Assembly: GCF_024305245.1 (NCBI RefSeq)
Contig: NZ_JAMWYX010000004.1
Location: 124,001 to 188,000 of the forward strand
Reading direction: 5' to 3'
DNA: 64,000 bases
From: Erythrobacter sp.
GTDB lineage: Bacteria > Pseudomonadota > Alphaproteobacteria > Sphingomonadales > Sphingomonadaceae
Below, one piece after another: positions 1 to 64,000 of this stretch; within the stretch, counting starts at the first letter, position 1; the number at the start of each line of letters is the position of its first letter. The notes below the pieces were generated by a model. The model was not told where the DNA came from. It saw only the letters and a list, made by a program, of their open reading frames with translations, and did not search any database. Made by a program: the position numbers and the translations under genes.

Positions 1-2
1 TG

Positions 3-260
3 GCATCGACGGTGACAAGCCTGCTGGTGATCGCCAGTTTCGTCGTCCTGATGCGCCGCACGGACGAGCGGCACAATGGCCGCCTCGCGCTCTACTGGTG
101 GCCGGTGATGGCGGTGTCGGGCGGGTTTACCGTGTTCACCATGATCCAGGCGCCGGCCAGCGCGTTCGGGCTGATGATCGTGCTGCTGATCGTGGGAACC
201 GGGCTCTATTTCGTCGCGCGCCGCCAGGAGGCGCGGGTTCCCGATCCCGTCTTCGACTAA
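3..260 (+). CDS. C-terminal end of a membrane protein, probably a transporter (5' truncated)
   Basis: The frame is open to the left edge, so this is the tail of a larger gene; the GTG at base 12 that opens the ORF-track entry is probably an internal valine. The visible 85 residues hold three hydrophobic stretches (starting TSLLVIASFVVLM, WWPVMAVSGGFTVF and FGLMIVLLIVGTGLYFV) joined by short charged loops, and end in a polar tail RRQEARVPDPVFD. That layout, with RRTDE after the first helix, resembles the end of an amino-acid permease of the APC superfamily, but no signature motif is inside the window. The membrane call is firm; the transporter call is a guess. Confidence 0.5.
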   Translation, partial: ASTVTSLLVIASFVVLMRRTDERHNGRLALYWWPVMAVSGGFTVFTMIQAPASAFGLMIVLLIVGTGLYFVARRQEARVPDPVFD

Positions 261-267
261 CCGAATT

Positions 268-1554
268 TCAGGAAAACTGGCCCCGCTTTGGCCCGAGATA
301 GCCGAACAGATACGCCCCCACCTTGCGCATCTGGATTTCCTCGCTGCCTTCGGTGATTCGGTAGCGGCGGTGGTGGCGGTAGATGTGTTCGAACGGCTTG
401 TGGCGCGAATAGCCGATGCCGCCGTGGACCTGCATCGCCCGGTCCGCCGCCTCGCACACCAGCCGGTTCGCCCAGTAATTGCACATCGAGACCTTGTCGC
501 TGATGGTGCGCTCGATCTGTTCGTGGGGCATATTGTCCATTTCCCACGCGGTCTTGAAGATCAGCAGCCGCAGCATTTCCGACTGCGTGGCGAGCTCCAC
601 CAGCGGAAACTGGATCGCCTGATTGCGGGCGAGTTCCTCGCCGAAGGGCTTGCGTTCCCGCGCATATTTCACGCTCTCGTCGATGCAATAGAGCGCCGCG
701 CCGCAGCTCGACGCCGCCTGCCGGATGCGGTTCTGATGAACGAAGCTCTGCGCCAGCGCGAGGCCGCGCCCTTCGATGCCCAGTACAGCTTCGTCCGGCA
801 CCCAGACATTGGTGACGCTGAGGCGCGGGTGATCGGTGGGCATGTTGAAGGTCCACATCCACTCCTCGATTTTCAGGCCCTCGGTGGGGTTGGGGACGAG
901 GAAGCAGGTGATACCGCTGGCATCGCCCGCCTTGCCGCTGGTGCGCGCGAACATCGCGCAGTGGGTGGCGACGTGCATGCCGGTGATCCACATCTTCTCG
1001 CCGTTGATGAGCCAGCCGTCGATGCCATCGCGGGTTTCTCGGACGGCGACCGTCTCCATGTGCGTGGCGTCCGATCCGTGGTCGGGTTCGGTCAGGCCGA
1101 AGGCGACGCGGCGGGTGCGCTCGAACCCGCCGGTGATGAATTCCTGCTTCTGCTCCTCGGTCCCCCACTGGTCGAACATGGCGACGAAGGGGAAATTGCC
1201 GACGATGGAGTGCTCGTTCTGCAAGTCATTGTGAAGGCCCAGCCCTTGGCGCGCGAAATGCTCGCGGATCACCGCCATCCAGAGGTTGCTGCCATCCTTG
1301 CCGCCGTAACGCTTGGGCGCAGAGAAGCGCCAATGGCCCGCCTTGTCGGCGCGGCGGGTGGCCTCTTTAAGGAGTTCTTCCCACTCGTGCCGGGGCAGCC
1401 CGCCCGCTTCGAAGTCCGTCCGCGCATATTCGCGGCGGTGGTCGAAGAAGCGGATATTGTCGTCCTGCTGCTCGAGCGGCTTGATCTCGGCGGCGATGAA
1501 GGCATTGAGTTCATCGAGATAGGCTTGCAGTTCGGCGGGGATGGCGAAGTCCAT
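268..1554 (-). CDS. Acyl-CoA dehydrogenase family protein
   Basis: FAD-dependent acyl-CoA dehydrogenase of 428 residues, oxidising an acyl-CoA thioester to the 2-enoyl-CoA and passing electrons to ETF. Typical marks are GLTEPDHGSDATHM in the middle beta-domain, WITGMHVATHCAMFART, and the C-terminal helical part with MQVHGGIGYSRHKPFEHIYR, which carries the flavin-contacting QVHGG motif. The ORF track starts nine codons earlier, but ATG at 1554 has an AGGAGAAGG site just upstream and gives the usual N-terminus MDFAIP. It lies 2 bases after the stop of the phosphotransferase, in an M48-phosphotransferase-dehydrogenase operon. This pairing of dehydrogenase and APH-like kinase is common in acyl-CoA degradation loci; the substrate cannot be read from sequence. 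Confidence 0.9.
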   Translation of the reverse strand: MDFAIPAELQAYLDELNAFIAAEIKPLEQQDDNIRFFDHRREYARTDFEAGGLPRHEWEELLKEATRRADKAGHWRFSAPKRYGGKDGSNLWMAVIREHFARQGLGLHNDLQNEHSIVGNFPFVAMFDQWGTEEQKQEFITGGFERTRRVAFGLTEPDHGSDATHMETVAVRETRDGIDGWLINGEKMWITGMHVATHCAMFARTSGKAGDASGITCFLVPNPTEGLKIEEWMWTFNMPTDHPRLSVTNVWVPDEAVLGIEGRGLALAQSFVHQNRIRQAASSCGAALYCIDESVKYARERKPFGEELARNQAIQFPLVELATQSEMLRLLIFKTAWEMDNMPHEQIERTISDKVSMCNYWANRLVCEAADRAMQVHGGIGYSRHKPFEHIYRHHRRYRITEGSEEIQMRKVGAYLFGYLGPKRGQFS

Positions 1555-1556
1555 GG

Positions 1557-2903
1557 TTATTCCTTCTCCTTCATCACCCATCGCTCCCGCGCCACAGCCA
1601 GCGAGGGATAACCAGGGACGTCTGCGCTTAATTTCTCGATTGCATCTTGCTGCAAATCCCAGAGCAAGTTTGGCGTTGCGAGGGATTCTTTTCCGGAGAG
1701 AATGTCCCGTGCTCGCTCACGATCACACGCCCGAGGCCAGAGCGATTCGTCCCGCACAATCATCTTGAGGGCATTTCGAGCGACCGCGTGCTGGAAACGG
1801 TCATGTCCGGACATCAGCGGCTTGATCGTTTCCAGCCACTCGATGACGGCTTCAGCAAGCTCACCATTGGTCGCCTCGCCAGCTTCTTTCTCCACTTCGA
1901 AATCGAAGCATGCTGGTTCCCGCTCCGCCTCCGGAGCATCCTCCTCCAGCAGCAGCAGCAGATCGAGTTCCTGCTCGCTCGTACGCCTTGAGATCACTAC
2001 GCGTTCGAGCATCCGGTCCGCGCCCGAGCGCCATTGCGCCGCCATCTTGAGGCAACCGAGCGCCCACCACACGGTGCGAAAGATCGTCCAGAAGCGGAAG
2101 CGCGCCGGGTCTATTGTTCCCCCCGCCTCGGCCTCATAGGCGGCGAGGTAGTCCGCGATGCTCCCCAGCCCCAACGCCGGCCGGTCGTAGCGGGCGAAGC
2201 GCCACACCGCCATGCAGCCGAAGGCGAGGTCTTCGTGGGGGTCGCCGAAATGGGCGAGTTCCCAGTCGAGCACGCCGGTCAGGCGCGAGCCTTCGACCAG
2301 CAGGTTGCCCATGCGGTAATCGCCGTGATTGAGGACAGGCTCGACTGGCGTGGGACAATTGTCCTCCAGCCACTTCAGCCCCAGAGCAATGATCGGGCGA
2401 TCCCCGCCCGCTTCGATGAACTGCGCCTTGAGGTCGGCAATCGCGGCGCGGTAATCCATCACCGGTACGCCTGCGGGCACATCGGCCTGACGCAGGCGAT
2501 GAATCCGCGCCAAGTCCCGCGCCGCCTCTCGCAGCAACCCCGCCGGATCGCCGCACGCCAGAATGACCTTGGGATCAGCGGTCCCCGGCAGCGCGCCCAT
2601 GATGAAGCCCGAACCGAGGCCGTCCGCTTCTTCCAGCACCGCCACGACCTCCGGCGCGGTCACACCCTTGGCGCGCGCCGCCTCGATCAGCGCGGCCTCG
2701 GTAGCATGCCCGTAAGGCCGCCCTTCCATGAAAGCGATACTCGGCGCGCGGCGCAGCACGAAAGCCGCGTCCCCGGACACAAAGCGCCAGCTTTCCATCA
2801 CCGCCCCGCCGGTGAGCCGCTGCGGCTCTTCCGACATCGCGCCAAGCCCGGCGCGGGTACACACCCGCGCCAAACCCGCCTGCAGTATATCTGTATCGAT
2901 CAC
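1557..2903 (-). CDS. Phosphotransferase family protein with C-terminal DUF6285-like domain
   Basis: A 448-residue protein with an aminoglycoside-phosphotransferase-fold (APH) kinase domain over about residues 1-330. The catalytic loop LNHGDYRMGNLL and the metal-binding VLDWELAHFGDP segment are both intact. The remaining 110 residues, rich in Glu/Ala/Arg, look like the DUF6285 domain often found beside such kinases. The long ORF start at 3020 lies inside the M48 gene; a GTG at 2903 overlaps the TGA of that gene (GTGA), giving translational coupling and the N-terminus VIDTDILQAG. Members next to acyl-CoA dehydrogenases are thought to phosphorylate hydroxyacyl groups, as in eukaryotic ACAD10/11; applied here that is inference. 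Confidence 0.85.
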   Translation of the reverse strand: MIDTDILQAGLARVCTRAGLGAMSEEPQRLTGGAVMESWRFVSGDAAFVLRRAPSIAFMEGRPYGHATEAALIEAARAKGVTAPEVVAVLEEADGLGSGFIMGALPGTADPKVILACGDPAGLLREAARDLARIHRLRQADVPAGVPVMDYRAAIADLKAQFIEAGGDRPIIALGLKWLEDNCPTPVEPVLNHGDYRMGNLLVEGSRLTGVLDWELAHFGDPHEDLAFGCMAVWRFARYDRPALGLGSIADYLAAYEAEAGGTIDPARFRFWTIFRTVWWALGCLKMAAQWRSGADRMLERVVISRRTSEQELDLLLLLEEDAPEAEREPACFDFEVEKEAGEATNGELAEAVIEWLETIKPLMSGHDRFQHAVARNALKMIVRDESLWPRACDRERARDILSGKESLATPNLLWDLQQDAIEKLSADVPGYPSLAVARERWVMKEKE

Positions 2904-3682
2904 TTGATCTGCTTGCGCATCCGCTTGGCGCGCGCGGCGGGGTTGGGGTGGGTCTGCAGCAGTGCAATCCCGCCACCGCCGCCATTCAACGCCGCCAGCT
3001 TGTCCATCGCGGAAGGGCAACCCTGCAGATTGTAGCCTCGCGCCGCCATGAAGGTGAGCGCGTAGTCATCCGACGCCGTTTCCGCCTTTTGCGAATGCTG
3101 CGCATACATCACGTTCTGCAGCAGCCCGCCCAGTTCCGAATTGGCGACTTGGCGCACCCCGCCGCTGGCGGTTCCGGCAACGCTGAGTGCCGCATCCTGT
3201 TGCAGCGCGCGGCGCATCCGCTTTTGCCCGTGTTCCAGCTTCACATGGCCGATTTCGTGGCCGATCACGCAGCGCACTTCATCGTCGTTCATGGCGTCCA
3301 TCAGCCCGGAATAGACCCGCACCGTGCCATCGCCCATCGCAAAGGCGTTCACGTCATCGGCGAGGTATGCCTTGATATCGAGGTTCAGCCCATCATAGCT
3401 GTCCAGTCCCTGCGTCAGCTTGGCGAGGCGGACGGCATACGGATCTTTCGCCGGAGCGAGCGGGTTCCGGCGGTCCATCTCGTCGGACATCTGCCCGAAA
3501 TAGGCGACCATCTGTTCGTCCGATACGGTTGCGGCCTGCGCCACTTTCCTGGCTGCCCCCATGACGTCGCCCATGCTCTGCGAATGGGCCGGAGCCGCCG
3601 GTGCGAGCATTGTCGCACCGGCCAGTCCAGCGGCGGCGAGCACCGGTGAAAGCGCGGCCAGAAGCTTGATTCCCTTAAGCAT
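2900..3682 (-). CDS. M48 family metallopeptidase, exported
   Basis: Zinc metalloprotease of 260 residues. It starts with a signal sequence (MLKGIKLLAALSPVLAAAGL followed by a small-residue stretch ending AHSQS), so it should act in the periplasm. The zinc site is VIGHEIGHVKLEHG at about residues 138-151; a later ETASDDYAL supplies the expected third ligand region. The length fits the LoiP/YcaL type of small soluble M48 proteases rather than the membrane HtpX type. It is first in an operon with the phosphotransferase (4-base overlap) and the acyl-CoA dehydrogenase, an association that gives no clear functional link. Periplasmic protein quality control is the likely role. Confidence 0.85.
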   Translation of the reverse strand: MLKGIKLLAALSPVLAAAGLAGATMLAPAAPAHSQSMGDVMGAARKVAQAATVSDEQMVAYFGQMSDEMDRRNPLAPAKDPYAVRLAKLTQGLDSYDGLNLDIKAYLADDVNAFAMGDGTVRVYSGLMDAMNDDEVRCVIGHEIGHVKLEHGQKRMRRALQQDAALSVAGTASGGVRQVANSELGGLLQNVMYAQHSQKAETASDDYALTFMAARGYNLQGCPSAMDKLAALNGGGGGIALLQTHPNPAARAKRMRKQIK

Positions 3683-3729
3683 AAGTCATCCTCCCTCTGG
3701 CCGTACGATGCTCGCCAACCGCCCGATTA

Positions 3730-5157
3730 TCAAGCGGGGACGTTGTCCTTCTTGACGGTGATTACCTGCGCATAGGTGAACTCCTTCAGGCCTTCCTTGC
3801 CGTATTCGGCGCCGAAGCCCGACTGCTTGTGCCCGCCGAACGGCGCGAAGGGCGACAGGTGGAGGAATTCGTTGACCCACACCGTCCCGGTTTCGAGCTG
3901 TTCGGCGATTTCGACGCCCTTTTCCGGGTTGCCGGTCCACACCGCGCCCGCCAGCCCGTAATCGCTGGCATTGGCGCGGGCGATCACTTCCTGCTCGCTG
4001 GAGAACTTCATCAGCGGCATCACCGGGCCGAATTGTTCCTCGGCCACGATCCGCGCGTCTTCGGGCGGGTTGTCGAGGATGGTCAGCGGCACGAAGTAGC
4101 CGGTGCCGCTCGGATCGACATTGCCGCCGAGCAGGAACTTGTAGCCGTTGTCCTTGGCATCCTCGATCAATTCGACCACGCGGTCGAACTGCTTCTTGTT
4201 CTGGATCGGGCCGACTCCTGTGCCCTGCTGTGCGCCGTCGCCGACGGTTACGGTCTTGGCGAATTCGACGATCGCGGCGGACAGTTCGTCATAGATATCC
4301 TCGTGGATATAGACGCGCTTGGCCGCGACGCAGATCTGCCCGGCGTTGGAAAAGCTCGACCAGAACAGCTGTTCGGCAACCTTCTTGGGATCGGCATCGG
4401 GCAGCACGATCGAGGCGTCGTTGCCGCCGAGTTCGAGCGTGATGCGCTTCAGGTCGGCGCTGGCGCCCTCCATGATCTTCTTGCCGGTCGCGGTCGATCC
4501 GGTGAAGGTGATCTTGTCGATATCGGGGTGCGAAGTCATCATCGGGCCAAGGTCGTCCTCGCCGGTGATGATGTTGACCACGCCTGCAGGCACCTTGTCG
4601 GCGATCAGTTCGGCGATCCGCAGTGTGGTCAGCGGAGTGAAGGGCGAAGGCTTGAGGATGATGGTGCAGCCCGACAGCATGGCGGGCACGATCTTCTGGA
4701 TCGCCATCATCACCGGGAAGTTCCACGGCACGATCCCGGCGACCACGCCCACCGGCACGCGGCGGGTGCGCGACAGGCGGGTGTCGCTGTCCTCGGTCAC
4801 TTCGTCATCGAGGCTGAGGGTCGATTGCGCCGCGCTCATGCCCGCCGCGCCGTAGATTTCGCCCTTGGCCTGATCGTGCGGCTTGCCCTGTTCGCTGGTC
4901 AGCAGGCGATAGAGTTCGTCGGCATTGGCCTTGATCGCGCCCGAAATCGCCATGATCGCGGCGCGGCGTTCCTCGATCGGCGTGTTCTTCCAGCTCTTGA
5001 ACGCGGCGCGCGCGGCGGCGACTGCCTTGTCGAGCTCGTCCTGGCCGCAAGCCGGAACCTGGCCGATGACCTGTTCGGTCGCCGGGTTGACCACGTCGAG
5101 CCAGCGGTCGGTGGTGATCATTTCGCCGTTGATAAGATTTTTATACTGCGTGGCCAT
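3730..5157 (-). CDS. NAD(P)-dependent aldehyde dehydrogenase
   Basis: Aldehyde dehydrogenase superfamily protein of 475 residues, the usual length. The general-base region TLELGGNDASIVLPDAD and the catalytic cysteine in SNAGQICVAAKRVY are present, as are the cofactor-binding TFTGSTATGKKI and the C-terminal FGGHKQSGFGAEYG. The ORF track extends 25 codons further, but ATG at 5157 is preceded by AGAGAGGAA and gives the expected MATQYKNLINGE start. It stands alone and diverges from the glutathione S-transferase gene across about 190 bases. The subfamily looks like a broad-range or semialdehyde enzyme; the substrate is not determinable. Confidence 0.9.
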   Translation of the reverse strand: MATQYKNLINGEMITTDRWLDVVNPATEQVIGQVPACGQDELDKAVAAARAAFKSWKNTPIEERRAAIMAISGAIKANADELYRLLTSEQGKPHDQAKGEIYGAAGMSAAQSTLSLDDEVTEDSDTRLSRTRRVPVGVVAGIVPWNFPVMMAIQKIVPAMLSGCTIILKPSPFTPLTTLRIAELIADKVPAGVVNIITGEDDLGPMMTSHPDIDKITFTGSTATGKKIMEGASADLKRITLELGGNDASIVLPDADPKKVAEQLFWSSFSNAGQICVAAKRVYIHEDIYDELSAAIVEFAKTVTVGDGAQQGTGVGPIQNKKQFDRVVELIEDAKDNGYKFLLGGNVDPSGTGYFVPLTILDNPPEDARIVAEEQFGPVMPLMKFSSEQEVIARANASDYGLAGAVWTGNPEKGVEIAEQLETGTVWVNEFLHLSPFAPFGGHKQSGFGAEYGKEGLKEFTYAQVITVKKDNVPA

Positions 5158-5345
5158 GATGGTTCCTCTCTCGTCGAATGGGGGAGTCGTCCCTCGCCTG
5201 CGTAAACTGGCGCGTTGCAAAGCAAAACGCAATCGCTGGCTGTGGTGGTGGTGTCGGCGGCGGGGCTGTTCGCTCCGCCTGACGATTGCGCATTCGGGGC
5301 GGGCGCTTATGGAAGCAACCGAACACGCCTACACGGAGAGCATGC

Positions 5346-6050
5346 ATGAGTGATTCCCGCCCCGATCTGGTCATCTACGGCAGCCCTGTTTCGCCTTTTG
5401 CCCGCAAGGTGGCAGGCGTGTGCATCGCCAAGGGCGTCCCCTACGAGACCGAGGCGGTGAACGTGTTCGACCCGCCGCAATGGTTCCGCGATATCTCGCC
5501 CATGAAGCGCATTCCGGTGCTGCGCGACCGTTCGGTGGCAGAGGAAGGTGTGGCGGGCACCATCGCCGACAGCTCGGCCATTTGCGCGATGGTCGAACGC
5601 AAGCATCCCGAACCCGCGCTTTATCCCGCAGACCCGATGGCGCTGGGCGAGGCGCTGTTCATCGAGGAATATGCCGACACCTCGCTGGCGATGGCCGGGG
5701 GTCTGGGCATCTTCCGCCCGATCTTCTTCGCAGTGAGCAAGGGGCAGGAGCCCGATCTCGACAAGGCGCGCGATACCTGGGCCAATCAGCTGCCGCCGAT
5801 CTTCGATGTGCTGGAGGCGCGGCTGGGCGGGCGCGAATTCTTCGCCGGCGATAGCGTGTCGATTGCCGATATCTCGGTCGCCTGCGTGCTGATGCAGGTG
5901 TCGCTGGTGGCGGAAACGCCGCTGGGGCAATGGCCCGCGCTCGAAGCACATTTTGCCGCGATGCAGGCGCTTCCTGCGATTGCGGAACCTTACGCGGCGG
6001 CGGATACAATCATCCGCAAGGCCTTGCCGACCCGCTTCGACCTGACCTAA
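5346..6050 (+). CDS. Glutathione S-transferase family protein
   Basis: A 234-residue protein with an N-terminal thioredoxin-fold GST domain (LVIYGSPVSPFARKVAGVC, then MKRIPVLRD for the cis-proline loop and IADSSAICAMVERKHPEP for the glutathione contact) and an alpha-helical C-terminal domain ending FAAMQALPAIAEPYAAAD. The start ATG at 5346 follows GGAGAG; the ORF-track start 20 codons upstream has no such site. It probably conjugates or isomerises electrophiles with glutathione in the cytoplasm. It is followed 42 bases later by mtnP but shares no obvious pathway with it. Confidence 0.88.
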   Translation: MSDSRPDLVIYGSPVSPFARKVAGVCIAKGVPYETEAVNVFDPPQWFRDISPMKRIPVLRDRSVAEEGVAGTIADSSAICAMVERKHPEPALYPADPMALGEALFIEEYADTSLAMAGGLGIFRPIFFAVSKGQEPDLDKARDTWANQLPPIFDVLEARLGGREFFAGDSVSIADISVACVLMQVSLVAETPLGQWPALEAHFAAMQALPAIAEPYAAADTIIRKALPTRFDLT

Positions 6051-6092
6051 TCCCACCACCGGCACAGCAATCAAGGGGCAAGAGCAGCGCAC

Positions 6093-6959
6093 ATGGCCAG
6101 TGAATGGTGCATCGGGATCATCGGCGGATCGGGTCTCTATGCGATAGACGGCATCGAGGATGCGCAATGGATCGCGATCGACACGCCGTGGGGTGATCCC
6201 TCCGACGAAATTCTGTGCGGCACGTTCGCCGGGGTGAAGGTGCGCTTTCTGCCTCGCCACGGACGCGGGCATCCGATTACGCCGACGCAGCTCAATTCGC
6301 GCGCCAATATCGATGCGCTGAAGCGCGCGGGATGCACCGATATTCTCGCGATCAGCGCAGTCGGCAGCTTGCGCGAGGAACTGGAGCCGGGACGGTTTGC
6401 CGTGGTCGAACAATTCATCGATCGCACGGTGCATCGCCCCAGCACGTTCTTCACCAACGGGTTTGTCACGCATGTCTCGATGGCCGATCCGGTGTGCCCG
6501 CGCCTGTCGGAAATGGCAGCCAAAGCGGTCGCCAAGGCGAAGGGCAAGGTCGCGGTCGGCGCGACCTATCTCGCCATGGAAGGCCCGCAATTTTCCACCC
6601 GCGCCGAAAGCCGGATGTACCGCCAGTGGGGCGCGGATGTGATCGGCATGACCGCGATGCCCGAAGCGAAACTCGCCCGCGAAGCTGAGCTGCCTTATGC
6701 GCTGGTCGGCATGGTCACCGACTATGATTGTTGGCGCGAGGGCGAGGCGGTGGATGTCGCCGAGGTGATCGGGCAGATGCAGGCCAACGGCGCGCTTGCC
6801 AGGACAATGGTGAAAAACTTCATCGAAGCCCTGCCCAAGACGCGCGATCCCTCGCCGATCGACAACGCGCTGGACGATGCGGTGATCACTTCGCCCGACG
6901 AGCATGATCCGGCTGTGCTGGCGAACCTCGATGCGGTCGCCCGGCGGTTGCTCGGGTAA
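6093..6959 (+). CDS. mtnP: S-methyl-5'-thioadenosine phosphorylase
   Basis: Purine-nucleoside-phosphorylase-family enzyme of 288 residues that splits 5'-methylthioadenosine with phosphate into adenine and 5-methylthioribose-1-phosphate, the first step of methionine salvage. The N-terminus CIGIIGGSGLYAIDG carries the phosphate-binding GGSG. RHGRGHPITP, AMEGPQFSTRAESRMY and the GMTAMPEAKLAREAELPY segment are hallmark MTAP motifs, and the ending ALVGMVTDYDCWREGE is characteristic. No other salvage genes lie nearby. Confidence 0.95.
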   Translation: MASEWCIGIIGGSGLYAIDGIEDAQWIAIDTPWGDPSDEILCGTFAGVKVRFLPRHGRGHPITPTQLNSRANIDALKRAGCTDILAISAVGSLREELEPGRFAVVEQFIDRTVHRPSTFFTNGFVTHVSMADPVCPRLSEMAAKAVAKAKGKVAVGATYLAMEGPQFSTRAESRMYRQWGADVIGMTAMPEAKLAREAELPYALVGMVTDYDCWREGEAVDVAEVIGQMQANGALARTMVKNFIEALPKTRDPSPIDNALDDAVITSPDEHDPAVLANLDAVARRLLG

Positions 6960-7133
6960 AACCGCAACCGCATTCCGGCGCGCGCCGTGATGCCTCTTCC
7001 GCCGGGCAGCCGTGACCTCCGCACGGGCCGCCGCACGCCAGCAACCGGCGAGCCTGCCGGGCGGATCAATCATCCGCTGCGCGACTTGCTCGGATGCAGG
7101 CCACCACGGAAGAACCACCACGGAGGAAAGCGC

Positions 7134-7577
7134 GTGTTGAAATCGATCCTGATGGGTCTTGTCGGAGGCCAGCGAGCATTGACCCCGCTCGCCGTTGTCG
7201 CGGTAGCGGCGGCGCGCGGAGAGCTTCCCCGCGATAACGGAGCGCCGCGCATATTAAGCCATCCCGCAGTGGTCGCCGGTGCGGTCGCGCTCGCCGTGGG
7301 CGAAATGGCGGGCGACAAGCTTCAATCCGCGCCCGACCGGGTGATGCCGGCGGGTCTGGTGGCACGGTTCGCCACCTCGGCAATTGCAGGCGCCGCCCTT
7401 GCGCCGCGGCACCAACGCTGGACGGCTGCGGCAGTCGGCGGCACGACCGCGCTGATCGCGTCCTATGTCGGATGGCGCGCGCGGATGAAGGCGATGGAGC
7501 GGCAAAGCCAGGCCGCCACCGGCTTTGTCGAGGACGCAGCGGTGCTTGGGTCAGCCGTGGCAGTGGTGCGGGCCTGA
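7134..7577 (+). CDS. DUF4126-like membrane protein
   Basis: Small integral membrane protein of 147 residues, rich in Ala and Gly, with four to five hydrophobic segments and the opening ILMGLVGGQRALTPLAVVAVA that is typical of DUF4126 proteins. The ORF track starts far upstream in non-coding DNA; GTG at 7134 is chosen because GGAGGAAAG sits just before it (a TTG one codon later is possible). The function of the family is unknown. It stands alone, with about 170 bases before it and 200 bases after it in which I see no gene. Confidence 0.75.
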   Translation: MLKSILMGLVGGQRALTPLAVVAVAAARGELPRDNGAPRILSHPAVVAGAVALAVGEMAGDKLQSAPDRVMPAGLVARFATSAIAGAALAPRHQRWTAAAVGGTTALIASYVGWRARMKAMERQSQAATGFVEDAAVLGSAVAVVRA

Positions 7578-7785
7578 CCGGAAAAAGCGGCTCTCCGGCA
7601 TTGCCGGGCGCGCGTCTGGCTGCATTTTTGACGATTTATTGACGCTGGCGGCGTTGACGCTCACCCGCTTTGCGGCGCAGTATTGCTTCAGGAAATCCAC
7701 CGATAATTCAGACCTTCCGGGCTGGGCAGGGAAACCGCGCTGCCGCCGTCGGGAAAGCCGTGTCCGGTGAGATCAGGAGGCGGAG

Positions 7786-8073
7786 ATGCGTGGTTCGATC
7801 AAACCCGGAATGGCAATCGCGGCCGCTGGATTGTGGCTGGCAATCGCAGGCATATTCGTCGTTGCCGCTGCGGATGCCGCAGACGGCAGGCTGGTCACCG
7901 CGCAGGTTGCATCGGCGGTTTCCGCGCTCCCGACCATCGAAGCAGAGTTGCAAGCAGGCGGAGATCATTCGCGCGGTTCCGCTCCATCCCGATGCGGTTT
8001 TGGTGAAGGCCGACTGCTGAAACGGCTGTTCTCTACGCCGGATCATTTCGAGGGCGAATGCAGCCAGCCATGA
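7786..8073 (+). CDS. Small hypothetical protein with N-terminal signal or membrane segment
   Basis: An ORF of 95 residues with a very good AGGAGGCGGAG site directly before its ATG. Residues 9-32 (MAIAAAGLWLAIAGIFVVAAADAA) form a signal peptide or membrane anchor; the rest is polar and unremarkable. It ends inside the start region of the DUF418 gene: its TGA overlaps an ATG at 8070 (ATGA), suggesting coupled translation. I do not recognise a family. The gene could be real or an accidental ORF; the ribosome site and overlap favour it being real. Confidence 0.5.
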   Translation: MRGSIKPGMAIAAAGLWLAIAGIFVVAAADAADGRLVTAQVASAVSALPTIEAELQAGGDHSRGSAPSRCGFGEGRLLKRLFSTPDHFEGECSQP

Positions 8074-9338
8074 TTTCTGCGACAGGTGCCGCCCCCATAA
8101 CGTCGCAGGAGCGCGTCGGCGTGCTCGACGTGCTGCGCGGCTTTGCGCTGCTGGGCGTGCTGATGGTTCATCTCAACACCTGGCCCGCGCCGCCATTTCT
8201 GACGACCGAGGTGCAATGGGCGGCGTTGACAGCGACGCGCGCCGACCGATGGACCGAATTTCTCGCCACGTGGCTGTTCTATGACAAGGCCAATACGCTG
8301 TTCGCCTTCCTGTTCGGCGCAGGCTTCTGGGTGCAGATGCAGCGGATGATGGGCCGGGCGGCGGTGACGGGGGCGGCAACCGGCACAAGCGGCAGCTTCG
8401 GGACGCTCTATCTGCGCCGCCTTGCGGTGCTGCTGGCGATAGGCATCATCAACTGCGCCTTCTTCTGGCCGTGGGACATCCTGCACGTCTATGCCATCGC
8501 AGGCTTCGCGCTGTTCGCGCTACGCAACGCCAGCGACCGGCTGCTGCTGATTGGCGGACTGGTGTTCGCTTTTGCCGGTCGGCCGGTTCTGGACCTTGTG
8601 CTCGAACGGCTCGGCACGATGGGCCCTGCACTTGAGATGGCCTATGCCGATGCGGCCATTCTCGAACGCCAATCGGCGACAAGTTACGCCGATCAATTCG
8701 GGCTGTTCCAGCAACTGACCTTCGTCGAATGGCTGTCGGGCGGGCTGATCGTCGGCTGGCTCGCCTATGCGCTGGGGCGGTTCATGATCGGCGCTTACGT
8801 CGCGCGTCGCGGCTGGCTGCAGCGCTCGGGCGAGCTGCTGCCGCAATACCGCTTCTGGCTGGCGGTATGCCTGCCGCTCGGTCTTGCGGGTGAATTTGTG
8901 GCCACAGCGCTTTCGCTGGAGACGTTTGCAGCACTCGCACCGCTCGCCGGGATGAAGACCGCGCTGCATTTCGCCAGCGTCCCGCTACTCGCTGTCGGCT
9001 ATGTCTGCCTGATCGTGCTTGTCTATCATTCGGGTGCATCGGGGCTGGTCCGCATCTTTGCGCCGGTCGGCCGGATGGCGCTGACCAATTACATTGCGCA
9101 AGGGATCGCCATCGGCCTGCTGCTTTACGGCTTCACCCCCGCGCTCGACATGCTGGGCAAGATCGGCCCGCTCGCGCTGACCGTTTGCGGACTTGGCTTT
9201 TTCGCAGCGCAAATCGTCGTCAGCCACTGGTGGCTGCGCGTCTTTGCCTATGGTCCGCTCGAATGGGTCTGGCGGGCGCTGACTTACGGCGCGCGCCCGC
9301 CGATGCGGCGCGCCGTCACGCGGGCGATGCCGGCGTGA
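8058..9338 (+). CDS. DUF418 (YeiB-like) membrane protein
   Basis: Polytopic membrane protein of 426 residues. The start RVGVLDVLRGFALLGVLMVHLN is the classic opening of the DUF418/YeiB group, related to acyltransferase-3-like and heparan-acetyltransferase-like membrane proteins. About ten hydrophobic helices follow, with the family ending GRMALTNYIAQ then SHWWLRVFAYGPLEWVWRALTYG. Function in the family is not established; a role in transferring groups to exported molecules is often proposed. The start could be ATG at 8058 or ATG at 8070, the latter overlapping the preceding stop. It is convergent with putA. Confidence 0.85.
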   Translation: MQPAMISATGAAPITSQERVGVLDVLRGFALLGVLMVHLNTWPAPPFLTTEVQWAALTATRADRWTEFLATWLFYDKANTLFAFLFGAGFWVQMQRMMGRAAVTGAATGTSGSFGTLYLRRLAVLLAIGIINCAFFWPWDILHVYAIAGFALFALRNASDRLLLIGGLVFAFAGRPVLDLVLERLGTMGPALEMAYADAAILERQSATSYADQFGLFQQLTFVEWLSGGLIVGWLAYALGRFMIGAYVARRGWLQRSGELLPQYRFWLAVCLPLGLAGEFVATALSLETFAALAPLAGMKTALHFASVPLLAVGYVCLIVLVYHSGASGLVRIFAPVGRMALTNYIAQGIAIGLLLYGFTPALDMLGKIGPLALTVCGLGFFAAQIVVSHWWLRVFAYGPLEWVWRALTYGARPPMRRAVTRAMPA

Positions 9339-9369
9339 CGGCGCTCACCGTGCAAGCGCTTGGCTGATC

Positions 9370-12300
9370 TCACCCCGCCGCCAGCAGACTGGCGTTGCCG
9401 CCCGCTGCCGTGGTGTCGATCGTCATCACCCGTTCGGTGGCAAAGCGCAGCAGATAGTGCGGCCCACCCGCTTTCGGGCCGGTGCCCGACAGGCCCTCGC
9501 CGCCGAACGGCTGGCTTTCCACCACCGCACCGATCTGGTTACGGTTGACGTAGAAATTGCCGACCCGCGCGCGCGCCTTCACGAACCGCCGCGTTTCCGC
9601 GATGCGGCTGTGCAGGCCGAGCGTTAGGCCGAAGCCGGTGGCGTTGATATCCTCGACCACCTGCCCCAATTCGCTCGCCCGGAAGCGCGCGACGTGCAGC
9701 ACCGGGCCGAAATGTTCGCGTTGCAGATCGCGGATCGAGCCGAGCTCGACGATGGTCGGCGCGACGAAGCAGCCCTTTGCCACCCCCGGTGGCAGCGGCA
9801 GGCGCGTGACCTTGCGCTCGCTTGTCAGGCAGCGCGCTACGTGGCGTTCCAGCCGCGCCTGCGCATCGGGATCGATCACCGGGCCGACGTCGGTGGCGAG
9901 ATGCGCCGGATCGCCGATATGCAGCGCCTCGAACCCGCCGCGGATCATTTCGAGCATCTGATCGGCAATGTCATCCTGCAGATACAGCACCCGCAGCGCC
10001 GAACAGCGTTGCCCGGCGCTTTGGAAAGCGCTTCCCACCACATCGCGCACCACCTGTTCGGGCAGGGCCGAACTGTCGACGATCATCGCGTTCTGCCCGC
10101 CGGTTTCGGCGATCAGCGTGGCGATCGGGCCATCTCTGCCCGCCAGCGTGCGGTTGATCGCCTGCGCGGTCTCGGTCGAACCGGTGAAGGCGACGCCTGC
10201 GAGCTTGGGGTGGGCGGTGATCAACTGGCCGACAGTGCCCGCGCCCGGAAGGAGCTGCAACGCTTCGGGCGGGATACCCGCCTCGTGGCACAATCTCACC
10301 GCCAGCGCAGCGATCAGCGGGGTCTGTTCGGCGGGCTTGGCGATCACGCTGTTGCCCGCCGCCAGCGCGGCGGCGGCCATGCCGGTGAAGATTGCCAGCG
10401 GGAAGTTCCACGGCGAAATCGTGGCGAACACGCCGCGGCCGTGCAGCGAGAGGCTGTTCTCTTCCCCCGTCGGCCCCGGAAGCATGATCGGTGCAGCGAA
10501 TTGCCGACGCGCCTCGACCGCGTAGAAGCGCAGGAAATCGACCGCTTCGCGCAACTCCAGCACCGCATCGAGCAGGGTCTTGCCCGCCTCGCGCTGGCAC
10601 AGGCTGAGGAATTCGTCGGTATGCGCTTCGAACAGGTCGGCGGCTTCTTCCAGCAGCAAGGCGCGCTTGTCGCCGCCCAGTGCATCCCAACCCGGCTGGA
10701 TCGCGGCGGCGCGGGTGAAGGCGGCATCGACTTCCTCGGCCGTGGCATCGCGGCGGGTGCCGACGACCACAGACAGATCATGCGGCATGGTGATCGGGGC
10801 GCTTTCGCCCGGATTTGCCGCCGGGAAAGTCGGCTCGGCCCGCCAGTGGACGTTTTCGAGCGATGTCAGCCGCGCTTGCAGCGGTTCTCGCACCAGCGGA
10901 TCGCTGAGGTCGATGCCTGCGCTGTTGCGGCGGTTTGCAAAGATATCGCCAGGCAGCGGGATCGCCGGATTGCGGCGCGGAGCCAGCGCGGCGAGTTCGG
11001 CCACCGGATCGCCGACCAGCTCCTCGGGCGCGGTATCGGCATCGCCCATGCGGTTGACGAAGCTGGTGTTCGCGCCGTTTTCCAGCAGGCGGCGCACCAG
11101 ATAGGCGAGCAGTTCCTTGTGCCCGCCGACCGGAGCATAGATACGCACCGGGGTTCGCCGGTTGCCTTCGAGCGCGTGGAGCGCGTCATACACTTCCTCG
11201 CCCATCCCGTGCAGGCGCTGGAATTCGAATGATCGCCCTTCGCTGAGTTCTTTGATCGATGCGATGGTGTAGGCGTTGTGCGTGGCGAAGGCCGGGTGGA
11301 TCACATCGGCGTGTTCGAACAGGCGCGCGGCGCAGGCGAGGTAGGACACATCGGTTGCCACCTTGCGGGTGAACACCGGGTAATCATCATATCCGCCGAC
11401 CTGCGAAAGCTTGATCTCGCTGTCCCAATATGCGCCCTTGACCAGCCGCACGAACAGCTTGCGCCCGTGTCGCCGGGCCAGCTTGCCCGCCCAATCGCAC
11501 AGCGGCACGCCGCGCTTCTGATAGGCCTGCACCGCAAGCCCGAACCCTTCCCAGCGGCTGCCGTCGGGACGGCGGAACAGTTCATCATCCGCCACCAGTT
11601 CCTCGATGATGTCGAGGCTGAGTTCCAGCCGCTCGGCTTCTTCGGCGTCGATGGTGAAGTGGATGTCGGCATCGCGCGCCCTGATCGCCAGCGCCTTGAC
11701 CACCGGCACCATCGCCGCGCGCGCCTGATCGGCGTGGAAGAAGGTGTATTTGGGATGCAACGCCGACAGCTTGACCGAAATGCCCGGTGATCCGCCCACG
11801 CCTGCGCCAGCCTCGCGCGCCAGCCGGGTCAGCGCGGCTTCGTAGGCCAGCCGGTACTTTTCGGCATCGTGATAGGTCATTGCGGCCTCGCCCAGCATGT
11901 CGAAGCTGTGGGTGATGCCCTTCGCACGTTCGGGGGCCGCGCGCTTCAGCGCTTCCTCGATCGTGCGGCCGAACACGAATTGCCCGCCCAAAATCCGCAT
12001 TGCCTGCATCGTCGCGGTGCGGATCACCGGCTCGCCCAGCCGGTTCATGGTGCGCTTCAGCACTTTGCCCATCCCGCGCTGGTGCGCCTCGGGCTGTTCC
12101 AGCACTTCGCCGGTCAGCATCAGCGAAAAGGTCGCCGCATTGACGAAGGTGGACGAGCTTTCGCCCAGATGCTCGCCCCAGTCGATGGTGCCGATCTTGT
12201 CGCGGATCAGCGCGTCGGCGGTGGCGGCATCGGGCACACGCAGCAGCGCTTCGGCAAGGCACATCAGCGCGATGCCTTCATCCGTGTCGAGCCCGTATTG

Positions 12301-12513
12301 CTGCAGGAAGGCATCGACCCCGCTGGCCTTTTCCTCGCGCGCGCCTTCGATCAGGCGGATTGCCAGAGCGGCGGCATCGGCATGGACCCGCACAGCCGGA
12401 GCCGCCTGTTCCAGCCGCTCGGCGATGCAGGCTTCCTCCTCGGCGCGATAGGCGCGGCGCAGCGCGGTGCGATCCACGGGGGCAAAGGAAAAAGCAGCTG
12501 CTGCGTCGGCCAT
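9370..12513 (-). CDS. putA: Bifunctional proline dehydrogenase / glutamate-gamma-semialdehyde dehydrogenase
   Basis: PutA of 1047 residues. It oxidises proline to pyrroline-5-carboxylate with FAD at the membrane, then the semialdehyde to glutamate with NAD. The proline dehydrogenase barrel covers about residues 130-450 (RLVKGAYWDSEIKLSQ, FATHNAYTI). The aldehyde dehydrogenase half covers about 530-1010, with LIAETGGQNAMIVDSSA and catalytic Cys in SAFQSAGQRCSALRV. No ribbon-helix-helix DNA-binding region precedes the barrel, so this form should not repress its own gene. The chosen ATG at 12513 has GAGGTGAACAC upstream; the ORF-track start is 88 codons too early. The gene is monocistronic and divergent from the YciI-like gene. 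Confidence 0.95.
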   Translation of the reverse strand: MADAAAAFSFAPVDRTALRRAYRAEEEACIAERLEQAAPAVRVHADAAALAIRLIEGAREEKASGVDAFLQQYGLDTDEGIALMCLAEALLRVPDAATADALIRDKIGTIDWGEHLGESSSTFVNAATFSLMLTGEVLEQPEAHQRGMGKVLKRTMNRLGEPVIRTATMQAMRILGGQFVFGRTIEEALKRAAPERAKGITHSFDMLGEAAMTYHDAEKYRLAYEAALTRLAREAGAGVGGSPGISVKLSALHPKYTFFHADQARAAMVPVVKALAIRARDADIHFTIDAEEAERLELSLDIIEELVADDELFRRPDGSRWEGFGLAVQAYQKRGVPLCDWAGKLARRHGRKLFVRLVKGAYWDSEIKLSQVGGYDDYPVFTRKVATDVSYLACAARLFEHADVIHPAFATHNAYTIASIKELSEGRSFEFQRLHGMGEEVYDALHALEGNRRTPVRIYAPVGGHKELLAYLVRRLLENGANTSFVNRMGDADTAPEELVGDPVAELAALAPRRNPAIPLPGDIFANRRNSAGIDLSDPLVREPLQARLTSLENVHWRAEPTFPAANPGESAPITMPHDLSVVVGTRRDATAEEVDAAFTRAAAIQPGWDALGGDKRALLLEEAADLFEAHTDEFLSLCQREAGKTLLDAVLELREAVDFLRFYAVEARRQFAAPIMLPGPTGEENSLSLHGRGVFATISPWNFPLAIFTGMAAAALAAGNSVIAKPAEQTPLIAALAVRLCHEAGIPPEALQLLPGAGTVGQLITAHPKLAGVAFTGSTETAQAINRTLAGRDGPIATLIAETGGQNAMIVDSSALPEQVVRDVVGSAFQSAGQRCSALRVLYLQDDIADQMLEMIRGGFEALHIGDPAHLATDVGPVIDPDAQARLERHVARCLTSERKVTRLPLPPGVAKGCFVAPTIVELGSIRDLQREHFGPVLHVARFRASELGQVVEDINATGFGLTLGLHSRIAETRRFVKARARVGNFYVNRNQIGAVVESQPFGGEGLSGTGPKAGGPHYLLRFATERVMTIDTTAAGGNASLLAAG

Positions 12514-12691
12514 ATATGTGTTCACCTCATACGAATCGGGGCAATTCGCCGCGCCTTGAACCCCCAGCGGCTGCGCTTCAAGTTCAGTGTTTGCAACATT
12601 GCTCCGGTGCGGCCGCCCAGTGCAGGCGGCGTGCTTGAACGCAGGCGACCGGCTGTTAAGGTCGCAACCGAGCAAAAGGGGATCACCAGCC

Positions 12692-12979
12692 ATGCGGATG
12701 TTCTGCTTCCACTGCCGGGATGGCGAAGACGGCGGCCGCCTGCGCGGGATCCACCGCCCGGCGCATCTCGACTTCATTCACGCCAATGCCGACCATTTCG
12801 TGATCGTCGGCCCGCTGAAGCGCGGTGACGGGCTGATCATCGGATCGCTGCTGATCGTGAAAGCGGAGGATGAGGAGGCCGCGCGCGCCATCCTCGCCGG
12901 CGATCCCTATCTCACCGGCGGCGTGTGGCAATCGATCCGGGTCGACGAGTTCACCCCGCTGCTGGGCGACTGGGCCTAG
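12692..12979 (+). CDS. YciI family protein
   Basis: A 95-residue protein of the YciI-like dimeric alpha-beta barrel family: an N-terminal strand MRMFCFHCRDG, the conserved RPAHLDFIHANADHFVIVGPL, and ARAILAGDPYLTGGVWQSIRVDEF near the end, which is the family's usual DP-F/Y-...-GV pattern. The His-Asp pair typical of the active-site cleft is present. The chosen ATG at 12692 follows AAAAGGGG; the longer ORF start is upstream non-coding DNA. The biochemical role of most YciI proteins is unknown. Confidence 0.85.
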   Translation: MRMFCFHCRDGEDGGRLRGIHRPAHLDFIHANADHFVIVGPLKRGDGLIIGSLLIVKAEDEEAARAILAGDPYLTGGVWQSIRVDEFTPLLGDWA

Positions 12980-13081
12980 GCCGGGACTAATGGCCGCTTT
13001 CGGGAAGTGGTTGGGACGAGGTTGATGACCGGGATTGGGTGGAAACCTGCCATGGATTCCGAATGATTGCCACACCCGTTC

Positions 13082-13100
13082 GTGCCTGTCAGACAGGCAC
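13082..13100 (+). promoter_or_regulatory. Perfect inverted repeat just upstream of the ynfA-like gene
   Basis: GTGCCTGTC-A-GACAGGCAC, nine-base arms with one central base, ends 4 bases before the ATG at 13105 and occupies the place where a ribosome site would be. It could be an operator or an RNA hairpin that hides the start codon. No T-run follows, so it is not a classic terminator. Confidence 0.5.
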
Positions 13101-13104
13101 CGCG

Positions 13105-13428
13105 ATGACCTATTTGATCTACATCGGTGCGGCACTGGCCGAGATCGCGGGTTGCTTCGCATTTTGGGCTTGGCTGCGCCTTGATCGCACACCGATCTGG
13201 CTAATCCCTGGCGTTCTGTCGCTGTGCCTTTTTGCCTTCCTGCTCACGCTCGTCGAGGCTGAGCATGCTGGTCGCACCTATGCGGCTTACGGTGGAATCT
13301 ATATTCTTTCAGCGCTGGGTTGGCTTTGGATGGCTGAGGGGATCAAACCTGATCGTTGGGACATTATCGGAGTGGCCATCTGCTTATTAGGGGCGTCGAT
13401 CATTCTGTGGGGACCGCGCCCAGCTTGA
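13105..13428 (+). CDS. YnfA family (UPF0060) membrane protein
   Basis: A 107-residue protein with four membrane segments, related to small multidrug resistance transporters. [16 protein letters not shown], the [22 protein letters not shown] block and GAAIILWGPR-like ending (here [12 protein letters not shown]) are diagnostic for the YnfA family. The start is the ATG at 13105; the ORF-track start lies 22 codons upstream and would include the inverted repeat. It sits at the left border of the metal-resistance block and is convergent with the cation transporter gene 22 bases away. YnfA relatives are tied to export of toxic cations or dyes; the substrate here is unknown. Confidence 0.88.
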
Positions 13429-13450
13429 ATGAGGGAAGACCGATCGTCGC

Positions 13451-14089
13451 TCACAGTTTGAACTGATCACCCTTCTCATGCTCTGTGCCATCCTCATCAT
13501 GGACGTCCATGTGGGCGTCCCGCAGGATATCGATACCGCCATATAGCGCTATTCCGGCGACAGCGATACCGACCACAAGATCGGGCCAGTTTGCGCCGGA
13601 CACCATCACGATGATGGCGGCAATGATGATGCCGCCGTTGGAAATAAAATCGTTGAAGCTGAAGGTCGTCGCCGCGCGAAGATTGACGTCCTTCTCGCTC
13701 ATCTTGTTGAGCAGCCTCAAGCAGATCAGATTCACGACAGCCGCCACCGCTGCCATCGCCATCATCATGATGCCAACTGGCTCTGATCCTTCAACAAACC
13801 GCCGGATGGCATCGGCGATGACGCCGCCTGCAAAAACGAGCAGCATGATACCGGAAAAGCGTGCCGCGCCGCGCTTCCAGGTTCGCGAACGCGACAGGGC
13901 CAGCAGGCTCAGCGCATAGACCACCGCGTCCGATGAATTATCCAGTCCGTTAGCGAGCAGAGCGTTGGAATCGCCCGCGATGCCGGTGATGAAGAAGCCG
14001 ACAGCGATGGCGACGTTAAGCCACAGGACGATCCACAAGGTGCGCCGCTTTTCGGCTGTGTCGAGGTGAAGGTCGCCTTCGCCGCTCAT
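13451..14089 (-). CDS. Cation diffusion facilitator family transporter
   Basis: CDF-type cation transporter of 212 residues with about six membrane helices. The family features are NALLANGLDNSSDAVVYALSL in helix 2 (the metal-site Asp pattern near the start of the protein) and TFSFNDFISNGGIIIAA in helix 5. It ends with a short His/Asp/Glu-rich tail (AHMDVHDEDGTEHEKGD) that could bind metal, and it lacks the long cytoplasmic C-terminal domain. ATG at 14089 has AAAGGAG upstream and is preferred to the one seven codons earlier. It lies downstream of the RND pump genes, so a role in exporting Zn, Co or Cd from the cytosol to the periplasm is likely. Confidence 0.85.
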   Translation of the reverse strand: MSGEGDLHLDTAEKRRTLWIVLWLNVAIAVGFFITGIAGDSNALLANGLDNSSDAVVYALSLLALSRSRTWKRGAARFSGIMLLVFAGGVIADAIRRFVEGSEPVGIMMMAMAAVAAVVNLICLRLLNKMSEKDVNLRAATTFSFNDFISNGGIIIAAIIVMVSGANWPDLVVGIAVAGIALYGGIDILRDAHMDVHDEDGTEHEKGDQFKL

Positions 14090-14199
14090 CTCATTATCTC
14101 CTTTGCCCACCGACTATTCTGCTCAGACCAGACGGGATGGCCGCCAGCGCGATGGTCAAGTGCAGAAGCTTTCCACATCGCGTTGGCTCCCGACTTCAC

Positions 14200-17100
14200 C
14201 TAGTTAAGGCCGCCAAACTCCCCCTGTTCGTCCTGCGTAGCGTGACGGCGCAAGCCGTCGCGCCACTTCTGCCTCCAGCTGCGCCTGTCGTCGGAATCGC
14301 CCAGCACAAGTCTGGCGATCGCCGGCAGAACGAAAAGCGTGAGAATCGTCGCGGTGATCAGGCCGCCGATGACCACAGTCGCGAGCGGCCGTTGCACTTC
14401 TGCGCCCGTCCCGGTCGCGATCGCCATCGGCACGAAGCCAAGCGATGCAACCAGCGCAGTCATCAGCACCGGACGGATACGAGCCAGCGCACCGTCAATG
14501 ATTGCTTCCTCCAGTGCCATGCCCTTGTCGAGGCGCTGTCGGATGGCCGTCATCATCACCAATCCGTTGAGCACCGCCACGCCAGAAAGAGCGATAAAGC
14601 CCACCGCCGCCGAGACCGAGAAGGGCAACCCCCGCAAGGCCAGAGCAAAGACGCCGCCTGCCAAAGCCATGGGGATGGCGCTGAACACCGCCAGAGCCGG
14701 AACCCATCCGCCGAGCGCCATGAACAGGAGCAGCAGCACCAAAGCGAAGCAGACCGGCACGACGATAGCGAGCCGCGCCTGCGCCGCTTGCAGGTTCTGA
14801 TACTGACCGCCCCATTCGATGAACGAGGCGGGGGGCATCTCGACCTGCGTCGCGACGCCCTCCTGCGCTTCCTCGACGAAGGAGCCCAGATCACGTTCGC
14901 GGACATTGGCCGATACAATCACGAGCCGCCGCCCTTGTTCACGGCGCACTTCTGCCAGACCATCGACCACCCGGAAATCGGCGAGCGTCCGCAGAGGTAT
15001 GGACACACCGTTTTCAAGCACGATCGGAAGCGCACCAAGCTGGTCAAAGTCGTCGCGCGTGGCAGCATCGAGGCGCACAACGACATCGAACCGCCGGTCG
15101 CCTTCGAACACCATGCCCGCGGGCCGACCGCCCAAAGCGATGGCCACCGATTGGGCCACCTCCTCTATGGTGAGCCCGTAGCGGGCGATGGTCGGCCGAT
15201 CGAAAGCAATGTCGAGCGTGGGGAAGCCCGTGACCTGCTGCACCTTTACGTCTGCGGCGCCTTCCACTTCGCGCAGAACACCGGCAACTTTGCCTGCCGC
15301 TTCGGTGAGCGCGGTAAGGTCATCGCCGTAAAGCTTGACCCCCACATCACCACGGACGCCGGCGATCAGTTCGTTGAACCGCAATTCGATCGGCTGGCTG
15401 AACTCGTAAAGGTTACCGACAAGACCGCTGAGAGCCTCCTCAATTTCCGAGATCAAGGCGTCCTTGGACAAGCTGGGGTCGGGCCATTCCTCTCGCGGCT
15501 TGAGAATGACATAGGAATCCGAGATGTTGGGCGGCATCGGATCGCTGGCAACCTCAGCTGTGCCTGTTCTTGAGAACACCAGCTCCACCTGCGGAAACTC
15601 TTCAATGCGGTCCTCGACCTGTCGCTGCATGGCGAGCGAACGTTCAAGCGAGGTGGAGGGAATGCGCAGGGATTGCACCGCCAGGTCGCGCTCGTCGAGC
15701 TGCGGGGTGAACTCGCTGCCGAGGAAGCTGAACACCACAGTCGCAAGCGCAAAGGCTCCTGCTCCGGCCCCAATCACTGGCCAAGGCCGGGCAATCGCCT
15801 TGCGCAAGGCCGGACCATACCGCTCCTTTGCCCAGACAATCGGCTTCACTTCCTTCTCGGTCAGCTTCTTGTTGAGCAGCACCGCAATCATCGCCGGGAC
15901 AAAGGTCAGCGACAGCACGAAGGCCGATGCCAGCGCCAGCATCATAGTGATCGCCATCGGCGAGAACGTCTTGCCCTCGACCCCTGTGAAGGTGAGCAGC
16001 GGGGCAAAAACAAGGAAAATGATCGCCTGGCCGTAAACGGTCGGTTTGATCATTTCCTGTGCCGCAAGGCGGGTTTCGGTCAGGCGTTCCCCGAGGGTGA
16101 GCAAGCGCCCTTCATGATGCTGCCGTGCAGCCAAGCGCGCGACGCTGTTCTCGACGATGATGACCGCACCATCGACGATCAGCCCAAAGTCCAATGCGCC
16201 GAGGCTCATCAGATTGCCCGACACACCGAGCCGGTTCATCCCTACCGCTGCGAGCAGCATCGAGAACGGGATGACCAGCGCCGTGATAATTGCTGCCCGG
16301 ATATTGCCAAGCAGCAGAAACAGCACTGCGATAACCAGCAAGGCCCCTTCGAGCAGGTTTTTCTCCACGGTCGCGATCGTGGCATCGACCAGCGATGAGC
16401 GGTTGTAGACGATCTTCGCCATTACGCCTTCAGGTAGCGACGCACGAACCTCTCCAAGCCGTGTAGCTGCGTTCGCAGCCACGGTTCGGCTGTTCTCGCC
16501 TGCGCGCATCAGAACCGTGCCGACCACGGCTTCTTCGCCATTGAGCGATGCCGCCCCGGTGCGCAGATCGCCGCCGATGGCGACATCGGCCACATCGCCG
16601 ATGCGGATGGGAACGCCCTCGCGGGTCGCCACCACAGACTCCTTGATCGCCTCGACACCGTCAAGCCGGGCATCGACGCGCACCAGCAATGCCTCGCCCG
16701 CTCGGTCAACGAAGTTGGCTCCGGCCGCAAGATTGGCTGCTTCCAGCGCTTCAATCAGCGAATCGAACGAAAGACCATAACCTGTAAGCCGCGCCGGATC
16801 AGGCTGCACCAGATACTGCTTTTCGAAGCCACCTATCGAATCGACCCCGGCAACGCCATCGATGGACCGCATGAGCGGAGCCACGACCCAGTCCTGCACG
16901 GTGCGCAGATAGGCGGCCTTGGCAACCTCGCTGTCGAGCCGGTCGCCGCGCTCGGTAATGAAGCTGCCGTCGGACTGCCAGCCCGTTCGCTCGCCTGTTG
17001 CCGCACCCTTGCCGCCGGGATGCTCATATTCGATCGTATACATCAGCACTTCGCCAAGGCCGGTCGAAATCGGCCCCATGGTAGGTTCCGCGCCTTCGGG

Positions 17101-17535
17101 CAGCGATGCGCCGATCGGTGCGAGCCGCTCGTTCACTTGGCTGCGAGCGAAGTAGATGTCGGTCCCTTCCTCGAAGATCGCTGTCACCTGGCTGAAGCCG
17201 TTGCGCGAAATCGAGCGGGTCATTTCGAGCCCCTCGATCCCGGCGAGGCCGGTCTCGATGGGGAACGTTACCTGCGTTTCGACTTGAGAAGGTGAAAGTG
17301 CAGGCGCGCTTGTGTTGATCTGGACCTGCGTGTTGGTGATGTCAGGAACCGCATCGATCGGCAGGCGGACCAGATTGAACGCGCCATAGACTGCCGCAAG
17401 GATAGTCAGAGCGATGATCCCCCAGCGAAACCGCACCGCAATGGCGAGAACCATGCCGATGACGCCGTGGCCATCATCACTGCCGTGGGTCGGACTATCC
17501 TCGTGCGAGGGAGCTGCGGTGTGATCAATGCCCAT
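14200..17535 (-). CDS. CzcA-type heavy-metal RND efflux pump
   Basis: Inner-membrane proton antiporter of 1111 residues, the HME-RND family of tripartite metal exporters. The signature DFGLIVDGAVIIVEN in helix 4 matches the DFGx3DGAx3VEN pattern linked to divalent cations (Zn, Co, Cd, Ni) rather than the Cu/Ag group. Two large periplasmic loops and twelve helices are apparent. The N-terminal 20 residues before helix 1 are unusually rich in His and Asp (HTAAPSHEDSPTHGSDDGHG), a possible metal-binding tail. Its start overlaps the end of the membrane-fusion gene by 11 bases. It works with the two upstream genes to span both membranes. Confidence 0.93.
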   Translation of the reverse strand: MGIDHTAAPSHEDSPTHGSDDGHGVIGMVLAIAVRFRWGIIALTILAAVYGAFNLVRLPIDAVPDITNTQVQINTSAPALSPSQVETQVTFPIETGLAGIEGLEMTRSISRNGFSQVTAIFEEGTDIYFARSQVNERLAPIGASLPEGAEPTMGPISTGLGEVLMYTIEYEHPGGKGAATGERTGWQSDGSFITERGDRLDSEVAKAAYLRTVQDWVVAPLMRSIDGVAGVDSIGGFEKQYLVQPDPARLTGYGLSFDSLIEALEAANLAAGANFVDRAGEALLVRVDARLDGVEAIKESVVATREGVPIRIGDVADVAIGGDLRTGAASLNGEEAVVGTVLMRAGENSRTVAANAATRLGEVRASLPEGVMAKIVYNRSSLVDATIATVEKNLLEGALLVIAVLFLLLGNIRAAIITALVIPFSMLLAAVGMNRLGVSGNLMSLGALDFGLIVDGAVIIVENSVARLAARQHHEGRLLTLGERLTETRLAAQEMIKPTVYGQAIIFLVFAPLLTFTGVEGKTFSPMAITMMLALASAFVLSLTFVPAMIAVLLNKKLTEKEVKPIVWAKERYGPALRKAIARPWPVIGAGAGAFALATVVFSFLGSEFTPQLDERDLAVQSLRIPSTSLERSLAMQRQVEDRIEEFPQVELVFSRTGTAEVASDPMPPNISDSYVILKPREEWPDPSLSKDALISEIEEALSGLVGNLYEFSQPIELRFNELIAGVRGDVGVKLYGDDLTALTEAAGKVAGVLREVEGAADVKVQQVTGFPTLDIAFDRPTIARYGLTIEEVAQSVAIALGGRPAGMVFEGDRRFDVVVRLDAATRDDFDQLGALPIVLENGVSIPLRTLADFRVVDGLAEVRREQGRRLVIVSANVRERDLGSFVEEAQEGVATQVEMPPASFIEWGGQYQNLQAAQARLAIVVPVCFALVLLLLFMALGGWVPALAVFSAIPMALAGGVFALALRGLPFSVSAAVGFIALSGVAVLNGLVMMTAIRQRLDKGMALEEAIIDGALARIRPVLMTALVASLGFVPMAIATGTGAEVQRPLATVVIGGLITATILTLFVLPAIARLVLGDSDDRRSWRQKWRDGLRRHATQDEQGEFGGLN

Positions 17536-18688
17536 CTTCGGCTTCCCCCTTTTCGAGTTCAGCTTTCAGCAGGAAGGCGTTTTCAGTCGCAACGGCTTGT
17601 CCGGCGCTCAGACCGGAAAGGATCGTCACCATTCCGCCCGAGCGGTTGCCTGTCTCCACCTCACGTGCCTGAAACCCGCGTCGGGTTCGAACAAACACGA
17701 CGTCTCTGCCGCCAACCACTTGGACGGCATCTTCAGGAACAGCGATGCTGCGCCGGTCCACTTCGCCCGAGGGACGGATGCGGGCCTGCAGGAAAGATCC
17801 GGGTTGGAGGCCAGAGACGCTTCCCGGAAGATTGAGAATGGCAGTTGCACTGCGGCTTTCAGGGTCGAGCGAAGGCGTGACCGAGCGCACGCGTGCACCG
17901 ATTTCCCGTCCATCGCCGACGAGCAGCGCAGCTTCATCGCCGGGCTTGATCCGGACAGCATCGCCAGATGGCAGGGCGACCTCGATCTGCAAACCATCGG
18001 GATTGATGACCTGAAACAGTTCCTCGCCCGCATCGACATATGAACCAAGCACGATGGGCGCAGTTGTCACACGGCCTGATATGGGGCTGGTAACGGCCAG
18101 TGAGCGGCCATCCCCGCTTACCCCAGCTGCCGAGACAGCGGCCTGTGCACGGGACAGTTCGGACCGGGCGACATCAAGGTCGGCCCTGGCAGCTTCAAGA
18201 TCCTGCCTGGCCGTGACGTTCCCCTCGAACAAGCGTCTCTCGCGGTCATAAGCGGAGGATAGCGCCGTCACCCGCGCGCGCGCCGCACTCAATTGCGAAG
18301 CGAGCGCAGCAGCATCGGCGCTTTCGATCCGGGCGACCGTCTCACCCTGGCTGACATAGTCACCCAAAGTCTTGCTGATGCTGCGCACCACACCGGTGGC
18401 GCGTGCATCGATCCGTGCAGTCGCAGCCGGGCTGGCCGCAACCGTCGCGGGAAAAACCAGTTCAACGGCGGCGCCGGACTGCACGGACTCAACCTTGATC
18501 TTGGCAGCGCGCAGTTGCTCATCACCGATCAGGACAAGCCCTTCCGGCAAGGCGGCTTCGGCCGCCTCACCGTCTTGCTGGACAACAGCCTCGTTTGCTG
18601 GCCAGAGAAAATACAGCAGCGCTGCGGCGGCGATCACAATTCCGGCGACTATCGCCAGCGTTCTGCGGTTCATGACAATATTCCTCAT
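17525..18688 (-). CDS. CzcB-type membrane fusion protein
   Basis: Periplasmic adaptor (HlyD/RND family) of 387 residues that joins the RND pump to the outer-membrane channel. An N-terminal anchor (TLAIVAGIVIAAAALLYFLW) is followed by the split lipoyl domain (ARATGVVRSISKTLGDYVSQGETVARIESADA), a coiled-coil hairpin with SAARARVTALSSAYDRERRLFEGNVTARQDL, and beta-barrel parts ending DVVFVRTRRGFQAREVETG. Start ATG at 18688 overlaps the TGA of the upstream channel gene (ATGA), so translation is coupled; ATG five codons later is the alternative. No extra His-rich metal domain is seen. Confidence 0.92.
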   Translation of the reverse strand: MRNIVMNRRTLAIVAGIVIAAAALLYFLWPANEAVVQQDGEAAEAALPEGLVLIGDEQLRAAKIKVESVQSGAAVELVFPATVAASPAATARIDARATGVVRSISKTLGDYVSQGETVARIESADAAALASQLSAARARVTALSSAYDRERRLFEGNVTARQDLEAARADLDVARSELSRAQAAVSAAGVSGDGRSLAVTSPISGRVTTAPIVLGSYVDAGEELFQVINPDGLQIEVALPSGDAVRIKPGDEAALLVGDGREIGARVRSVTPSLDPESRSATAILNLPGSVSGLQPGSFLQARIRPSGEVDRRSIAVPEDAVQVVGGRDVVFVRTRRGFQAREVETGNRSGGMVTILSGLSAGQAVATENAFLLKAELEKGEAEDGH

Positions 18689-19938
18689 TGCGCGGCCAGC
18701 CTGATAAGTTCGGCGGCGGCCTGCCCCCGGTCCTGCTGCGCAGTGATCAGCGCTTCGCGGATCGCATCGCGGGCATCGGCGGCGGCCAGCACTTCGATCA
18801 GTGGGAAGCGGCCATTGCTGTAGCCGATGCGGACGAGCCTCAGAGCTTCTTCGGCCTGTGGCAGGGATGTTGCGGAAAGGGTTTCAACGCGCGCCTCAGC
18901 AGCAACATAGGCGGCGCGTGTGCGGGCAACGGCCTGTTCGTAATCCGCGAGCGCAACAGCTTCGCGGGCAGCTGCTGCGCGCAGATTGGCTTCGGCAGAA
19001 GCGATATTGCCCTGATTGCGATTGCTGATCGGAAGCGGAATCGAGACGCCGACAATAAAGGCATTGGCGTTGCTCTCCTCGAACCGCCGCACGCCGGCCG
19101 AGACGGTGGGATCTGGGATGCGCAAGCTGCGTTCCCGCGCTATTTCTGCGGAAGCGGCGGCTGTGTTTGCCCGCGCGAATTCCAGCTGCAATGGCGCACT
19201 GGTTGCCATTATCTGGTCCGGCGGTGCAATGGCAGGAAACTCGCTCGGCACCACAGGCGGCGCGGCCTGCTCGCTCCACAAAGCGGCAAGGCCGGTTCGC
19301 GCGGCAAGGCTTGCCGCTTGCGCAGCTTGCAACTCTGCCTGCGCTTCAGCAAGTGCGGCTTGCGCCCGCAAGGCTCGTAACGGCGGCTCGCGGCCGACCT
19401 CCACCAGCAGGTTCGCAATGCGCGCCAGTTCCTCATTGCGCGCGACGATATCGCGGGCAAGATCAAGGCGCGATGCCGCCGCAACGGCTGCGATATAGCG
19501 TTCGCGCACTAGAAACCCGAGCTCCGCCTGCGAGAGGTTAGCCCTCAGGGTTGCAAGGTCGGCTTGGGCCTCGGCCGCGTCGATCCGCGCACCCCGCTTT
19601 CCGCCAAGTTCAACCCGCTGGCCGACCGAAAGGGTATATTCGGCCGCGCGCAATCCCGAGAGCGCCCCGCTACCAGCAAAATCCTCGGCTTCAAACGAGA
19701 CCTCGGGGTTCGGCCGCAAGCGGGCCTGACCGATGAGCGCCTGTGCTGCCTCGGTGTCAGCGCGTGGCCCGATAAGGCGCGGATTACTGTCGGAAAACGC
19801 GGAGCCTGTTGCGACCCCGCTGCGGTCGAGCGCTTCATCGAGTGACACGATCTGCGGCTCCTGCGCAGCGGCAGGCTCCGATAACGTGGCGAAGGCAAGC
19901 CCTGCAATCAGGGCGCCCCGCCATAATATGGCTGACAT
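18685..19938 (-). CDS. CzcC/TolC-type outer-membrane efflux protein
   Basis: Outer-membrane channel of 417 residues with a signal peptide (MSAILWRGALIAGLAFATL ending at AAAQ) and two long helical repeats of the OEP/TolC type (ARLRPNPEVSFEAEDF early, GVSIPLPISNRNQGNI then NLRAAAAREAVALADYEQAVAR late). The ORF-track start is 13 codons upstream, but ATG at 19938 has GAGGAAG nine bases before it and a proper signal sequence. It is first of the three pump genes, in the usual C-B-A order. Its role is to carry the metal out through the outer membrane. Confidence 0.9.
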   Translation of the reverse strand: MSAILWRGALIAGLAFATLSEPAAAQEPQIVSLDEALDRSGVATGSAFSDSNPRLIGPRADTEAAQALIGQARLRPNPEVSFEAEDFAGSGALSGLRAAEYTLSVGQRVELGGKRGARIDAAEAQADLATLRANLSQAELGFLVRERYIAAVAAASRLDLARDIVARNEELARIANLLVEVGREPPLRALRAQAALAEAQAELQAAQAASLAARTGLAALWSEQAAPPVVPSEFPAIAPPDQIMATSAPLQLEFARANTAAASAEIARERSLRIPDPTVSAGVRRFEESNANAFIVGVSIPLPISNRNQGNIASAEANLRAAAAREAVALADYEQAVARTRAAYVAAEARVETLSATSLPQAEEALRLVRIGYSNGRFPLIEVLAAADARDAIREALITAQQDRGQAAAELIRLAAQ

Positions 19939-20005
19939 TTTGGATGACTTCCTCTGCTGACGTTCAAAAAGCGACACCGGAAATCATTCCGGCGCGCGTG
20001 GAGCG

Positions 20006-20374
20006 TCAGACTCGAGGAGGGGGGCTCACGATCTCGCGATCAACCGAAGGCAGGCGGTCAAAGCGTGCCGACAAATGCACGGCCAAAGGCTCCGGGCTCT
20101 CGATACCAATCGCGGCGCCCTCTACGTTGGAGCCGTGGTGGCAATGACCGTGAGCGCATACGCCGTGCTGCTCGACAGGGGGATCGGGATCGCCCTGATC
20201 ACTCTCGCCAGGTGCTTCTACCTGAAGGGAAGTGGTTGCAATTCCAGACCCGTCCGTAAATCCGGCTTCAGTCCCGCAGGTTGCGGCATCAGCGACCGTT
20301 GCCAGGACAAGCATCACCAGCGCCAGAAGTATGGCAAGAGGGCGCAGGGCAACAGGGCGGAGTGCAAGCGTCAT
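20006..20374 (-). CDS. Small secreted His/Cys protein upstream of the metal pump genes
   Basis: An ORF of 122 residues with a clear signal sequence (ALRPLAILLALVMLVLATVADA). The mature part has Cys residues and a His/Cys cluster GVCAHGHCHHG suited to metal binding. The ATG at 20374 gives the best signal peptide, but no ribosome site is seen; a TTG at 20416 would add 14 residues. Proteins of this kind (compare CzcI/CopL-like factors) often precede metal efflux operons and may sense or buffer periplasmic metal, but I see no named domain. The 106 bases before it contain an AT-rich palindrome TAATATATTA that may be part of its own promoter. Confidence 0.6.
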   Translation of the reverse strand: MTLALRPVALRPLAILLALVMLVLATVADAATCGTEAGFTDGSGIATTSLQVEAPGESDQGDPDPPVEQHGVCAHGHCHHGSNVEGAAIGIESPEPLAVHLSARFDRLPSVDREIVSPPPRV

Positions 20375-20480
20375 GGCCGTGATTGCGCCAGTAACATTGG
20401 CAAATGGGTGGAGCAAGGCCGAAATATGTCGGTAATATATTAGGTTATATTGTCACACCGTAACTGAGCACGATCCGGCA

Positions 20481-21284
20481 TCATCTGTTAACTTGATCAG
20501 GCTGATCCATTTCAAGCTGAAGATCATCTGGCACCGGCATTGGCGCAAAAGCGCTCACATTCGATCGCCCGGTATTGCCAACCGGCAGCCGTCCCGTCAG
20601 CGCGCCAAGTGGTGCCAGAATGATTCTGAGAATCTGACCCAGCGCTTCGCCCCAATCACGTTGCCGGATCGCAAATCGCAGCATTGCACCATGACTGGCA
20701 AGATGCGGGCCCAAATGCGGCTGCGACATGATATGCACCCGCTCTAGATGGTGCCACGCACGATCATCGTCGCCCGCTTCTACCGCTGACCGGTATGCCG
20801 CCATTTCGGCCGCGATCACCCTCCGCGCCGCGAGGCTCTTGGCAAGCCCCCGCCAGCGCCGCTGCCGGTGCCAATAGAAGATCTGCGCAAAGGCCCAGAT
20901 GAAAGGGGTCAGAAATCCGGCTGAGACATCGACATCATCGCTGTAGTGCGTTCCCCCGTTTGGATCCGGGGTGACGGTGATCCAATGATCCCACTTGGAG
21001 ATGAGGGCACTGCGCCCGTTGTCACGCAGTCGTTTCGGCCATTCGGTGCCGTCAGCTTCGTGCAGAGACGTCACGATCCACTGTGTGCCCAACGGAATGA
21101 CGCCAAAAAGGCGGAGCTTTACCTGGTAGCGCCCACCCGGTCGAAACCTGTCGAACGACGTGCTGGATACCGGCTCGAAGCGCACGAGGGGCCACGCGAT
21201 ATGCTGCAACAGGCCCGCCGTCTGGACTTCTGCCCAGACAGTTTCCGGCTTGAGCGCGATATGTGTCGAACGGGAAACCTTCAT
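20481..21284 (-). CDS. Fusion: SRPBCC lipid-binding-like domain + DUF3703
   Basis: A 267-residue protein made of two modules. Residues 1-150 form an SRPBCC/polyketide-cyclase-like fold (MKVSRSTHIALKPETVWAEV at the start, ISKWDHWITVTPD in the sheet, ending FIWAFAQIFYWHRQRRW). Residues about 160-260 match the DUF3703 family in pattern (AYRSAVEAGDDDRAWHHLERVHIMSQPH, then HGAMLRFAIRQRDW and LGALTGRLPVGNTG). DUF3703 proteins are typically single-domain and sit beside metal-efflux genes. It overlaps the upstream cation transporter by 4 bases (ATGA), so the two are co-translated. Function is unknown; a cytoplasmic role in metal tolerance is inferred from position only. Confidence 0.72.
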   Translation of the reverse strand: MKVSRSTHIALKPETVWAEVQTAGLLQHIAWPLVRFEPVSSTSFDRFRPGGRYQVKLRLFGVIPLGTQWIVTSLHEADGTEWPKRLRDNGRSALISKWDHWITVTPDPNGGTHYSDDVDVSAGFLTPFIWAFAQIFYWHRQRRWRGLAKSLAARRVIAAEMAAYRSAVEAGDDDRAWHHLERVHIMSQPHLGPHLASHGAMLRFAIRQRDWGEALGQILRIILAPLGALTGRLPVGNTGRSNVSAFAPMPVPDDLQLEMDQPDQVNR

Positions 21285-21910
21285 GCCGCAACGCTCCCCA
21301 ACTCACGTCGTGCCTGCCGGACAATCTGAATGCCGCCGCTGATCCCAAGCAGCGCCAGGATCGCTGCAACAATAAGGTCGGGCCAGGCCGTCCCGGTGCC
21401 GAACACGCCAAGTGCAGCCGCCATCACGGCGATATTGCCGATCGCGTCATTGCGCGAGCAGATCCAGACCGAACGCATGTTCGCGTCTCCGGTGCGGAAG
21501 CGATAGAGCATGATGGCGACACCGGTGTTGGCTGCGAGCGCGAGCGCACCGATGATCCCCATTAATTCAGGCTCGGGTGCAGCGCCGCCAAGCGCCGCCA
21601 GAACAGCCGTGATCATCACCCAGCCACCCAGACCGATGAGGGTAAGACCCTTGGCCAGCGCGGCCCGGGCCCGCCATGCCAGCGCCATGCCGGCGACCAG
21701 CAGACTGATCGCATAATTGGCAGCATCGCCCAGAAAATCGAGTGCATCAGCCTGCAATGCACGGCTGTCAGCAGCGGCCCCTGCTGCCATTTCCACCGCG
21801 AACATGCCGGCGTTGACGCCGAGCGCGATCCACAAAGCCCTGCGCCAGCGCGGGTCATTCAGCGTTGCCGTCGTTCCGCACGCGAACTTGCAGCAATCAT
21901 CAGCCATCAT
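21281..21910 (-). CDS. Cation transporter, CDF-like, first gene behind the MerR-type promoter
   Basis: A 209-residue membrane protein with six hydrophobic helices. DALDFLGDAANYAISLLVAG in helix 2 and ICSRNDAIGNIAVMAAA in helix 5 follow the CDF pattern, with Asp residues at the expected metal sites. The N-terminus has a Cys motif (MADDCCKFACG) common in this cation-transporter subgroup, and no large C-terminal domain is present. It is transcribed away from merR, 34 bases from the -10 element described here, and overlaps the SRPBCC-DUF3703 gene by 4 bases. It probably exports the metal sensed by the regulator. Confidence 0.82.
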   Translation of the reverse strand: MMADDCCKFACGTTATLNDPRWRRALWIALGVNAGMFAVEMAAGAAADSRALQADALDFLGDAANYAISLLVAGMALAWRARAALAKGLTLIGLGGWVMITAVLAALGGAAPEPELMGIIGALALAANTGVAIMLYRFRTGDANMRSVWICSRNDAIGNIAVMAAALGVFGTGTAWPDLIVAAILALLGISGGIQIVRQARRELGSVAA

Positions 21911-21943
21911 CTTACCTTCTCGACAATCTGCGAGTCGGCACTC

Positions 21944-21974
21944 TATCTACGCCCTGTAGCAACTACAGGGTCAA
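21944..21974 (-). promoter_or_regulatory. MerR-type promoter with overlong spacer and operator dyad
   Basis: Read on the minus strand, TTGACC (21974-21969) and TAGATA (21949-21944) are separated by 19 bases, longer than the 17 of ordinary sigma-70 promoters and typical of MerR-controlled ones. The spacer region holds a perfect dyad CCCTGTAGCAACTACAGGG (21952-21970, plus-strand reading) where the regulator should bind and untwist the DNA. It drives the cation transporter and the genes after it. Confidence 0.8.
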
Positions 21975-21990
21975 GCCCGAAGGAGTGACA

Positions 21991-22386
21991 ATGAAAATTG
22001 GCGAGCTCGCGAGCGCCACGGCGACCAAGGTCGAGACCGTGCGCTACTATGAAAAAATCGGGCTGCTGCCTCCGCCCGCTCGGACAAGCGCGAATTACCG
22101 TGCCTTTGGCAATGATCACTTGGCACGCCTGTCGTTCATCCGCCGCGCCCGCGATCTCGGTTTTACGCTCGAAGCGGTGCGCGAACTGCTGGCTCTGTCG
22201 GATGACAAGGCCCAATCCTGCGAAGCAGTTGACGGTATCGCGCGCGTTCACCTCACCGAGATTGACCGCAAAATCGCCGATCTGAGCGCTCTGCGCGGCG
22301 AACTCGACCGGGTGATCGGATCCTGCCGTCACGGAACAGTCGCCGACTGCAAGATCATCGAGACGCTCGGGCCGCGTGCTTGTTAG
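21991..22386 (+). CDS. MerR family metal-responsive regulator
   Basis: DNA-binding activator of 131 residues. The N-terminal winged helix (MKIGELASATATKVETVRYY, then EKIGLLPPPART) and the FIRRARDLGFTLEAVRELL stretch are typical of MerR proteins, followed by a dimerisation helix. Near the C-terminus Cys residues in SCRHGTVADCKIIETL and the final AC could form the metal site, as in the CadR/PbrR/ZntR group. GAAGGAGTGACA gives a good ribosome site. It is divergent from the transporter genes, and the dyad lies between the two. Zn, Cd, Pb or Co are all possible inducers. Confidence 0.88.
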   Translation: MKIGELASATATKVETVRYYEKIGLLPPPARTSANYRAFGNDHLARLSFIRRARDLGFTLEAVRELLALSDDKAQSCEAVDGIARVHLTEIDRKIADLSALRGELDRVIGSCRHGTVADCKIIETLGPRAC

Positions 22387-22686
22387 TGGGACATCATCTG
22401 CGAGCGGCAGCTCAGGGGTCGAAAGCCGAACGGCAGGCTTAGTCGCAAATCGCCTCGAAGCGGACGGGCGGTTGGCGCAAAAAAGGCCCCTGCCGCGAGG
22501 CAGGGGCATGAAGTCTGGGGCTCAATGCCCCTCGGGTCGCAGCCCCTGTTTACCGCAACAGCCGAGAAATTCTCGTGACAATCGCTGTTAGGTCGCGTCG
22601 CTGCGGGCTTTTTGCGCCAACCGGGAAGGGGGATATGTCGGCGGCGCATCTTGCCCCGGCGCGCGGCATCGGGAATCCCTTGGCTC
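22387..22686. other. 300-base intergenic region with an inverted-repeat-bounded element
   Basis: No convincing coding gene. It holds the element at 22470-22622 described separately and the approach to dcd. Short ORFs here are shadows or lack ribosome sites. Confidence 0.6.
22470..22622 (-). ncRNA. Candidate small RNA or miniature element bounded by 14-base inverted repeats
   Basis: GGTTGGCGCAAAAA (22470-22483) is repeated in perfect inverted form at 22609-22622. Read on the minus strand the segment ends with a strong GC hairpin (GCCCCTGCC, four-base loop, GGCAGGGGC) followed by CTTTTTT, a classic intrinsic terminator, although no minus-strand gene lies directly upstream. A small RNA transcribed on the minus strand, or a miniature mobile element, would explain both; I cannot assign a known RNA family. 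Confidence 0.4.
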
Positions 22687-23241
22687 ATGGCGATTCTCTC
22701 CGACAAATGGATCCGCGCCCAGGCGCAGGCGCATGGCATGATCGAACCTTTCGTCGAGGCCCAGCGGCGCGACGGGGTGATTTCCTACGGCCTGTCCTCC
22801 TACGGCTATGATGCGCGCGTGGCGGACGAGTTCAAGATCTTCACCAATGTCGATAGCGCGGTGGTCGATCCCAAGGATTTTGCCGCCAACAGCTTCGTCG
22901 ATCGCAAGACCGAATGCTGTGTGATCCCGCCCAATTCCTTCGCGCTGGCCCGCACGGTCGAATATTTCCGGGTGCCCGAAGATGTGCTGGTGATCTGCCT
23001 CGGCAAATCGACCTATGCGCGCTGCGGGATTATCGTGAACGTGACGCCGCTGGAGCCGGGCTGGGAAGGGCACGTGACGCTGGAATTTTCTAACACCACG
23101 CCGCTGCCAGCGAAAATCTACGCCAACGAAGGCGCGTGCCAGTTCCTGTTCCTGAAGGGCAACGAACGCTGCGAGGTCAGTTACAAGGACCGCGCGGGCA
23201 AATATATGGGCCAGCGCGGTGTGACGCTGCCGAAGCTTTGA
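22687..23241 (+). CDS. dcd: dCTP deaminase
   Basis: Enzyme of 184 residues that deaminates dCTP to dUTP for thymidylate synthesis. Diagnostic segments are MAILSDKWI at the start, [18 protein letters not shown], the active-site stretch [20 protein letters not shown] with the catalytic Glu region [14 protein letters not shown], and the QRGVTLPKL end. Start at 22687 matches the family; the ORF-track start is 25 codons too early. It is monocistronic. Confidence 0.96.
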
Positions 23242-23248
23242 CCCTTAT

Positions 23249-23338
23249 TCCGTTCGGGCTTAGCTTGTCGAAGCCCTGCTTTTCCTGTTGAAGGGTCGCA
23301 AAGAAGAGCAGCCCTTCGACAAGCTCAGGGCGAACGGA
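23249..23338. repeat. Intergenic inverted repeat, sphingomonad-type palindromic unit
   Basis: The left arm TCCGTTCGGGCTTAGCTTGT (23249 on, to 23276) and the right arm (23311-23338, reading ...CTTCGACAAGCTCAGGGCGA...) are inverted, imperfect copies about 28 bases long with a 34-base spacer. This sequence type recurs between genes in many Sphingomonadales and produces the PFALSLSKG string in spurious ORFs, as it does in the minus-strand shadow ORF here. It may be a miniature mobile element. Confidence 0.65.
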
Positions 23339-23349
23339 GAAGAGATCAC

Positions 23350-24525
23350 ATGAGCACCCGCGAATTCGACATCATCATCTTCGGCGCGACCGGTTACACC
23401 GGACGCCTCGTCGCCGAGTATCTCGCCAACCATTACGGCAGCCGCGATGACGGCCCCAAGTGGGCGATGGCGGGCCGCAGCCTCGCCAAGCTTGAGGAAG
23501 TCCGCGACCTGATCGCCGCCCCTGCCACCACCCCGCTGGTGGTCGCGGATGCCGATGACAGCGCCGATCTGGAAGCGATGTGCCTGCGCACCAAGGTAGT
23601 GCTGACCACCGTCGGCCCGTACCAGCTTTACGGCGACAAGCTGCTGGCCGCCTGCGTGAAGACCGGCACCGATTATGCCGATCTGTGCGGGGAGCCTGCA
23701 TGGATGGCCGAAAAAATTGCCGAACATCACAACGCGGCTGCCGCCAGCGGCGCGCGCATCTGCTTTTCCAGCGGGTTCGATTCGATCCCGTTCGATCTTG
23801 GCGTGATGATGACGCAGAAGGCCTGCGTCGAACGGTTCGGCAAGCCGGCCCCGCGCATCCGTGGCCGCGTGCGGGCGATGCAGGGCACGTTCTCGGGCGG
23901 CACCGCAGCCAGCCTCGGCGCAACGATGAAGGCGGCGGCGAAAAGCCCGTCGCTCATCAACGTGCTGCGCAACCCCTTTGCGCTCACCCCCGGTTTCGAA
24001 GGGCCGGATCAGCCCTCGGGCATGATCCCCAGCCATGAAGAAGACCTCGGCAAGTGGTCCGCGCCGTTCGTGATGGCGCCGATCAATACCAAGAACGTGC
24101 ACCGCACCAACTTCCTGCTCGGCCACCCTTACGGCACCGACTTCCGATATGACGAGATGATGCTGACCAGCCCCGGCGATGCGGGCAAGGCGGCGGCCAA
24201 TGCAGCGCTGGAATTCATGAAGAACCCGTTCGGCAACAAGCCGCCCAAGCCGGGTGAGGGGCCGACCAAGGACGAGCGCGAGAACGGGTTCTACGATGTC
24301 GTGTTCGTCGCCGACATGCCCGATGGCGGCCGGCTGCAATTCGGGGTCAAGGGCCGGTATGATCCGGGCTATGGCTCGACCTGCCGGATGCTGAGCGAGA
24401 CCGGCATCGGGTTGCTTTCGTGCGACAAGCTTGGCGGCATCGGCACGCCGGGCAGCTTCCTCGGCGAAAAACTGGTCAAGCGGCTGGAGGAGCACGCCGA
24501 ACTGACGTTTGCGGTCGAAGCGTAA
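23350..24525 (+). CDS. Saccharopine dehydrogenase-like / trans-acting enoyl reductase family oxidoreductase
   Basis: NAD(P)-binding oxidoreductase of 391 residues. The N-terminus EFDIIIFGATGYTGRLVAEYL is a Rossmann dinucleotide site. TVGPYQLYGDKLLAACVKTGTDYADLCGE and CFSSGFDSIPFDLGVMM are typical of the saccharopine-dehydrogenase NADP-binding family, which includes mycobacterial trans-acting enoyl reductases of lipid synthesis. The ending GSFLGEKLVKRLEEHAELTF fits the family. Substrate unknown. It lies right after the inverted repeat, whose right arm is 11 bases before the start. Confidence 0.85.
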   Translation: MSTREFDIIIFGATGYTGRLVAEYLANHYGSRDDGPKWAMAGRSLAKLEEVRDLIAAPATTPLVVADADDSADLEAMCLRTKVVLTTVGPYQLYGDKLLAACVKTGTDYADLCGEPAWMAEKIAEHHNAAAASGARICFSSGFDSIPFDLGVMMTQKACVERFGKPAPRIRGRVRAMQGTFSGGTAASLGATMKAAAKSPSLINVLRNPFALTPGFEGPDQPSGMIPSHEEDLGKWSAPFVMAPINTKNVHRTNFLLGHPYGTDFRYDEMMLTSPGDAGKAAANAALEFMKNPFGNKPPKPGEGPTKDERENGFYDVVFVADMPDGGRLQFGVKGRYDPGYGSTCRMLSETGIGLLSCDKLGGIGTPGSFLGEKLVKRLEEHAELTFAVEA

Positions 24526-24550
24526 GCCGCGCGCCCGCCCGCTGCGCGAT

Positions 24551-24575
24551 GGAACACGCGGCGGGCGGGCGCGTT
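24551..24575 (+). promoter_or_regulatory. EcfG-type general stress promoter
   Basis: GGAAC (24551-24555), 17 bases, then GTT preceded by C (24573-24575), which is the textbook GGAAC-N16-CGTT of alphaproteobacterial EcfG sigma factors. Predicted transcription starts about 33 bases before the ATG of the next gene. Confidence 0.65.
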
Positions 24576-24614
24576 GGTCAGGGAAAGGGGCATTGTCGTG
24601 ACGAAAGGCGTCCC

Positions 24615-24869
24615 ATGCCCGTTTTTTCCCTGTCCCTCACCCAGCTTCAGGTGCTGCTGCCGCTGCTGAGCGCGCTTTCGCTGCTGTCGGCGGCGTGGCT
24701 AGTGCTGCATGCGCGCGACGTGGTGCTGTTGCTGCGGCAGGCGTTCCCGCTCGAGCCGGGGCAGGGACGCAGACTGGCGAGCTTCAAGGCGGTGAGCGCG
24801 GTGCTGACGCTGTTCGGCTTCAGCCTTGCGGGCGAAATGTTGATTATCGCTCAGGTGGCGCTGGGGTAG
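24615..24869 (+). CDS. Small membrane protein, predicted EcfG regulon
   Basis: An 84-residue protein with two hydrophobic stretches (FSLSLTQLQVLLPLLSALSL and a C-terminal TLFGFSLAGEMLIIAQVALG) joined by a basic, Arg-containing loop. I know no family for it. ATG at 24615 has AAAGG seven bases upstream; the ORF-track start is inside the preceding gene. The EcfG-type promoter just before it is the main clue: the protein should appear under general stress, probably in the inner membrane. It is convergent with the TonB receptor, whose terminator follows. Confidence 0.65.
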   Translation: MPVFSLSLTQLQVLLPLLSALSLLSAAWLVLHARDVVLLLRQAFPLEPGQGRRLASFKAVSAVLTLFGFSLAGEMLIIAQVALG

Positions 24870-24877
24870 CAGCGCAT

Positions 24878-24910
24878 GAAAAAGGGGCAGCCGGTTGCCC
24901 GACTGCCCCT
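24878..24910 (-). terminator. Intrinsic terminator of the TonB receptor gene
   Basis: On the minus strand GGGGCAG and CTGCCCC form a stem around a 12-base loop and are followed by a T-run (AAAAA at 24879-24883 on the plus strand). It lies about 30 bases after the receptor's stop. Confidence 0.7.
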
Positions 24911-24939
24911 CGTTCTGACCCGCTCCGGAGCAAGGTGCT

Positions 24940-27135
24940 TCAGAAGCTCATCCGCACGCTGGCGCGGAAGTTGCGGCCCACCAGCGGCACGAAATCCTTG
25001 GTGAAGCTGGCATGGCGGCGGCCGTTGACATCGAAGATGTTGTCGGCGGCGATCTGCACCGTGACGTTCTGATTGTTCGCCAGCGGGCGCCAGGCGACCA
25101 GCGCATTGACCAGAGTAAAGCCGTCTGTCGCGGTTTCGAAGGCGGTGACGCGGTCCTGATCGTCGAACCACTGCACCTCGCCGCGCAGGTCGAACGCATC
25201 GGTCTGCGCTTCCAGTGCGCCGAGCAGGCTCAGCGGCGGAATGCGCGGGACGGCGGTGCCATCGGCCAGTTCCGCCTCGACATAGGAGGCGCGCAGGTCC
25301 GTCAGCAGGCGGAAGGCTCCGGTGTCGATGATCGGATAGGACAGATCCGCTTCGATCCCGACGAAATCGGCATCCTGCTGAAGGTACTGGAACACCGGCA
25401 GTTCATCCTCTTCCTCGCCGGTTTCGTTGAGGAAGATGTAGTTGCCGAACCACTGACGGAACCCAGTAAGACTGAATGTACCCGCGCCGATGCTTCCCCG
25501 CGCATAGGCTTCCAGCCCCCACGCGGTTTCGGTGTCGAGGTCGGCATCGCCGATCTCGAACGCCTGCGTGGCGATGTGCGGGCCGTTGGAGAACAGCTCC
25601 TCGGCGCTCGGCGCACGCTCGGCGCGTGACCCGTTGATGCCGATGCGGATGCCCTCGAAGCCTTCGTAAACCAGGCCGAGCGCGCCCGAGAAGGTGTCGT
25701 AATCGCGTTCGATCCCGATGGTCTGGGCTTCGACATTGGTGAATTCGGCGCGGGCTGCGGCTTCGATCTGGATCGGGCCGGTGCCGAATTCCTGCAGCGT
25801 GAACACCGCCAACTGCTCGGTCAGGTTCGGCGGCACGTAAGCTTCCGCGCCTTCTGCGAAGAAATCGCGATGGGTGTATTGCAGGCCGATCGATCCGCGC
25901 AGGGCACCTTGAGTGCTCTGCACCAGTTCGGCGCGCGCTTCGATGCTGGCGCTGTCGAACACCGTGCCGACTTCGGCACCTTCGAATTCGGTGTGGGTGT
26001 AATCGGAATAGCCGACCCGCAGCTTCAGCCGTTCGAACGCGCCTTCGCCTAGATAGACGTCGCCCTTGAAGTCGGCCCGGAACTGTTCGAGCCCGATGGT
26101 GATGATTTCCTCACCTTCTTCCTCCGCGCCCTCTTCCTCTTCGCCTTCCTCGCCGTGGTGGTGGCCTGCGCCGGGTCGAGTGGGAACGCCATAGCTGGAA
26201 TCGTAATAGCCAAGCGATGCGCCGAAGGTGCTTTCGCCGAGGATCAGGCCGAACCCGGCATTGACAGTCCAGCTTTCGGCGCCGGTGTTGGGCACGGTGC
26301 CGCGCTGGTTGGCGGCTTCACGCAGTTCTTCGGCTTCCTCGAATTCGCCTTCTTCCTCCTCTTCGGCGGCATCCGCGAGCAAGTCGGCGCGCAACGCGTC
26401 GGCCACCTGAAATCCGCCGATGTCGATGTCGCCGCTCTCGCGCCATGACCCATCGACATGCAGCACGAGGTTGGACCCGACGCCGACATCGAGCGACGCC
26501 GCGCCGGTGCGCATATTGGTGGCGCTGTCGACCCCGCCGAAGGCATCGAGGTGGAACGCCTCGTCAGGCATCCGGGTGGGAATGCGCTTGTCGATCACGT
26601 TGACCGCGCCGCCGATCGCTTGGCTGCCATACAGCAGCACGGCGGGGCCGCGCAGCACCTCGATCCGCTCGACTGTGATCGGATCGATGGTGGTCGCATG
26701 ATCGACCGAGGTATTCGAAACGTCCGCGGTGCCGACCCCGTCGATCAGCACGCGCACGCGCTCACCTTGCTGGCCGCGCAGCACCGGGCGCGACGCGCCG
26801 GGCGCGAAGCTGGTGGAGGACACGCCGGGAATCTTGGTCAGCAGGTCGCCGATCTGTCCGGCCACCATGTCGCGCTGGATGTCGCGCGCTTCAAGCACGG
26901 TCGTGCCGGCAAGAACGTCAAGCTCGCGCAGGCCCGAGGCGCTGACAATGATGTTGCCCGGCCCTTCGCCTTGCCGGTTATGGACATCATCGTCGACCTG
27001 CGGTTCGCCGCTGGCAGGCTGATCCTGCGCTTCGGCAGCCTCATCAGCGAGGGCAGGGCTGCTGGTGATGGAGATGGCCAGCACGGCGGCGAGGGCGAAG
27101 TGCGAGGGCGCGAGACGAGTCTTGCGAGTGGTCAT
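24940..27135 (-). CDS. TonB-dependent outer-membrane receptor with His/Glu-rich loops, probably zinc
   Basis: Receptor of 731 residues with a signal peptide (HFALAAVLAISITSSPALA), a plug domain (VLEARDIQRDMVAGQIGDLLTKIPGV, RGQQGERVRVLIDGVG, EVLRGPAVLLYGSQAIGGAVNV) and a 22-strand barrel ending RNFRASVRMSF. Two extracellular-type stretches are very acidic, DAAEEEEEGEFEEAEEL and GAGHHHGEEGEEEEGAEEEG; such His/Glu loops mark ZnuD-like zinc receptors. ATG at 27135 gives the signal peptide; the ORF-track start is 37 codons too far. A short dyad GATA-ACG-TATC (27159-27169) lies 24 bases before the start and could be a Zur/Fur-type operator, but this is weak. Zinc import is an inference. Confidence 0.88.
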   Translation of the reverse strand: MTTRKTRLAPSHFALAAVLAISITSSPALADEAAEAQDQPASGEPQVDDDVHNRQGEGPGNIIVSASGLRELDVLAGTTVLEARDIQRDMVAGQIGDLLTKIPGVSSTSFAPGASRPVLRGQQGERVRVLIDGVGTADVSNTSVDHATTIDPITVERIEVLRGPAVLLYGSQAIGGAVNVIDKRIPTRMPDEAFHLDAFGGVDSATNMRTGAASLDVGVGSNLVLHVDGSWRESGDIDIGGFQVADALRADLLADAAEEEEEGEFEEAEELREAANQRGTVPNTGAESWTVNAGFGLILGESTFGASLGYYDSSYGVPTRPGAGHHHGEEGEEEEGAEEEGEEIITIGLEQFRADFKGDVYLGEGAFERLKLRVGYSDYTHTEFEGAEVGTVFDSASIEARAELVQSTQGALRGSIGLQYTHRDFFAEGAEAYVPPNLTEQLAVFTLQEFGTGPIQIEAAARAEFTNVEAQTIGIERDYDTFSGALGLVYEGFEGIRIGINGSRAERAPSAEELFSNGPHIATQAFEIGDADLDTETAWGLEAYARGSIGAGTFSLTGFRQWFGNYIFLNETGEEEDELPVFQYLQQDADFVGIEADLSYPIIDTGAFRLLTDLRASYVEAELADGTAVPRIPPLSLLGALEAQTDAFDLRGEVQWFDDQDRVTAFETATDGFTLVNALVAWRPLANNQNVTVQIAADNIFDVNGRRHASFTKDFVPLVGRNFRASVRMSF

Positions 27136-27413
27136 GGAGTTTCCCGGTCTTTGTATGAGATAACGTATCATGCAATTATCAGTGTCGACGGCGGATGCAA
27201 GCGGAAAACCGCCGTCCGACCGGTCGCAGCCGATCAGGTGCGGCATTTATGCGACAACGGCTCGCGCCCGCTTGCCCCTGCAGCAATTGGACCGGTGTCA
27301 TCGGCTTCAGAGGCGGCGACCACTCATCACTGACATTGGTGTCTTGGGATAAGGCCAACCTGTGCAGGCCCGGACATCCTGACGGTTCGCCCCGTCCCTC
27401 TGGAGGAATCTGC

Positions 27414-27596
27414 ATGCCCGCCAAATCGAAAGCCCAGCAAAAGGCCGCCGGAGCCGCTCTCGCCGCCAAGCGCGGCGATCAGCCCAAGAACAGCCTGAAG
27501 GGCGCCTCCAAAGACATGGAAAGCTCGATGTCGGAAGACGAGCTGGAAGAGCTTGCCAGCACCGACCGCAAATCCCTGCCCGAACGCAAGAACTGA
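27414..27596 (+). CDS. DUF3008-like small basic protein
   Basis: A 60-residue, highly charged protein starting MPAKSKAQQKAAGAALAAKR and ending in an acidic-then-basic tail (SMSEDELEELASTDRKSLPE), the pattern of DUF3008 proteins found in many alphaproteobacteria and often stress-induced. TGGAGGAATC is a good ribosome site; the ORF-track start lies 73 codons upstream in non-coding DNA. No function is established. It opens the run of stress-type genes. Confidence 0.8.
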   Translation: MPAKSKAQQKAAGAALAAKRGDQPKNSLKGASKDMESSMSEDELEELASTDRKSLPERKN

Positions 27597-27660
27597 GCGG
27601 CCGCCAATGTTGCCCATAACCAGCACCGCCTTAGGCTTTGCGGATTCGAGGAGGAACCCC

Positions 27661-28113
27661 GTGGCCCACGAAGATCATGAAGTCTCGCTGCTCAATTCGC
27701 TGATCGAAACCACGATGGACAGTGTCGAGGGGTATCGCGAATCCGCCGACAAGGCTGCGAATCACGAACTCAAGGGCCAGCTTGCCGAGCGGGCGATGGA
27801 GCGCCTGCAAGTGGTGGCGATGCTGCGTGATCAGGTGCTGGTGCTGGGCGGCGAGCCGCGCGAAACAGGCGGTATCCTTGGCGGGGCCCACCGGATGTTC
27901 GTCAATCTCAAATCGGTCGTCGCCGCTCGCGACGAAGACGCGCTGCTCGAAGAAATCCGGCGCGGAGAGACGTATCTGATCAACCGTTTCGATGAGGCGC
28001 TGGCAGATCGCAACGCATCGCCCGACACGCGTGAGGTGATCGCAGCGGGGCATGGCCGGATCTCCGCCGGATACGGCAAGATGCTGGCGCTGGTATCGCA
28101 GCGGATATCCTAG
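27661..28113 (+). CDS. DUF2383 (PA2169-like) four-helix-bundle protein
   Basis: A 150-residue, mostly helical protein of the ferritin-like DUF2383 group: SLLNSLIETTMDSVEGYRESADKA at the start, QLAERAMERLQVVAMLRDQVL in helix 2, then GAHRMFVNLKSVVAARDEDALLEEIRRGE and a final helix. GTG at 27661 follows GAGGAGGA and is preferred to the upstream ATG of the ORF track. Family members are stress-associated and may bind metal through Glu and His, but a role is not known. It follows the DUF3008 gene after 64 bases. Confidence 0.8.
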   Translation: MAHEDHEVSLLNSLIETTMDSVEGYRESADKAANHELKGQLAERAMERLQVVAMLRDQVLVLGGEPRETGGILGGAHRMFVNLKSVVAARDEDALLEEIRRGETYLINRFDEALADRNASPDTREVIAAGHGRISAGYGKMLALVSQRIS

Positions 28114-28118
28114 AGCGC

Positions 28119-28583
28119 TCACCTGCCCGGAGGAGGTTCGCTTTGCTGCAGCTGCTGCTGCCGCTCTGCGCCGCTACCGGGTGAATAGCCGGGCGTTTCC
28201 GGAATCAGCAGCCAGATCGCCGCTGCGAGCGCCGCCGAAAGCAGCGTCAGCAACCATGACAATATCCGGATGCGAACCGGTGTGAGCGTGCTGACCTCAT
28301 GCGTGTCGAGGCGACCCAGAATCCGCCGCGCGCGCTGCTCCGCCGACAGGAAGATATAGGCCGCCACGATCAGGAACGCAGTGGCAATCGCCTTGGGCAC
28401 CCACACCGGATCGATCGAGCCGAACAGCGCGTTGAAGCCCAGCCCGATCCCGATCGCCGCCATCCCGGTGCGCACCCAACCGGCGAAGCTGCGTTCATGC
28501 GCAAGGATGGTACGATCTTCGGCAAGATCGGTGCGATCCTCGGCCAGATCTTCGCGATCTTCGGACCCATTGTCTCTCTCCAT
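28119..28583 (-). CDS. DUF202 (YidH-like) inner-membrane protein with N-terminal heptad repeats
   Basis: A 154-residue protein with the DUF202 core AHERSFAGWVRTGMAAIGIGLGF, two further membrane helices (AIATAFLIVAAYIFLS and ILSWLLTLLSAALAAAIWLL) and a Gln/Pro tail. The N-terminus contains three near-identical seven-residue units, EDREDLA, EDRTDLA and EDRTILA, also visible as a DNA tandem repeat, which lead into the conserved segment. Function is unknown in the family. It is convergent with the DUF2383 gene, 5 bases between stops. Confidence 0.8.
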   Translation of the reverse strand: MERDNGSEDREDLAEDRTDLAEDRTILAHERSFAGWVRTGMAAIGIGLGFNALFGSIDPVWVPKAIATAFLIVAAYIFLSAEQRARRILGRLDTHEVSTLTPVRIRILSWLLTLLSAALAAAIWLLIPETPGYSPGSGAERQQQLQQSEPPPGR

Positions 28584-28658
28584 CGCGCCACAAAGGCAGT
28601 TCAGGCGAGTGGCCGCCGCAACATAGGCTAGGCTGATTTATGTGAGTGCCGCCGCTGG

Positions 28659-28679
28659 CCCTCAGCCGCAGCCTGAGGG
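28659..28679 (+). promoter_or_regulatory. Hairpin in the leader of the PRC-barrel gene
   Basis: CCCTCAG and CTGAGGG form a perfect seven-base stem with a seven-base loop, ending 24 bases before the ATG of the PRC-barrel gene. It may affect mRNA stability or translation; no T-run follows. Confidence 0.35.
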
Positions 28680-28703
28680 CGTTCACAAATGGAGGAACTC
28701 ATC

Positions 28704-29063
28704 ATGGCAAATTCGGTCAACACCAACGAAACCGGACAGCTCATCGCATCCGACAAGGTCGAGGGAACCGCAGTTTACGACCGGTCGGGCGAACGGCTCG
28801 GCACGATCAACAACTTCATGGTCGACAAGCGATCGGGTCAGGCGAAGTACGCCGTCATGCAGTTCGGCGGATTTCTCGGGATCGGCAGCGATTACTACCC
28901 GATCCCGTGGGACATGCTCGACTACGACGTCAATCAGAGCGGCTATGTGGTCGATCTCGATCAGGACAAGCTCAACGACGCGCCGCGTTACCAGAGCCAG
29001 GAGCCGGATTACAACGAAGCCTATGACCGGCAGGTCTACAGCCATTATGGCGTGACTTACTGA
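28704..29063 (+). CDS. PRC-barrel domain protein
   Basis: A 119-residue soluble protein with a single PRC-barrel: SDKVEGTAVYDRSGERLGTI then FMVDKRSGQAKYAVMQFGG and SDYYPIPWDMLDYD, with a short Tyr/Asp-rich tail. Start ATG at 28704 has GGAGG eight bases before it. Such stand-alone PRC-barrel proteins are common among alphaproteobacterial stress genes; they bind partners rather than catalyse. It is convergent with the mscS-type gene. Confidence 0.82.
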   Translation: MANSVNTNETGQLIASDKVEGTAVYDRSGERLGTINNFMVDKRSGQAKYAVMQFGGFLGIGSDYYPIPWDMLDYDVNQSGYVVDLDQDKLNDAPRYQSQEPDYNEAYDRQVYSHYGVTY

Positions 29064-29070
29064 CGCGATG

Positions 29071-29119
29071 CCGGAGACCGGCTGCCCGGGCCACAGGGTC
29101 CGGGCAGTCGGGTTTCCGG
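29071..29119. terminator. Bidirectional hairpin between convergent genes
   Basis: CTGCCCGG (29082-29089) pairs with CCGGGCAG (29100-29107), and flanking CCGGA/TCCGG-type bases extend the stem. It sits between the stops of the PRC-barrel and MscS genes. It has no clear T-run, so strength as a terminator is uncertain. Confidence 0.5.
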
Positions 29120-29130
29120 CGTGTTGATGC

Positions 29131-30267
29131 TCAGCTTTTCTCCGGCGGTTCCAATGCCACGCGGCTGCGGTTGAGGCTGCCGGACAATTCTCTGGCGATG
29201 AACCCGGTGACGGCCTCCCGCACATCGCAGCGCAATTCGAACAATTCGCTGCCGTCGCGCCCGCTCATCAACACGCGCACTTCGAGCGCCTGCGCGGTCA
29301 TGTCGGTCACCTGCACTTTGGCCACGCGCCCATCCCACAGCGGATGCTGCTCCACCGCCGCAATCGCGATCTCGCGCAGACGGTCGACATCGGCGGCATG
29401 ATCGACATAGACCATGACAGTGCCCAGCAGATGACTGGTCTCGCGGGTCCAGTTCTCGATCGGCTCTTCCATCAGATTGGCGACCGGCACCACCAGCCTG
29501 CGATCGTCCCAGATCTTCAGCACGACATAGGTCAGCGTGATGCTCTCGACCCGCGCCCATTCGCCGCGAAAGACGATCACGTCGTCGATTCGCAGCGGCT
29601 CGGTGAAAGCAAGCTGCATTCCTGCGACCAGGTTTTTGAGCAATGGCTGCGCGGCCACGCCCACTGCCAGCCCGGCCAGCCCGGCGGATGCGACCAGCGC
29701 CATGCCGACTTCGCGCACGGCGGGAATTTTCAGCAGCATCAGACCCACCGCGATCACCGCCACAACCACCGTCGCGACCCGTGCAAGGATGTCGGCGCGC
29801 GTGCGCTTGCGCCGGGCTTCCAGATTGTCGACCGCGCTCAGATCGGCCTGCATCCGGATATAGCGATGGACAAGCCGGATCGCCGCAATCGCCAGCCAGC
29901 CCCACAGCAGCGGCATCGCCGTGCCGGCGATGGTCACCACCAGCTCTGCGGTTTCCTCGCTGCGCATCGCGATATGGTCGGTCCACAGCAAGACCAGCGC
30001 CACGATGATCCAGCGCAGAGGCCGGGACAGCAGCGGTAGCAGCGCCTCATCCCGGGCCGTGCGGGTGCGCCTGACGATACGGCGGACGACGAAGACCAGC
30101 GCGGCATGAACGGCAAGCCCCGCCAGCGCCAGCATCGCAGCGGCTCCCAGCGCCGCAGCCGCATCGACCAGATCGACCCGGTCCACAGGAAACCGGTCGA
30201 CACGGATACGGCCTGCCACGTCCTGCAACAGGTTCATGGCGGGGAAGTTCGTGGATGGCGTCATCAT
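29131..30267 (-). CDS. MscS family mechanosensitive channel
   Basis: Inner-membrane channel protein of 378 residues with about four to five helices in the first 220 residues. The pore-lining helix is GMALVASAGLAGLAVGVAAQPLLKNLVAGMQL and the MscS beta-domain follows (TEPLRIDDVIVFRGEWARVESI then VVPVANLMEEPIENWTR). It probably releases solutes on osmotic downshock. The first ATG (30267) is taken, though ATG at 30237 is also possible; neither has a strong ribosome site. It follows the SDR gene by 12 bases and is likely co-transcribed with it. Confidence 0.85.
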   Translation of the reverse strand: MMTPSTNFPAMNLLQDVAGRIRVDRFPVDRVDLVDAAAALGAAAMLALAGLAVHAALVFVVRRIVRRTRTARDEALLPLLSRPLRWIIVALVLLWTDHIAMRSEETAELVVTIAGTAMPLLWGWLAIAAIRLVHRYIRMQADLSAVDNLEARRKRTRADILARVATVVVAVIAVGLMLLKIPAVREVGMALVASAGLAGLAVGVAAQPLLKNLVAGMQLAFTEPLRIDDVIVFRGEWARVESITLTYVVLKIWDDRRLVVPVANLMEEPIENWTRETSHLLGTVMVYVDHAADVDRLREIAIAAVEQHPLWDGRVAKVQVTDMTAQALEVRVLMSGRDGSELFELRCDVREAVTGFIARELSGSLNRSRVALEPPEKS

Positions 30268-30279
30268 GGCAGCGGCGGT

Positions 30280-31131
30280 TCAGCTGCCGACTATGATCCC
30301 GCCATTGGGATGCAGGATCTGCCCGCTCATGTAGCTGGAATCCTCGCACGCCAGATACAGGAACGCGGGCGCGACCTCGTTGGGCTGGCCCGGACGGCCC
30401 ATCGGGGTGGATTCGCCGAACCCTTCCAGCTTCTCCTTGCTCGCACCGCCGAACGGATTGAGCGGGGTCCAGATCGGTCCCGGCGCCACGCCATTGACCC
30501 GGATGCCCTTGCCGACGAGATTTTCCGACAGGCTGCGGGTAAAGGCCGTGATCGCGCCCTTGGTGGCGGAATAATCCAGCAGCTCGTCCGCGCCCTTGTA
30601 CATCGTCACTGATGTGCAGTTGATGATCGCTGCACCTTCCTTCAGGTGCTTCATCGCCGCCTGCACCATGTAGAACATGCCATAGACATTGGTCTGGAAG
30701 GTGCGCTGCAGCTGCTTTTCGGAGATCTGCGTCACGTCCTTGTCGGGGTGCTGCTCGCCCGCATTGTTCACGAGGATGTCGATCCGGCCGAACGAGCGGA
30801 CCGCCAGGTCGACGATCTCGCGGCAATGGTCGCGCTCGCCGATATTGCCCGCGATGGTGACGGCTCTGCCGCCCTCGGCCTCGACCAGTTCGGCGGTCTT
30901 CTGCGCGTCCTCGTCCTCTTCGAGATAGGCGATGACGACATTCGCGCCTTCACGCGCGAACAGCACGGCGACAGCGCGGCCGATGCCGGAATCGCCGCCG
31001 GTGACAATCGCGACCTTGCGATCGAGCCGACCCGATCCGGGATAGCGCGGCTCCCAATCGGGCTTGGGATCGAGCTCGGCCTCGCTGCCTGGCAGCTTGC
31101 CTTCCTGCAATTTCGATACGGTCTTTCCCAT
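30280..31131 (-). CDS. SDR family oxidoreductase, general-stress type
   Basis: Short-chain dehydrogenase of 283 residues. An N-terminal extension (GKTVSKLQEGKLPGSEAELD with PKPDWEPRYPGSGRL after it) precedes the Rossmann motif VAIVTGGDSGIGRA. The catalytic Tyr-Lys pair is in LLDYSATKGAIT, after NCTSVTMYKG, and NNAGEQHP is the structural motif. This extended N-terminus is characteristic of the YghA/GsiB-linked general-stress subgroup (Bacillus Gsp39). The ending SSYMSGQILHPNGGIIVGS is typical. Likely NADP-dependent; substrate unknown. Confidence 0.9.
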   Translation of the reverse strand: MGKTVSKLQEGKLPGSEAELDPKPDWEPRYPGSGRLDRKVAIVTGGDSGIGRAVAVLFAREGANVVIAYLEEDEDAQKTAELVEAEGGRAVTIAGNIGERDHCREIVDLAVRSFGRIDILVNNAGEQHPDKDVTQISEKQLQRTFQTNVYGMFYMVQAAMKHLKEGAAIINCTSVTMYKGADELLDYSATKGAITAFTRSLSENLVGKGIRVNGVAPGPIWTPLNPFGGASKEKLEGFGESTPMGRPGQPNEVAPAFLYLACEDSSYMSGQILHPNGGIIVGS

Positions 31132-31227
31132 TGGTGGAATCCTTCAGAGCGGTTTCGGGTGGGGAATCGTCGGGCGCCAGAACGCATGTCGTTTGCCGCG
31201 CGCGAAGACTGCGGGCGCGCGTTCGCC

Positions 31228-31245
31228 AACCCAACAACATGGGTT
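31228..31245. promoter_or_regulatory. Short inverted repeat between divergent SDR and glf-fusion genes
   Basis: AACCCA-ACAACA-TGGGTT, six-base perfect arms, in the 258-base divergent region. A possible operator; no known consensus is matched. Confidence 0.3.
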
Positions 31246-31389
31246 CGGAAAACGGGAGAATTCGGGCGAAAACCTGCAGGTTCACCTATGTAAGACAGCG
31301 CGCGAATGCGGCGGGCTAGGGATTGATTCGACCAGACACGACTCGCCGGCTCATTCCGGCAGGTGGCTGGCACCCCGGAGCCTTACGCG

Positions 31390-33729
31390 ATGCACCGCAT
31401 ACCCCAGCATAACCCCACGCCTGCCGCATCAGAGCGCCCGGTGATCATCTGCTTTTCGCATCTGCGCTGGAATTTGGTGTTCCAGCGCCCGCAACACATC
31501 ATGACCCGGCTGCTCGAACAGTTCGAGGTGGTGTACTGGGAGGAACCGCGCGCCGATCCGGCGTGCCGCACTCCGTATCTCGACCGCGTCCCGCTGAGCG
31601 GCGGGCCGGTGCGCGTGGTGCCGGTTCTGCCCGAAGGCCTCGATGCCGAGGCGAGCGAGCACGCGCTGCGCCAGCTGCTCGATGTCGAGCTTGCGCGCCA
31701 GACATGTCCGATCATCTTCTGGTATTACACGCCGATGATGCTGGCGTTCAGCGCCTCGTCAGCGGCGGATCTGGTGGTCTATGACTGCATGGACGAACTG
31801 GCGAATTTCGCCTTCGCGCCCGAAGATATTGCCACGCGCGAAAACGAACTGCTGAAACGTGCCGATCTGGTGCTGTGCGGCGGGCGCAGCCTGTACGAGG
31901 CGCGGCGCGGACGCCATCACAACATCCACTGCTTCCCCTCTGGCGTCGATATCGCACATTTCGCCCGGGACCCGGCGGACGTGCTCGATCCGCAGGATCA
32001 GGCGCAACTGGCGCGACCGCGGCTCGGTTTTTACGGTGTGATCGACGAGCGAATGGACCTTGACCTGCTGAGCGAGATGGCCCGTCTGCGGCCGGACTGG
32101 TCGTTCGTAATGGTCGGCCCGGTGGTGAAGATCAGCCATGAAGACCTGCCGCGCCCGGCCAATATCCACTGGCTCGGCCGCAAGGAATATGACGAGTTGC
32201 CCGATTATGCCGCGCACTGGGACGCGGCGCTGATGCCGTTCGCGCTGAACGCATCGACCGAGTTCATCAGCCCCACCAAGACCCCGGAATACATGGCCAG
32301 CGGTCTGCCGGTGGTCTCCACACCGATCACCGACGTGGTCGACGCTTACGGTGGGCTTGCCAGCATTCGTATCGCCGGGGACGCACCCGGCTTTGTCGCG
32401 GCCTGCGAAGACCTGCTGTCTGCCGGGGCCGGGGCGCGCGCTCACAGGCGTTCGCAGGCAGAGCAGTGTCTGGCGGACAAGAGCTGGGATACCATCGTCG
32501 GCGCCATCGCCCGCAAGCTGCAGAATGCACTGGTCACGCGTCAGGTGACGAAAATCATCGGCGCCGGTCCAAAGCGGGAGCGGCGGCATTACGATGTGCT
32601 GGTGGTCGGCGCAGGCTTTGCCGGTGCCGTCATGGCCGAACGGATCGCGGCAGGTTCCGACCGGTCGGTGCTGTTAATCGACAAGCGCGATCATGTCGGC
32701 GGCAATGCCCATGATTTCCATGATGCGGCGGGCATTCTGGTGCACAAATACGGCCCGCACATCTTCCACACCAACAGCCGCGACATCTTCGAATACCTCT
32801 CGCGTTTCACGGCGTGGCGGCCTTACGAACATCGCGTGCAGGCACAGGTGGACGGCAAGCTGGTGCCGATGCCGATCAACCGAACCACGCTGAACCAGCT
32901 TTACGGGCTGAACCTTTCAACCGAGGAGGAGGCGGCCGAATATCTGAAATCGGTCGCGGTCGATCCGGGCGAGATCCGCACGTCGCGCGATATGGTCGTG
33001 GCGCAGGTGGGCGAGGATCTCTACGAGAAGTTCTTCGAAGGCTACACCCGCAAGCAGTGGGGCATGGACCCGCGCGATCTCGACAAGAGCGTGGCGGCGC
33101 GGGTTCCGGCGCGCACCAGCACCGATGATCGTTATTTCACCGATGCCCACCAGTACATGCCGGCGCTGGGTTACACCGCGCTGTTCGATACCATGCTGGC
33201 GCATCCCGATATCGACGTGATGACCGGCCAGTCCTTTGCCGGTCTTCCGGCGGAGATCACCTGGGACCATCTGATCTGGACTGGGCCGGTCGACGAATAT
33301 TTCGGGTATCGGCTGGGCCGCTTGCCCTATCGATCGCTCCGCTTCGAGCATGAAACCCTGCCGCTTGCACAGGCGCAGCCGGTGGCGGTGGTCAATTACC
33401 CCGATCCCGCTGTGCCCTACACCCGGATTACCGAATACAAGCACCTGACCGGCCAGAACGCGCCGGTCACCAGCATCACGCGCGAATATCCGGCCGACGT
33501 GGGCGATCCCTATTACCCGATTCCCAATCCCGAAGCGCAGGAGATGTACCGTCGCTATGCCGCGCTCGCCCGGACCTGCGATGGCGTGACATTCGTCGGC
33601 AGGCTGGCGACCTATCGCTATTACAACATGGACCAGATCGTCGGACAGGCACTGGCGACATGGCGGCGGCTGGACGCCGGGTGGCGGGAGGCCGAAGAGG
33701 AACTGATCGCAATGGTCGCGGCGGAATGA
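31390..33729 (+). CDS. Fusion of a glycosyltransferase and UDP-galactopyranose mutase
   Basis: A 779-residue two-domain protein. Residues 1-390 form a GT-B type glycosyltransferase of the TuaH-like group (FSHLRWNLVFQRPQHIM, later VIDERMDLDLLSEMARLRP and NASTEFISPTKTPEYMASGL). Residues about 400-779 form a UDP-galactopyranose mutase: the FAD site DVLVVGAGFAGAVMAERIA, HKYGPHIFHTN, the KQWGMDPRDL region and the ending LATYRYYNMDQIVGQAL. The mutase makes UDP-galactofuranose, which the transferase half could use. ATG at 31390 has GGAG upstream, while the ORF-track GTG is nine codons earlier. It overlaps the next gene (ATGA). Confidence 0.9.
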   Translation: MHRIPQHNPTPAASERPVIICFSHLRWNLVFQRPQHIMTRLLEQFEVVYWEEPRADPACRTPYLDRVPLSGGPVRVVPVLPEGLDAEASEHALRQLLDVELARQTCPIIFWYYTPMMLAFSASSAADLVVYDCMDELANFAFAPEDIATRENELLKRADLVLCGGRSLYEARRGRHHNIHCFPSGVDIAHFARDPADVLDPQDQAQLARPRLGFYGVIDERMDLDLLSEMARLRPDWSFVMVGPVVKISHEDLPRPANIHWLGRKEYDELPDYAAHWDAALMPFALNASTEFISPTKTPEYMASGLPVVSTPITDVVDAYGGLASIRIAGDAPGFVAACEDLLSAGAGARAHRRSQAEQCLADKSWDTIVGAIARKLQNALVTRQVTKIIGAGPKRERRHYDVLVVGAGFAGAVMAERIAAGSDRSVLLIDKRDHVGGNAHDFHDAAGILVHKYGPHIFHTNSRDIFEYLSRFTAWRPYEHRVQAQVDGKLVPMPINRTTLNQLYGLNLSTEEEAAEYLKSVAVDPGEIRTSRDMVVAQVGEDLYEKFFEGYTRKQWGMDPRDLDKSVAARVPARTSTDDRYFTDAHQYMPALGYTALFDTMLAHPDIDVMTGQSFAGLPAEITWDHLIWTGPVDEYFGYRLGRLPYRSLRFEHETLPLAQAQPVAVVNYPDPAVPYTRITEYKHLTGQNAPVTSITREYPADVGDPYYPIPNPEAQEMYRRYAALARTCDGVTFVGRLATYRYYNMDQIVGQALATWRRLDAGWREAEEELIAMVAAE

Positions 33730-35162
33730 GGCACGCCGAAGCCCTGCGCGAACGGGTCATCAGCCGTTCCGATGCGCCCCCGATCGCCGCGAACTGGGTG
33801 CGATGCGCCAGCGGAGCCCCCTATTTCGCAACCGAGTCCGGCGCGGTGTGGACTCCGGTGGGCCTTAACGAGGCGGTCACCTGGCCTAACATTGCCCCGC
33901 TTTACCGCAGGCGTGATCCCGCGGCGGTCGAACGGTACTTCGCCATGCTTGCCGCCAGCGGGGTCAACTGCCTCAGGATGATGCTGGACTATAGCCAGGT
34001 CTCCCACCGCCATCTCGAAACGCGCTGCGGCCGGTTCAGCCCGGCGATGGTGCAGCTGTGGGACGATCTTATCGCATTGGGGGAGCGGCATGGCATCCGG
34101 TTCCTGATCACCCCGTTCGATACCTATTTTATGGCCCGGCGCTGGCGCAGCCATCCTTACTCGCGGGCGGCGGGCGGGCCGTGCCGATCGGTCAGACAGA
34201 TGTTCACCTGCGCCCGCACGCGCACCGCTATTATCGAGCGGCTGCGGTTCGCCACCCGCCGCTGGGGTCACAGCCCGGCGATCTTCGGCTGGGATCTGTG
34301 GAACGAGATCGACAGCTTTTATTCCGGCGGTGATATGGCCGCTGTGGACGCCTTCGTCACCGAAGTTTCGGACGCGCTTCGCACCGAGGAATTGCGGCTG
34401 CACGGGCGCACGCACCTGCAGACGGCGTCGGTCTATATGCCGGTGCTGGAGAAACGCCCGGAACTCGCGGACATCGTGTTCCGGCATCGCTCGCTCGATT
34501 TTGCCAGCGTCCATCTTTACGACCGCGGCACGATCGATCATCCGCGCTGCTCGCTCGACCCGGCCAGGGCGACCGCACAATTGATGACACAGGCGTTGGA
34601 GCAGTGCCCGCCGGATCGCCCGCTGCTCGATACCGAACATGGGCCGATCCACGCGTTCACGGATCACCGGATCAGCCTGCCCGATGATTTCGATTCCGAT
34701 TGTTTCCGCCGCACGCAATGGGCGCATATCGCCAGCGGCGGGGCGGGAGGCGGAATGCGCTGGCCCTATCGCGATCCGCATGTGCTGCTGCCCGAAATGC
34801 ACCGGGCGCAGACCGTGCTGGCGCAATTCCTGCCGCTGATCGACTGGCATCGCCTGCAACGCCGCCCGCTGGGCGCACGGCTCAAGGCGCATGATTTCAC
34901 CGGATTGGCCTGCGGCTGCGGCGACGAGACGCAAGCGGTGGTTAGTCTGATGGCGGCGCCCGAGCAAGGCGGCAAGCCTGCGGCGCTGGAAGTTTCGGGG
35001 CTCGAACCGGGCAGCTACACGGTCACGCATGTGAACACCGTAACCGGCGAACGCGAAAGCGGCCAGGTTCACACCCGGCAGGATGGCACGCTGGTGGTGC
35101 TGGCCGGTGCTGCCGGACAGGACGTGGCGCTGGCGCTGGTGCGTGAAGACGCCGCGGATTAG
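33726..35162 (+). CDS. Glycoside hydrolase of clan GH-A (GH5-like)
   Basis: A 478-residue TIM-barrel glycosidase. SGVNCLRMMLDYSQVSHRHLE, IFGWDLWNEIDSFYSGGD (acid/base Glu after Asn) and RPLLDTEHGPIHAFTDH (nucleophile Glu) are the strand-4 and strand-7 features of clan A. A small beta-domain ends the protein. No signal peptide is seen, so it may act in the cytoplasm or on intermediates. ATG at 33726 overlaps the stop of the mutase fusion, so the two genes are translated together; a galactofuranose-containing substrate is an attractive guess. Its stop overlaps that of the CinA-like gene on the other strand. Confidence 0.75.
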   Translation: MRHAEALRERVISRSDAPPIAANWVRCASGAPYFATESGAVWTPVGLNEAVTWPNIAPLYRRRDPAAVERYFAMLAASGVNCLRMMLDYSQVSHRHLETRCGRFSPAMVQLWDDLIALGERHGIRFLITPFDTYFMARRWRSHPYSRAAGGPCRSVRQMFTCARTRTAIIERLRFATRRWGHSPAIFGWDLWNEIDSFYSGGDMAAVDAFVTEVSDALRTEELRLHGRTHLQTASVYMPVLEKRPELADIVFRHRSLDFASVHLYDRGTIDHPRCSLDPARATAQLMTQALEQCPPDRPLLDTEHGPIHAFTDHRISLPDDFDSDCFRRTQWAHIASGGAGGGMRWPYRDPHVLLPEMHRAQTVLAQFLPLIDWHRLQRRPLGARLKAHDFTGLACGCGDETQAVVSLMAAPEQGGKPAALEVSGLEPGSYTVTHVNTVTGERESGQVHTRQDGTLVVLAGAAGQDVALALVREDAAD

Positions 35163-35704
35163 TCGGCGGTTCGTCCGGCCACTGTCCGGATACCGATCGC
35201 AAGGGCCGCAAAAGCGGCGAGGTTGCGCACCTCGCTACGGGGCCGTTCGCCGTAATCGACCCGGTAAACCCATGATTGGCTGGGGACGGCAGCGCCGACA
35301 TAGACGACACCCGGCCCCTCTGGCTCATCCAGATCCGGCGTGCCCGCAAGCCCTGTGATCGCCAGAGAGAGATCGCAGCCCGCGCGCGACAGGCTGTTTT
35401 CCGCCATCGCGCGGGCCACCGGTTCGCTGACTGCGCCATACCGGTCGATCAGGTCAGGGCCAATGCCCAGCATCTGATGTTTGGCGGCCTTGGAATAGGT
35501 GACGAACCCCCGGTCGAGACAATGGCTCAACCCCTCGATATCGGTCAGCAGCGAGGCGAGAAAGCCGCCGGTGCAGCTTTCCGCCGTCGCCAAGGTCATG
35601 CCGGCCCGATCAGCCTGAACCAGCAGGCTGCGCGCCGAAGCCCGCAGTTGCGCCATGTCCGGCACGCCGCATTGCGCCCAGTCCTGTCCTGCCGTCTGTG
35701 CCAT
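35159..35704 (-). CDS. CinA C-terminal domain protein (nicotinamide-nucleotide amidohydrolase-like)
   Basis: A 181-residue protein equivalent to the stand-alone CinA/PncC domain, which deamidates NMN to nicotinic acid mononucleotide. Key motifs are ATAESCTGGFLASLLTDIEG, the strand VTYSKAAKHQMLGI, GAVSEPVARAMAENSLSRAG and SLAITGLAGTPD. Start at 35704 is taken as the first in-frame ATG; ATG at 35656 would give the usual family N-terminus, and neither has a clear ribosome site. It lies 12 bases after the hemerythrin gene. Confidence 0.85.
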   Translation of the reverse strand: MAQTAGQDWAQCGVPDMAQLRASARSLLVQADRAGMTLATAESCTGGFLASLLTDIEGLSHCLDRGFVTYSKAAKHQMLGIGPDLIDRYGAVSEPVARAMAENSLSRAGCDLSLAITGLAGTPDLDEPEGPGVVYVGAAVPSQSWVYRVDYGERPRSEVRNLAAFAALAIGIRTVAGRTAD

Positions 35705-35716
35705 TTGACGCCGATG

Positions 35717-36223
35717 TCAGGCCTGGATCGCGACCGGCTCGGGTCGCGGCAGGTCGCCATCCTTGGCCTGCTGCTGCAACTGCGCTTTCAGTTCGGCCAT
35801 TTTCTCGCCGAGCGCGTCGAGATCGAAATCGGCCTTGCGCACTTCTGAAAACATGCTGCCGCGCTGGCGTTCTTCCTCGTAGACGTGGTGTTCGACCTGC
35901 TCCTTGAGCACGCTCACCTTGGCGTCGTAATATTCGTCCGAGGGTTCGGCGTTCTGCAAAGACAGGATCAGCGCCTTTGCGCTGTCGTGTTCGACCTGCG
36001 CTTCGTTCATCATGTCGGCTTCCACCGCGTCGCGGATCGCGGGGTAGAACACCTGCTCCTCCACCATCGTGTGGATGATCAGTTCTTCGCAAATCTGGTG
36101 CACGATTTTCTGCTGGGCGGATGCGCCGCGCGCGCTTTCATATTTCTCGAACAGCGATTCCACCTTTCGGTGATCGTCGGCCAGCATCTGCAGCGCGTCG
36201 CGCTTGTCGTTCTTGTCAGTCAT
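35717..36223 (-). CDS. Hemerythrin HHE domain protein
   Basis: A 168-residue four-helix protein with an O2- or iron-binding HHE domain: LADDHRKVESLFEKYE, ICEELIIHTMVEEQVFYPAI and NEAQVEHDSAKALI provide His and Glu ligands, with VEHHVYEEERQRGSMF after them. A C-terminal coiled segment with Gln repeats (LKAQLQQQAKDG) follows. ATG at 36223 has AGGAAAA upstream; the ORF-track start is 99 codons too early. It may sense or buffer oxygen, nitric oxide or iron. It is divergent from ku. Confidence 0.85.
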   Translation of the reverse strand: MTDKNDKRDALQMLADDHRKVESLFEKYESARGASAQQKIVHQICEELIIHTMVEEQVFYPAIRDAVEADMMNEAQVEHDSAKALILSLQNAEPSDEYYDAKVSVLKEQVEHHVYEEERQRGSMFSEVRKADFDLDALGEKMAELKAQLQQQAKDGDLPRPEPVAIQA

Positions 36224-36416
36224 GATTGGGTTTTCCTGTGTTCGAGTCGGCAGACGACCATGATCCCTGTGTCGTCCCGCCCGCGCCCGGCGGCACACGC
36301 CTATGTTAGTGTGGCAGCCCCGGACCTGTTTCAGACCGCAGGCTGGGCACGCGTCCCCGCAATCTGTGGCCCGCAATCCGAGGCCCGCAAGACGAGGTTG
36401 AAAGAAAACACCGCAA

Positions 36417-37280
36417 ATGGCTGCACGTGCATATTGGTCTGGCCAGATTAGACTGGCGCTGGTCTCGATCCCGGTCGAGATTTTCTCGGCCACGCAATCG
36501 GGTGCGAAGATCCGCTTCAACCAGATTCACCGCCCGAGCGGGAAACGCATCGCCTATGAAAAGGTGGTGCCCGGCATCGGGCCGGTCGACCGCGACGACA
36601 TCATCAAGGGGTATGAAATCAGCAAGGGCAGCTACGTCCTGCTGGAGGAGCGCGAGATCGAGGCGGTCAGGATCGAAAGCAAGCGCACGCTCGAACTGGT
36701 GCAGTTCGTGGATACGGGCGAGATCGATCCGCTCTATTTCGAAAAGCCCTATTACGTCGCGCCCAAGGATCAGCTTGCCGAAGAAGCATTTGTGGTGCTG
36801 CGCGACGCGATGCGGAAGGCGGGGAAGGTCGGCCTGGGGCAATTATCCGTGCGCGGGAGCGAGAAGCTGGTCGCGCTCAAGCCCTGCGGCAAGGGCCTGC
36901 TGCTCGAAACTCTGCGCTATGCCGACGAGGTGCGGCAGGGGCGCGCGTTCTTCGAGGATATCGACGATATCAAGCCGGATACCGAACTGCTCGACCTCGC
37001 AACCACGCTGATCGACAAGCGCACAGCGCCCTTCGATGCCGGCGAGTTCGAGGATCGTTACGTCGAGGCGCTGCGCACCATGATCGAGAAGAAGGCCAAA
37101 TCGAAATCTGGCAAGGCGATCATTGATGATGCCGAAGCGCCCGCAGGCACGGGCGGCAACGTGATCGACCTGATGGCCGCGCTCAAGAAATCGGTCGGCG
37201 GGGAGAAGGGCGGCAGCAAGGACGCCAAGAAGCCGCCTGCGAAGAAGAAGCCTTCGGCCAGCACCCGCAAGAGCGCCTGA
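36417..37280 (+). CDS. ku: Ku protein of bacterial non-homologous end joining
   Basis: Homodimeric DNA end-binding protein of 287 residues that recruits LigD. RAYWSGQIRLALVSIPVEIFSA at the start, FNQIHRPSGKRIAYEKVVPG and the ELVQFVDTGEIDPLYFEKPYYV bridge region are hallmark Ku segments. The C-terminal tail (DAKKPPAKKKPSASTRKS) is Lys-rich as usual and contacts DNA or LigD. Its TGA overlaps the ATG of the MgtC-like gene by one base. Bacterial Ku/LigD is typically used in stationary phase and stress, which fits the region. Confidence 0.95.
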   Translation: MAARAYWSGQIRLALVSIPVEIFSATQSGAKIRFNQIHRPSGKRIAYEKVVPGIGPVDRDDIIKGYEISKGSYVLLEEREIEAVRIESKRTLELVQFVDTGEIDPLYFEKPYYVAPKDQLAEEAFVVLRDAMRKAGKVGLGQLSVRGSEKLVALKPCGKGLLLETLRYADEVRQGRAFFEDIDDIKPDTELLDLATTLIDKRTAPFDAGEFEDRYVEALRTMIEKKAKSKSGKAIIDDAEAPAGTGGNVIDLMAALKKSVGGEKGGSKDAKKPPAKKKPSASTRKSA

Positions 37281-37768
37281 TGGAACTGAACGCTGCCGTT
37301 CCCCTTGCCGGGGCCGATGCCGAACTCGTGCTGCGGCTGGGCCTTGCTGCGGTGCTGGGCCTGCTGCTGGGGCTGGATCGCGAATTGCGCGGCCACGCCG
37401 CCGGTTTGCGGACACACGGCCTGATCTGCCTTGCCGCTGCAACGATCACTGTCTCCGTCATTGGTCTGTACGGCAATATGGACATGCTCAACGCCGATCC
37501 GCTGCGCCTTTATGAAGCGGCAGGGGCGTTCATCGGAATTATCGGCGCAGGGCTGATCGTGTTCAACAAGGGCGAGGTGCAGAACATCACCACCGCCGCG
37601 CACCTGTTCCTGACGGCGGTGATCGGGATCGCCTGCGGGGCAGCGCAATGGCCGCTGGTGGCAATTGCCGCGCCGGTCGGGCTGCTGATGCTGTCGGTTC
37701 TGGGGCTGCTGGAACGCAAAGCGCACAAGCATCGCATCAAGAGCGCGGACGATGCCCGCAAAACGTGA
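37280..37768 (+). CDS. MgtC/SapB family membrane protein embedded in the NHEJ operon
   Basis: A 162-residue membrane protein. LRLGLAAVLGLLLGLDRELRGHAAGLRTHGLI is the MgtC/SapB family signature, followed by GAFIGIIGAGLIVF, NITTAAHLFLTAVIGIACGAA and two more helices, with a basic C-terminus. Family members act in Mg-limited growth or with other membrane proteins; no enzymatic role is known. It lies between ku and ligD, overlapping both (1 base and 17 bases), so it must be co-translated with them. Why a membrane protein sits inside an end-joining operon is unclear. Confidence 0.85.
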   Translation: MELNAAVPLAGADAELVLRLGLAAVLGLLLGLDRELRGHAAGLRTHGLICLAAATITVSVIGLYGNMDMLNADPLRLYEAAGAFIGIIGAGLIVFNKGEVQNITTAAHLFLTAVIGIACGAAQWPLVAIAAPVGLLMLSVLGLLERKAHKHRIKSADDARKT

Positions 37769-40271
37769 TCCACTCGCCGATTACAATGCGAAGCGCGACT
37801 TCGCCAAGACGCCGGAGCCTGCGGGCAAGGCGCAGGCGGGCACTTCCGGCCACCGCTTCATCGTGCAGAAACACGACGCCACGCGGTTGCACTGGGACTT
37901 GCGGCTGGAAATCGGCGGCGTGCTGAAAAGCTGGGCGGTGACCAAGGGACCAAGTCCCGATCCTGCGATCAAGCGGCTGGCCGTGCGGACCGAGGATCAC
38001 CCGATGTCCTATGCGGATTTCGAAGGCACCATTCCCAAGGCCGAGTACGGCGGCGGCACGGTGATGCTGTGGGATCGCGGGACGTGGGCACCGGTGCCCG
38101 GCAAGAGCGCGAAGGATCTGGACAAGGGCCACCTGCACTTCACGCTGGATGGCGAGCGGATGAAGGGCGAATGGCTGCTGATCCGGCTGAAGCCCAAGCC
38201 GGGCGAAAAGCGCGAGAACTGGCTGCTGCGCAAGCTCGACGATGCCCATGCAGGCGCAGGCGACACGCTGGTGGAGCAGGGGCTGACCAGTATCCTCACC
38301 GGCCGATCGATGGCCGAGATCGCGTCGGGGAAGGCGGGTAAGGCAAAGCCGCAGGACAACCGGGACACCGTCCCCGCCCGGATGAAGCAGGCGGCCAAGG
38401 ATTCCGGAACGGCCAGCAAAAAGCCCCATCGCCCACGTGCCGCACCGCTCCCCAAGTATCGCCAGCCGCAGCTGGCGACGCTGGTCGACGACGTGCCGGC
38501 CGGCAATGGCTGGATGCACGAAATCAAGTTCGATGGGTACCGCGCGCTGGTGGCGGTCAAGGGCCGCGAGGTTCGGGTTTATACCCGATCCGGTCAGGAT
38601 TGGACGGACAAGTTCGGCCCCCTTGTCGAGGCTTTGGCCGCGCTCGATCTGCCGTCCGCGCTGATCGACGGGGAAATCGTGGCGCATGATCCGGCGGGCA
38701 ATCCCGATTTCGCCAGCCTGCAGAAGGTGCTGAAACGCGGGCACGGATCGCAAGGCGCAGGCGACGTGCTCGCCTTCCACGCGTTTGATCTGCTCGAAAT
38801 CGGCGGTGAGGATTTGGCCGGGCTGCCCAATATCGAGCGCAAGGAACGGCTCGAGGCGTTGCTCGCGGCAGCAGCGCCGCCGATCCATGTCGCCGATCAC
38901 GTCATCGGCGCGGGCGAGCGGCTGCTGCGCGGCATGTGCGATGCCGGGCAGGAAGGGATCATCTCCAAGGCGATCGACGCGCCCTATGCTGCGCGACGCA
39001 GCCGTGACTGGGTCAAGGTCAAGTGCACGCGGCGGCAGGAATTCGTGATCGTCGGATGGAAAGCGTCTGCGTCGCGCGGCCGCCCGTTCGCGTCGCTGCT
39101 ACTGGCCCAGCATGACAGCGATACGCTGGTTTACAGGGGCAATGTCGGGACCGGGTTCGACGGTGACACCCTTGCCGATCTGGCCGCCAAGATGAAGCGG
39201 ATCGAACGCAAGACCGCTCCGGTGGAGGTCGATCGCACCGCCGCACGCGGGGTCACATGGGTCACACCAAAGCTGGTCGCCGAGATCGCCTTCGCCGAAT
39301 TCACCACCGAGGGCCGCGTGCGCCATGCCAGTTTCCTTGGCCTGCGCAGTGACAAGCCTGCGGGCGAGGTGCGGCCCGAACAGCCCGAACCCGCCCCTGA
39401 CAACGCGGTTGCCAAAGTCGCCATTTCCAACCGCGACCGCGTGATTTTCCCCGACAGCGGCCAGACCAAGGGCGACCTGGCCGATTACTATGCCGCCATT
39501 GCGCCGCTGATGCTGCCGTTTGCCGCCAATCGCCCGGTCAGTCTGGTGCGGTGTCCGCAAGGCCGGGCGCGCAAGTGCTTTTTCCAGAAGCACGACAGCG
39601 GCAGCTTCGGCGAAGGGGTGCACCACGTTCCGATCCGCGAAAAGGACGGCGGGCACGAGGATTACCTGTTCATCAAGGACGCGCGCGGCATCCTGCAATG
39701 CGTGCAGATGGGCACGATCGAATTCCACGGCTGGGGCGCGCGCGCCGATGCGGTCGAAGCGCCCGATCGTATGGTGTTCGATCTCGATCCCGACGAGGGG
39801 CTGGAATTCGGCGCCATCTCGCGCGCGGCGAGCGACATTCGCGCCCAGCTTGCCGATCTCGGGCTGGTGAGCTTCGCCATGCTGTCGGGCGGGAAGGGCG
39901 TGCACGTGGTGGTGCCATTGACGCCCGGGCATTCGTGGGACGAGCACAAGGACTTCGCGCGCCGGTTTTCCGAAGCGCTGGCGCTGGCGGAGCCCGAACG
40001 CTTCACCGCGACGATGTCCAAGGCCAAACGCAAGGGCAAGATCTTCATCGACTGGTTGCGCAATCAGCGCGGCGCGACGGCGGTCATGCCCTATTCCGCG
40101 CGCGCGCGGAGCGGAGCTCCGGTGGCGGTGCCGATTCCCTGGAACGAGCTGGAGCAGGCCGACAATGCCCAGCTCTTCGCGATCGGCGATGCGCCCGCGC
40201 TGATCCGGCGTGCCCGCGCCGCTGCGCTGGCCGGATGGGGCTTCGCCGCGCAGGCGTTACCGGCGGTGTAA
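37752..40271 (+). CDS. ligD: Multifunctional DNA ligase D
   Basis: An 839-residue NHEJ enzyme with three modules in the order phosphoesterase, ligase, polymerase. Residues 1-185 hold the 3'-phosphoesterase (GHRFIVQKHDATRLHWDLRL, YGGGTVMLWDRGTW). Residues 220-530 hold the ATP-dependent ligase, nucleotidyl Lys in HEIKFDGYRALVAV. Residues 545-839 hold the primase-like polymerase (VSLVRCPQGRARKCFFQKH, MVFDLDPDEGLEF with catalytic Asp residues, SGGKGVHVVVPL). It repairs double-strand ends brought together by Ku. It starts inside the MgtC-like gene. Confidence 0.95.
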   Translation: MPAKRDPLADYNAKRDFAKTPEPAGKAQAGTSGHRFIVQKHDATRLHWDLRLEIGGVLKSWAVTKGPSPDPAIKRLAVRTEDHPMSYADFEGTIPKAEYGGGTVMLWDRGTWAPVPGKSAKDLDKGHLHFTLDGERMKGEWLLIRLKPKPGEKRENWLLRKLDDAHAGAGDTLVEQGLTSILTGRSMAEIASGKAGKAKPQDNRDTVPARMKQAAKDSGTASKKPHRPRAAPLPKYRQPQLATLVDDVPAGNGWMHEIKFDGYRALVAVKGREVRVYTRSGQDWTDKFGPLVEALAALDLPSALIDGEIVAHDPAGNPDFASLQKVLKRGHGSQGAGDVLAFHAFDLLEIGGEDLAGLPNIERKERLEALLAAAAPPIHVADHVIGAGERLLRGMCDAGQEGIISKAIDAPYAARRSRDWVKVKCTRRQEFVIVGWKASASRGRPFASLLLAQHDSDTLVYRGNVGTGFDGDTLADLAAKMKRIERKTAPVEVDRTAARGVTWVTPKLVAEIAFAEFTTEGRVRHASFLGLRSDKPAGEVRPEQPEPAPDNAVAKVAISNRDRVIFPDSGQTKGDLADYYAAIAPLMLPFAANRPVSLVRCPQGRARKCFFQKHDSGSFGEGVHHVPIREKDGGHEDYLFIKDARGILQCVQMGTIEFHGWGARADAVEAPDRMVFDLDPDEGLEFGAISRAASDIRAQLADLGLVSFAMLSGGKGVHVVVPLTPGHSWDEHKDFARRFSEALALAEPERFTATMSKAKRKGKIFIDWLRNQRGATAVMPYSARARSGAPVAVPIPWNELEQADNAQLFAIGDAPALIRRARAAALAGWGFAAQALPAV

Positions 40272-40277
40272 CCCCGC

Positions 40278-41015
40278 CTATTCGCGGTTGAAGTGCAGGT
40301 AATTATTGTTGAACATCGCGATCCGCTTCAGCTTTTCGAGGTCGAGGATGCGCAATTGGCGGTCCGCCAGTTCGATCAGCTCCATGCGCCGCATTTCCTG
40401 CAATGTCCGGTTGACGTGAACCAGACTGAGGCCGTTGGCTTCGGCAAGATTATGTTGGGTGATCGGGAAGTCGAAACAGTGATCCTGCGCCTGACCGACC
40501 GCCTTGAGCCTCGAATAAAGCTCGACGAACAGGTGTGAAAGCCGCTCCACCGGAGTGCGCTGGCCAATCGACAGCAGCCATTCGCGCTGGATGCCCGATG
40601 CCACCATCTCGTGCCACAGCAATGCCCGCAGCAGGTGCGGACGTTCATCGATGACCTGCTGGAACTGGTGCGGCAGAAGCTCGAAATATCGCACCGGGGT
40701 CAGCGCGCCGATCGAATGGTCGAGCTCGCTCAGGATATAGACGCTCAGATCGCAGAAATCGCCGGGCAGGAAGAAGGCAACGATCTGACGCCGACCGTCG
40801 GGCAGGTCCTTGTAACGGCACGCCCAGCCCGAAACCAGCAGGCGGATAACGCTGGGGTTTTCCCCCTCGCGCGCCAGGTCGGCGCGCGCTTCTTTGGTGC
40901 AGATCGGCCCGACTTCCAGCATCGTTAGTGCCGCGCGATCTTCGGCAGTGAGCGGCATGTACCGGCTGAGCAGACGAAAAAGCGGCTCTATCCCCGCAGA
41001 GACCAGTTCGGTCAT
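40278..41015 (-). CDS. Crp/Fnr family transcriptional regulator (first of two)
   Basis: A 245-residue regulator. Residues 40-140 form a cyclic-nucleotide-binding-fold domain (GWACRYKDLPDGRRQIVAFFLPGDFCDL). The C-terminal winged helix has FPITQHNLAEANGLSLVHVN then RTLQEMRRMELIELADRQL. No Cys cluster for an Fe-S site is seen, so it is not an FNR-type oxygen sensor. Its ligand is unknown. A 5-4-5 dyad lies 98 bases upstream of its start and related dyads lie near neighbouring genes, so it is the prime candidate to bind them, itself included. It is convergent with ligD (6 bases). Confidence 0.85.
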   Translation of the reverse strand: MTELVSAGIEPLFRLLSRYMPLTAEDRAALTMLEVGPICTKEARADLAREGENPSVIRLLVSGWACRYKDLPDGRRQIVAFFLPGDFCDLSVYILSELDHSIGALTPVRYFELLPHQFQQVIDERPHLLRALLWHEMVASGIQREWLLSIGQRTPVERLSHLFVELYSRLKAVGQAQDHCFDFPITQHNLAEANGLSLVHVNRTLQEMRRMELIELADRQLRILDLEKLKRIAMFNNNYLHFNRE

Positions 41016-41112
41016 TGGTCACCCCTCATGATTCGCCGAGGCCCACCACCCCGGCAATTTCCAATCATAGATGCTTTTTTTCAAAGCGCTGGAGTGCTGC
41101 GACTAGTTGCAC

Positions 41113-41126
41113 CTAACGCAAGTTAT
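41113..41126. promoter_or_regulatory. 5-4-5 dyad A, candidate Crp/Fnr-type site
   Basis: CTAAC-GCAA-GTTAT: the left half equals CTAAC, the right half differs at one base from GTTAG. It lies in the promoter region of the first Crp/Fnr gene. Confidence 0.45.
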
Positions 41127-41159
41127 AATGAGTTCGATGGTCGGCGGCTTGCCAGCTTT

Positions 41160-41402
41160 TCAGTAGGTTGCCGGCGGATCGCTGGCGGGGAAGCTCTGGT
41201 CGACGGCTTGGTCCACGTCCGACCATTTTTCGGTTGGCTTGTCGCGCATCGCCTCCGGACCAGCATCACGCACGGCATTGGAGCTATCGTAGCTTTGCTC
41301 GTCGTCGAACGCGGCGTGGCGCTTGCGGCGGCTCTTGGAAAGCTGGTTAACCGCAAAATAGCCGGCGGCCCCTACGGCCAGAAGTTTTACAATGGCAGAC
41401 AA
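41160..41402 (-). CDS. Small hypothetical protein with TTG start and SDPPATY ending
   Basis: An 80-residue protein with a hydrophobic N-terminus (AIVKLLAVGAAGYFAVNQL) that could anchor it to the membrane and a polar remainder ending SFPASDPPATY, a tail seen in small alphaproteobacterial stress proteins. The start codon is TTG at 41402, chosen because GAGGAAG stands five bases upstream and no ATG fits. Family and function are unknown. It shares the divergent region carrying dyads B and C with the kinase gene. Confidence 0.65.
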   Translation of the reverse strand: MSAIVKLLAVGAAGYFAVNQLSKSRRKRHAAFDDEQSYDSSNAVRDAGPEAMRDKPTEKWSDVDQAVDQSFPASDPPATY

Positions 41403-41464
41403 TTTCGCTTCCTCTCGGCTATGGAGTAAAACCGGCCAATGCGCGGTCCGGCGCTGGGTCGTCC

Positions 41465-41478
41465 CTCACCTGAGTTAG
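41465..41478. promoter_or_regulatory. 5-4-5 dyad B, candidate Crp/Fnr-type site
   Basis: CTCAC-CTGA-GTTAG: right half perfect, left half one mismatch from CTAAC. It lies in the region between the small TTG-start gene (minus) and the kinase gene (plus). Confidence 0.45.
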
Positions 41479-41539
41479 GCTGCACCGCGCCTGGCAGATG
41501 GATCGGCCCCGCTATGCGTCAGGCCGAAGGAGCAGAACC

Positions 41540-41553
41540 CTAACCTGGGTTAG
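41540..41553. promoter_or_regulatory. 5-4-5 dyad C, candidate Crp/Fnr-type site
   Basis: CTAAC-CTGG-GTTAG: a perfect 14-base dyad with the geometry of FNR/FixK-type boxes but different half-site bases. It is 150 bases before the kinase start and 138 bases from the minus-strand gene. Confidence 0.55.
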
Positions 41554-41702
41554 AAAGCCTTTTGCCGTGTTCGCGTAAGGCCATCCGATCTTGTCCCGCG
41601 ATTCTGCCCGTTTCTGTTGTTTCAGGCCCGCTCGCGCAGGCATTTCCACGACATGTGATCACGGGACGACACGCTACCTGATGCGCCGCGAGAGTCACGC
41701 CC

Positions 41703-43877
41703 ATGCCGAATGATCCGCGCGCGCACGGCCACCAGAACCCGCTCGGCGAGAATATCTTTCGCGCTGCCTTTCAGGCATTCCCCGCCGCCGCCTGCATTCT
41801 CGAACCGGCCGGAGATGATAGCGAAGCGAATCGTGACTGGCGTTGTGTCGCCGTCAGCGATGCCATGCAGACCATGTTCGAAGGCGATGAACTGACCGGT
41901 CAAACCTTGCGCGGACGATTTCCCGCGTGGGCCGACGAATGGTGCGCCAGTTGCGAACAGGTGCTGGCGGACGGTAAGGAACACCTCAGCATTTCCGCAG
42001 GATCGCAGGAATCGCAGCTGTTCGAAATTGCGCTTTCCCGGCTGCCTTGCGAAGGGCGCGATGCCGTTATTGCAAAGGTGCGCGATGTCTCCAGCGAATA
42101 TGCGGCTCTGGCAAGCCAGCGCCAGATCGACGCGCGTTACAGGACCTTGTTCAACGCCATCGACGAAGGTTTCTGTATCGCCGAGGTGCTGTTTTCCGAA
42201 ACGGGCGAACCGGAAGACTACCGCTTTCTGGAAGCCAACCGTGCCTTTGTCGAGCATACCGGACTGAACGACCCCGTCGGCAAGCGCATCCGCGAAATGC
42301 AGCCTGACATCGAAGACCACTGGGTCGAAACCTATGGCAGGATCGCGCAGACCGGCATGGCCGAACGCTTCGAAAGCGAATCCTCCGCGATGGGTCGATG
42401 GTTCGATGTCTTCGCTTTTCCGATCGGCGATACGGCCCCATTTTTTGTCGGCATCCTGTTCGAGGATGTGAGGGAGCGCAAGGAGATGGAGCTGGCGCTG
42501 CGCCATAGCGAAAGCCGGCTGCATTCGCTGATCGATGCGACATCGGATCTGATCTTCCGGATGAACCCTGACGGTACCGATATCCAGCAGCTCGATGGAC
42601 GCGGGCCGCTCGGCTCGGAAAAGAAGATCGCCAACCTGCTGACCGAACATATCCCGGCAGACGACCGCAAAGCGCTGAAGCAAGCGCTCAAAACCGCCAT
42701 GCGGAACCGCGCGCCGCTGGCGATGGAGCACCGGGTCATCAATCCCGAAGGGATCATCCGATGGCTCAATTCGCGCGCCGTGCCGGTTCTGGATGATCGC
42801 GGTGAGATCACCGAATGGTTCGGCATGGCGACCGACATCACCGGCCGCAGGAAGGTGGAAGAGCAGCTCGCCCACGGCGCCCAGATGCTGCGGGTGGCGA
42901 GCGAGATCGGCAAGGTGGGGCTGTGGGACTGGAATGTCGAAACCGGTGATCTGACCTGGTCCGACGAACATTTCCGCCAGCAGGGGTTCGAAGTCGGCGA
43001 AGTCAGCCCGACCTTCGAGATCTGGGCCAGCGGGGTTCATCCCGACGATATCGGTCCGACCCGGGCGAAGCTCGACGAAGCCATGAAGACGGGCGAGGAA
43101 TACGTGAACGAATACCGCGTAACCCACCGGGACGGCACCATCCGCTGGCTTTCGGGACGTGGGCGGTTCCTGTACGATCCCGCCGGAAAGCCCGTCCGGA
43201 TGCTGGGTGCGATGATCGATGCGACCGAGCGCCGCCGTCAGGAAGAGTGGCACAAGCTGCTGGTCGCCGAACTGCAGCACCGGGTGCGCAATCTGATCGG
43301 CATGGTGCGTTCGGTCGCGCGGCTATCGGCGCCCAGCCATCGCAATGTCGATGAATATGTCGATCATCTGATCGGCCGTCTGCAGGCCATGGGCCGCACG
43401 CAATCCACGTTGACCCGGTCGCCGGGCGCCAAGGTCGATCTGGCCGAGCTGGTGCGCGAAGAACTGCTGGTGCACGCCGCACGGCCCGATCAATGCCTCG
43501 TAGAAGGGCCGGATGTGGCGCTGTCCCCGCACGCAGCCGAGATCGTCACGTTGGCCATCCATGAACTCGCGACCAATTCGATCAAATATGGCGCACTGGG
43601 CGACAAGGGATATATCCGGATCGTCTGGACCGTCAGCGATCGGGAGGCCGAAACCTGGGTGGCGCTGCGCTGGCAGGAAACCTCGCCCCACGGCAACCCC
43701 AAGCCATCGCGCAAGGGCTTCGGCCGCCGCCTGATCGAGGAACGGGTGCCCTACGAATTGCGCGGCACAGGCCGGCTCGACGTGCACGACACCGGCGTTC
43801 TGGCGCAGTTAGAATTTCCGCTCGTGGAAGGCCCGAGCATTCTCGAGACACGCAGCCACAGATTGGGCCGTATATGA
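41703..43877 (+). CDS. PAS-domain sensor histidine kinase, HWE family
   Basis: A soluble kinase of 724 residues with four PAS-like domains (about residues 15-140, 145-265, 275-400, 395-520), each of the last three closed by a PAC-type ending such as GMATDITGRRKVEEQ. The HWE kinase core follows: phospho-acceptor His in LLVAELQHRVRNLIGMV, N-box LAIHELATNSIKYGALG, and the WxE signature in LRWQETSPHG. No membrane helix is seen. Kinases of this type activate PhyR in the alphaproteobacterial general stress response. Its stop overlaps the start of the response regulator gene (ATGA). Confidence 0.9.
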   Translation: MPNDPRAHGHQNPLGENIFRAAFQAFPAAACILEPAGDDSEANRDWRCVAVSDAMQTMFEGDELTGQTLRGRFPAWADEWCASCEQVLADGKEHLSISAGSQESQLFEIALSRLPCEGRDAVIAKVRDVSSEYAALASQRQIDARYRTLFNAIDEGFCIAEVLFSETGEPEDYRFLEANRAFVEHTGLNDPVGKRIREMQPDIEDHWVETYGRIAQTGMAERFESESSAMGRWFDVFAFPIGDTAPFFVGILFEDVRERKEMELALRHSESRLHSLIDATSDLIFRMNPDGTDIQQLDGRGPLGSEKKIANLLTEHIPADDRKALKQALKTAMRNRAPLAMEHRVINPEGIIRWLNSRAVPVLDDRGEITEWFGMATDITGRRKVEEQLAHGAQMLRVASEIGKVGLWDWNVETGDLTWSDEHFRQQGFEVGEVSPTFEIWASGVHPDDIGPTRAKLDEAMKTGEEYVNEYRVTHRDGTIRWLSGRGRFLYDPAGKPVRMLGAMIDATERRRQEEWHKLLVAELQHRVRNLIGMVRSVARLSAPSHRNVDEYVDHLIGRLQAMGRTQSTLTRSPGAKVDLAELVREELLVHAARPDQCLVEGPDVALSPHAAEIVTLAIHELATNSIKYGALGDKGYIRIVWTVSDREAETWVALRWQETSPHGNPKPSRKGFGRRLIEERVPYELRGTGRLDVHDTGVLAQLEFPLVEGPSILETRSHRLGRI

Positions 43878-44248
43878 ATTCCGAGCCTCTTGCCGGCCGC
43901 CGAATCGTGATTGTCGAGGATGATTACTTCCAGGCGGAAGATTCCCGGCTGCTGCTCGAACGCGCGGGTGCGCAGATCGTGGCGATATCCGCGACCACTC
44001 CGAATCTGGCGGAACTGCTGGCTCAAGGGTCGGTCGACGCGGGCCTGATCGACATCAATCTGGGGCAGACCCATTCGCTGGATTTCGCGCGCGCGCTGCG
44101 CGATCATGCGATTCCGTTCGTGTTCCTGACCGGATATGATGCGGGAATGCTGCCTGACGATCTGACGGACGGTCCGTGCATCAGCAAACCGGCGGACGCA
44201 GAAAAGATCGTCGCCGAATTGTGCAACCTTATCCCCCCGCGCAACTGA
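43874..44248 (+). CDS. Single-domain response regulator, FATGUY-like
   Basis: A 124-residue receiver domain with no output domain. VIVEDDYFQAED gives the acidic pocket, GLIDINLG the phospho-acceptor Asp, CISKPAD the conserved Lys. The stretch PFVFLTGYDAG is close to the PFxFATGY motif of the FATGUY receivers that work as phosphate relays in the general stress response (SdrG in Sphingomonas). It is co-translated with the HWE kinase and is probably its direct partner. The motif has Leu where Ala is usual. Confidence 0.87.
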   Translation: MNSEPLAGRRIVIVEDDYFQAEDSRLLLERAGAQIVAISATTPNLAELLAQGSVDAGLIDINLGQTHSLDFARALRDHAIPFVFLTGYDAGMLPDDLTDGPCISKPADAEKIVAELCNLIPPRN

Positions 44249-44296
44249 ACCGACCGCCGCGCCCGCGCGTGATATAGCGCGGGCGTGGCGGTCGGT
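44249..44296. terminator. Very strong 20-base hairpin between convergent genes
   Basis: A 20-base stem with one mismatch and an eight-base loop (GTGATATA) begins directly after the response-regulator stop and ends 8 bases before the second Crp/Fnr stop. It lacks a T-run, so it may act as an mRNA 3' end stabiliser on both strands rather than a classic terminator. Confidence 0.6.
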
Positions 44297-44304
44297 CAGG
44301 CAGG

Positions 44305-45057
44305 TCAGGCGGCGATCGCCTTGTAGTTGACGAGCATATCCTGATTATCCGTGCGCGGCGCGAGATAGGCGCTGTCGAACCCGGCGACCTGCTGCAATTC
44401 GCGCAAGTCGAGGATCGTCATCTGCTTTGATCGCAAGGTGATCAGCTTCTCGTGCCGCAGCTGCTGGAGCTTGCGGTTGATGTGAACCGGGGTCAGGCCG
44501 AGCACATCGGCCAGATCATCCTGCGTCAGCGGAAAGAAGAACTGGTTGCCCTGTGCCCCGTCCACCAGCGCGAGCCGGAAATGGGCTTCGCAGATCAGGT
44601 GGGCCATCCGTTCGAGCGCATCGCGGCGCCCGACATTGACCGCCCAGGATGCAAGAATGGCATTTTCCATGCAGCCGTAGTTGCGCATGGCTTCGCCGAT
44701 CGCGGGGTAGCGTTCGATCGCGCGGTTCATGTCGGCATGCGGAATGTTGACGATCTGGCAGGGGCTCAGCGTGATGACTTCTTCGATCGCCACCGCATCG
44801 GGCGAGGAATCGAAATAGAAGGCATCGCCCGGCAGCAGCAGCCTGGTGATCTGGCGCGCGCCGTTGCGAAGGATCTGGTAGCGGGCGGCCCAGCCGCTCA
44901 GAATAACGGGAAAGGTGACGATCTCGTCGCCATCGCGGGAGAGGTACTTCTTCGCCGGGATTTCCCGCGGATTGCGGCAGAGTTCTTCAAGAACACCGAT
45001 TTCGCTCTGGGAGAGTGCTGCGGCATGCGACAACCGTTGCAGGAAGGCGTTGGTCAT
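44305..45057 (-). CDS. Crp/Fnr family transcriptional regulator (second of two)
   Basis: A 250-residue regulator with a cyclic-nucleotide-binding-fold domain (GWAARYQILRNGARQITRLLLPGDAFYFD) and a winged helix (PLTQDDLADVLGLTPVHINR followed by KLQQLRHEKLITL). The recognition helices of the two regulators share VHxNRxLQ, so they may read similar sites. ATG at 45057 has GAGGAGG before it; the ORF-track start is eight codons earlier. Its upstream region carries two CCTAGGA palindromes. No Fe-S cysteines are seen. Confidence 0.85.
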   Translation of the reverse strand: MTNAFLQRLSHAAALSQSEIGVLEELCRNPREIPAKKYLSRDGDEIVTFPVILSGWAARYQILRNGARQITRLLLPGDAFYFDSSPDAVAIEEVITLSPCQIVNIPHADMNRAIERYPAIGEAMRNYGCMENAILASWAVNVGRRDALERMAHLICEAHFRLALVDGAQGNQFFFPLTQDDLADVLGLTPVHINRKLQQLRHEKLITLRSKQMTILDLRELQQVAGFDSAYLAPRTDNQDMLVNYKAIAA

Positions 45058-45498
45058 AGAAGTCCTCCTCATAATAAGCATGAGGGGGTAGTGTCCTAGG
45101 AGTTGGCCGTGCGCTCCTGCTCAAATGTTATTCGCGGTGTTGATTCTTGTGCAACTCACCGTGGAAACAGGGCGAACCATCGGGCGCCGGGCCGAACGTG
45201 ATGTAATACGATGACATTTACCTAGGATGATATCGTCCAGCGAATCGGTCTGCGCCCTTTTATCGCGGCCGATCAGGCTGATGCCGGACTTTTGTGGCCC
45301 GGGTGCAGCTTCGCACGGAAGGGCAATCTGCGACTTGTGAATCCCCGTGTCGACCAATCGGGCGCACCCGGCGATGGGGCGCGGCGGGTGGGTAATACAG
45401 GATAGTCGCCCCTCCCGATGCCCATGTCAGGTTCAAGCAGAACCGAAGCGGCGGCCCGGTCGCCCCTTTCCGGTTCTCACTTGGGAAAGGAACAAGAC
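45058..45498. other. 441-base intergenic region with short palindromes
   Basis: Between a minus-strand regulator and a plus-strand gene. I see no credible gene (the 45121-45357 minus ORF has no ribosome site or recognisable protein). It holds TCCTAGGA (45094-45101), a second CCTAGGA (45221-45227) and a near-perfect 14-base palindrome GGATGATATCGTCC (45225-45238), which may be regulator sites for the genes on either side. Confidence 0.5.
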
Positions 45499-45867
45499 AT
45501 GGCAGACGAGCGCAATCAGAATCGCGAAGGCCAGAACGAAGGTGGCCGCAATCAGAACCAGCAGCGTCAGCAGGGCCAGCCCGGCCAGATGGAGCAGCAG
45601 GATCGCCAGCAGGGCCGCGATCAGGACGATAGCGGCCAGCGCGCGCAGGGCGGCCAGGCCGAGCAGCGCGGTTATGGCGGGCAGGGCGGGGTAACCGGCG
45701 GATACCAGCCGGGCTCGCAAGGTTCGCAGGACCAGCAGCGTGAAGGCCAGCAGGATCAGGGCCAGCAACGTCAGGGCCAGCAAGGCCAGAGCGAAGGTCG
45801 CCCGTCCTCCTCCAGTGGTTCGAGCAGCTCGGAGGGTTCCGGCAAGTCCGGCTCCTCCTCGAGCTGA
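45499..45867 (+). CDS. Low-complexity Gln/Gly-rich, intrinsically disordered protein
   Basis: A 122-residue protein made almost wholly of Gln, Gly, Arg, Asp and Ser: it starts MADERNQNREGQNEGG, continues in Q/G/R runs and ends with a Ser/Gly stretch. No hydrophobic core is present, so it should be disordered; hydrophilin- or KGG-type stress proteins are comparable in composition. ATG at 45499 has AAAGGAAC before it; the ORF-track start lies 27 codons upstream. The opposite strand also has a long open frame, an effect of composition. Likely a desiccation or osmotic stress protectant, inferred from composition and neighbours. Confidence 0.65.
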   Translation: MADERNQNREGQNEGGRNQNQQRQQGQPGQMEQQDRQQGRDQDDSGQRAQGGQAEQRGYGGQGGVTGGYQPGSQGSQDQQREGQQDQGQQRQGQQGQSEGRPSSSSGSSSSEGSGKSGSSSS

Positions 45868-45946
45868 TCGACGTGGCGGCGGGCAAGCGCCCCTGCCCGC
45901 CGCCACACCTCTATCCAAGCAAGATCGCGCAGACCGGGAGAAACCG

Positions 45947-46636
45947 ATGCACCGTCAATCGCGCCGTTCATGGCCGAAACTCGCCGCTTTGGGAATCGGC
46001 CTCGTGGCGATTCCCGCGGTGGCCTTTGGAGTGGCGAGTTCCCGCCGCCGTGCCGATATCCGATCGGACAACGCCCCCGGTTTTACGGCCCGGCGTTCCT
46101 TCGGCAGCTTCGATGTGGTCGGCCGCAGCGTCACGATCCGAAAACCGCGGGACGAACTTTTCCGCTTCTGGCGCGATTTTTCCAACCTTCCGGAGTTCAT
46201 GGAGAACCTCGACAAGGTCGTGCCAGACGACACCGAGTCCGGGCGCAACACCTGGTTCATTCGCGCCCCGGCGGGCAAGACCTTTGCGGTCGAAACGCGG
46301 GTTGTGCGCGAAATCGATAATGAACTGATCGCCTGGCGTTCGACCCCCGAATCCGAGATCGAGACCGAGGGCCGTGTCACTTTCGAGGATGCGCCGGGCG
46401 AGCGCGGCACCCGCGTCGGGCTGATCATCGCCTACAAGCCGGTCGGCGGGGTGGCGGGCAAGATGCTTGCCAAGCTGCTGCGACGATCGCCCGAACTACA
46501 GGCCCGGCACGACCTCAAGCGGTTCAAGATGCTGTTGGAAACCGGCGAGATCTCCACCTCCGCGCGGTGCCGAACCGATCACGGCGCAACGCAGCAGGCA
46601 AGCAGTCACACAGATCGAAACGAGGAGCAGGCATAA
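45947..46636 (+). CDS. SRPBCC family membrane-anchored protein
   Basis: A 229-residue protein with an N-terminal membrane segment (KLAALGIGLVAIPAVAFGVA) and a START-like SRPBCC fold over about residues 55-205: VVGRSVTIRKPRDELFRFWR, FSNLPEFMENLDKVVPDD and GTRVGLIIAYKPVGGVAGKM are typical of this hydrophobic-ligand-binding group. ATG at 45947 has GGGAG upstream; the ORF-track start lies 69 codons too early. Its TAA overlaps the ATG of the alcohol dehydrogenase gene, so the two are coupled. Ligand unknown. Confidence 0.82.
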   Translation: MHRQSRRSWPKLAALGIGLVAIPAVAFGVASSRRRADIRSDNAPGFTARRSFGSFDVVGRSVTIRKPRDELFRFWRDFSNLPEFMENLDKVVPDDTESGRNTWFIRAPAGKTFAVETRVVREIDNELIAWRSTPESEIETEGRVTFEDAPGERGTRVGLIIAYKPVGGVAGKMLAKLLRRSPELQARHDLKRFKMLLETGEISTSARCRTDHGATQQASSHTDRNEEQA

Positions 46637-47838
46637 TGCGCGCGTTGACATGGCAAGGCACTCAGGATGTGCAGGTCGACACCGTCGCCGATCCCGAGAT
46701 CATCAATCCGCGCGATGCGATCATCAAGGTCACCTCGACCGCGATCTGCGGCAGCGACCTGCATCTTTACGACGGCGTCATCCCGATGGTGAAGCCCGGC
46801 GACATCCTCGGCCATGAATTCATGGGCGAGGTAGTCGAGACCGGCGCCTCCAGCACCCTGCAAAAGGGTCAGCGTGTGGTCGTCCCCTTCACGATCAGCT
46901 GCGGGGGCTGCTTTCACTGCAAGATCAGCCAGTTCAGTGCCTGCGAGAACTCCAACCCGGTCGAAAAGCAGGACGCCTCCGAAATGCTTTACGGCCATCC
47001 AATGGGCGGCATTTTCGGCTATTCGCATCTGACCGGGGGCTATTCGGGCGGGCAGGCGGAATATGTCCGCGTGCCGTTTTCCGATGTCGGCCCGCTCGCG
47101 GTGCCCGATCACCTTGATGACGATCAGGTTCTGTTTCTGTCGGACATTCTGCCGACAGGCTGGATGGCGGCGGAGAACGCCGAGATCCAGCCCGATGACA
47201 CCGTGGCGGTATGGGGTTGCGGCCCGGTCGGTCTGTTTGCCGTGCAATCGGCGCTGGCGATGGGCGCGGCGCGGGTGATTGCGATCGATCACTATCCGCA
47301 TCGGCTGGCGCTGGCGCGGATGCTTGGCGCTGAAACCGTCGATTTCCGCCATTCCAACGTGCGCGAAGCCTTGCTGGAGATGTCGGGCGGCATCGGCGTG
47401 GACGCGGTGATCGATGCCGTCGGGATGGAAGCGCACGGCTTTGCGATCGACAACATGATCGATGTCGCCAAACAGAAGGTCGGCGTCGGCGCCGATCGTG
47501 CGAGCGCGCTGAAGCAGGCGATCCTTGCGGTGCGTCCCGGCGGGCGGGTGTCGATCCCCGGCGTCTATGGCGGCATGACCGACAAGTTCCCGCTCGGCGC
47601 GCTGATGGAGAAGGGGTTGCAGATCCGCACCGGCCAAACCCATGTCCAGCGCTACCTGCACGATCTGCTCGCCAAGATCGAGGAGGGGGCGATCGACACG
47701 ACCTTTCTGATCAGCCACCGCCTGCCGCTGGAAGAAGCCGCTTACGGTTACAAGTCCTTCAAGGAAGAGCAGAACAACTGGATCAAGGTGGTACTGAAAC
47801 CCGGCATGGATGCCTCGGGCGCAGCGAGCCGCGCCTGA
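46636..47838 (+). CDS. Zinc-dependent alcohol dehydrogenase
   Basis: Medium-chain dehydrogenase of 400 residues. The catalytic zinc site has AICGSDLHLYDG and GHEFMGEV; the structural zinc loop has CGGCFHCKISQFSACEN. The cofactor site is VAVWGCGPVGLFAVQSA with an acidic residue (IDHYP) at the end of strand 2, suggesting NAD. An extra loop of about 20 residues (VEKQDASEMLYGHPMGG) places it in the glutathione-independent formaldehyde-dehydrogenase-like group common in stress loci. It probably handles aldehydes or alcohols. It is co-translated with the SRPBCC gene. Confidence 0.88.
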   Translation: MRALTWQGTQDVQVDTVADPEIINPRDAIIKVTSTAICGSDLHLYDGVIPMVKPGDILGHEFMGEVVETGASSTLQKGQRVVVPFTISCGGCFHCKISQFSACENSNPVEKQDASEMLYGHPMGGIFGYSHLTGGYSGGQAEYVRVPFSDVGPLAVPDHLDDDQVLFLSDILPTGWMAAENAEIQPDDTVAVWGCGPVGLFAVQSALAMGAARVIAIDHYPHRLALARMLGAETVDFRHSNVREALLEMSGGIGVDAVIDAVGMEAHGFAIDNMIDVAKQKVGVGADRASALKQAILAVRPGGRVSIPGVYGGMTDKFPLGALMEKGLQIRTGQTHVQRYLHDLLAKIEEGAIDTTFLISHRLPLEEAAYGYKSFKEEQNNWIKVVLKPGMDASGAASRA

Positions 47839-48014
47839 TGGCGGCACGATGGTTAACGCGATTTCACCTAATAGCGCGAAAGGCAATTCAGGTTAGAGCC
47901 AGATTTGGTCCCGGGCCGCAAAGCCAAAGGCACCAGGAGGCCCCGATTCTTTCTGGCAAACGCTTTTACCGGATGCTGTGCGCTTTGACGCCCGTCCGGT
48001 GATTGCCCCATACT

Positions 48015-48044
48015 CCCCCGCCCAGCGATGGGCGGGGGTTTTTT
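48015..48044 (+). terminator. Intrinsic terminator after the dehydrogenase operon
   Basis: CCCCCGCCC and GGGCGGGGG form a nine-base stem with loop AGCGAT, followed by TTTTTTG. It is one of the clearest terminators in the window and faces the plus strand, 177 bases after the stop. Confidence 0.85.
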
Positions 48045-48151
48045 GTTTTTGCTTGTCGTAAAGCCGGATTGCGCCATTTCGGCGGCGGTTTCACGCCCTT
48101 GGACGTGGGCCTCGCCGGAGCCGTGCAGATTTGCGGAATGCAGACGCGAAA

Positions 48152-48217
48152 GCGCCCGCAAGGGGGAAGGATGGAGCCGAGGGGGCTCGCGGGGCACCTT
48201 CTCCTGCTTGCGGGCGC
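48152..48217. ncRNA. Candidate structured RNA element with nested stems
   Basis: An outer 11-base perfect stem GCGCCCGCAAG / CTTGCGGGCGC encloses further pairing (GAAGG with CCTTC, GAGCC with GGCTC). The 66-base fold is more complex than a terminator and has no T-run. It lies 65 bases after the stop of the hemerythrin gene on the minus strand. No known RNA family is matched by eye. Confidence 0.35.
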
Positions 48218-48281
48218 TACCCCGATCCGGGCCAGGCGGGTCGCGAACTGGCGGGGACGGGGATAGGGTGTCAGCCGGACA

Positions 48282-48812
48282 TCAGCCGAGATCGACCCGG
48301 TCGAAATAGTTGCGGTATTCGACGCTCATGCGCTGGCGGGCTTCCAGCGGTGCGTTGCGGATCACGTCCGGCAGCCAGCTGCCTTCTTCCTGATGGATGT
48401 GCTGCTGAACGGCGCTTTCGATGTGATCGAGCTTTTCGATCCATTGCTCGCTACCCGGTTCGAGCTTTTTCAGCTCCGCCAGCTGCACTTTGGTCATGGC
48501 GTGTTCTTCGTAAGCCATCCCGGCATGGGTCTTGCCGCTGTTCTCGGACACTTCGGGATAGATCACCGCCTCTTCCGCCATGGAGTGGGCATTGAGCAGC
48601 AGGCTCAGTTCGGTCACGGCTGCCTGCGCTGCCGGGCCCGATGCGCTGCGCGCCTGCGCGAAGAGTTGCTCGATCTGCTTGTGCTGGCGAAGAATGTCCT
48701 CGGCGAACAGCTGGCCTTCGGCCATTTTTTCGAACCCGATCCGCCTTTCTCTCCGCTCCTCCTCGGAAGCTGATGGAGCGAGTGTGGCGGCTATACGATC
48801 GATGAAGGACAT
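48282..48812 (-). CDS. Hemerythrin HHE domain protein, second copy
   Basis: A 176-residue helical protein with HHE-type iron ligands: EDILRQHKQIEQLF, LLLNAHSMAEEAVIYPEVSE, and AYEEHAMTKVQLAELK then AVQQHIHQEEGSWLPDVI. It is not a close duplicate of the one at 35717 but has the same fold. ATG at 48812 has AGGAG upstream; the ORF-track start is 25 codons too early. It is divergent from otsA, and dyad D lies between the two genes. An oxygen, NO or iron role in stress is probable. Confidence 0.82.
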   Translation of the reverse strand: MSFIDRIAATLAPSASEEERRERRIGFEKMAEGQLFAEDILRQHKQIEQLFAQARSASGPAAQAAVTELSLLLNAHSMAEEAVIYPEVSENSGKTHAGMAYEEHAMTKVQLAELKKLEPGSEQWIEKLDHIESAVQQHIHQEEGSWLPDVIRNAPLEARQRMSVEYRNYFDRVDLG

Positions 48813-49139
48813 CGAGAAAACTCCTGATCCGGATTGAACACTTGTCGAACTGCGTTGCAGGCTAGCAGTCAGACGAAGCCCATCCATTTCCTAGCTTGCT
48901 ATCTCGCGTTAGGGCGCGGCGTTGTTCGGCTGATTGCGCGGAAAATGGGCGACTTAACGGTTCTGCCGAAGGCCCTGCGCGCGACTGGAAATCTCGCCCC
49001 CGCGAGGGCCGTTCCATCACATGGGCTATATCTTTGCCGCGCCGGGTGCGCGATCCGACAGCCCAAGGGGGGTATGATCGCACGCGGACGCAAATTCGTT
49101 TTCGGCGATGTGTCTTTGCCAGAACGAAAGGGCAATCCA
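48813..49139. other. 327-base divergent region between hemerythrin and otsA genes
   Basis: No separate gene is supported; the otsA frame is open back to 48834, but the N-terminus of the enzyme fits only from 49140. It contains dyad D and no GGAAC-N17-GTT promoter. Confidence 0.55.
48899..48912. promoter_or_regulatory. 5-4-5 dyad D, candidate Crp/Fnr-type site
   Basis: CTATC-TCGC-GTTAG: right half perfect, left half one mismatch from CTAAC. It lies 87 bases from the hemerythrin start and 228 bases from otsA. Confidence 0.35.
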
Positions 49140-50558
49140 ATGCGCCGCCTGATCGCCATTTCGAACCGCGTGCAAGTCGATCACGAAGGGGAAACCGCCA
49201 ATCGCGGCGGGTTGGCGGTCGCTCTTGCCGCAGCCTTGCGCGAAAGCAACGGCATCTGGTTCGGCTGGTCGGGCGAATTGACCGAGGAATTCACCGGACA
49301 GATCACCTTTCGCCGCGCTGAAGGGGTGGCCACCGCCACCATCGATCTCGAGGCGCAGGATATCGAGGAATATTACAACGGCTTTGCCAACCGCACCTTG
49401 TGGCCGCTATTCCATTACCGGCTCGATCTGACCGAGATCGCCCGCGACTATGCCGGCGGCTATGCGCGGGTGAACAGCCGGTTTGCCGACACGGTCGGGC
49501 CGCTGATCGAACCGGACGATCTGATCTGGGTGCATGATTACCATCTGATGCCGCTGGGTCAGCAACTGCGCGAGCGCGGGTTCGACAACCGGATCGGGTT
49601 CTTCCTCCACACCCCGTGGCCACCGCCCAGCCTGCTGGTATCGCTGCCGGATCATCGCAAGCTGGTGGAAAGCCTGCTCAGCTATGATGTCATCGGCTTC
49701 CATTCGCACGAGTGGCGGCAGGCCTTCATGGATTATGTGACGGCGCATCTGGACGCGCGGCTGGAGGGCGACCGGGTGATTTTCGGCGGCCGGTCGTCGC
49801 TGCTGCTGATCTGTCCGATCGGGCTCGACACGGAGGAATTCTGCGCCGCCGCCGGTACGCCTGCCGCGGTCGAGGCCGAAACCCGGCTGATCCACAGCGC
49901 GGTGGGCAAGGCTGTCATCGTCGGTGTCGACCGGCTGGACTATTCGAAGGGGCTGCAGGAACGCTTCTCGGCGTACGAGCTGCTGCTCACCACCCGGCCC
50001 GAACTGCGCGAGAAGGTGTTTCTGCTGCAGATCGCCCCGCCTTCGCGCGGGGATGTTCCCAGCTATCAGCAGATCCGCGCCGAACTCAACAGCCTGTCGG
50101 GCAGTATCAATGGCGAATTTGCGGCGACCGACTGGGTGCCGGTCCGCTACGTCAACAAGGGCTATTCGCGCGACCAGCTGTTCGGCATCTACCGGGCGTC
50201 GCGGGTCGGACTGATCACGCCGCTGCGCGACGGCATGAACCTTGTCGCCAAGGAATATGTCGCCGCCCAGGACCCCGCCGATCCGGGCGTTCTGGTGTTG
50301 TCGTGCTTTGCCGGTGCCGCGGCGCAGTTGACCTCTGCGGTGATCGTGAACCCGCACAGCACAGAAGACATGGCGGACGGGATCGCGCGCGCCTTGGCAA
50401 TGCCGCTCTCCGAACGCCGGGCGCGGCACAAGGCGATGCTCGAATGCGTCGAGAAGGAAGATGTGCGGTGGTGGTCGAAACGCTTCATGGAAGCATTGAT
50501 TGCCGAAGATGCCGCTGTCGGCCCGGCACGATCGCCCGCAGACGCCGCACAGGAGTGA
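49140..50558 (+). CDS. otsA: Trehalose-6-phosphate synthase
   Basis: GT20 glycosyltransferase of 472 residues that joins UDP-glucose and glucose-6-phosphate. MRRLIAISNRV at the start with NRGGLAVALAAAL, VHDYHLMPLGQQLRERG, RLDYSKGLQERFSAYE and FGIYRASRVGLITPLRDGMNLVAKEY are all typical. ATG at 49140 has AAAGGG seven bases before it; ATG at 49074 has a GGGG run but too close to the codon and adds 22 foreign-looking residues. No trehalose-6-phosphatase gene is adjacent. Trehalose is a classic EcfG-linked osmoprotectant. Confidence 0.95.
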   Translation: MRRLIAISNRVQVDHEGETANRGGLAVALAAALRESNGIWFGWSGELTEEFTGQITFRRAEGVATATIDLEAQDIEEYYNGFANRTLWPLFHYRLDLTEIARDYAGGYARVNSRFADTVGPLIEPDDLIWVHDYHLMPLGQQLRERGFDNRIGFFLHTPWPPPSLLVSLPDHRKLVESLLSYDVIGFHSHEWRQAFMDYVTAHLDARLEGDRVIFGGRSSLLLICPIGLDTEEFCAAAGTPAAVEAETRLIHSAVGKAVIVGVDRLDYSKGLQERFSAYELLLTTRPELREKVFLLQIAPPSRGDVPSYQQIRAELNSLSGSINGEFAATDWVPVRYVNKGYSRDQLFGIYRASRVGLITPLRDGMNLVAKEYVAAQDPADPGVLVLSCFAGAAAQLTSAVIVNPHSTEDMADGIARALAMPLSERRARHKAMLECVEKEDVRWWSKRFMEALIAEDAAVGPARSPADAAQE

Positions 50559-50577
50559 AATCCGGGATCCTTAATGA

Positions 50578-50605
50578 AAACGGGCGACCGCAGGGCCGCC
50601 CGTTT
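50578..50605. terminator. Bidirectional hairpin terminator after otsA
   Basis: AAACGGGCG and CGCCCGTTT form a perfect nine-base stem with a ten-base loop. The A and T ends give short U-tracts in both directions, suiting the convergent otsA and small membrane-protein genes. Confidence 0.65.
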
Positions 50606-50641
50606 GCCGGTGTGCAATGTGCTGCGTCCTAGATGCTCGCG

Positions 50642-50899
50642 CTAGACGGTCGGGTTCGTCCGATTGTCGCGCCCCGCTTTGCTATCATGCTCCGCCGCAG
50701 TCGGCGCATCGCTGCGCTGCTTGCGGTAGCGATTGAGCACGAACGCGCCTGCGCCGATGGCTGCGAGTCCGGGCAAGGCCACGCGCGAGAGCACGAACGG
50801 AAGCGCGGTGGCGATCACCGTTCCGGCCGCGCCGCCCACAGCCGGTGACGACTTGGCGAGCTTCGCGCCGAGGGCAGCGCCGATGACTTTTCTGATCAT
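50642..50899 (-). CDS. Small membrane protein under an EcfG-type promoter
   Basis: An 85-residue protein. MIRKVIGAALGAKLAKSSPAVGGAAGTVIATALP begins a Gly/Ala-rich amphipathic region, then a membrane helix (GLAAIGAGAFVLNRY) and a polar Lys/Arg/Asp tail (RKQRSDAPTAAEHDSK). AAGGAG is a good ribosome site for ATG at 50899; the ORF-track start is 35 codons upstream and passes through the promoter. No family is recognised. It is transcribed away from nepR-ecfG, a place where GSR-controlled genes often sit. Confidence 0.7.
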   Translation of the reverse strand: MIRKVIGAALGAKLAKSSPAVGGAAGTVIATALPFVLSRVALPGLAAIGAGAFVLNRYRKQRSDAPTAAEHDSKAGRDNRTNPTV

Positions 50900-50935
50900 G
50901 CTTGGTCTCCTTGAAAACGGAACGTGTGTAGAACC

Positions 50936-50960
50936 AACCGTGCCGCACCAAACTTGTTCC
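50936..50960 (-). promoter_or_regulatory. EcfG-type general stress promoter
   Basis: On the minus strand GGAAC (50960-50956), exactly 17 bases, then GTT (50938-50936). Transcription would start about 30 bases before the ATG at 50899. Confidence 0.7.
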
Positions 50961-51095
50961 GCTGCGCGCGCTGTACTGCTGTCCTCGCAGGTGGAGCGGA
51001 ACATTTTGCTTCCGCTGTTGCTCTACCCCGCTGTTCCCCCCGCGCCGCCCTGCGTTCCGATTGTCAGGACGCGCAGCAGCAAGACGGACAAACTG

Positions 51096-51317
51096 ATGAT
51101 CGAACGCCCCTATCGAACCGGCATAATCTGCCGTTTTCCGACCGGAATCGACCCCCTCGATGCCGCGATCAGGCGGATTTTCGACCGCATCGCCGCCGAG
51201 CAAATACCTGCAGAGTTTAGTGTGCTGGCCGCCAAGCTCGGCGATGAACGGGAGAAAATAAGGGAACAAACAAATGTCCGAGACAGCATCAGTCGCACTT
51301 GCCGGGGACGATCTTGA
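51096..51317 (+). CDS. nepR: NepR-like anti-sigma factor
   Basis: A 73-residue protein whose core PLDAAIRRIFDRIAAEQIPAEF (then SVLAAKLG) matches the NepR two-helix anti-sigma motif, which binds EcfG and is released by phosphorylated PhyR. ATG at 51096 is the plausible start; the ORF-track frame runs back 121 codons through the antisense promoter region and is not credible. There is no strong ribosome site. It overlaps the start of ecfG by 44 bases, in the usual nepR-ecfG order. phyR is not in the window. The match is by pattern, hence moderate confidence. Confidence 0.75.
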   Translation: MIERPYRTGIICRFPTGIDPLDAAIRRIFDRIAAEQIPAEFSVLAAKLGDEREKIREQTNVRDSISRTCRGRS

Positions 51318-51813
51318 ATCCTTCAAGGATCACATGGTCACCCTGATTCCCTCGCTCCGCGCCTTCGCTCGCGGGCTGTGCCGCCACCGCGAGGCGGCCG
51401 ATGATCTGGTGCAGGAGGCGATGATGCGGGCGTGGTCATCGCGCGACAGCTTTACGCCGGGCAGTAATCTGCGCGCATGGATGTTCACGATTCTGCGCAA
51501 CCACTTCTACACCACCATCCGCAAGGACGGCCGATCGGTCACCTGGGATCCGGAAGCGGCCGAACGCATCCTGATTCAGGAGCCCGAGCAGGAAATGCCG
51601 ATTCATCTCGAAGACGTGGAGCGGGCGCTGCTGGAACTGCCCGACAAGCAGCGTGAGATGCTGCTGCTGGTGGCGGGCAGCGGGCTGACCTATGAAGAGG
51701 CCGCGCAGATCGCGGAATGCAACATCGGCACAGTCAAGAGCAGGTTGAACCGTGGCCGTGCAGCGATTCGTGCTGTGATCGACGGCGCGCAGGCAACCAC
51801 GATGGTGCAGTGA
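51274..51813 (+). CDS. ecfG: EcfG family RNA polymerase sigma factor
   Basis: ECF sigma factor of 179 residues, the general-stress sigma factor of alphaproteobacteria. Region 2 runs from SLRAFARGLCRHREAADDLVQEAMMRAW through AWMFTILRNHFY; region 4 has ERALLELPDKQREMLLLVAG and GLTYEEAAQIAECNIGTVKSRLNRGRAAI. AAGGGAAC precedes ATG at 51274. It should read GGAAC-N17-GTT promoters, three of which are seen here. It follows nepR and is probably held by it without stress. Confidence 0.92.
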   Translation: MSETASVALAGDDLESFKDHMVTLIPSLRAFARGLCRHREAADDLVQEAMMRAWSSRDSFTPGSNLRAWMFTILRNHFYTTIRKDGRSVTWDPEAAERILIQEPEQEMPIHLEDVERALLELPDKQREMLLLVAGSGLTYEEAAQIAECNIGTVKSRLNRGRAAIRAVIDGAQATTMVQ

Positions 51814-52023
51814 CGACGGTACAGTGACGACAGAACGGCGCGCCAATTGATTGAACCGCGCCCGAATTAACCAGCGGGCCTGCCTTGATCGCAAGCCCGC
51901 CGGTCAATCGATCATCCGACTTCGCAGGTCGTTCCTGGCCGCCGCTCGCCGCCGGTCATTCGGGCCGGGGCGAGGGCGACCATGGTCGCGGTGCTGCGGT
52001 CTTTCATGATCTGCGCCTCCGGC

Positions 52024-52293
52024 TCAGCGCACCGAGCCGCGACGGAACAGGTTCACGATCGCCAGCAGAACCAGCGCGCCGATAAAGGACGCCACCAGCG
52101 ACATGATGTCGAAGGAACCCGAGGTGATCGGTGCTCCGCCGATGAGCGGCGTGATGAGAAATCCTGCCAGCAATGCGCCGACGATCCCGACGACGATATT
52201 GAGGAAAATTCCCTGGCTGGCATCGGTCCGCATGACGATGCTCGCCAGCCATCCGAGAATGCCGCCCACGATTATGATCAGTATGAAAGTCAT
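52024..52293 (-). CDS. GlsB/YeaQ/YmgE family stress membrane protein
   Basis: An 89-residue protein with three membrane helices (FILIIIVGGILGWLASIVM, NIVVGIVGALLAGFLITPLI, MSLVASFIGALVLLAIVNLF) and the family hallmark GWLASIVMRTDASQGIFLNIVVG. Members (transglycosylase-associated proteins) are induced by stress in many bacteria, with no known activity. GGAGACGGGATAA precedes the ATG. An EcfG-type promoter starts transcription about 26 bases upstream. Confidence 0.92.
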   Translation of the reverse strand: MTFILIIIVGGILGWLASIVMRTDASQGIFLNIVVGIVGALLAGFLITPLIGGAPITSGSFDIMSLVASFIGALVLLAIVNLFRRGSVR

Positions 52294-52325
52294 TTATCCC
52301 GTCTCCTAACTGAGAGGCAGGGTTG

Positions 52326-52350
52326 AACCGCATCGGACACAGTTTGTTCC
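52326..52350 (-). promoter_or_regulatory. EcfG-type general stress promoter
   Basis: On the minus strand GGAAC (52350-52346), 17 bases, GTT (52328-52326), directly upstream of the GlsB-like gene. Confidence 0.75.
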
Positions 52351-52466
52351 ATTAGGGCGCGATCACCTGCCGCCGCCTCTCCGGGACGAATCGTCTGACT
52401 TATGTGAATGGCCGCGCCCTGCGCTCCCCCTATCGCAGCGGTGCAGGAACGGGACGGGAGTGCGAG

Positions 52467-52856
52467 ATGGCCACCACAAGAGAAACGCAGCAGGGACAGG
52501 ACCGCAAAGGGCGCAGCGGCGGGCATGTTGCCAATCACTGGATCGCGGTGCGGCTCAACTCGCTCGCTCTGCTGGCACTGTACACCTGGCTGATGACGGC
52601 CTTGTTCCTGTTGCCCGATCTTTCCTTTGCCGGGGTGCGCGGCTGGCTGCGCCATCCGCTCAATTCCGTGCTGATGATCCTGCTGATCGGCGTGAGCTTC
52701 TGGCATTCCAAGGATGGATTGATGGAAGTGATCGACGATTACGTCCACCAGCCGGTTGCGCGCGCGATCAGTATCGCGGCGCTCTATACCTTCATCGTTG
52801 GCGGCGCGCTGTTCGGAATATGGGCAGTGGCGAGGATCGCGCTGCTTTCGGTCTGA
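52467..52856 (+). CDS. SdhD-like membrane anchor protein, stand-alone
   Basis: A 129-residue membrane protein resembling the hydrophobic anchor subunit SdhD of succinate dehydrogenase: HWIAVRLNSLALLALYTWLM, LNSVLMILLIGVSFWHSKDGLMEVIDDYVHQPVAR (the FWHxxxGLxxxIxDYVH pattern with the heme/quinone His) and a third helix. ATG at 52467 has GGGAG upstream. No sdhC, sdhA or sdhB is adjacent, which is unusual because these genes normally form one operon; it may be the relocated anchor or a paralogue. It lies among stress genes and is followed by tRNA-Gly. Confidence 0.78.
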   Translation: MATTRETQQGQDRKGRSGGHVANHWIAVRLNSLALLALYTWLMTALFLLPDLSFAGVRGWLRHPLNSVLMILLIGVSFWHSKDGLMEVIDDYVHQPVARAISIAALYTFIVGGALFGIWAVARIALLSV

Positions 52857-52930
52857 CACGCACCGGTTGCCGCCGCAGGCAAAACCGCACGGGCCGCTGA
52901 CGCGGAAATTCTCGATACGGATCGGAAAAA

Positions 52931-53005
52931 TGGAGCGGGCGAAGGGATTCGAACCCTCGACCCCAACCTTGGCAAGGTTGTGCTCTACCCCTGAGCTACG
53001 CCCGC
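52931..53005 (-). tRNA. tRNA-Gly (anticodon GCC)
   Basis: On the minus strand a complete cloverleaf: acceptor GCGGGCG pairs with CGCCCGC, D-arm GCTCAGGGGTAGAGC, anticodon stem-loop ACAACCTTGCCAAGGTTGG with GCC, T-arm GAGGGTTCGAATCCCTT with the invariant GTTCGAATC, and an encoded CCA. Seventy-five bases in all. Confidence 0.97.
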
Positions 53006-53224
53006 TCACTGGCGCTGGCTGCTATCGTCACGAAGGGCGGTAGCTGCCGGAGAGGCGGCGCGATTAGCAGTGCCTTGCCAAGCCTGCAAGCGCAAAATGG
53101 GCAGGGTGCGAAGCGTGATCGGCATGCGCTTGACCGGCGGTGCAAATGCGCGCTTCACATTGGGCAAAGATGCCCCACATTGGGCGGCACAATCCTTAAC
53201 GACGCACAACGACAGGAGCATACC

Positions 53225-54160
53225 TTGGCCAGCACGGGACTGAGCATTGACGAACAGAAGGCCGTCGAACGCTTCCGCAAGGACGTGGTCGATCCTTCGC
53301 AGACGAAGCTCGTCATCCTCGATTTCTGGGCAGAATGGTGCGGGCCGTGCAAGGCGCTCACCCCGGTGCTGGAAAAGATCGCGGCTGAATACGCGGACAA
53401 GGGCGTGGTGCTGGCCAAGATCAATGTCGACGAGGAACAGTTCATCGCCGCGCAGTTCCAGGTGCGTTCGATCCCTACGGTCTATGCGATGTTTCAGGGC
53501 CAGCCGGTGGCCGATCTGACCAGTGCGCGCAGCGAATCGCAGCTGAAGGCGGCGCTCGATCAGTTGATCGCGCAATTGCCGCTCCAGCCGGGGGCGGACG
53601 CAGGCGCGCCGAAAGGCCCCTCGCCCGAGGAACTCGCGCAATATGTGAAGATGGGCGAGGAAGCGCTGGCCAGCGGCGATCCGCAACGCGCGGCGGGAAT
53701 TTTCGCGCAGATCACCGAATTCGCGCCCGATAACGCGCCTGCCCACGCCGGGCTGGTACGGGCACTGGTACAGATGGACCAGATCGACGAAGCGGGCCGC
53801 GTGATGCAGGCGATAGAAACCGATCCGCGGCTTGCCGCCGATCCTGCCATCGCCGCCGCCCGCAGCGCGATCGAGCTGGCGGGCACGCGCGTCGATGATG
53901 GCGAGCTTGCCGCTCTGCGCGCCGCAGCAGAGGCCGATCCGGCCGATATGGACGCGCAGTTCGCCTATGCCGAAGGCGCCTTTGCTGCCGGTCAGCGCGA
54001 TGTGGCCGCCGACACTCTGCTCGCCATGGTCGCCGCCGACCGCGAATGGAACGAGGGCGCGGCGCGGGCCAAGCTGCTGAAGATTTTCGAAGCGATCGGG
54101 CTGGAGGATGAATGGGTGGTCACCGCCCGTCGCCGCCTGTCCAAGATCCTGTTCGGCTGA
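53225..54160 (+). CDS. Thioredoxin-TPR protein, YbbN/CnoX-like chaperone
   Basis: A 311-residue protein. Residues 25-120 form a thioredoxin domain with FWAEWCGPCKALTPVLEKIA and the cis-proline SIPTVYAM. Residues 145-311 form tetratricopeptide-like helices. The start codon is TTG at 53225, chosen because AGGAG lies 9 bases upstream and no ATG or GTG fits; the ORF-track frame extends 50 codons into non-coding DNA. YbbN/CnoX proteins hold oxidised substrates for GroEL. Unlike E. coli CnoX it keeps both active-site cysteines (CGPC). It precedes the Lon-domain gene by 7 bases. Confidence 0.9.
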   Translation: MASTGLSIDEQKAVERFRKDVVDPSQTKLVILDFWAEWCGPCKALTPVLEKIAAEYADKGVVLAKINVDEEQFIAAQFQVRSIPTVYAMFQGQPVADLTSARSESQLKAALDQLIAQLPLQPGADAGAPKGPSPEELAQYVKMGEEALASGDPQRAAGIFAQITEFAPDNAPAHAGLVRALVQMDQIDEAGRVMQAIETDPRLAADPAIAAARSAIELAGTRVDDGELAALRAAAEADPADMDAQFAYAEGAFAAGQRDVAADTLLAMVAADREWNEGAARAKLLKIFEAIGLEDEWVVTARRRLSKILFG

Positions 54161-54167
54161 GGACGCG

Positions 54168-54779
54168 ATGACCAAACGCCTGTCGATATTCCCGCTGACC
54201 GGAGCCGTGCTGTTCCCGGGACTGCAATTGCCGCTCCACATGTTCGAGCCGCGTTACCGCGCGCTGGTGGGTGACGCGCTGATCCGCGACCGGCAGATCG
54301 CGATGATCCAGCCGCAGCGTTCGGTGGAGGGCGCGCCGCTTTACAATGTCGGCTGTGTCGGTCGCATCGGCGAATTTCAGGCGATGGAGGACGGGCGCTA
54401 TAACCTCGTTCTCGAAGGCATTGCCCGCTTCCGGCTGGTGCGCGAACTCGATGTCACCACTGCCTTCCGCCAGATCGAGGCGGATATCTATGACGAGGAC
54501 GAGGACGAAACCCTGTCCCACGCCCAGCGCGGCGGATTCGAGCGGGAGGCGCGGCTGTTTGCCGAAAATCAGGGCTACAGCGTTGACTGGGATTCGGTCG
54601 AGCGGCTCGATGATCGCACGCTGATCAACGGCGTATCGCAGATCGCGCCGTTCGATCCGGCGAGCAAACAGGCGCTGCTGGAGGCCGAGACGTTGACCGA
54701 TCGCTGCGAATTGCTGGTGCAACTGATGCAGTTCTACGGCCGCCACGACGGCGGCGAGGAAATCGTTACGCTGCAGTAG
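54168..54779 (+). CDS. Lon protease N-terminal (substrate-binding) domain protein
   Basis: A 203-residue protein consisting of a Lon N-terminal-like domain only: RLSIFPLTGAVLFPGLQLPL with HMFEPRYRALVGDAL, VGCVGRIGEFQAMEDGRYNLVLEG and a helical tail. No ATPase or protease part is present. Such stand-alone proteins occur in most alphaproteobacteria, often right after the thioredoxin-TPR gene as here, and may deliver or bind damaged proteins. Start ATG at 54168; the ORF-track start lies in the preceding gene. Confidence 0.9.
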   Translation: MTKRLSIFPLTGAVLFPGLQLPLHMFEPRYRALVGDALIRDRQIAMIQPQRSVEGAPLYNVGCVGRIGEFQAMEDGRYNLVLEGIARFRLVRELDVTTAFRQIEADIYDEDEDETLSHAQRGGFEREARLFAENQGYSVDWDSVERLDDRTLINGVSQIAPFDPASKQALLEAETLTDRCELLVQLMQFYGRHDGGEEIVTLQ

Positions 54780-54794
54780 AGCGTTGCCAGCGCG

Positions 54795-57701
54795 TCAGTT
54801 CTCGATCAGCACGAATGGTGCCCAGATCGCAGGATGGCTTGCGCCTTCCATCCCGCTATCGCCAATCAGCGCCAGCTGCGCCTGCCGCAGCGCCCCCGCC
54901 CGGCTTTCGCCCGCGTTCACCGCCTCAAGCGTCCGCACGCTGAGCCAGGCCGCCGCATCGTCGCGCACCCGCCAGTGCGACAGCAGCAGCGCGCGCGCCC
55001 CGCTTTGCGCGAAGGCGGTCGCCAGCCCCGAATAGGACGGCGCGCCGTCGCTGGCCCCGCTGGCGGTGTTACAGGCCGACAGGATCACCCAGTCGGCATC
55101 GATCGTCAGCTGCGCAATCTCGCTTGCGCCCAGCAGCCCGTCCTCGCCTGCGGTCGGATCGCTGGTGCCGAGCAGCAGTGCAGGCTCCCACAGGCCCGTC
55201 ATTTCGCCTGCCACCAGCCCGTGCGTGGCGAAGGCCAGCACGTCGAGCCCGGCCAGATCGGCGCGCTTGAAGCGTTCCTCGGCGGCATCCGGCCCGATCA
55301 GCAGCATACGCCCGTCTGCCGGGAACGCCTCCGCCAACCCGCGCAGCTCCTGCGCCGCAGCGGGCAGGGCGGGCAAATCACCGATCACGCCGCGATCCGG
55401 GCGGCCGCTGCGGAACAGTCCGGCAAGGCGCGGTGCGTTGTCGGCAGAGGCGCCGGGCAATTCCACCCCGCCGACACCGACGAAGCGGCGGCTGCGCTGC
55501 GGCGCGCGCACCGGCTGCTCCGGTTTGAACAGCGCAAGATTGCTCACCACCTGCACGCTCGCTGTACGGACCAGCCAGGGCGCATCGGCGAGCGGCCCAT
55601 CATGCGCCTGCGTGGTCAGCAGGGCGACAGGCAGGCTGGCGAGTCGCTCCCCGCCATGGACCAGCACCCGGCGCGCATCGCCCAGCCCTTGCGGAAGCAG
55701 ATCGCGGAACAGGGCGTGCGCGGTGCCGAGCGGGAAGCTGGTCAGCGCCGGATCGGGCAGATCGACCGCTTCGCGCAAGGCCGCAACCTGCTTGCCCAGC
55801 TGTGCGGTGTCGAGTGTCGTCCAGCGCAAGCTGTCCTTGCCGATCGCCAGCACCCACGTCCGCGCCTCGCCTTCGACCGGGGCGAGCAGCAGGTCACCGT
55901 CCTGCATCCGCGCGCGCAACTGGGCGAGGGTCAGCGGCTGCGGGCGGTAGCGCGCGACGAAATCGGGAAAGCGCTCGGTCAGCTCGGCTTCGGCGGCGCT
56001 GGCGGCGTTGTCGGCGGCGGCCAGCTTTCGCGCCAACCCGTCACGATCGGCGATTTCATCGAGCTGCGCCGCCTCCAGCCGCGCGCGCAGTTCGGCGGTG
56101 GTGCGGGCGAGATCGAGCAGCCGTGCCCTGAGGGCCAACGCCCCATCCTCGTCGCCGCCATCCGCAGGCTGCGCGAATTGCTGCCCGCGCGCCAGTTCGG
56201 AGATGTTCGCCAGCTGCATCGAGCGGACCATCCGCTCGTCGTCGGCCAGATCGGCGGCCAGCGCGAGGTAGAGCAGCGCCGCCTCGCGGTGGCGCTGTGC
56301 CTCGCGCACCAGCGCCCCGTCAGACACCGCGAGATCGGCGAGCTTGCTTTCGAGCTTGTCCATCGCCGCGTCGGCGAGCGTGGTCACGTTGGCCACGTCC
56401 TCACCCGTCAACTGACGCAGGCGGGCGAGCAGCATTTCTGCCCAGATGCGGTCTTCGTGGGCCGCGATCAGATCCGATTGCATCACCGGCACCCATCGTT
56501 CCGCCTCGGCGCGGGCAGCCGCAAGATCGCCTTTGCGCAGCAGCCATTCGGCGCGGTACAGGTGGATATGCGCCTGTTCCGCGCTGTCCTGTTCAAGCGC
56601 GGCATCGGCGCTTTCGAGCGATTTGTCCGACAGCGCGAAATAGCGATCCCACTCGCCCCGCCGCGCGGCGAAATCGGCCAGCTCGGCATAGAGATAGGCG
56701 AGCGCGAACGGGTTTTCGACTTCGCCGGTCGCCTCGTAGATTTCGAGCGCGCGGCGGTTCAGTTCTTCGGCGTCGGCCTGCTGTCCGCTCGCCTTCAGTG
56801 CGGTAGCGAGGTTGCGCATGGTGATCGCGGTGCCGCTCGCCTGTTCGCCGACGGTGGCGATCCGTACCGCCATCGATTCGCGCAGCACCGGGATCGCCTC
56901 GCGGAAAATGCGGTTCTCGATCAGGGCATTGCCGAGATTGTTGAGCGCAATGCCGAAGGTGGGGTGTTCGGGCCCGAGATATTCGCGCGCCAGCGCCTCG
57001 GCCTTGCGCGCAGCGACGAGCGCTTCGGCGGTGCGGCCCGATCGGCCCAGCACGCTGGCGAGCGAGGCCATGCGCACGACCGGCAGCGGATTGCCGGGCC
57101 GCACGAAGTCGAGCTGCTGCTCCGCCGCTTCGCGCAGGTAGGGCAGCGATTCCTCGATCCGCCCCTGCCGGTAATAGACATAGCCCAGCCCGAACAGCGA
57201 TGATGACACGGCCTCGCCGCGTTCCCCCTCGATACCGCGGCGGATCGCGAGCGCGCGGCGGTGATCGGCCTCGGCCTCGGCATAGCGCCCGATCGCGGCG
57301 AGGATCGAAGCGCGGTTGTTATAGAACCCCGCCAGTTCATCGGGCGGTGCGCCTCCTGCTTCCAGCAGCGGTCCGGCGCGGCCATAGGCCGCTGCGGCGG
57401 CGTCGAAATCGCGCAGGTAGAAATGCGCGGCGCCCTCGGCGGATTCGAGCAGTCCCAATTCGGTGGCAGGCAGCCCGCCAAGCGCGGTGATGCGGCGGCG
57501 CAGGTCGGCGATTTTGACCAGATCAGCGGCCGGATCGGCTGACGCATCGCCTGCACCGAAGGCCTCGATCTCGGCGATAATAGCAGCCTGTTCGGTGCCA
57601 GTGGCGGCGGTAGGGATATCTTGTGCCAGCGCGGCAGGCGCAGCCAGAATCCCGAACCATAGCGCTGACGGCAAAGCCGCAGCCCGAAACGTAAACGGCA
57701 T
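54795..57701 (-). CDS. Secreted CHAT domain protein with TPR repeats
   Basis: A 968-residue protein with a signal peptide (ALPSALWFGILAAPAALAQ), tetratricopeptide repeats from about residue 90 to 400 (FYNNRASILAAIGRYAEAEA, FGIALNNLGNALIENRIFREA), a helical middle, and a C-terminal CHAT domain. VLVHGGERLASLPVALL is the entry to the fold; the caspase-like pair is His in LAFATHGLVAGEM and Cys in VILSACNTASG. CHAT proteins are proteases or binding modules, several being effectors in defence or surveillance. ATG at 57701 gives the signal peptide; the ORF-track start is 26 codons earlier. Periplasmic location is inferred. It is monocistronic. Confidence 0.88.
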   Translation of the reverse strand: MPFTFRAAALPSALWFGILAAPAALAQDIPTAATGTEQAAIIAEIEAFGAGDASADPAADLVKIADLRRRITALGGLPATELGLLESAEGAAHFYLRDFDAAAAAYGRAGPLLEAGGAPPDELAGFYNNRASILAAIGRYAEAEADHRRALAIRRGIEGERGEAVSSSLFGLGYVYYRQGRIEESLPYLREAAEQQLDFVRPGNPLPVVRMASLASVLGRSGRTAEALVAARKAEALAREYLGPEHPTFGIALNNLGNALIENRIFREAIPVLRESMAVRIATVGEQASGTAITMRNLATALKASGQQADAEELNRRALEIYEATGEVENPFALAYLYAELADFAARRGEWDRYFALSDKSLESADAALEQDSAEQAHIHLYRAEWLLRKGDLAAARAEAERWVPVMQSDLIAAHEDRIWAEMLLARLRQLTGEDVANVTTLADAAMDKLESKLADLAVSDGALVREAQRHREAALLYLALAADLADDERMVRSMQLANISELARGQQFAQPADGGDEDGALALRARLLDLARTTAELRARLEAAQLDEIADRDGLARKLAAADNAASAAEAELTERFPDFVARYRPQPLTLAQLRARMQDGDLLLAPVEGEARTWVLAIGKDSLRWTTLDTAQLGKQVAALREAVDLPDPALTSFPLGTAHALFRDLLPQGLGDARRVLVHGGERLASLPVALLTTQAHDGPLADAPWLVRTASVQVVSNLALFKPEQPVRAPQRSRRFVGVGGVELPGASADNAPRLAGLFRSGRPDRGVIGDLPALPAAAQELRGLAEAFPADGRMLLIGPDAAEERFKRADLAGLDVLAFATHGLVAGEMTGLWEPALLLGTSDPTAGEDGLLGASEIAQLTIDADWVILSACNTASGASDGAPSYSGLATAFAQSGARALLLSHWRVRDDAAAWLSVRTLEAVNAGESRAGALRQAQLALIGDSGMEGASHPAIWAPFVLIEN

Positions 57702-57787
57702 GGCGATTGTCCCCCCATTCACCTGCGCCGGGGACGATGCCAGAATTCTGCGGCAAGGCAACTGCGCTTGTACGCGCACCGGCGATG

Positions 57788-58417
57788 TCAGATGCCGAAA
57801 CTGCCCTTCAGCCCGTCGATCACATATTGTGCGGCCAGCGCTGCCAGCAGCACGCCCAGCAGCCTTGTGATGACCGCTTCGACCTTGTCGCCCAGCAGCC
57901 GGATCAGCGGACCCGCCGCCACCAGCGCCGCCGCCGTAATCACCAGCACCGCCGCCAGCGCCGCCAGCACTTCGATCATTTCGGGCAAACCGTCGGCCTC
58001 GTTCATCAGCAGCATGATCGCCGCGATCGCGCCCGGCCCGGCCAGCATCGGCATCGCCATCGGGAACACCGAGACATCCTCGACCTCGGGGGTCGCGGCG
58101 ATCTTCTCGGCGCGTTCCTCGCGGCGCTGGGTGCGCTTTTCGAACACCATGTCGAATGCGATGAAGAACAGCATCAGCCCGCCTGCGATACGGAAGCTGT
58201 CGAGCGCGATGTGCAGCGCGCCCAGCAATTGCTGGCCGAACAGCGCGAAGATCAAGAGGATGATCGCCGCGATAAAGGTCGCGCGCAGCGCCATGTTGCG
58301 CGCCTGCTGGGCGGTCGCGCCCTTGGTCAGCCCGGCATAGATCGGCGCGCAGCCGGGCGGATCGATCACCACGAACAGGGTGATGAAGGCGGACACGAAG
58401 AGCTCGGTAAAGATCAT
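57788..58417 (-). CDS. MarC family membrane protein
   Basis: A 209-residue protein with six membrane helices. FITLFVVIDPPGCAPIYAGLT and LPMAMPMLAGPGAIAAIMLL (here FPMAMPMLAGPGAI) are MarC/SnaT hallmarks. The cytoplasmic loop (KRTQRREERAEKI) is basic. Function is unclear; it is not a multidrug pump despite the old name. It lies 10 bases after the lipoprotein gene and ends the operon with folD. Confidence 0.9.
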   Translation of the reverse strand: MIFTELFVSAFITLFVVIDPPGCAPIYAGLTKGATAQQARNMALRATFIAAIILLIFALFGQQLLGALHIALDSFRIAGGLMLFFIAFDMVFEKRTQRREERAEKIAATPEVEDVSVFPMAMPMLAGPGAIAAIMLLMNEADGLPEMIEVLAALAAVLVITAAALVAAGPLIRLLGDKVEAVITRLLGVLLAALAAQYVIDGLKGSFGI

Positions 58418-58427
58418 CGGCGGCGCA

Positions 58428-59189
58428 TCACTGCCCGCCTGCAGGCGTCAGGCTTTGTTCGAACGCCTTCATCCAGCGGCCTTCGTAGAAATATTCGACC
58501 TCGGCATAGCGGGTGCCATCGTCGCGGTGCTCCCAGCGCCAGCGCAAGGTGCCGTCGCGGCTGAGGCGGGCATCGGCCTTGCCGTTTTCGCCGATCGGCA
58601 TGGCAGGCGGCGGCGGTACCGCGCCGTCGCGCGGGCAGGAGGCGACCAGGCCCAGCACCGCGTCGATCGAGGTGACGACGATATCGCCGTCGTCGAACTG
58701 CTTTCGCGGCGGTGGCTGCGGCACGTCCGGCCCGCCCGCATCGAAGACATAGCGATATTCGCCGTCCGACTGCCGTTCCCATACGGTCACGAAATTGCCG
58801 ACCATGCCCTCGGGATCGCGATATCGCCCCTGACTCACCGCCATCGCTCCGTCGCAGCTGATCGCTACGGCGCGCGGCTCCCACTGCACCGCTTCGGCGG
58901 GGTCAGCCTGACCGGCGAGGAAGGCGTCGACCGTAACCGGGCCGGAAGGCGCATGGATCAGCGCGCCGGGCGCCGCGAACTGGCGAAAGGCGGTCCATTG
59001 GCCCTGTTCCTGCGCGGCGCGGGCAAAGGCGATTTCGGCAGCGACAACGGTGCTCGGTTGCGCCGCGCCCGGTGCGCTCGCCAATGCGCGGTTGATCACA
59101 GCGGTCGTCGGCCCCCGGCGCGGTGCGGCGCAGGCGGTAAGCGAGACAGCAAGCGCCCCGATCAGCAGACCCGCCGCAGCGCGCTTCAC
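58428..59189 (-). CDS. Hypothetical lipoprotein
   Basis: A 253-residue protein with a lipobox ([15 protein letters not shown], Cys at residue 20). Residues 45-150 may form an NTF2/SnoaL-like pocket ([20 protein letters not shown], then [18 protein letters not shown]), and the rest is polar. The start is GTG at 59189 overlapping the folD stop (GTGA). I know no function. Likely anchored to the inner or outer membrane facing the periplasm; translation is coupled to folD. Confidence 0.75.
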
Positions 59190-60100
59190 AGCCCCTCCGG
59201 CGCAGGCAGGCCCGCGTGGTGGTGTGCGGCGATCAGCGTGTTGCGCAGCAGCACTGCGATGGTCATCGGCCCGACCCCGCCCGGCACCGGTGTGATCGCG
59301 CCCGCAACCTCCCGTGCCTCGTCAAAGGCGACATCGCCCACCAACCGGCCCTTTTCCTTGCCCGGTTCGGGCGGCAGGCGGTTGATCCCGACATCAATCA
59401 CGGTTGCGCCCGGTTTGATCCAGTCACCCCGGACCATTTCCGCCCGTCCGACAGCGGCGACCACGATATCCGCGCGCCGCACCAGCGCGGGCAGATCGCG
59501 GGTGCGGCTGTGCGCGATGGTGACGGTGGCGTTGGCATCCACCAGCAGCTGCGCCATCGGCTTGCCGACGATGTTCGACCGCCCGATCACCACCGCATCG
59601 AGGCCCGACAGGTCATTGCCCAGCCGGTCTTTCAGCAGCATGATGCAGCCTAGCGGCGTGCAGGGGACGAAGCCCGGCTGACCCACCGCCAGCCGTCCGG
59701 CGCTGATGACATGGAACCCGTCGACATCCTTGTCCGGATTGATCGCGGCAATGATCGCCTGTTCGTTAAGATGCGCGGGCAGGGGCAGCTGCACCAGAAT
59801 GCCGTCGACTGCCTCGTCCTGATTGAGCCGTTCGATCAGCGACAGCAGCGCAGGCTCGCTGGTTTCGGCGGGCAGGCGGTGTTCGATGCTCGCCATGCCG
59901 GCAGCGGCGCAGGCCTTGCCCTTGGCGCCGACATAGACCTGGCTGGCAGCATCCTCGCCCACCAGCACCACCGCAAGGCCGGGACGCCGCCCGGTGTTCT
60001 GCGCGAACGCCGTGGCCGCCGTGCCGACGCGCGCGCGCAGACCTTCGGCAAAGGCCCTGCCGTCGATCAGAGCCGCGCTGTCCTTCGCCTGTGTCGCCAT
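59186..60100 (-). CDS. folD: Bifunctional methylenetetrahydrofolate dehydrogenase / methenyltetrahydrofolate cyclohydrolase
   Basis: FolD of 304 residues, interconverting 5,10-methylene-THF and 10-formyl-THF. The active-site Lys is in [27 protein letters not shown] and [17 protein letters not shown] are the family signatures, the Rossmann site has [17 protein letters not shown], and the end [19 protein letters not shown] is diagnostic. ATG at 60100 overlaps the TGA of yggT; the ORF-track start adds a TTG codon. Confidence 0.96.
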
Positions 60101-60393
60101 CAATATGCCCCGGTCAGCCCGATCAGCACGCGGGTCAGGATCTGCAGGCCGAGGATCAGCACCAGCGGCGAAAAGTCGATCGCGCCGGTATTGGGCATGA
60201 TGTTGCGGATCGGGCGCAGCACCGGTTCGAGCAGGCGATTGATCGAGTCGTACACCTGCCGCAGGAATTCGTTGCTGGGGCTCACCACGTTGAAGGCGAA
60301 CAGCAATCCGATCACGAATTGGACGATGATCAGCATCACCAGCACATTGGTGAGCATCACCACGATATCGACGAGTACAGCCAGTCCTTGCAT
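60100..60393 (-). CDS. YggT family membrane protein
   Basis: A 97-residue protein with two membrane helices and the YggT core [32 protein letters not shown]. YggT proteins take part in osmotic tolerance and cell-envelope assembly. It is translated ahead of folD with a one-base overlap. The 108 bases before it, up to argB, look like a promoter region. Confidence 0.92.
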
Positions 60394-60501
60394 TACATTC
60401 CGTTCCGTTACCGGGGCACCGCGATCGCCGCGCCCTGTGAAGTCCCTCGAAGGCGTATTAGCCTCTTAATACGCCTCGCGCCATAGTGTTCCCGAGCGAT
60501 C

Positions 60502-61425
60502 TCAGGCGCGGACCAGTGTGCCGGCCCCGCGGGCGGTGAAGAATTCGAGCAGCATCGCGTGGCCCACCCGCCCGTCGAGCACCACCGCCGCTTCGCATCC
60601 GGCCTCGACCGCGGCGATGCAGGTTTCCAGCTTGGGCACCATGCCGCCGCGGATCACGCCGTCTTCGCGCAGTTTGGCGATGTCGGCGGGGGTGAGATCG
60701 GTCAGCAGCTTGCCTTCGCCATCGAGCACGCCTGCTACATCGGTCAGCAGGAACAGCCGTGCCGCGCCCAGCGCCGCCGCGATCGCGCCCGCCATGGTAT
60801 CGGCGTTGATGTTATAGGTCGCGCCGTCCGCACCCGGAGCGATCGGCGCGATCACCGGGATCATGCCCGCCGCCACCGCGGTGTCGATCACGCTGGTATC
60901 GACGTGGTCCGGTTCGCCGACGAAGCCGAGATCGACCACGCTTTCGATCAGGCTTTCGGGATCGCGGGTGGTGCGGGTGACCTTGCGCGCGGTCACCAGC
61001 CCGCCATCCTTGCCCGAGATGCCGATCGCTTTGCCCCCGGCCGCCGCGATCCAGCTCACCAGTTCCTTGTTGATCGCGCCCGACAATACCATCTCGGCGA
61101 TCTTGGCGGTCGCCTCGTCGGTCACCCGCAAGCCATCGACGAAGGTGCTTTCCACCCCCAGCCGCGCCAGCATCTGGCCGATCTGCGGTCCGCCGCCATG
61201 CACCACAACCGGATTGATGCCGACCGCTTTCAGCAGCACGATATCCTCGGCAAAGTCGCGCGCGGCCTCTGGATCGCCCATCGCGTGGCCGCCGTATTTC
61301 ACCACGAAGGTGCGCCCAGCATAGCGCTGGAAGTAGGGCAGCGCCTCGATCAGCACTTCGGCTTTCGAAAGGTCGAGCATCTGCGCGGCGGGTGCGCTGG
61401 GCTTGGTTTTGGTCACAGGCGTCAC
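60502..61425 (-). CDS. argB: Acetylglutamate kinase
   Basis: Amino-acid kinase of 307 residues, second step of arginine biosynthesis (N-acetylglutamate to its 5-phosphate). [12 protein letters not shown] is the phosphate loop, [16 protein letters not shown] binds substrate, [15 protein letters not shown] and [13 protein letters not shown] bind ATP, and [16 protein letters not shown] is the ArgB pattern. The N-terminal extension is consistent with the arginine-inhibited long form. The start is GTG at 61425; an ATG at residue 16 is possible. It is divergent from the small Arg/Asp-rich gene. Confidence 0.95.
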
Positions 61426-61567
61426 TTTCCCTCGCCCGTTGCGGGCACATCCAATGCCGCGCCCCTAGCGGCTTGGGCGCGCAGTGCAAGGCGGCTTGGT
61501 ACGGGTGTGACCGCGATCTTTGGATTTCAGGGGTTTGGTGCTATGACAATCCTCTCGGAGGTGCTTT

Positions 61568-61726
61568 ATGAGTGACGAACCGATTGCCCAGCCTGACGAT
61601 ACCCCCGCTGATGACGCTCGCCGCAAGGGTGACCGGCGCAAAGGCCAGCAGCCATTCGACGGCCCCGATCGCCGCAAGGACGATCGCCGCTCGGGCGATG
61701 ACCGCCGCACGACCGAGCGCAGCTAG
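61568..61726 (+). CDS. 52-residue Arg/Asp-rich protein missed by the ORF track
   Basis: A complete small gene: GGAGG six bases before ATG, 52 codons, TAG. The sequence is MSDEPIAQPDDTPADD then repeated basic-acidic units (RRKGDRR, GPDRRKDDRR, SGDDRRTTERS). A plausible promoter lies upstream, TTGGAT and TATGAC with a 17-base spacer. The RRxxDRR repeats resemble small proteins common in sphingomonads, but no function is known; nucleic-acid or polyanion binding fits the charge. It should be disordered. Confidence 0.7.
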   Translation: MSDEPIAQPDDTPADDARRKGDRRKGQQPFDGPDRRKDDRRSGDDRRTTERS

Positions 61727-61967
61727 ACCCGGCCTCAAGTCACCCTCCCCCGCGCTGCCGCGTTAAGGCGCAGCGCGTGTAGGAGACACATGAGACACTG
61801 TCCAGGAACCGAAAAACCCGCTCGGCGGATGCGGTGTCCTGCGCCCGCACGATTGGCGCGCAATGGCCGGGTTCGGCAGGCGAGGTGAGGGCGGAGCGGC
61901 AGCATGGCAGCGCGCAGGCTACCCCGGCATGGCGGCAGTAGGAAAGCGCGGGCGGACCCCCTGTGCT

Positions 61968-62432
61968 TCACGGCTGAGCGGGAATGCCCCAGTCATCGTC
62001 GCCCGTGTCGTTGAAGGCGTTCGGATCACCGCCCCATTCGCTGCCATCGACAACGTCCCCGTTCATGCCGTTCGTCACTTCGCGAAAGTCGTCGCCCTCG
62101 CGCGTGTTGAACGGATCGAGCGCACCGGGCGCCGCATCGATGTCGCACCCGGCCTTCTTCAACTCCCGCTCGGCAGCGTTGAGTTTGGCGATCGAGCGCA
62201 GCGCATTGGTTTCGATTTCGGTCGGCATTCCGTCAGCGCTGAAGCCGAGCAGCTTGTCGCGCAGGCCGGGGCAGTGCGGCCCCCAGGCGGCGTTCTTGTT
62301 ATCGGCGATCTCGGCCTGCCGCACGGTTTCCACCGCATTGCGCACCCCCTGCTCGCCGTCGAAGAAGCCGGTGAGGTAAAGCCCCCCGCACACCACCACC
62401 ATGCACCCGCCGAGTGCCTTTGCGAAGAACAT
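61968..62432 (-). CDS. Hypothetical membrane-anchored protein
   Basis: A 154-residue protein. An N-terminal helix (MFFAKALGGCMVVVCGGLYLTGFF) anchors it; the soluble part has two Cys (WGPHCPGLRDKLL and KKAGCDIDAAPG) that could form a disulfide, and an acidic Asp/Gly/Asn tail (DDDWGIPAQP). ATG at 62432 has GGGAGG upstream; the ORF-track start lies 89 codons earlier and is not credible. Periplasmic; I recognise no family. Confidence 0.68.
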   Translation of the reverse strand: MFFAKALGGCMVVVCGGLYLTGFFDGEQGVRNAVETVRQAEIADNKNAAWGPHCPGLRDKLLGFSADGMPTEIETNALRSIAKLNAAERELKKAGCDIDAAPGALDPFNTREGDDFREVTNGMNGDVVDGSEWGGDPNAFNDTGDDDWGIPAQP

Positions 62433-62622
62433 GACCTGCAACCTCCCGTAATCGTCCGGGGGCAATTGTCGGCTGCGAGCGGTGAAGAAACGGTTACGCG
62501 GGGTGCGGAAAAATCCCTGTTTTTGTGACGCTTGCATGACGGGGAGGGGCGCTGCCCCACAACCGCCGCCCTGTCGGCCATCGCACCGACGCTGGAGAAA
62601 ACGGGGCCGCAGCCTGCAACGG

Positions 62623-62712
62623 GTCACGCGCGGCGGGACAAGCCTCGGCGCGGTGCTGGTGAACGAAGGGCTGGCGGAGGAATGGGGCGGGCCGCGCAAG
62701 GCGTGGTGTTAG
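62623..62712 (+). pseudogene. C-terminal remnant of a thermonuclease (SNase)-family protein
   Basis: The frame ending in TAG at 62712 reads VTRGGTSLGAVLVNEGLAEE then WGGPRKAWC, which follows the ending of staphylococcal-nuclease-like proteins (DG-SLGxxLVxxGLAxxWxGxRxxWC). The catalytic upstream part is not found; before this the frame is Arg-rich with no nuclease motif. It is best read as a decayed gene or a fragment left by a rearrangement. Confidence 0.5.
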
Positions 62713-62731
62713 GGGCGGGGGAGCGCCACCC

Positions 62732-62780
62732 CTTGCTCTCGCCCTTGTCCTCGCCCTCGCCTTTGCCCTTGCCCTCTCCC
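62732..62780. repeat. Imperfect C/T-rich simple repeat
   Basis: About 50 bases of degenerate six-base units close to GCCCTC/GCCCTT (for example TCGCCCTTGTCCTCGCCCTC). Likely slippage-prone, non-coding. Confidence 0.6.
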
Positions 62781-62790
62781 CAGTCGCCGT

Positions 62791-62864
62791 CCCGGGCTTG
62801 ACCCGGGATCCCGCTGTTTCTTCACCGCCGCAGAAGGAAGTGGGCCCCCGGATCAAGCCCAGGG
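62791..62864. repeat. Intergenic inverted repeat pair
   Basis: CCCGGGCTTGACCCGGG (62791-62807) and, inverted, CCCGGATCAAGCCCAGGG (62847-62864) differ at two or three bases; a 39-base spacer lies between. This GGCTTGAcCCGGG type of element is scattered in alphaproteobacterial genomes. It marks the junction with the lower-GC edge. Confidence 0.6.
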
Positions 62865-62872
62865 AGGCGCTT

Positions 62873-63601
62873 TTATGCAGTCCCAAAAAGTGGGCCCGGC
62901 CCCATAGTTTCGCCACGCCGGCCTTTTGCTGCTGACGCGAGAACCTCGTGCCAAATTTCATAAGTCTGGCGAACGTCGGCAATGATTTCGTCGTATGTGA
63001 ATAAATCAGTCTCAGAACACTCAAAGACTTCAATTTCACGAGCAACAGTATTTTTGTAACGCCAAATTTGCAGGCCGAGGCGCGAGAGGTCTGGATTATT
63101 TTCTTTCCAGCGCTGGTGCATGAAAGATAAAGCTGTGCGTCGGCCTATTCCCGTCAAAGGATCGGTGCGCCGAAGGTCAGGGAACGCGGCAACTATCTTG
63201 CCGTTAGGGTAAGCCATCAGCAAAGGCATACCAAATTCATATGCATGCCCGAAGGGCAGAATGAGATGCCGAACATCTTCGCGGAACGCGACAATCTTGT
63301 TTTCCATTGCAAAACTGTGCGTTGATCTAGCAATAGGAAGATTCATCGCCAGCAAATCTTCATTCCCCTTGCATGCTTTTGCGACGACAGCTTCCAGCAT
63401 TTCCAAGGACGTTGCATCCTGTGCTTCGGCTATAAGTGGAAGTTGCAGGTTTACCGCATCGGCATTCGAGCGCCGGAACGGCTCATAGGAGCCGATAATT
63501 TGCTTCGGGCGCTCAATGTTCGTCAAGCGCGCAAGCTTCGTTTCGACAGGCTTGAAGGCGAGATTGACTATATCTGTTTCAGTAAGGCGACGACTCTTCA
63601 T
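62873..63601 (-). CDS. Protein of unknown function, candidate toxin of a Panacea-type pair
   Basis: A 242-residue soluble protein, lower in GC and with more Lys, Asn and Ile than the rest of the window. Notable parts are FREDVRHLILPFGHAYEFGM then PLLMAYPNGKIVAAFPDLRR and HQRWKENNPDLSRLGLQIWRY. I recognise no domain. ATG at 63601 has GGAG five bases before it and lies inside the end of the antitoxin-like gene (23-base overlap), so the two are coupled. The last residues (MGPGPLFGTA) run into repeat-like DNA and may not belong to the original gene. The toxin role is inferred from the partner. Confidence 0.6.
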   Translation of the reverse strand: MKSRRLTETDIVNLAFKPVETKLARLTNIERPKQIIGSYEPFRRSNADAVNLQLPLIAEAQDATSLEMLEAVVAKACKGNEDLLAMNLPIARSTHSFAMENKIVAFREDVRHLILPFGHAYEFGMPLLMAYPNGKIVAAFPDLRRTDPLTGIGRRTALSFMHQRWKENNPDLSRLGLQIWRYKNTVAREIEVFECSETDLFTYDEIIADVRQTYEIWHEVLASAAKGRRGETMGPGPLFGTA

Positions 63602-64000
63602 GGGGTTCTCCAGAACGGGGTGAATTTTCAATTGAAACCTTATGATGACGAAAGTTATCTTTGATACTTTGGTTCGTAATCCTAAGGCCGAATGTTCTCC
63701 CCCCATCCGGACCTCTTGTAATTAACTCCCACGGGCTATTCTTGGCGTGAGAAAGTTCGACCAACCTTCCTGGGCTCAAGTTGAAAAACGGTGCCGCATG
63801 GTCGAGTATTTTTTGCTTTATCGCATCATCTACTGATGGGTAAGCAATCTCTTCTCTTTTGGTAAATATGTCCCTTTGAGTAGCCCTTGAGTTTATTGGC
63901 GATGAGCCAAATTTTTTGAAAGAATCATAAACTGAAATACTAACGGGCCCATACTGCCAAGCCTCAAAACTTCCCGCAAGGAGGGGTGTTTCTTCCTCCA
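63579..64000 (-). CDS. Panacea/SocA-like (DUF4065) antitoxin domain protein, 5' end outside the window
   Basis: The minus-strand frame is open to the right edge and gives 139 residues without a start; the ORF-track entry shows only its last 66. It reads LLAGSFEAWQYGPVSISVYD, SFKKFGSSPIN, then a helical part with ILDHAAPFFNLSPGRLVELS and HAKNSPWELITRG. The EAWxYGPVxxxVYxxFKxxG pattern and the LSxxxHxxxxPW ending are typical of DUF4065 (Panacea), the antitoxin domain of SocA and PanA proteins. It overlaps the next gene by 23 bases. Base composition is AT-richer than the window, a sign of transfer. Confidence 0.75.
   Translation of the reverse strand, partial: EEETPLLAGSFEAWQYGPVSISVYDSFKKFGSSPINSRATQRDIFTKREEIAYPSVDDAIKQKILDHAAPFFNLSPGRLVELSHAKNSPWELITRGPDGGRTFGLRITNQSIKDNFRHHKVSIENSPRSGEPHEESSPY

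Follow-up and report, generated by a model that had tools for sequence, protein, structure and literature searches.

In bacteria, galactofuranose (Galf) is best known from envelope glycans. Its donor, UDP-Galf, is made at an unfavourable equilibrium by UDP-galactopyranose mutase (UGM), and the bacterial Galf transferases that have been characterised are, to our knowledge, few and mostly members of GT2. Among described systems, the pam genes adjoin a UGM gene (PMC12269835).

The locus presented here lies in a window of 64,000 nucleotides, the whole stretch of Erythrobacter sp. DNA that was analysed (GCF_024305245.1, contig NZ_JAMWYX010000004.1, positions 124,001 to 188,000). It joins a GT4-type glycosyltransferase (GT) and a complete UGM in one reading frame, followed by the gene of a GH5-like glycosidase. 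Our best reading, to which we give a probability of about one half, is that the two genes form an operon serving galactofuranosylation in the cytoplasm, with an intracellular glycosidase dedicated to it. The features of the locus, in window coordinates, are the following.

30280-31131, minus strand: divergent SDR oxidoreductase, PRK06701-like, conserved beside the module
31232-31296, plus strand: intergenic element(s) upstream of the fusion, CAACAACATGGGTT and TCACCTATGTAAGAC, then GGCTAGG; conserved, from nine aligned upstream regions
31390-32560, plus strand: GT half of the fusion, GT-B, GT4/'Glyco_trans_1_4', about aa 26-390 of the 788-aa ORF; PF13692 and model fold
32561-32586, plus strand: linker between the halves, variable and gapped in 14 fused homologues
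32587-33729, plus strand: C-terminal UGM half, FAD enzyme, aa 409-788; TIGR00031 and 3hdq match
33726-35162, plus strand: GH5-like clan-A glycosidase, 478 aa; confident model, Foldseek match to GH5 ManDH5, invariant Glu pair

The fused transferase and mutase

The open reading frame of the fusion (31363-33729, plus strand) runs uninterrupted through 788 codons. Translation likely starts at the ATG at 31390, the coordinate given in the original prediction, which yields a protein of 779 aa; this ATG encodes M10 of the frame, the sole invariant N-terminal residue in an alignment of 14 fused homologues. The original prediction had announced a transferase and a full mutase in one frame, and the stretch from 31390 to 33729, with its PF13692 and TIGR00031 domains, confirms that this is a true GT-UGM fusion.

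The GT half carries a group-1 GT-B domain (43 bits against Pfam PF13692, cut-off 27), and its structural model displays a confident alpha/beta fold, with pLDDT mostly between 80 and 95 across aa 21-390. Its description as 'TuaH-like' is right as a distant likeness and fails at the level of the TuaH equivalog, the score against NF047676 being 89.2 bits for a cut-off of 550. A sequence search for a solved relative of this half found none, so that its donor specificity is read from the GT-UGM pairing alone. The GT half plausibly uses UDP-Galf, mainly because it pairs with UGM, fused or split, and the occurrence of the same GT and UGM in both states argues for a shared substrate.

The UGM half scores 353.6 bits against TIGR00031 (cut-off 303.75), with aa 410-767 spanning profile positions 2-373 of 378, and its closest solved structure is the D. 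radiodurans-type UGM 3hdq (491.7 bits). The segments GPHIFHT, KQWG, R-x5-RYF, YTRITE and YRYYNMD align to solved UGMs, with nearly every position invariant in 14 fusions, and we take them to be the FAD-binding and active-site segments of the enzyme. The structural model of this half is poor because the alignment is shallow. With these similarities, the UGM half is predicted to be a UDP-galactopyranose mutase interconverting UDP-Galp and UDP-Galf; the genome encodes no second full UGM.

The GH5-like glycosidase

Neither Pfam nor NCBIfam returned a family for the glycosidase or for the relatives that we scanned, and the term 'GH5-like' in the original prediction therefore holds by profile and fold and not by curated sequence family. 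A profile built from five sequences retrieved the GH5 mannanase ManDH5 (E 1e-13), and a Foldseek search with the AlphaFold model (pLDDT 91.8) returned ManDH5 first (TM 0.75/0.64, 18% identity) and GH140 apiosidases next. The model has the (beta/alpha)8 barrel of clan A and GH5, with the acid/base glutamate E194, in an NE pair, after strand 4 and the nucleophile E304 after strand 7. Across 61 homologues, N193, E194, H263, Y265 and E304 do not vary, and E194 aligns with the WNE-motif residue that is changed in ManDH5 E303Q, the mutant used for ligand complexes. No signal-peptide-like stretch was seen at the N-terminus. Given the fold, the invariant catalytic residues and the lack of a signal peptide, this protein, as modelled, is very probably a clan-A glycosidase that is active and resides in the cytoplasm. 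Its nearest solved relative, a beta-mannanase at 18% identity, fixes the fold and the mechanism and not the substrate.

Genomic setting and the question of a surface glycan

The module is embedded in a stress-type island (29131-31131 and 35159-50558) with genes for MscS, SDR, CinA, hemerythrin, Ku, MgtC, LigD, two Crp-type regulators, a PAS-HWE histidine kinase and the GT20 trehalose-phosphate synthase OtsA, the last scoring 550 bits, slightly below its cut-off. The order SDR, fusion, glycosidase is kept in the nearest loci, often together with CinA, Ku and LigD. Further along the window, a 994-aa TPR-CHAT (caspase-like) protein is encoded on the minus strand (54795-57779).

The original prediction saw in this combination a galactofuranose-containing surface sugar, a proposal that the neighbourhood does not bear out. 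Under it, the fusion would add Galf to a lipid-linked precursor of a surface polysaccharide or LPS decoration, the glycosidase would edit the product, and the export genes would lie elsewhere in the genome. The envelope is where bacterial Galf is usually met, and related loci offer some encouragement, with a GH1-like gene and an ABC transporter downstream of the Azospirillum fusion and two large glycosyltransferases downstream of that of S. meliloti. However, the window ORFs that we scanned include no gene for Wzx/Wzy, ABC export or a polymerase, and in neither the fusion protein nor the glycosidase is a signal peptide or membrane segment apparent, which leaves a surface polysaccharide unsupported; the neighbours of the module are, moreover, stress genes. 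We hold a surface glycan to be unlikely but far from negligible.

Upstream of the fusion, within 31232-31296, the palindromic CCCATAACATGGGT and TCACCTATGTAAGAC with GGCTAGG are common to nine loci and form a candidate promoter or operator; TCACCTATGTAAGAC has a single exact match in the window. The EcfG (general stress) promoter pattern GGAAC-N15-18-GTT, for which we scanned, occurs six times in the window for 4.3 expected, not above chance, and is absent upstream of the fusion, so that EcfG control of the window's fusion was rejected. In other loci, it stands upstream of the GT in five closely related Mesorhizobium loci and upstream of the glycosidase gene in 4 of 79 loci against 0.78 expected (three of the four being Roseomonas-type), occurrences that are only suggestive. 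The EcfG regulon of S. melonis Fr1 lists an adjoining 'Glycosyltransferase'/'Glycosidases' pair, #1750/#1751 (PMC6599016). This pair, whose correspondence to the fusion and glycosidase genes is conjectural, was left out of the evidence. Its title 'Glycosidases' is presumably that of the alpha-amylase COG.

Coupling of the glycosidase to the transferase-mutase pair

The ATG of the glycosidase gene at 33726 overlaps the TGA of the fusion (33727-33729). This four-base ATGA overlap (33726-33729), already part of the original prediction, is identical in all eight nearest loci examined and common to nine of nine nearest copies, and no RNA structure was detected at it (z -0.2).

Scanning 84,980 species, we collected 80 loci with a GH5-like gene. 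A GT and a UGM lie within about 10 kb of it in 28 of them, which come from both Alphaproteobacteria and Bacteroidota and have the genes in tandem, divergently or otherwise arranged. Among 301 Sphingomonadales genomes, the GH5-like gene is present in eight, all of which have a GT-UGM, adjacent in six and unlinked in two. Set against the 31 genomes with a GT-UGM, this co-occurrence gives a hypergeometric p of about 5e-9, a value inflated by genome relatedness; the coupling holds nonetheless, since its spread over two phyla and its several arrangements do not depend on p. With the conserved overlap, the gene neighbourhood and the phylogenetic co-occurrence, the coupling of the glycosidase to the fusion, as first proposed, is real and beyond chance.

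A second type of glycosidase recurs in this setting. Of 19 GT-UGM loci fetched without a GH5-like gene, 16 contain a clan-A gene of GH1-like type within the sequence fetched, and ten loci combine GT-UGM with both types, which rules out their mutual exclusion. Together with the co-occurrence of the GH5-like gene, these neighbours indicate that GT-UGM is repeatedly accompanied by an intracellular clan-A glycosidase. Most GT-UGM loci are adjoined by a GH1/GH42-like cytoplasmic 'beta-galactosidase' family barely matched by Pfam (L051:10491-11639; L168-L186).

The remaining 52 of the 80 loci, some with short flanks, have the GH5-like gene without UGM, so Galf is not necessarily the substrate of its product. 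In several of these, its neighbours encode glycosyltransferases, sugar epimerases and PIG-L deacetylases, company that points to glycan making and not to feeding. In Dyadobacter (L108:11493-17627, L112), the gene is found without UGM and with genes for acyl-CoA-dehydrogenase-like, GT2, PIG-L deacetylase, GH1-like and TuaH-like GT proteins, a putative further glycan pathway.

The many relatives without UGM, and a GH5 beta-mannanase as nearest structure, would both fit a glycosidase that is functionally separate (of beta-mannosidase/mannanase type, for example, or another beta-glycosidase) and merely co-transcribed, with GT-UGM as the only Galf enzyme. Co-occurrence and adjacency in two phyla, including all eight Sphingomonadales genomes, and the different clan-A glycosidase of other GT-UGM loci argue against such independence, which we consider improbable.

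Distribution of fused and split forms

The GT-UGM fusion is already common in databases, where it is annotated 'glf', and the word 'unusual' was an overstatement as far as the fusion is concerned, given its frequency in Alphaproteobacteria. About 22 of the 301 Sphingomonadales genomes have the one-frame fusion and about nine have GT and UGM as separate neighbouring genes; within the genus, the fusion is patchy (5 of 37 genomes, the source genome counted). Plasmid records covering at least 80% of the fusion query number 104, with 54-59% identity for the best listed, and are mostly named 'glf' where annotated. A plasmid copy in Sphingomonas daechungensis (L048:10001-14495) looks broken: its match comes in three pieces, after which stand a short fragment of GH1 and an SDR gene. 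In searchable papers, we found no description of a characterised GT-UGM fusion.

Roseomonas, Mesorhizobium, Aureimonas and Pontibacter carry GT and UGM as separate genes that either overlap or are separated by a few bases up to some tens of them. In a tree of the UGM domain, fused and split forms fall in several groups, requiring four changes of which at least one is forced. Such split relatives are all that would speak for a sequencing frameshift having joined two genes, and at least 21 loci from independent assemblies with the same intact fusion and without stop, besides the 104 plasmid records, leave this artefact practically no chance.

Proposed pathway

Under cytoplasmic galactofuranosylation, the reading that we prefer, the UGM half would convert UDP-Galp into UDP-Galf and the attached GT would draw off this scarce donor and transfer Galf to a small or lipid-linked acceptor, the fusion helping it to do so in spite of the unfavourable equilibrium. 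The glycosidase, in the same compartment, could act on the Galf product or on a precursor by trimming, turnover or transglycosylation. The identity of donor, acceptor and product is inferred, as is any part played in stress; the stress-gene setting suggests as product a glycoside or glycolipid connected with stress, and not a surface polysaccharide of the classical kind.

Going further, a previously undescribed pathway might extend across phyla, in bacteria mostly exposed to surfaces, air and desiccation. There, a GT-UGM pair or fusion and dedicated cytoplasmic clan-A glycosidases (GH5-like, outside assigned families, and/or GH1-like) would make and remodel a stress-related intracellular galactofuranosyl compound. 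This generalisation is tentative and, on balance, rather doubtful.

The locus is of interest on several aspects. Its transferase, covalently attached to UGM, offers a direct lead towards a new Galf transferase of GT4 type, and the fusion equally offers a way to study substrate channelling by assays on a single protein. For the glycosidase family with its invariant catalytic residues, the genetic partner GT-UGM hints at candidate substrates.

Comparison with known systems

What is new here is the GH5-like family outside Pfam and NCBIfam, its strong cross-phylum link to GT-UGM and, in this lineage, the stress genes around the module. The glycosidase shares with the GH5 beta-mannanase ManDH5 (9gmj) and the GH140 apiosidases the clan-A (beta/alpha)8 barrel, a C-terminal beta domain and the catalytic glutamate in WNE. 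It differs from them by its low sequence identity (18%), its lack of a Pfam or NCBIfam family, its predicted intracellular location and its ties to glycan-making genes.

Known loci of this kind are the GT-UGM 'glf' genes on Azospirillum, Sphingobium and Sinorhizobium plasmids, which have the same fused architecture at 54-59% identity but are followed by GH1-like, transferase or unknown genes and by no GH5-like gene. Classical Glf/UGM enzymes (TIGR00031; D. radiodurans 3hdq, K. pneumoniae 1wam) resemble the UGM half in their conserved active-site segments and in a full-length domain over the curated cut-off, but are single-domain proteins, whereas this UGM is fused behind a glycosyltransferase. 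TuaH and the GT4 glycosyltransferases share with the GT half the GT-B domain and the group-1 transferase Pfam match, although the GT half falls far under the TuaH equivalog cut-off (89 vs 550 bits). With the bacterial galactofuranosyltransferases GlfT2/PamC (GT2) and PamA (GT111), the likeness is the use or expected use of UDP-Galf. These enzymes have GT2 and GT111 folds and are encoded by separate genes, whereas the fusion places a GT4-type GT-B transferase on the mutase's own chain.
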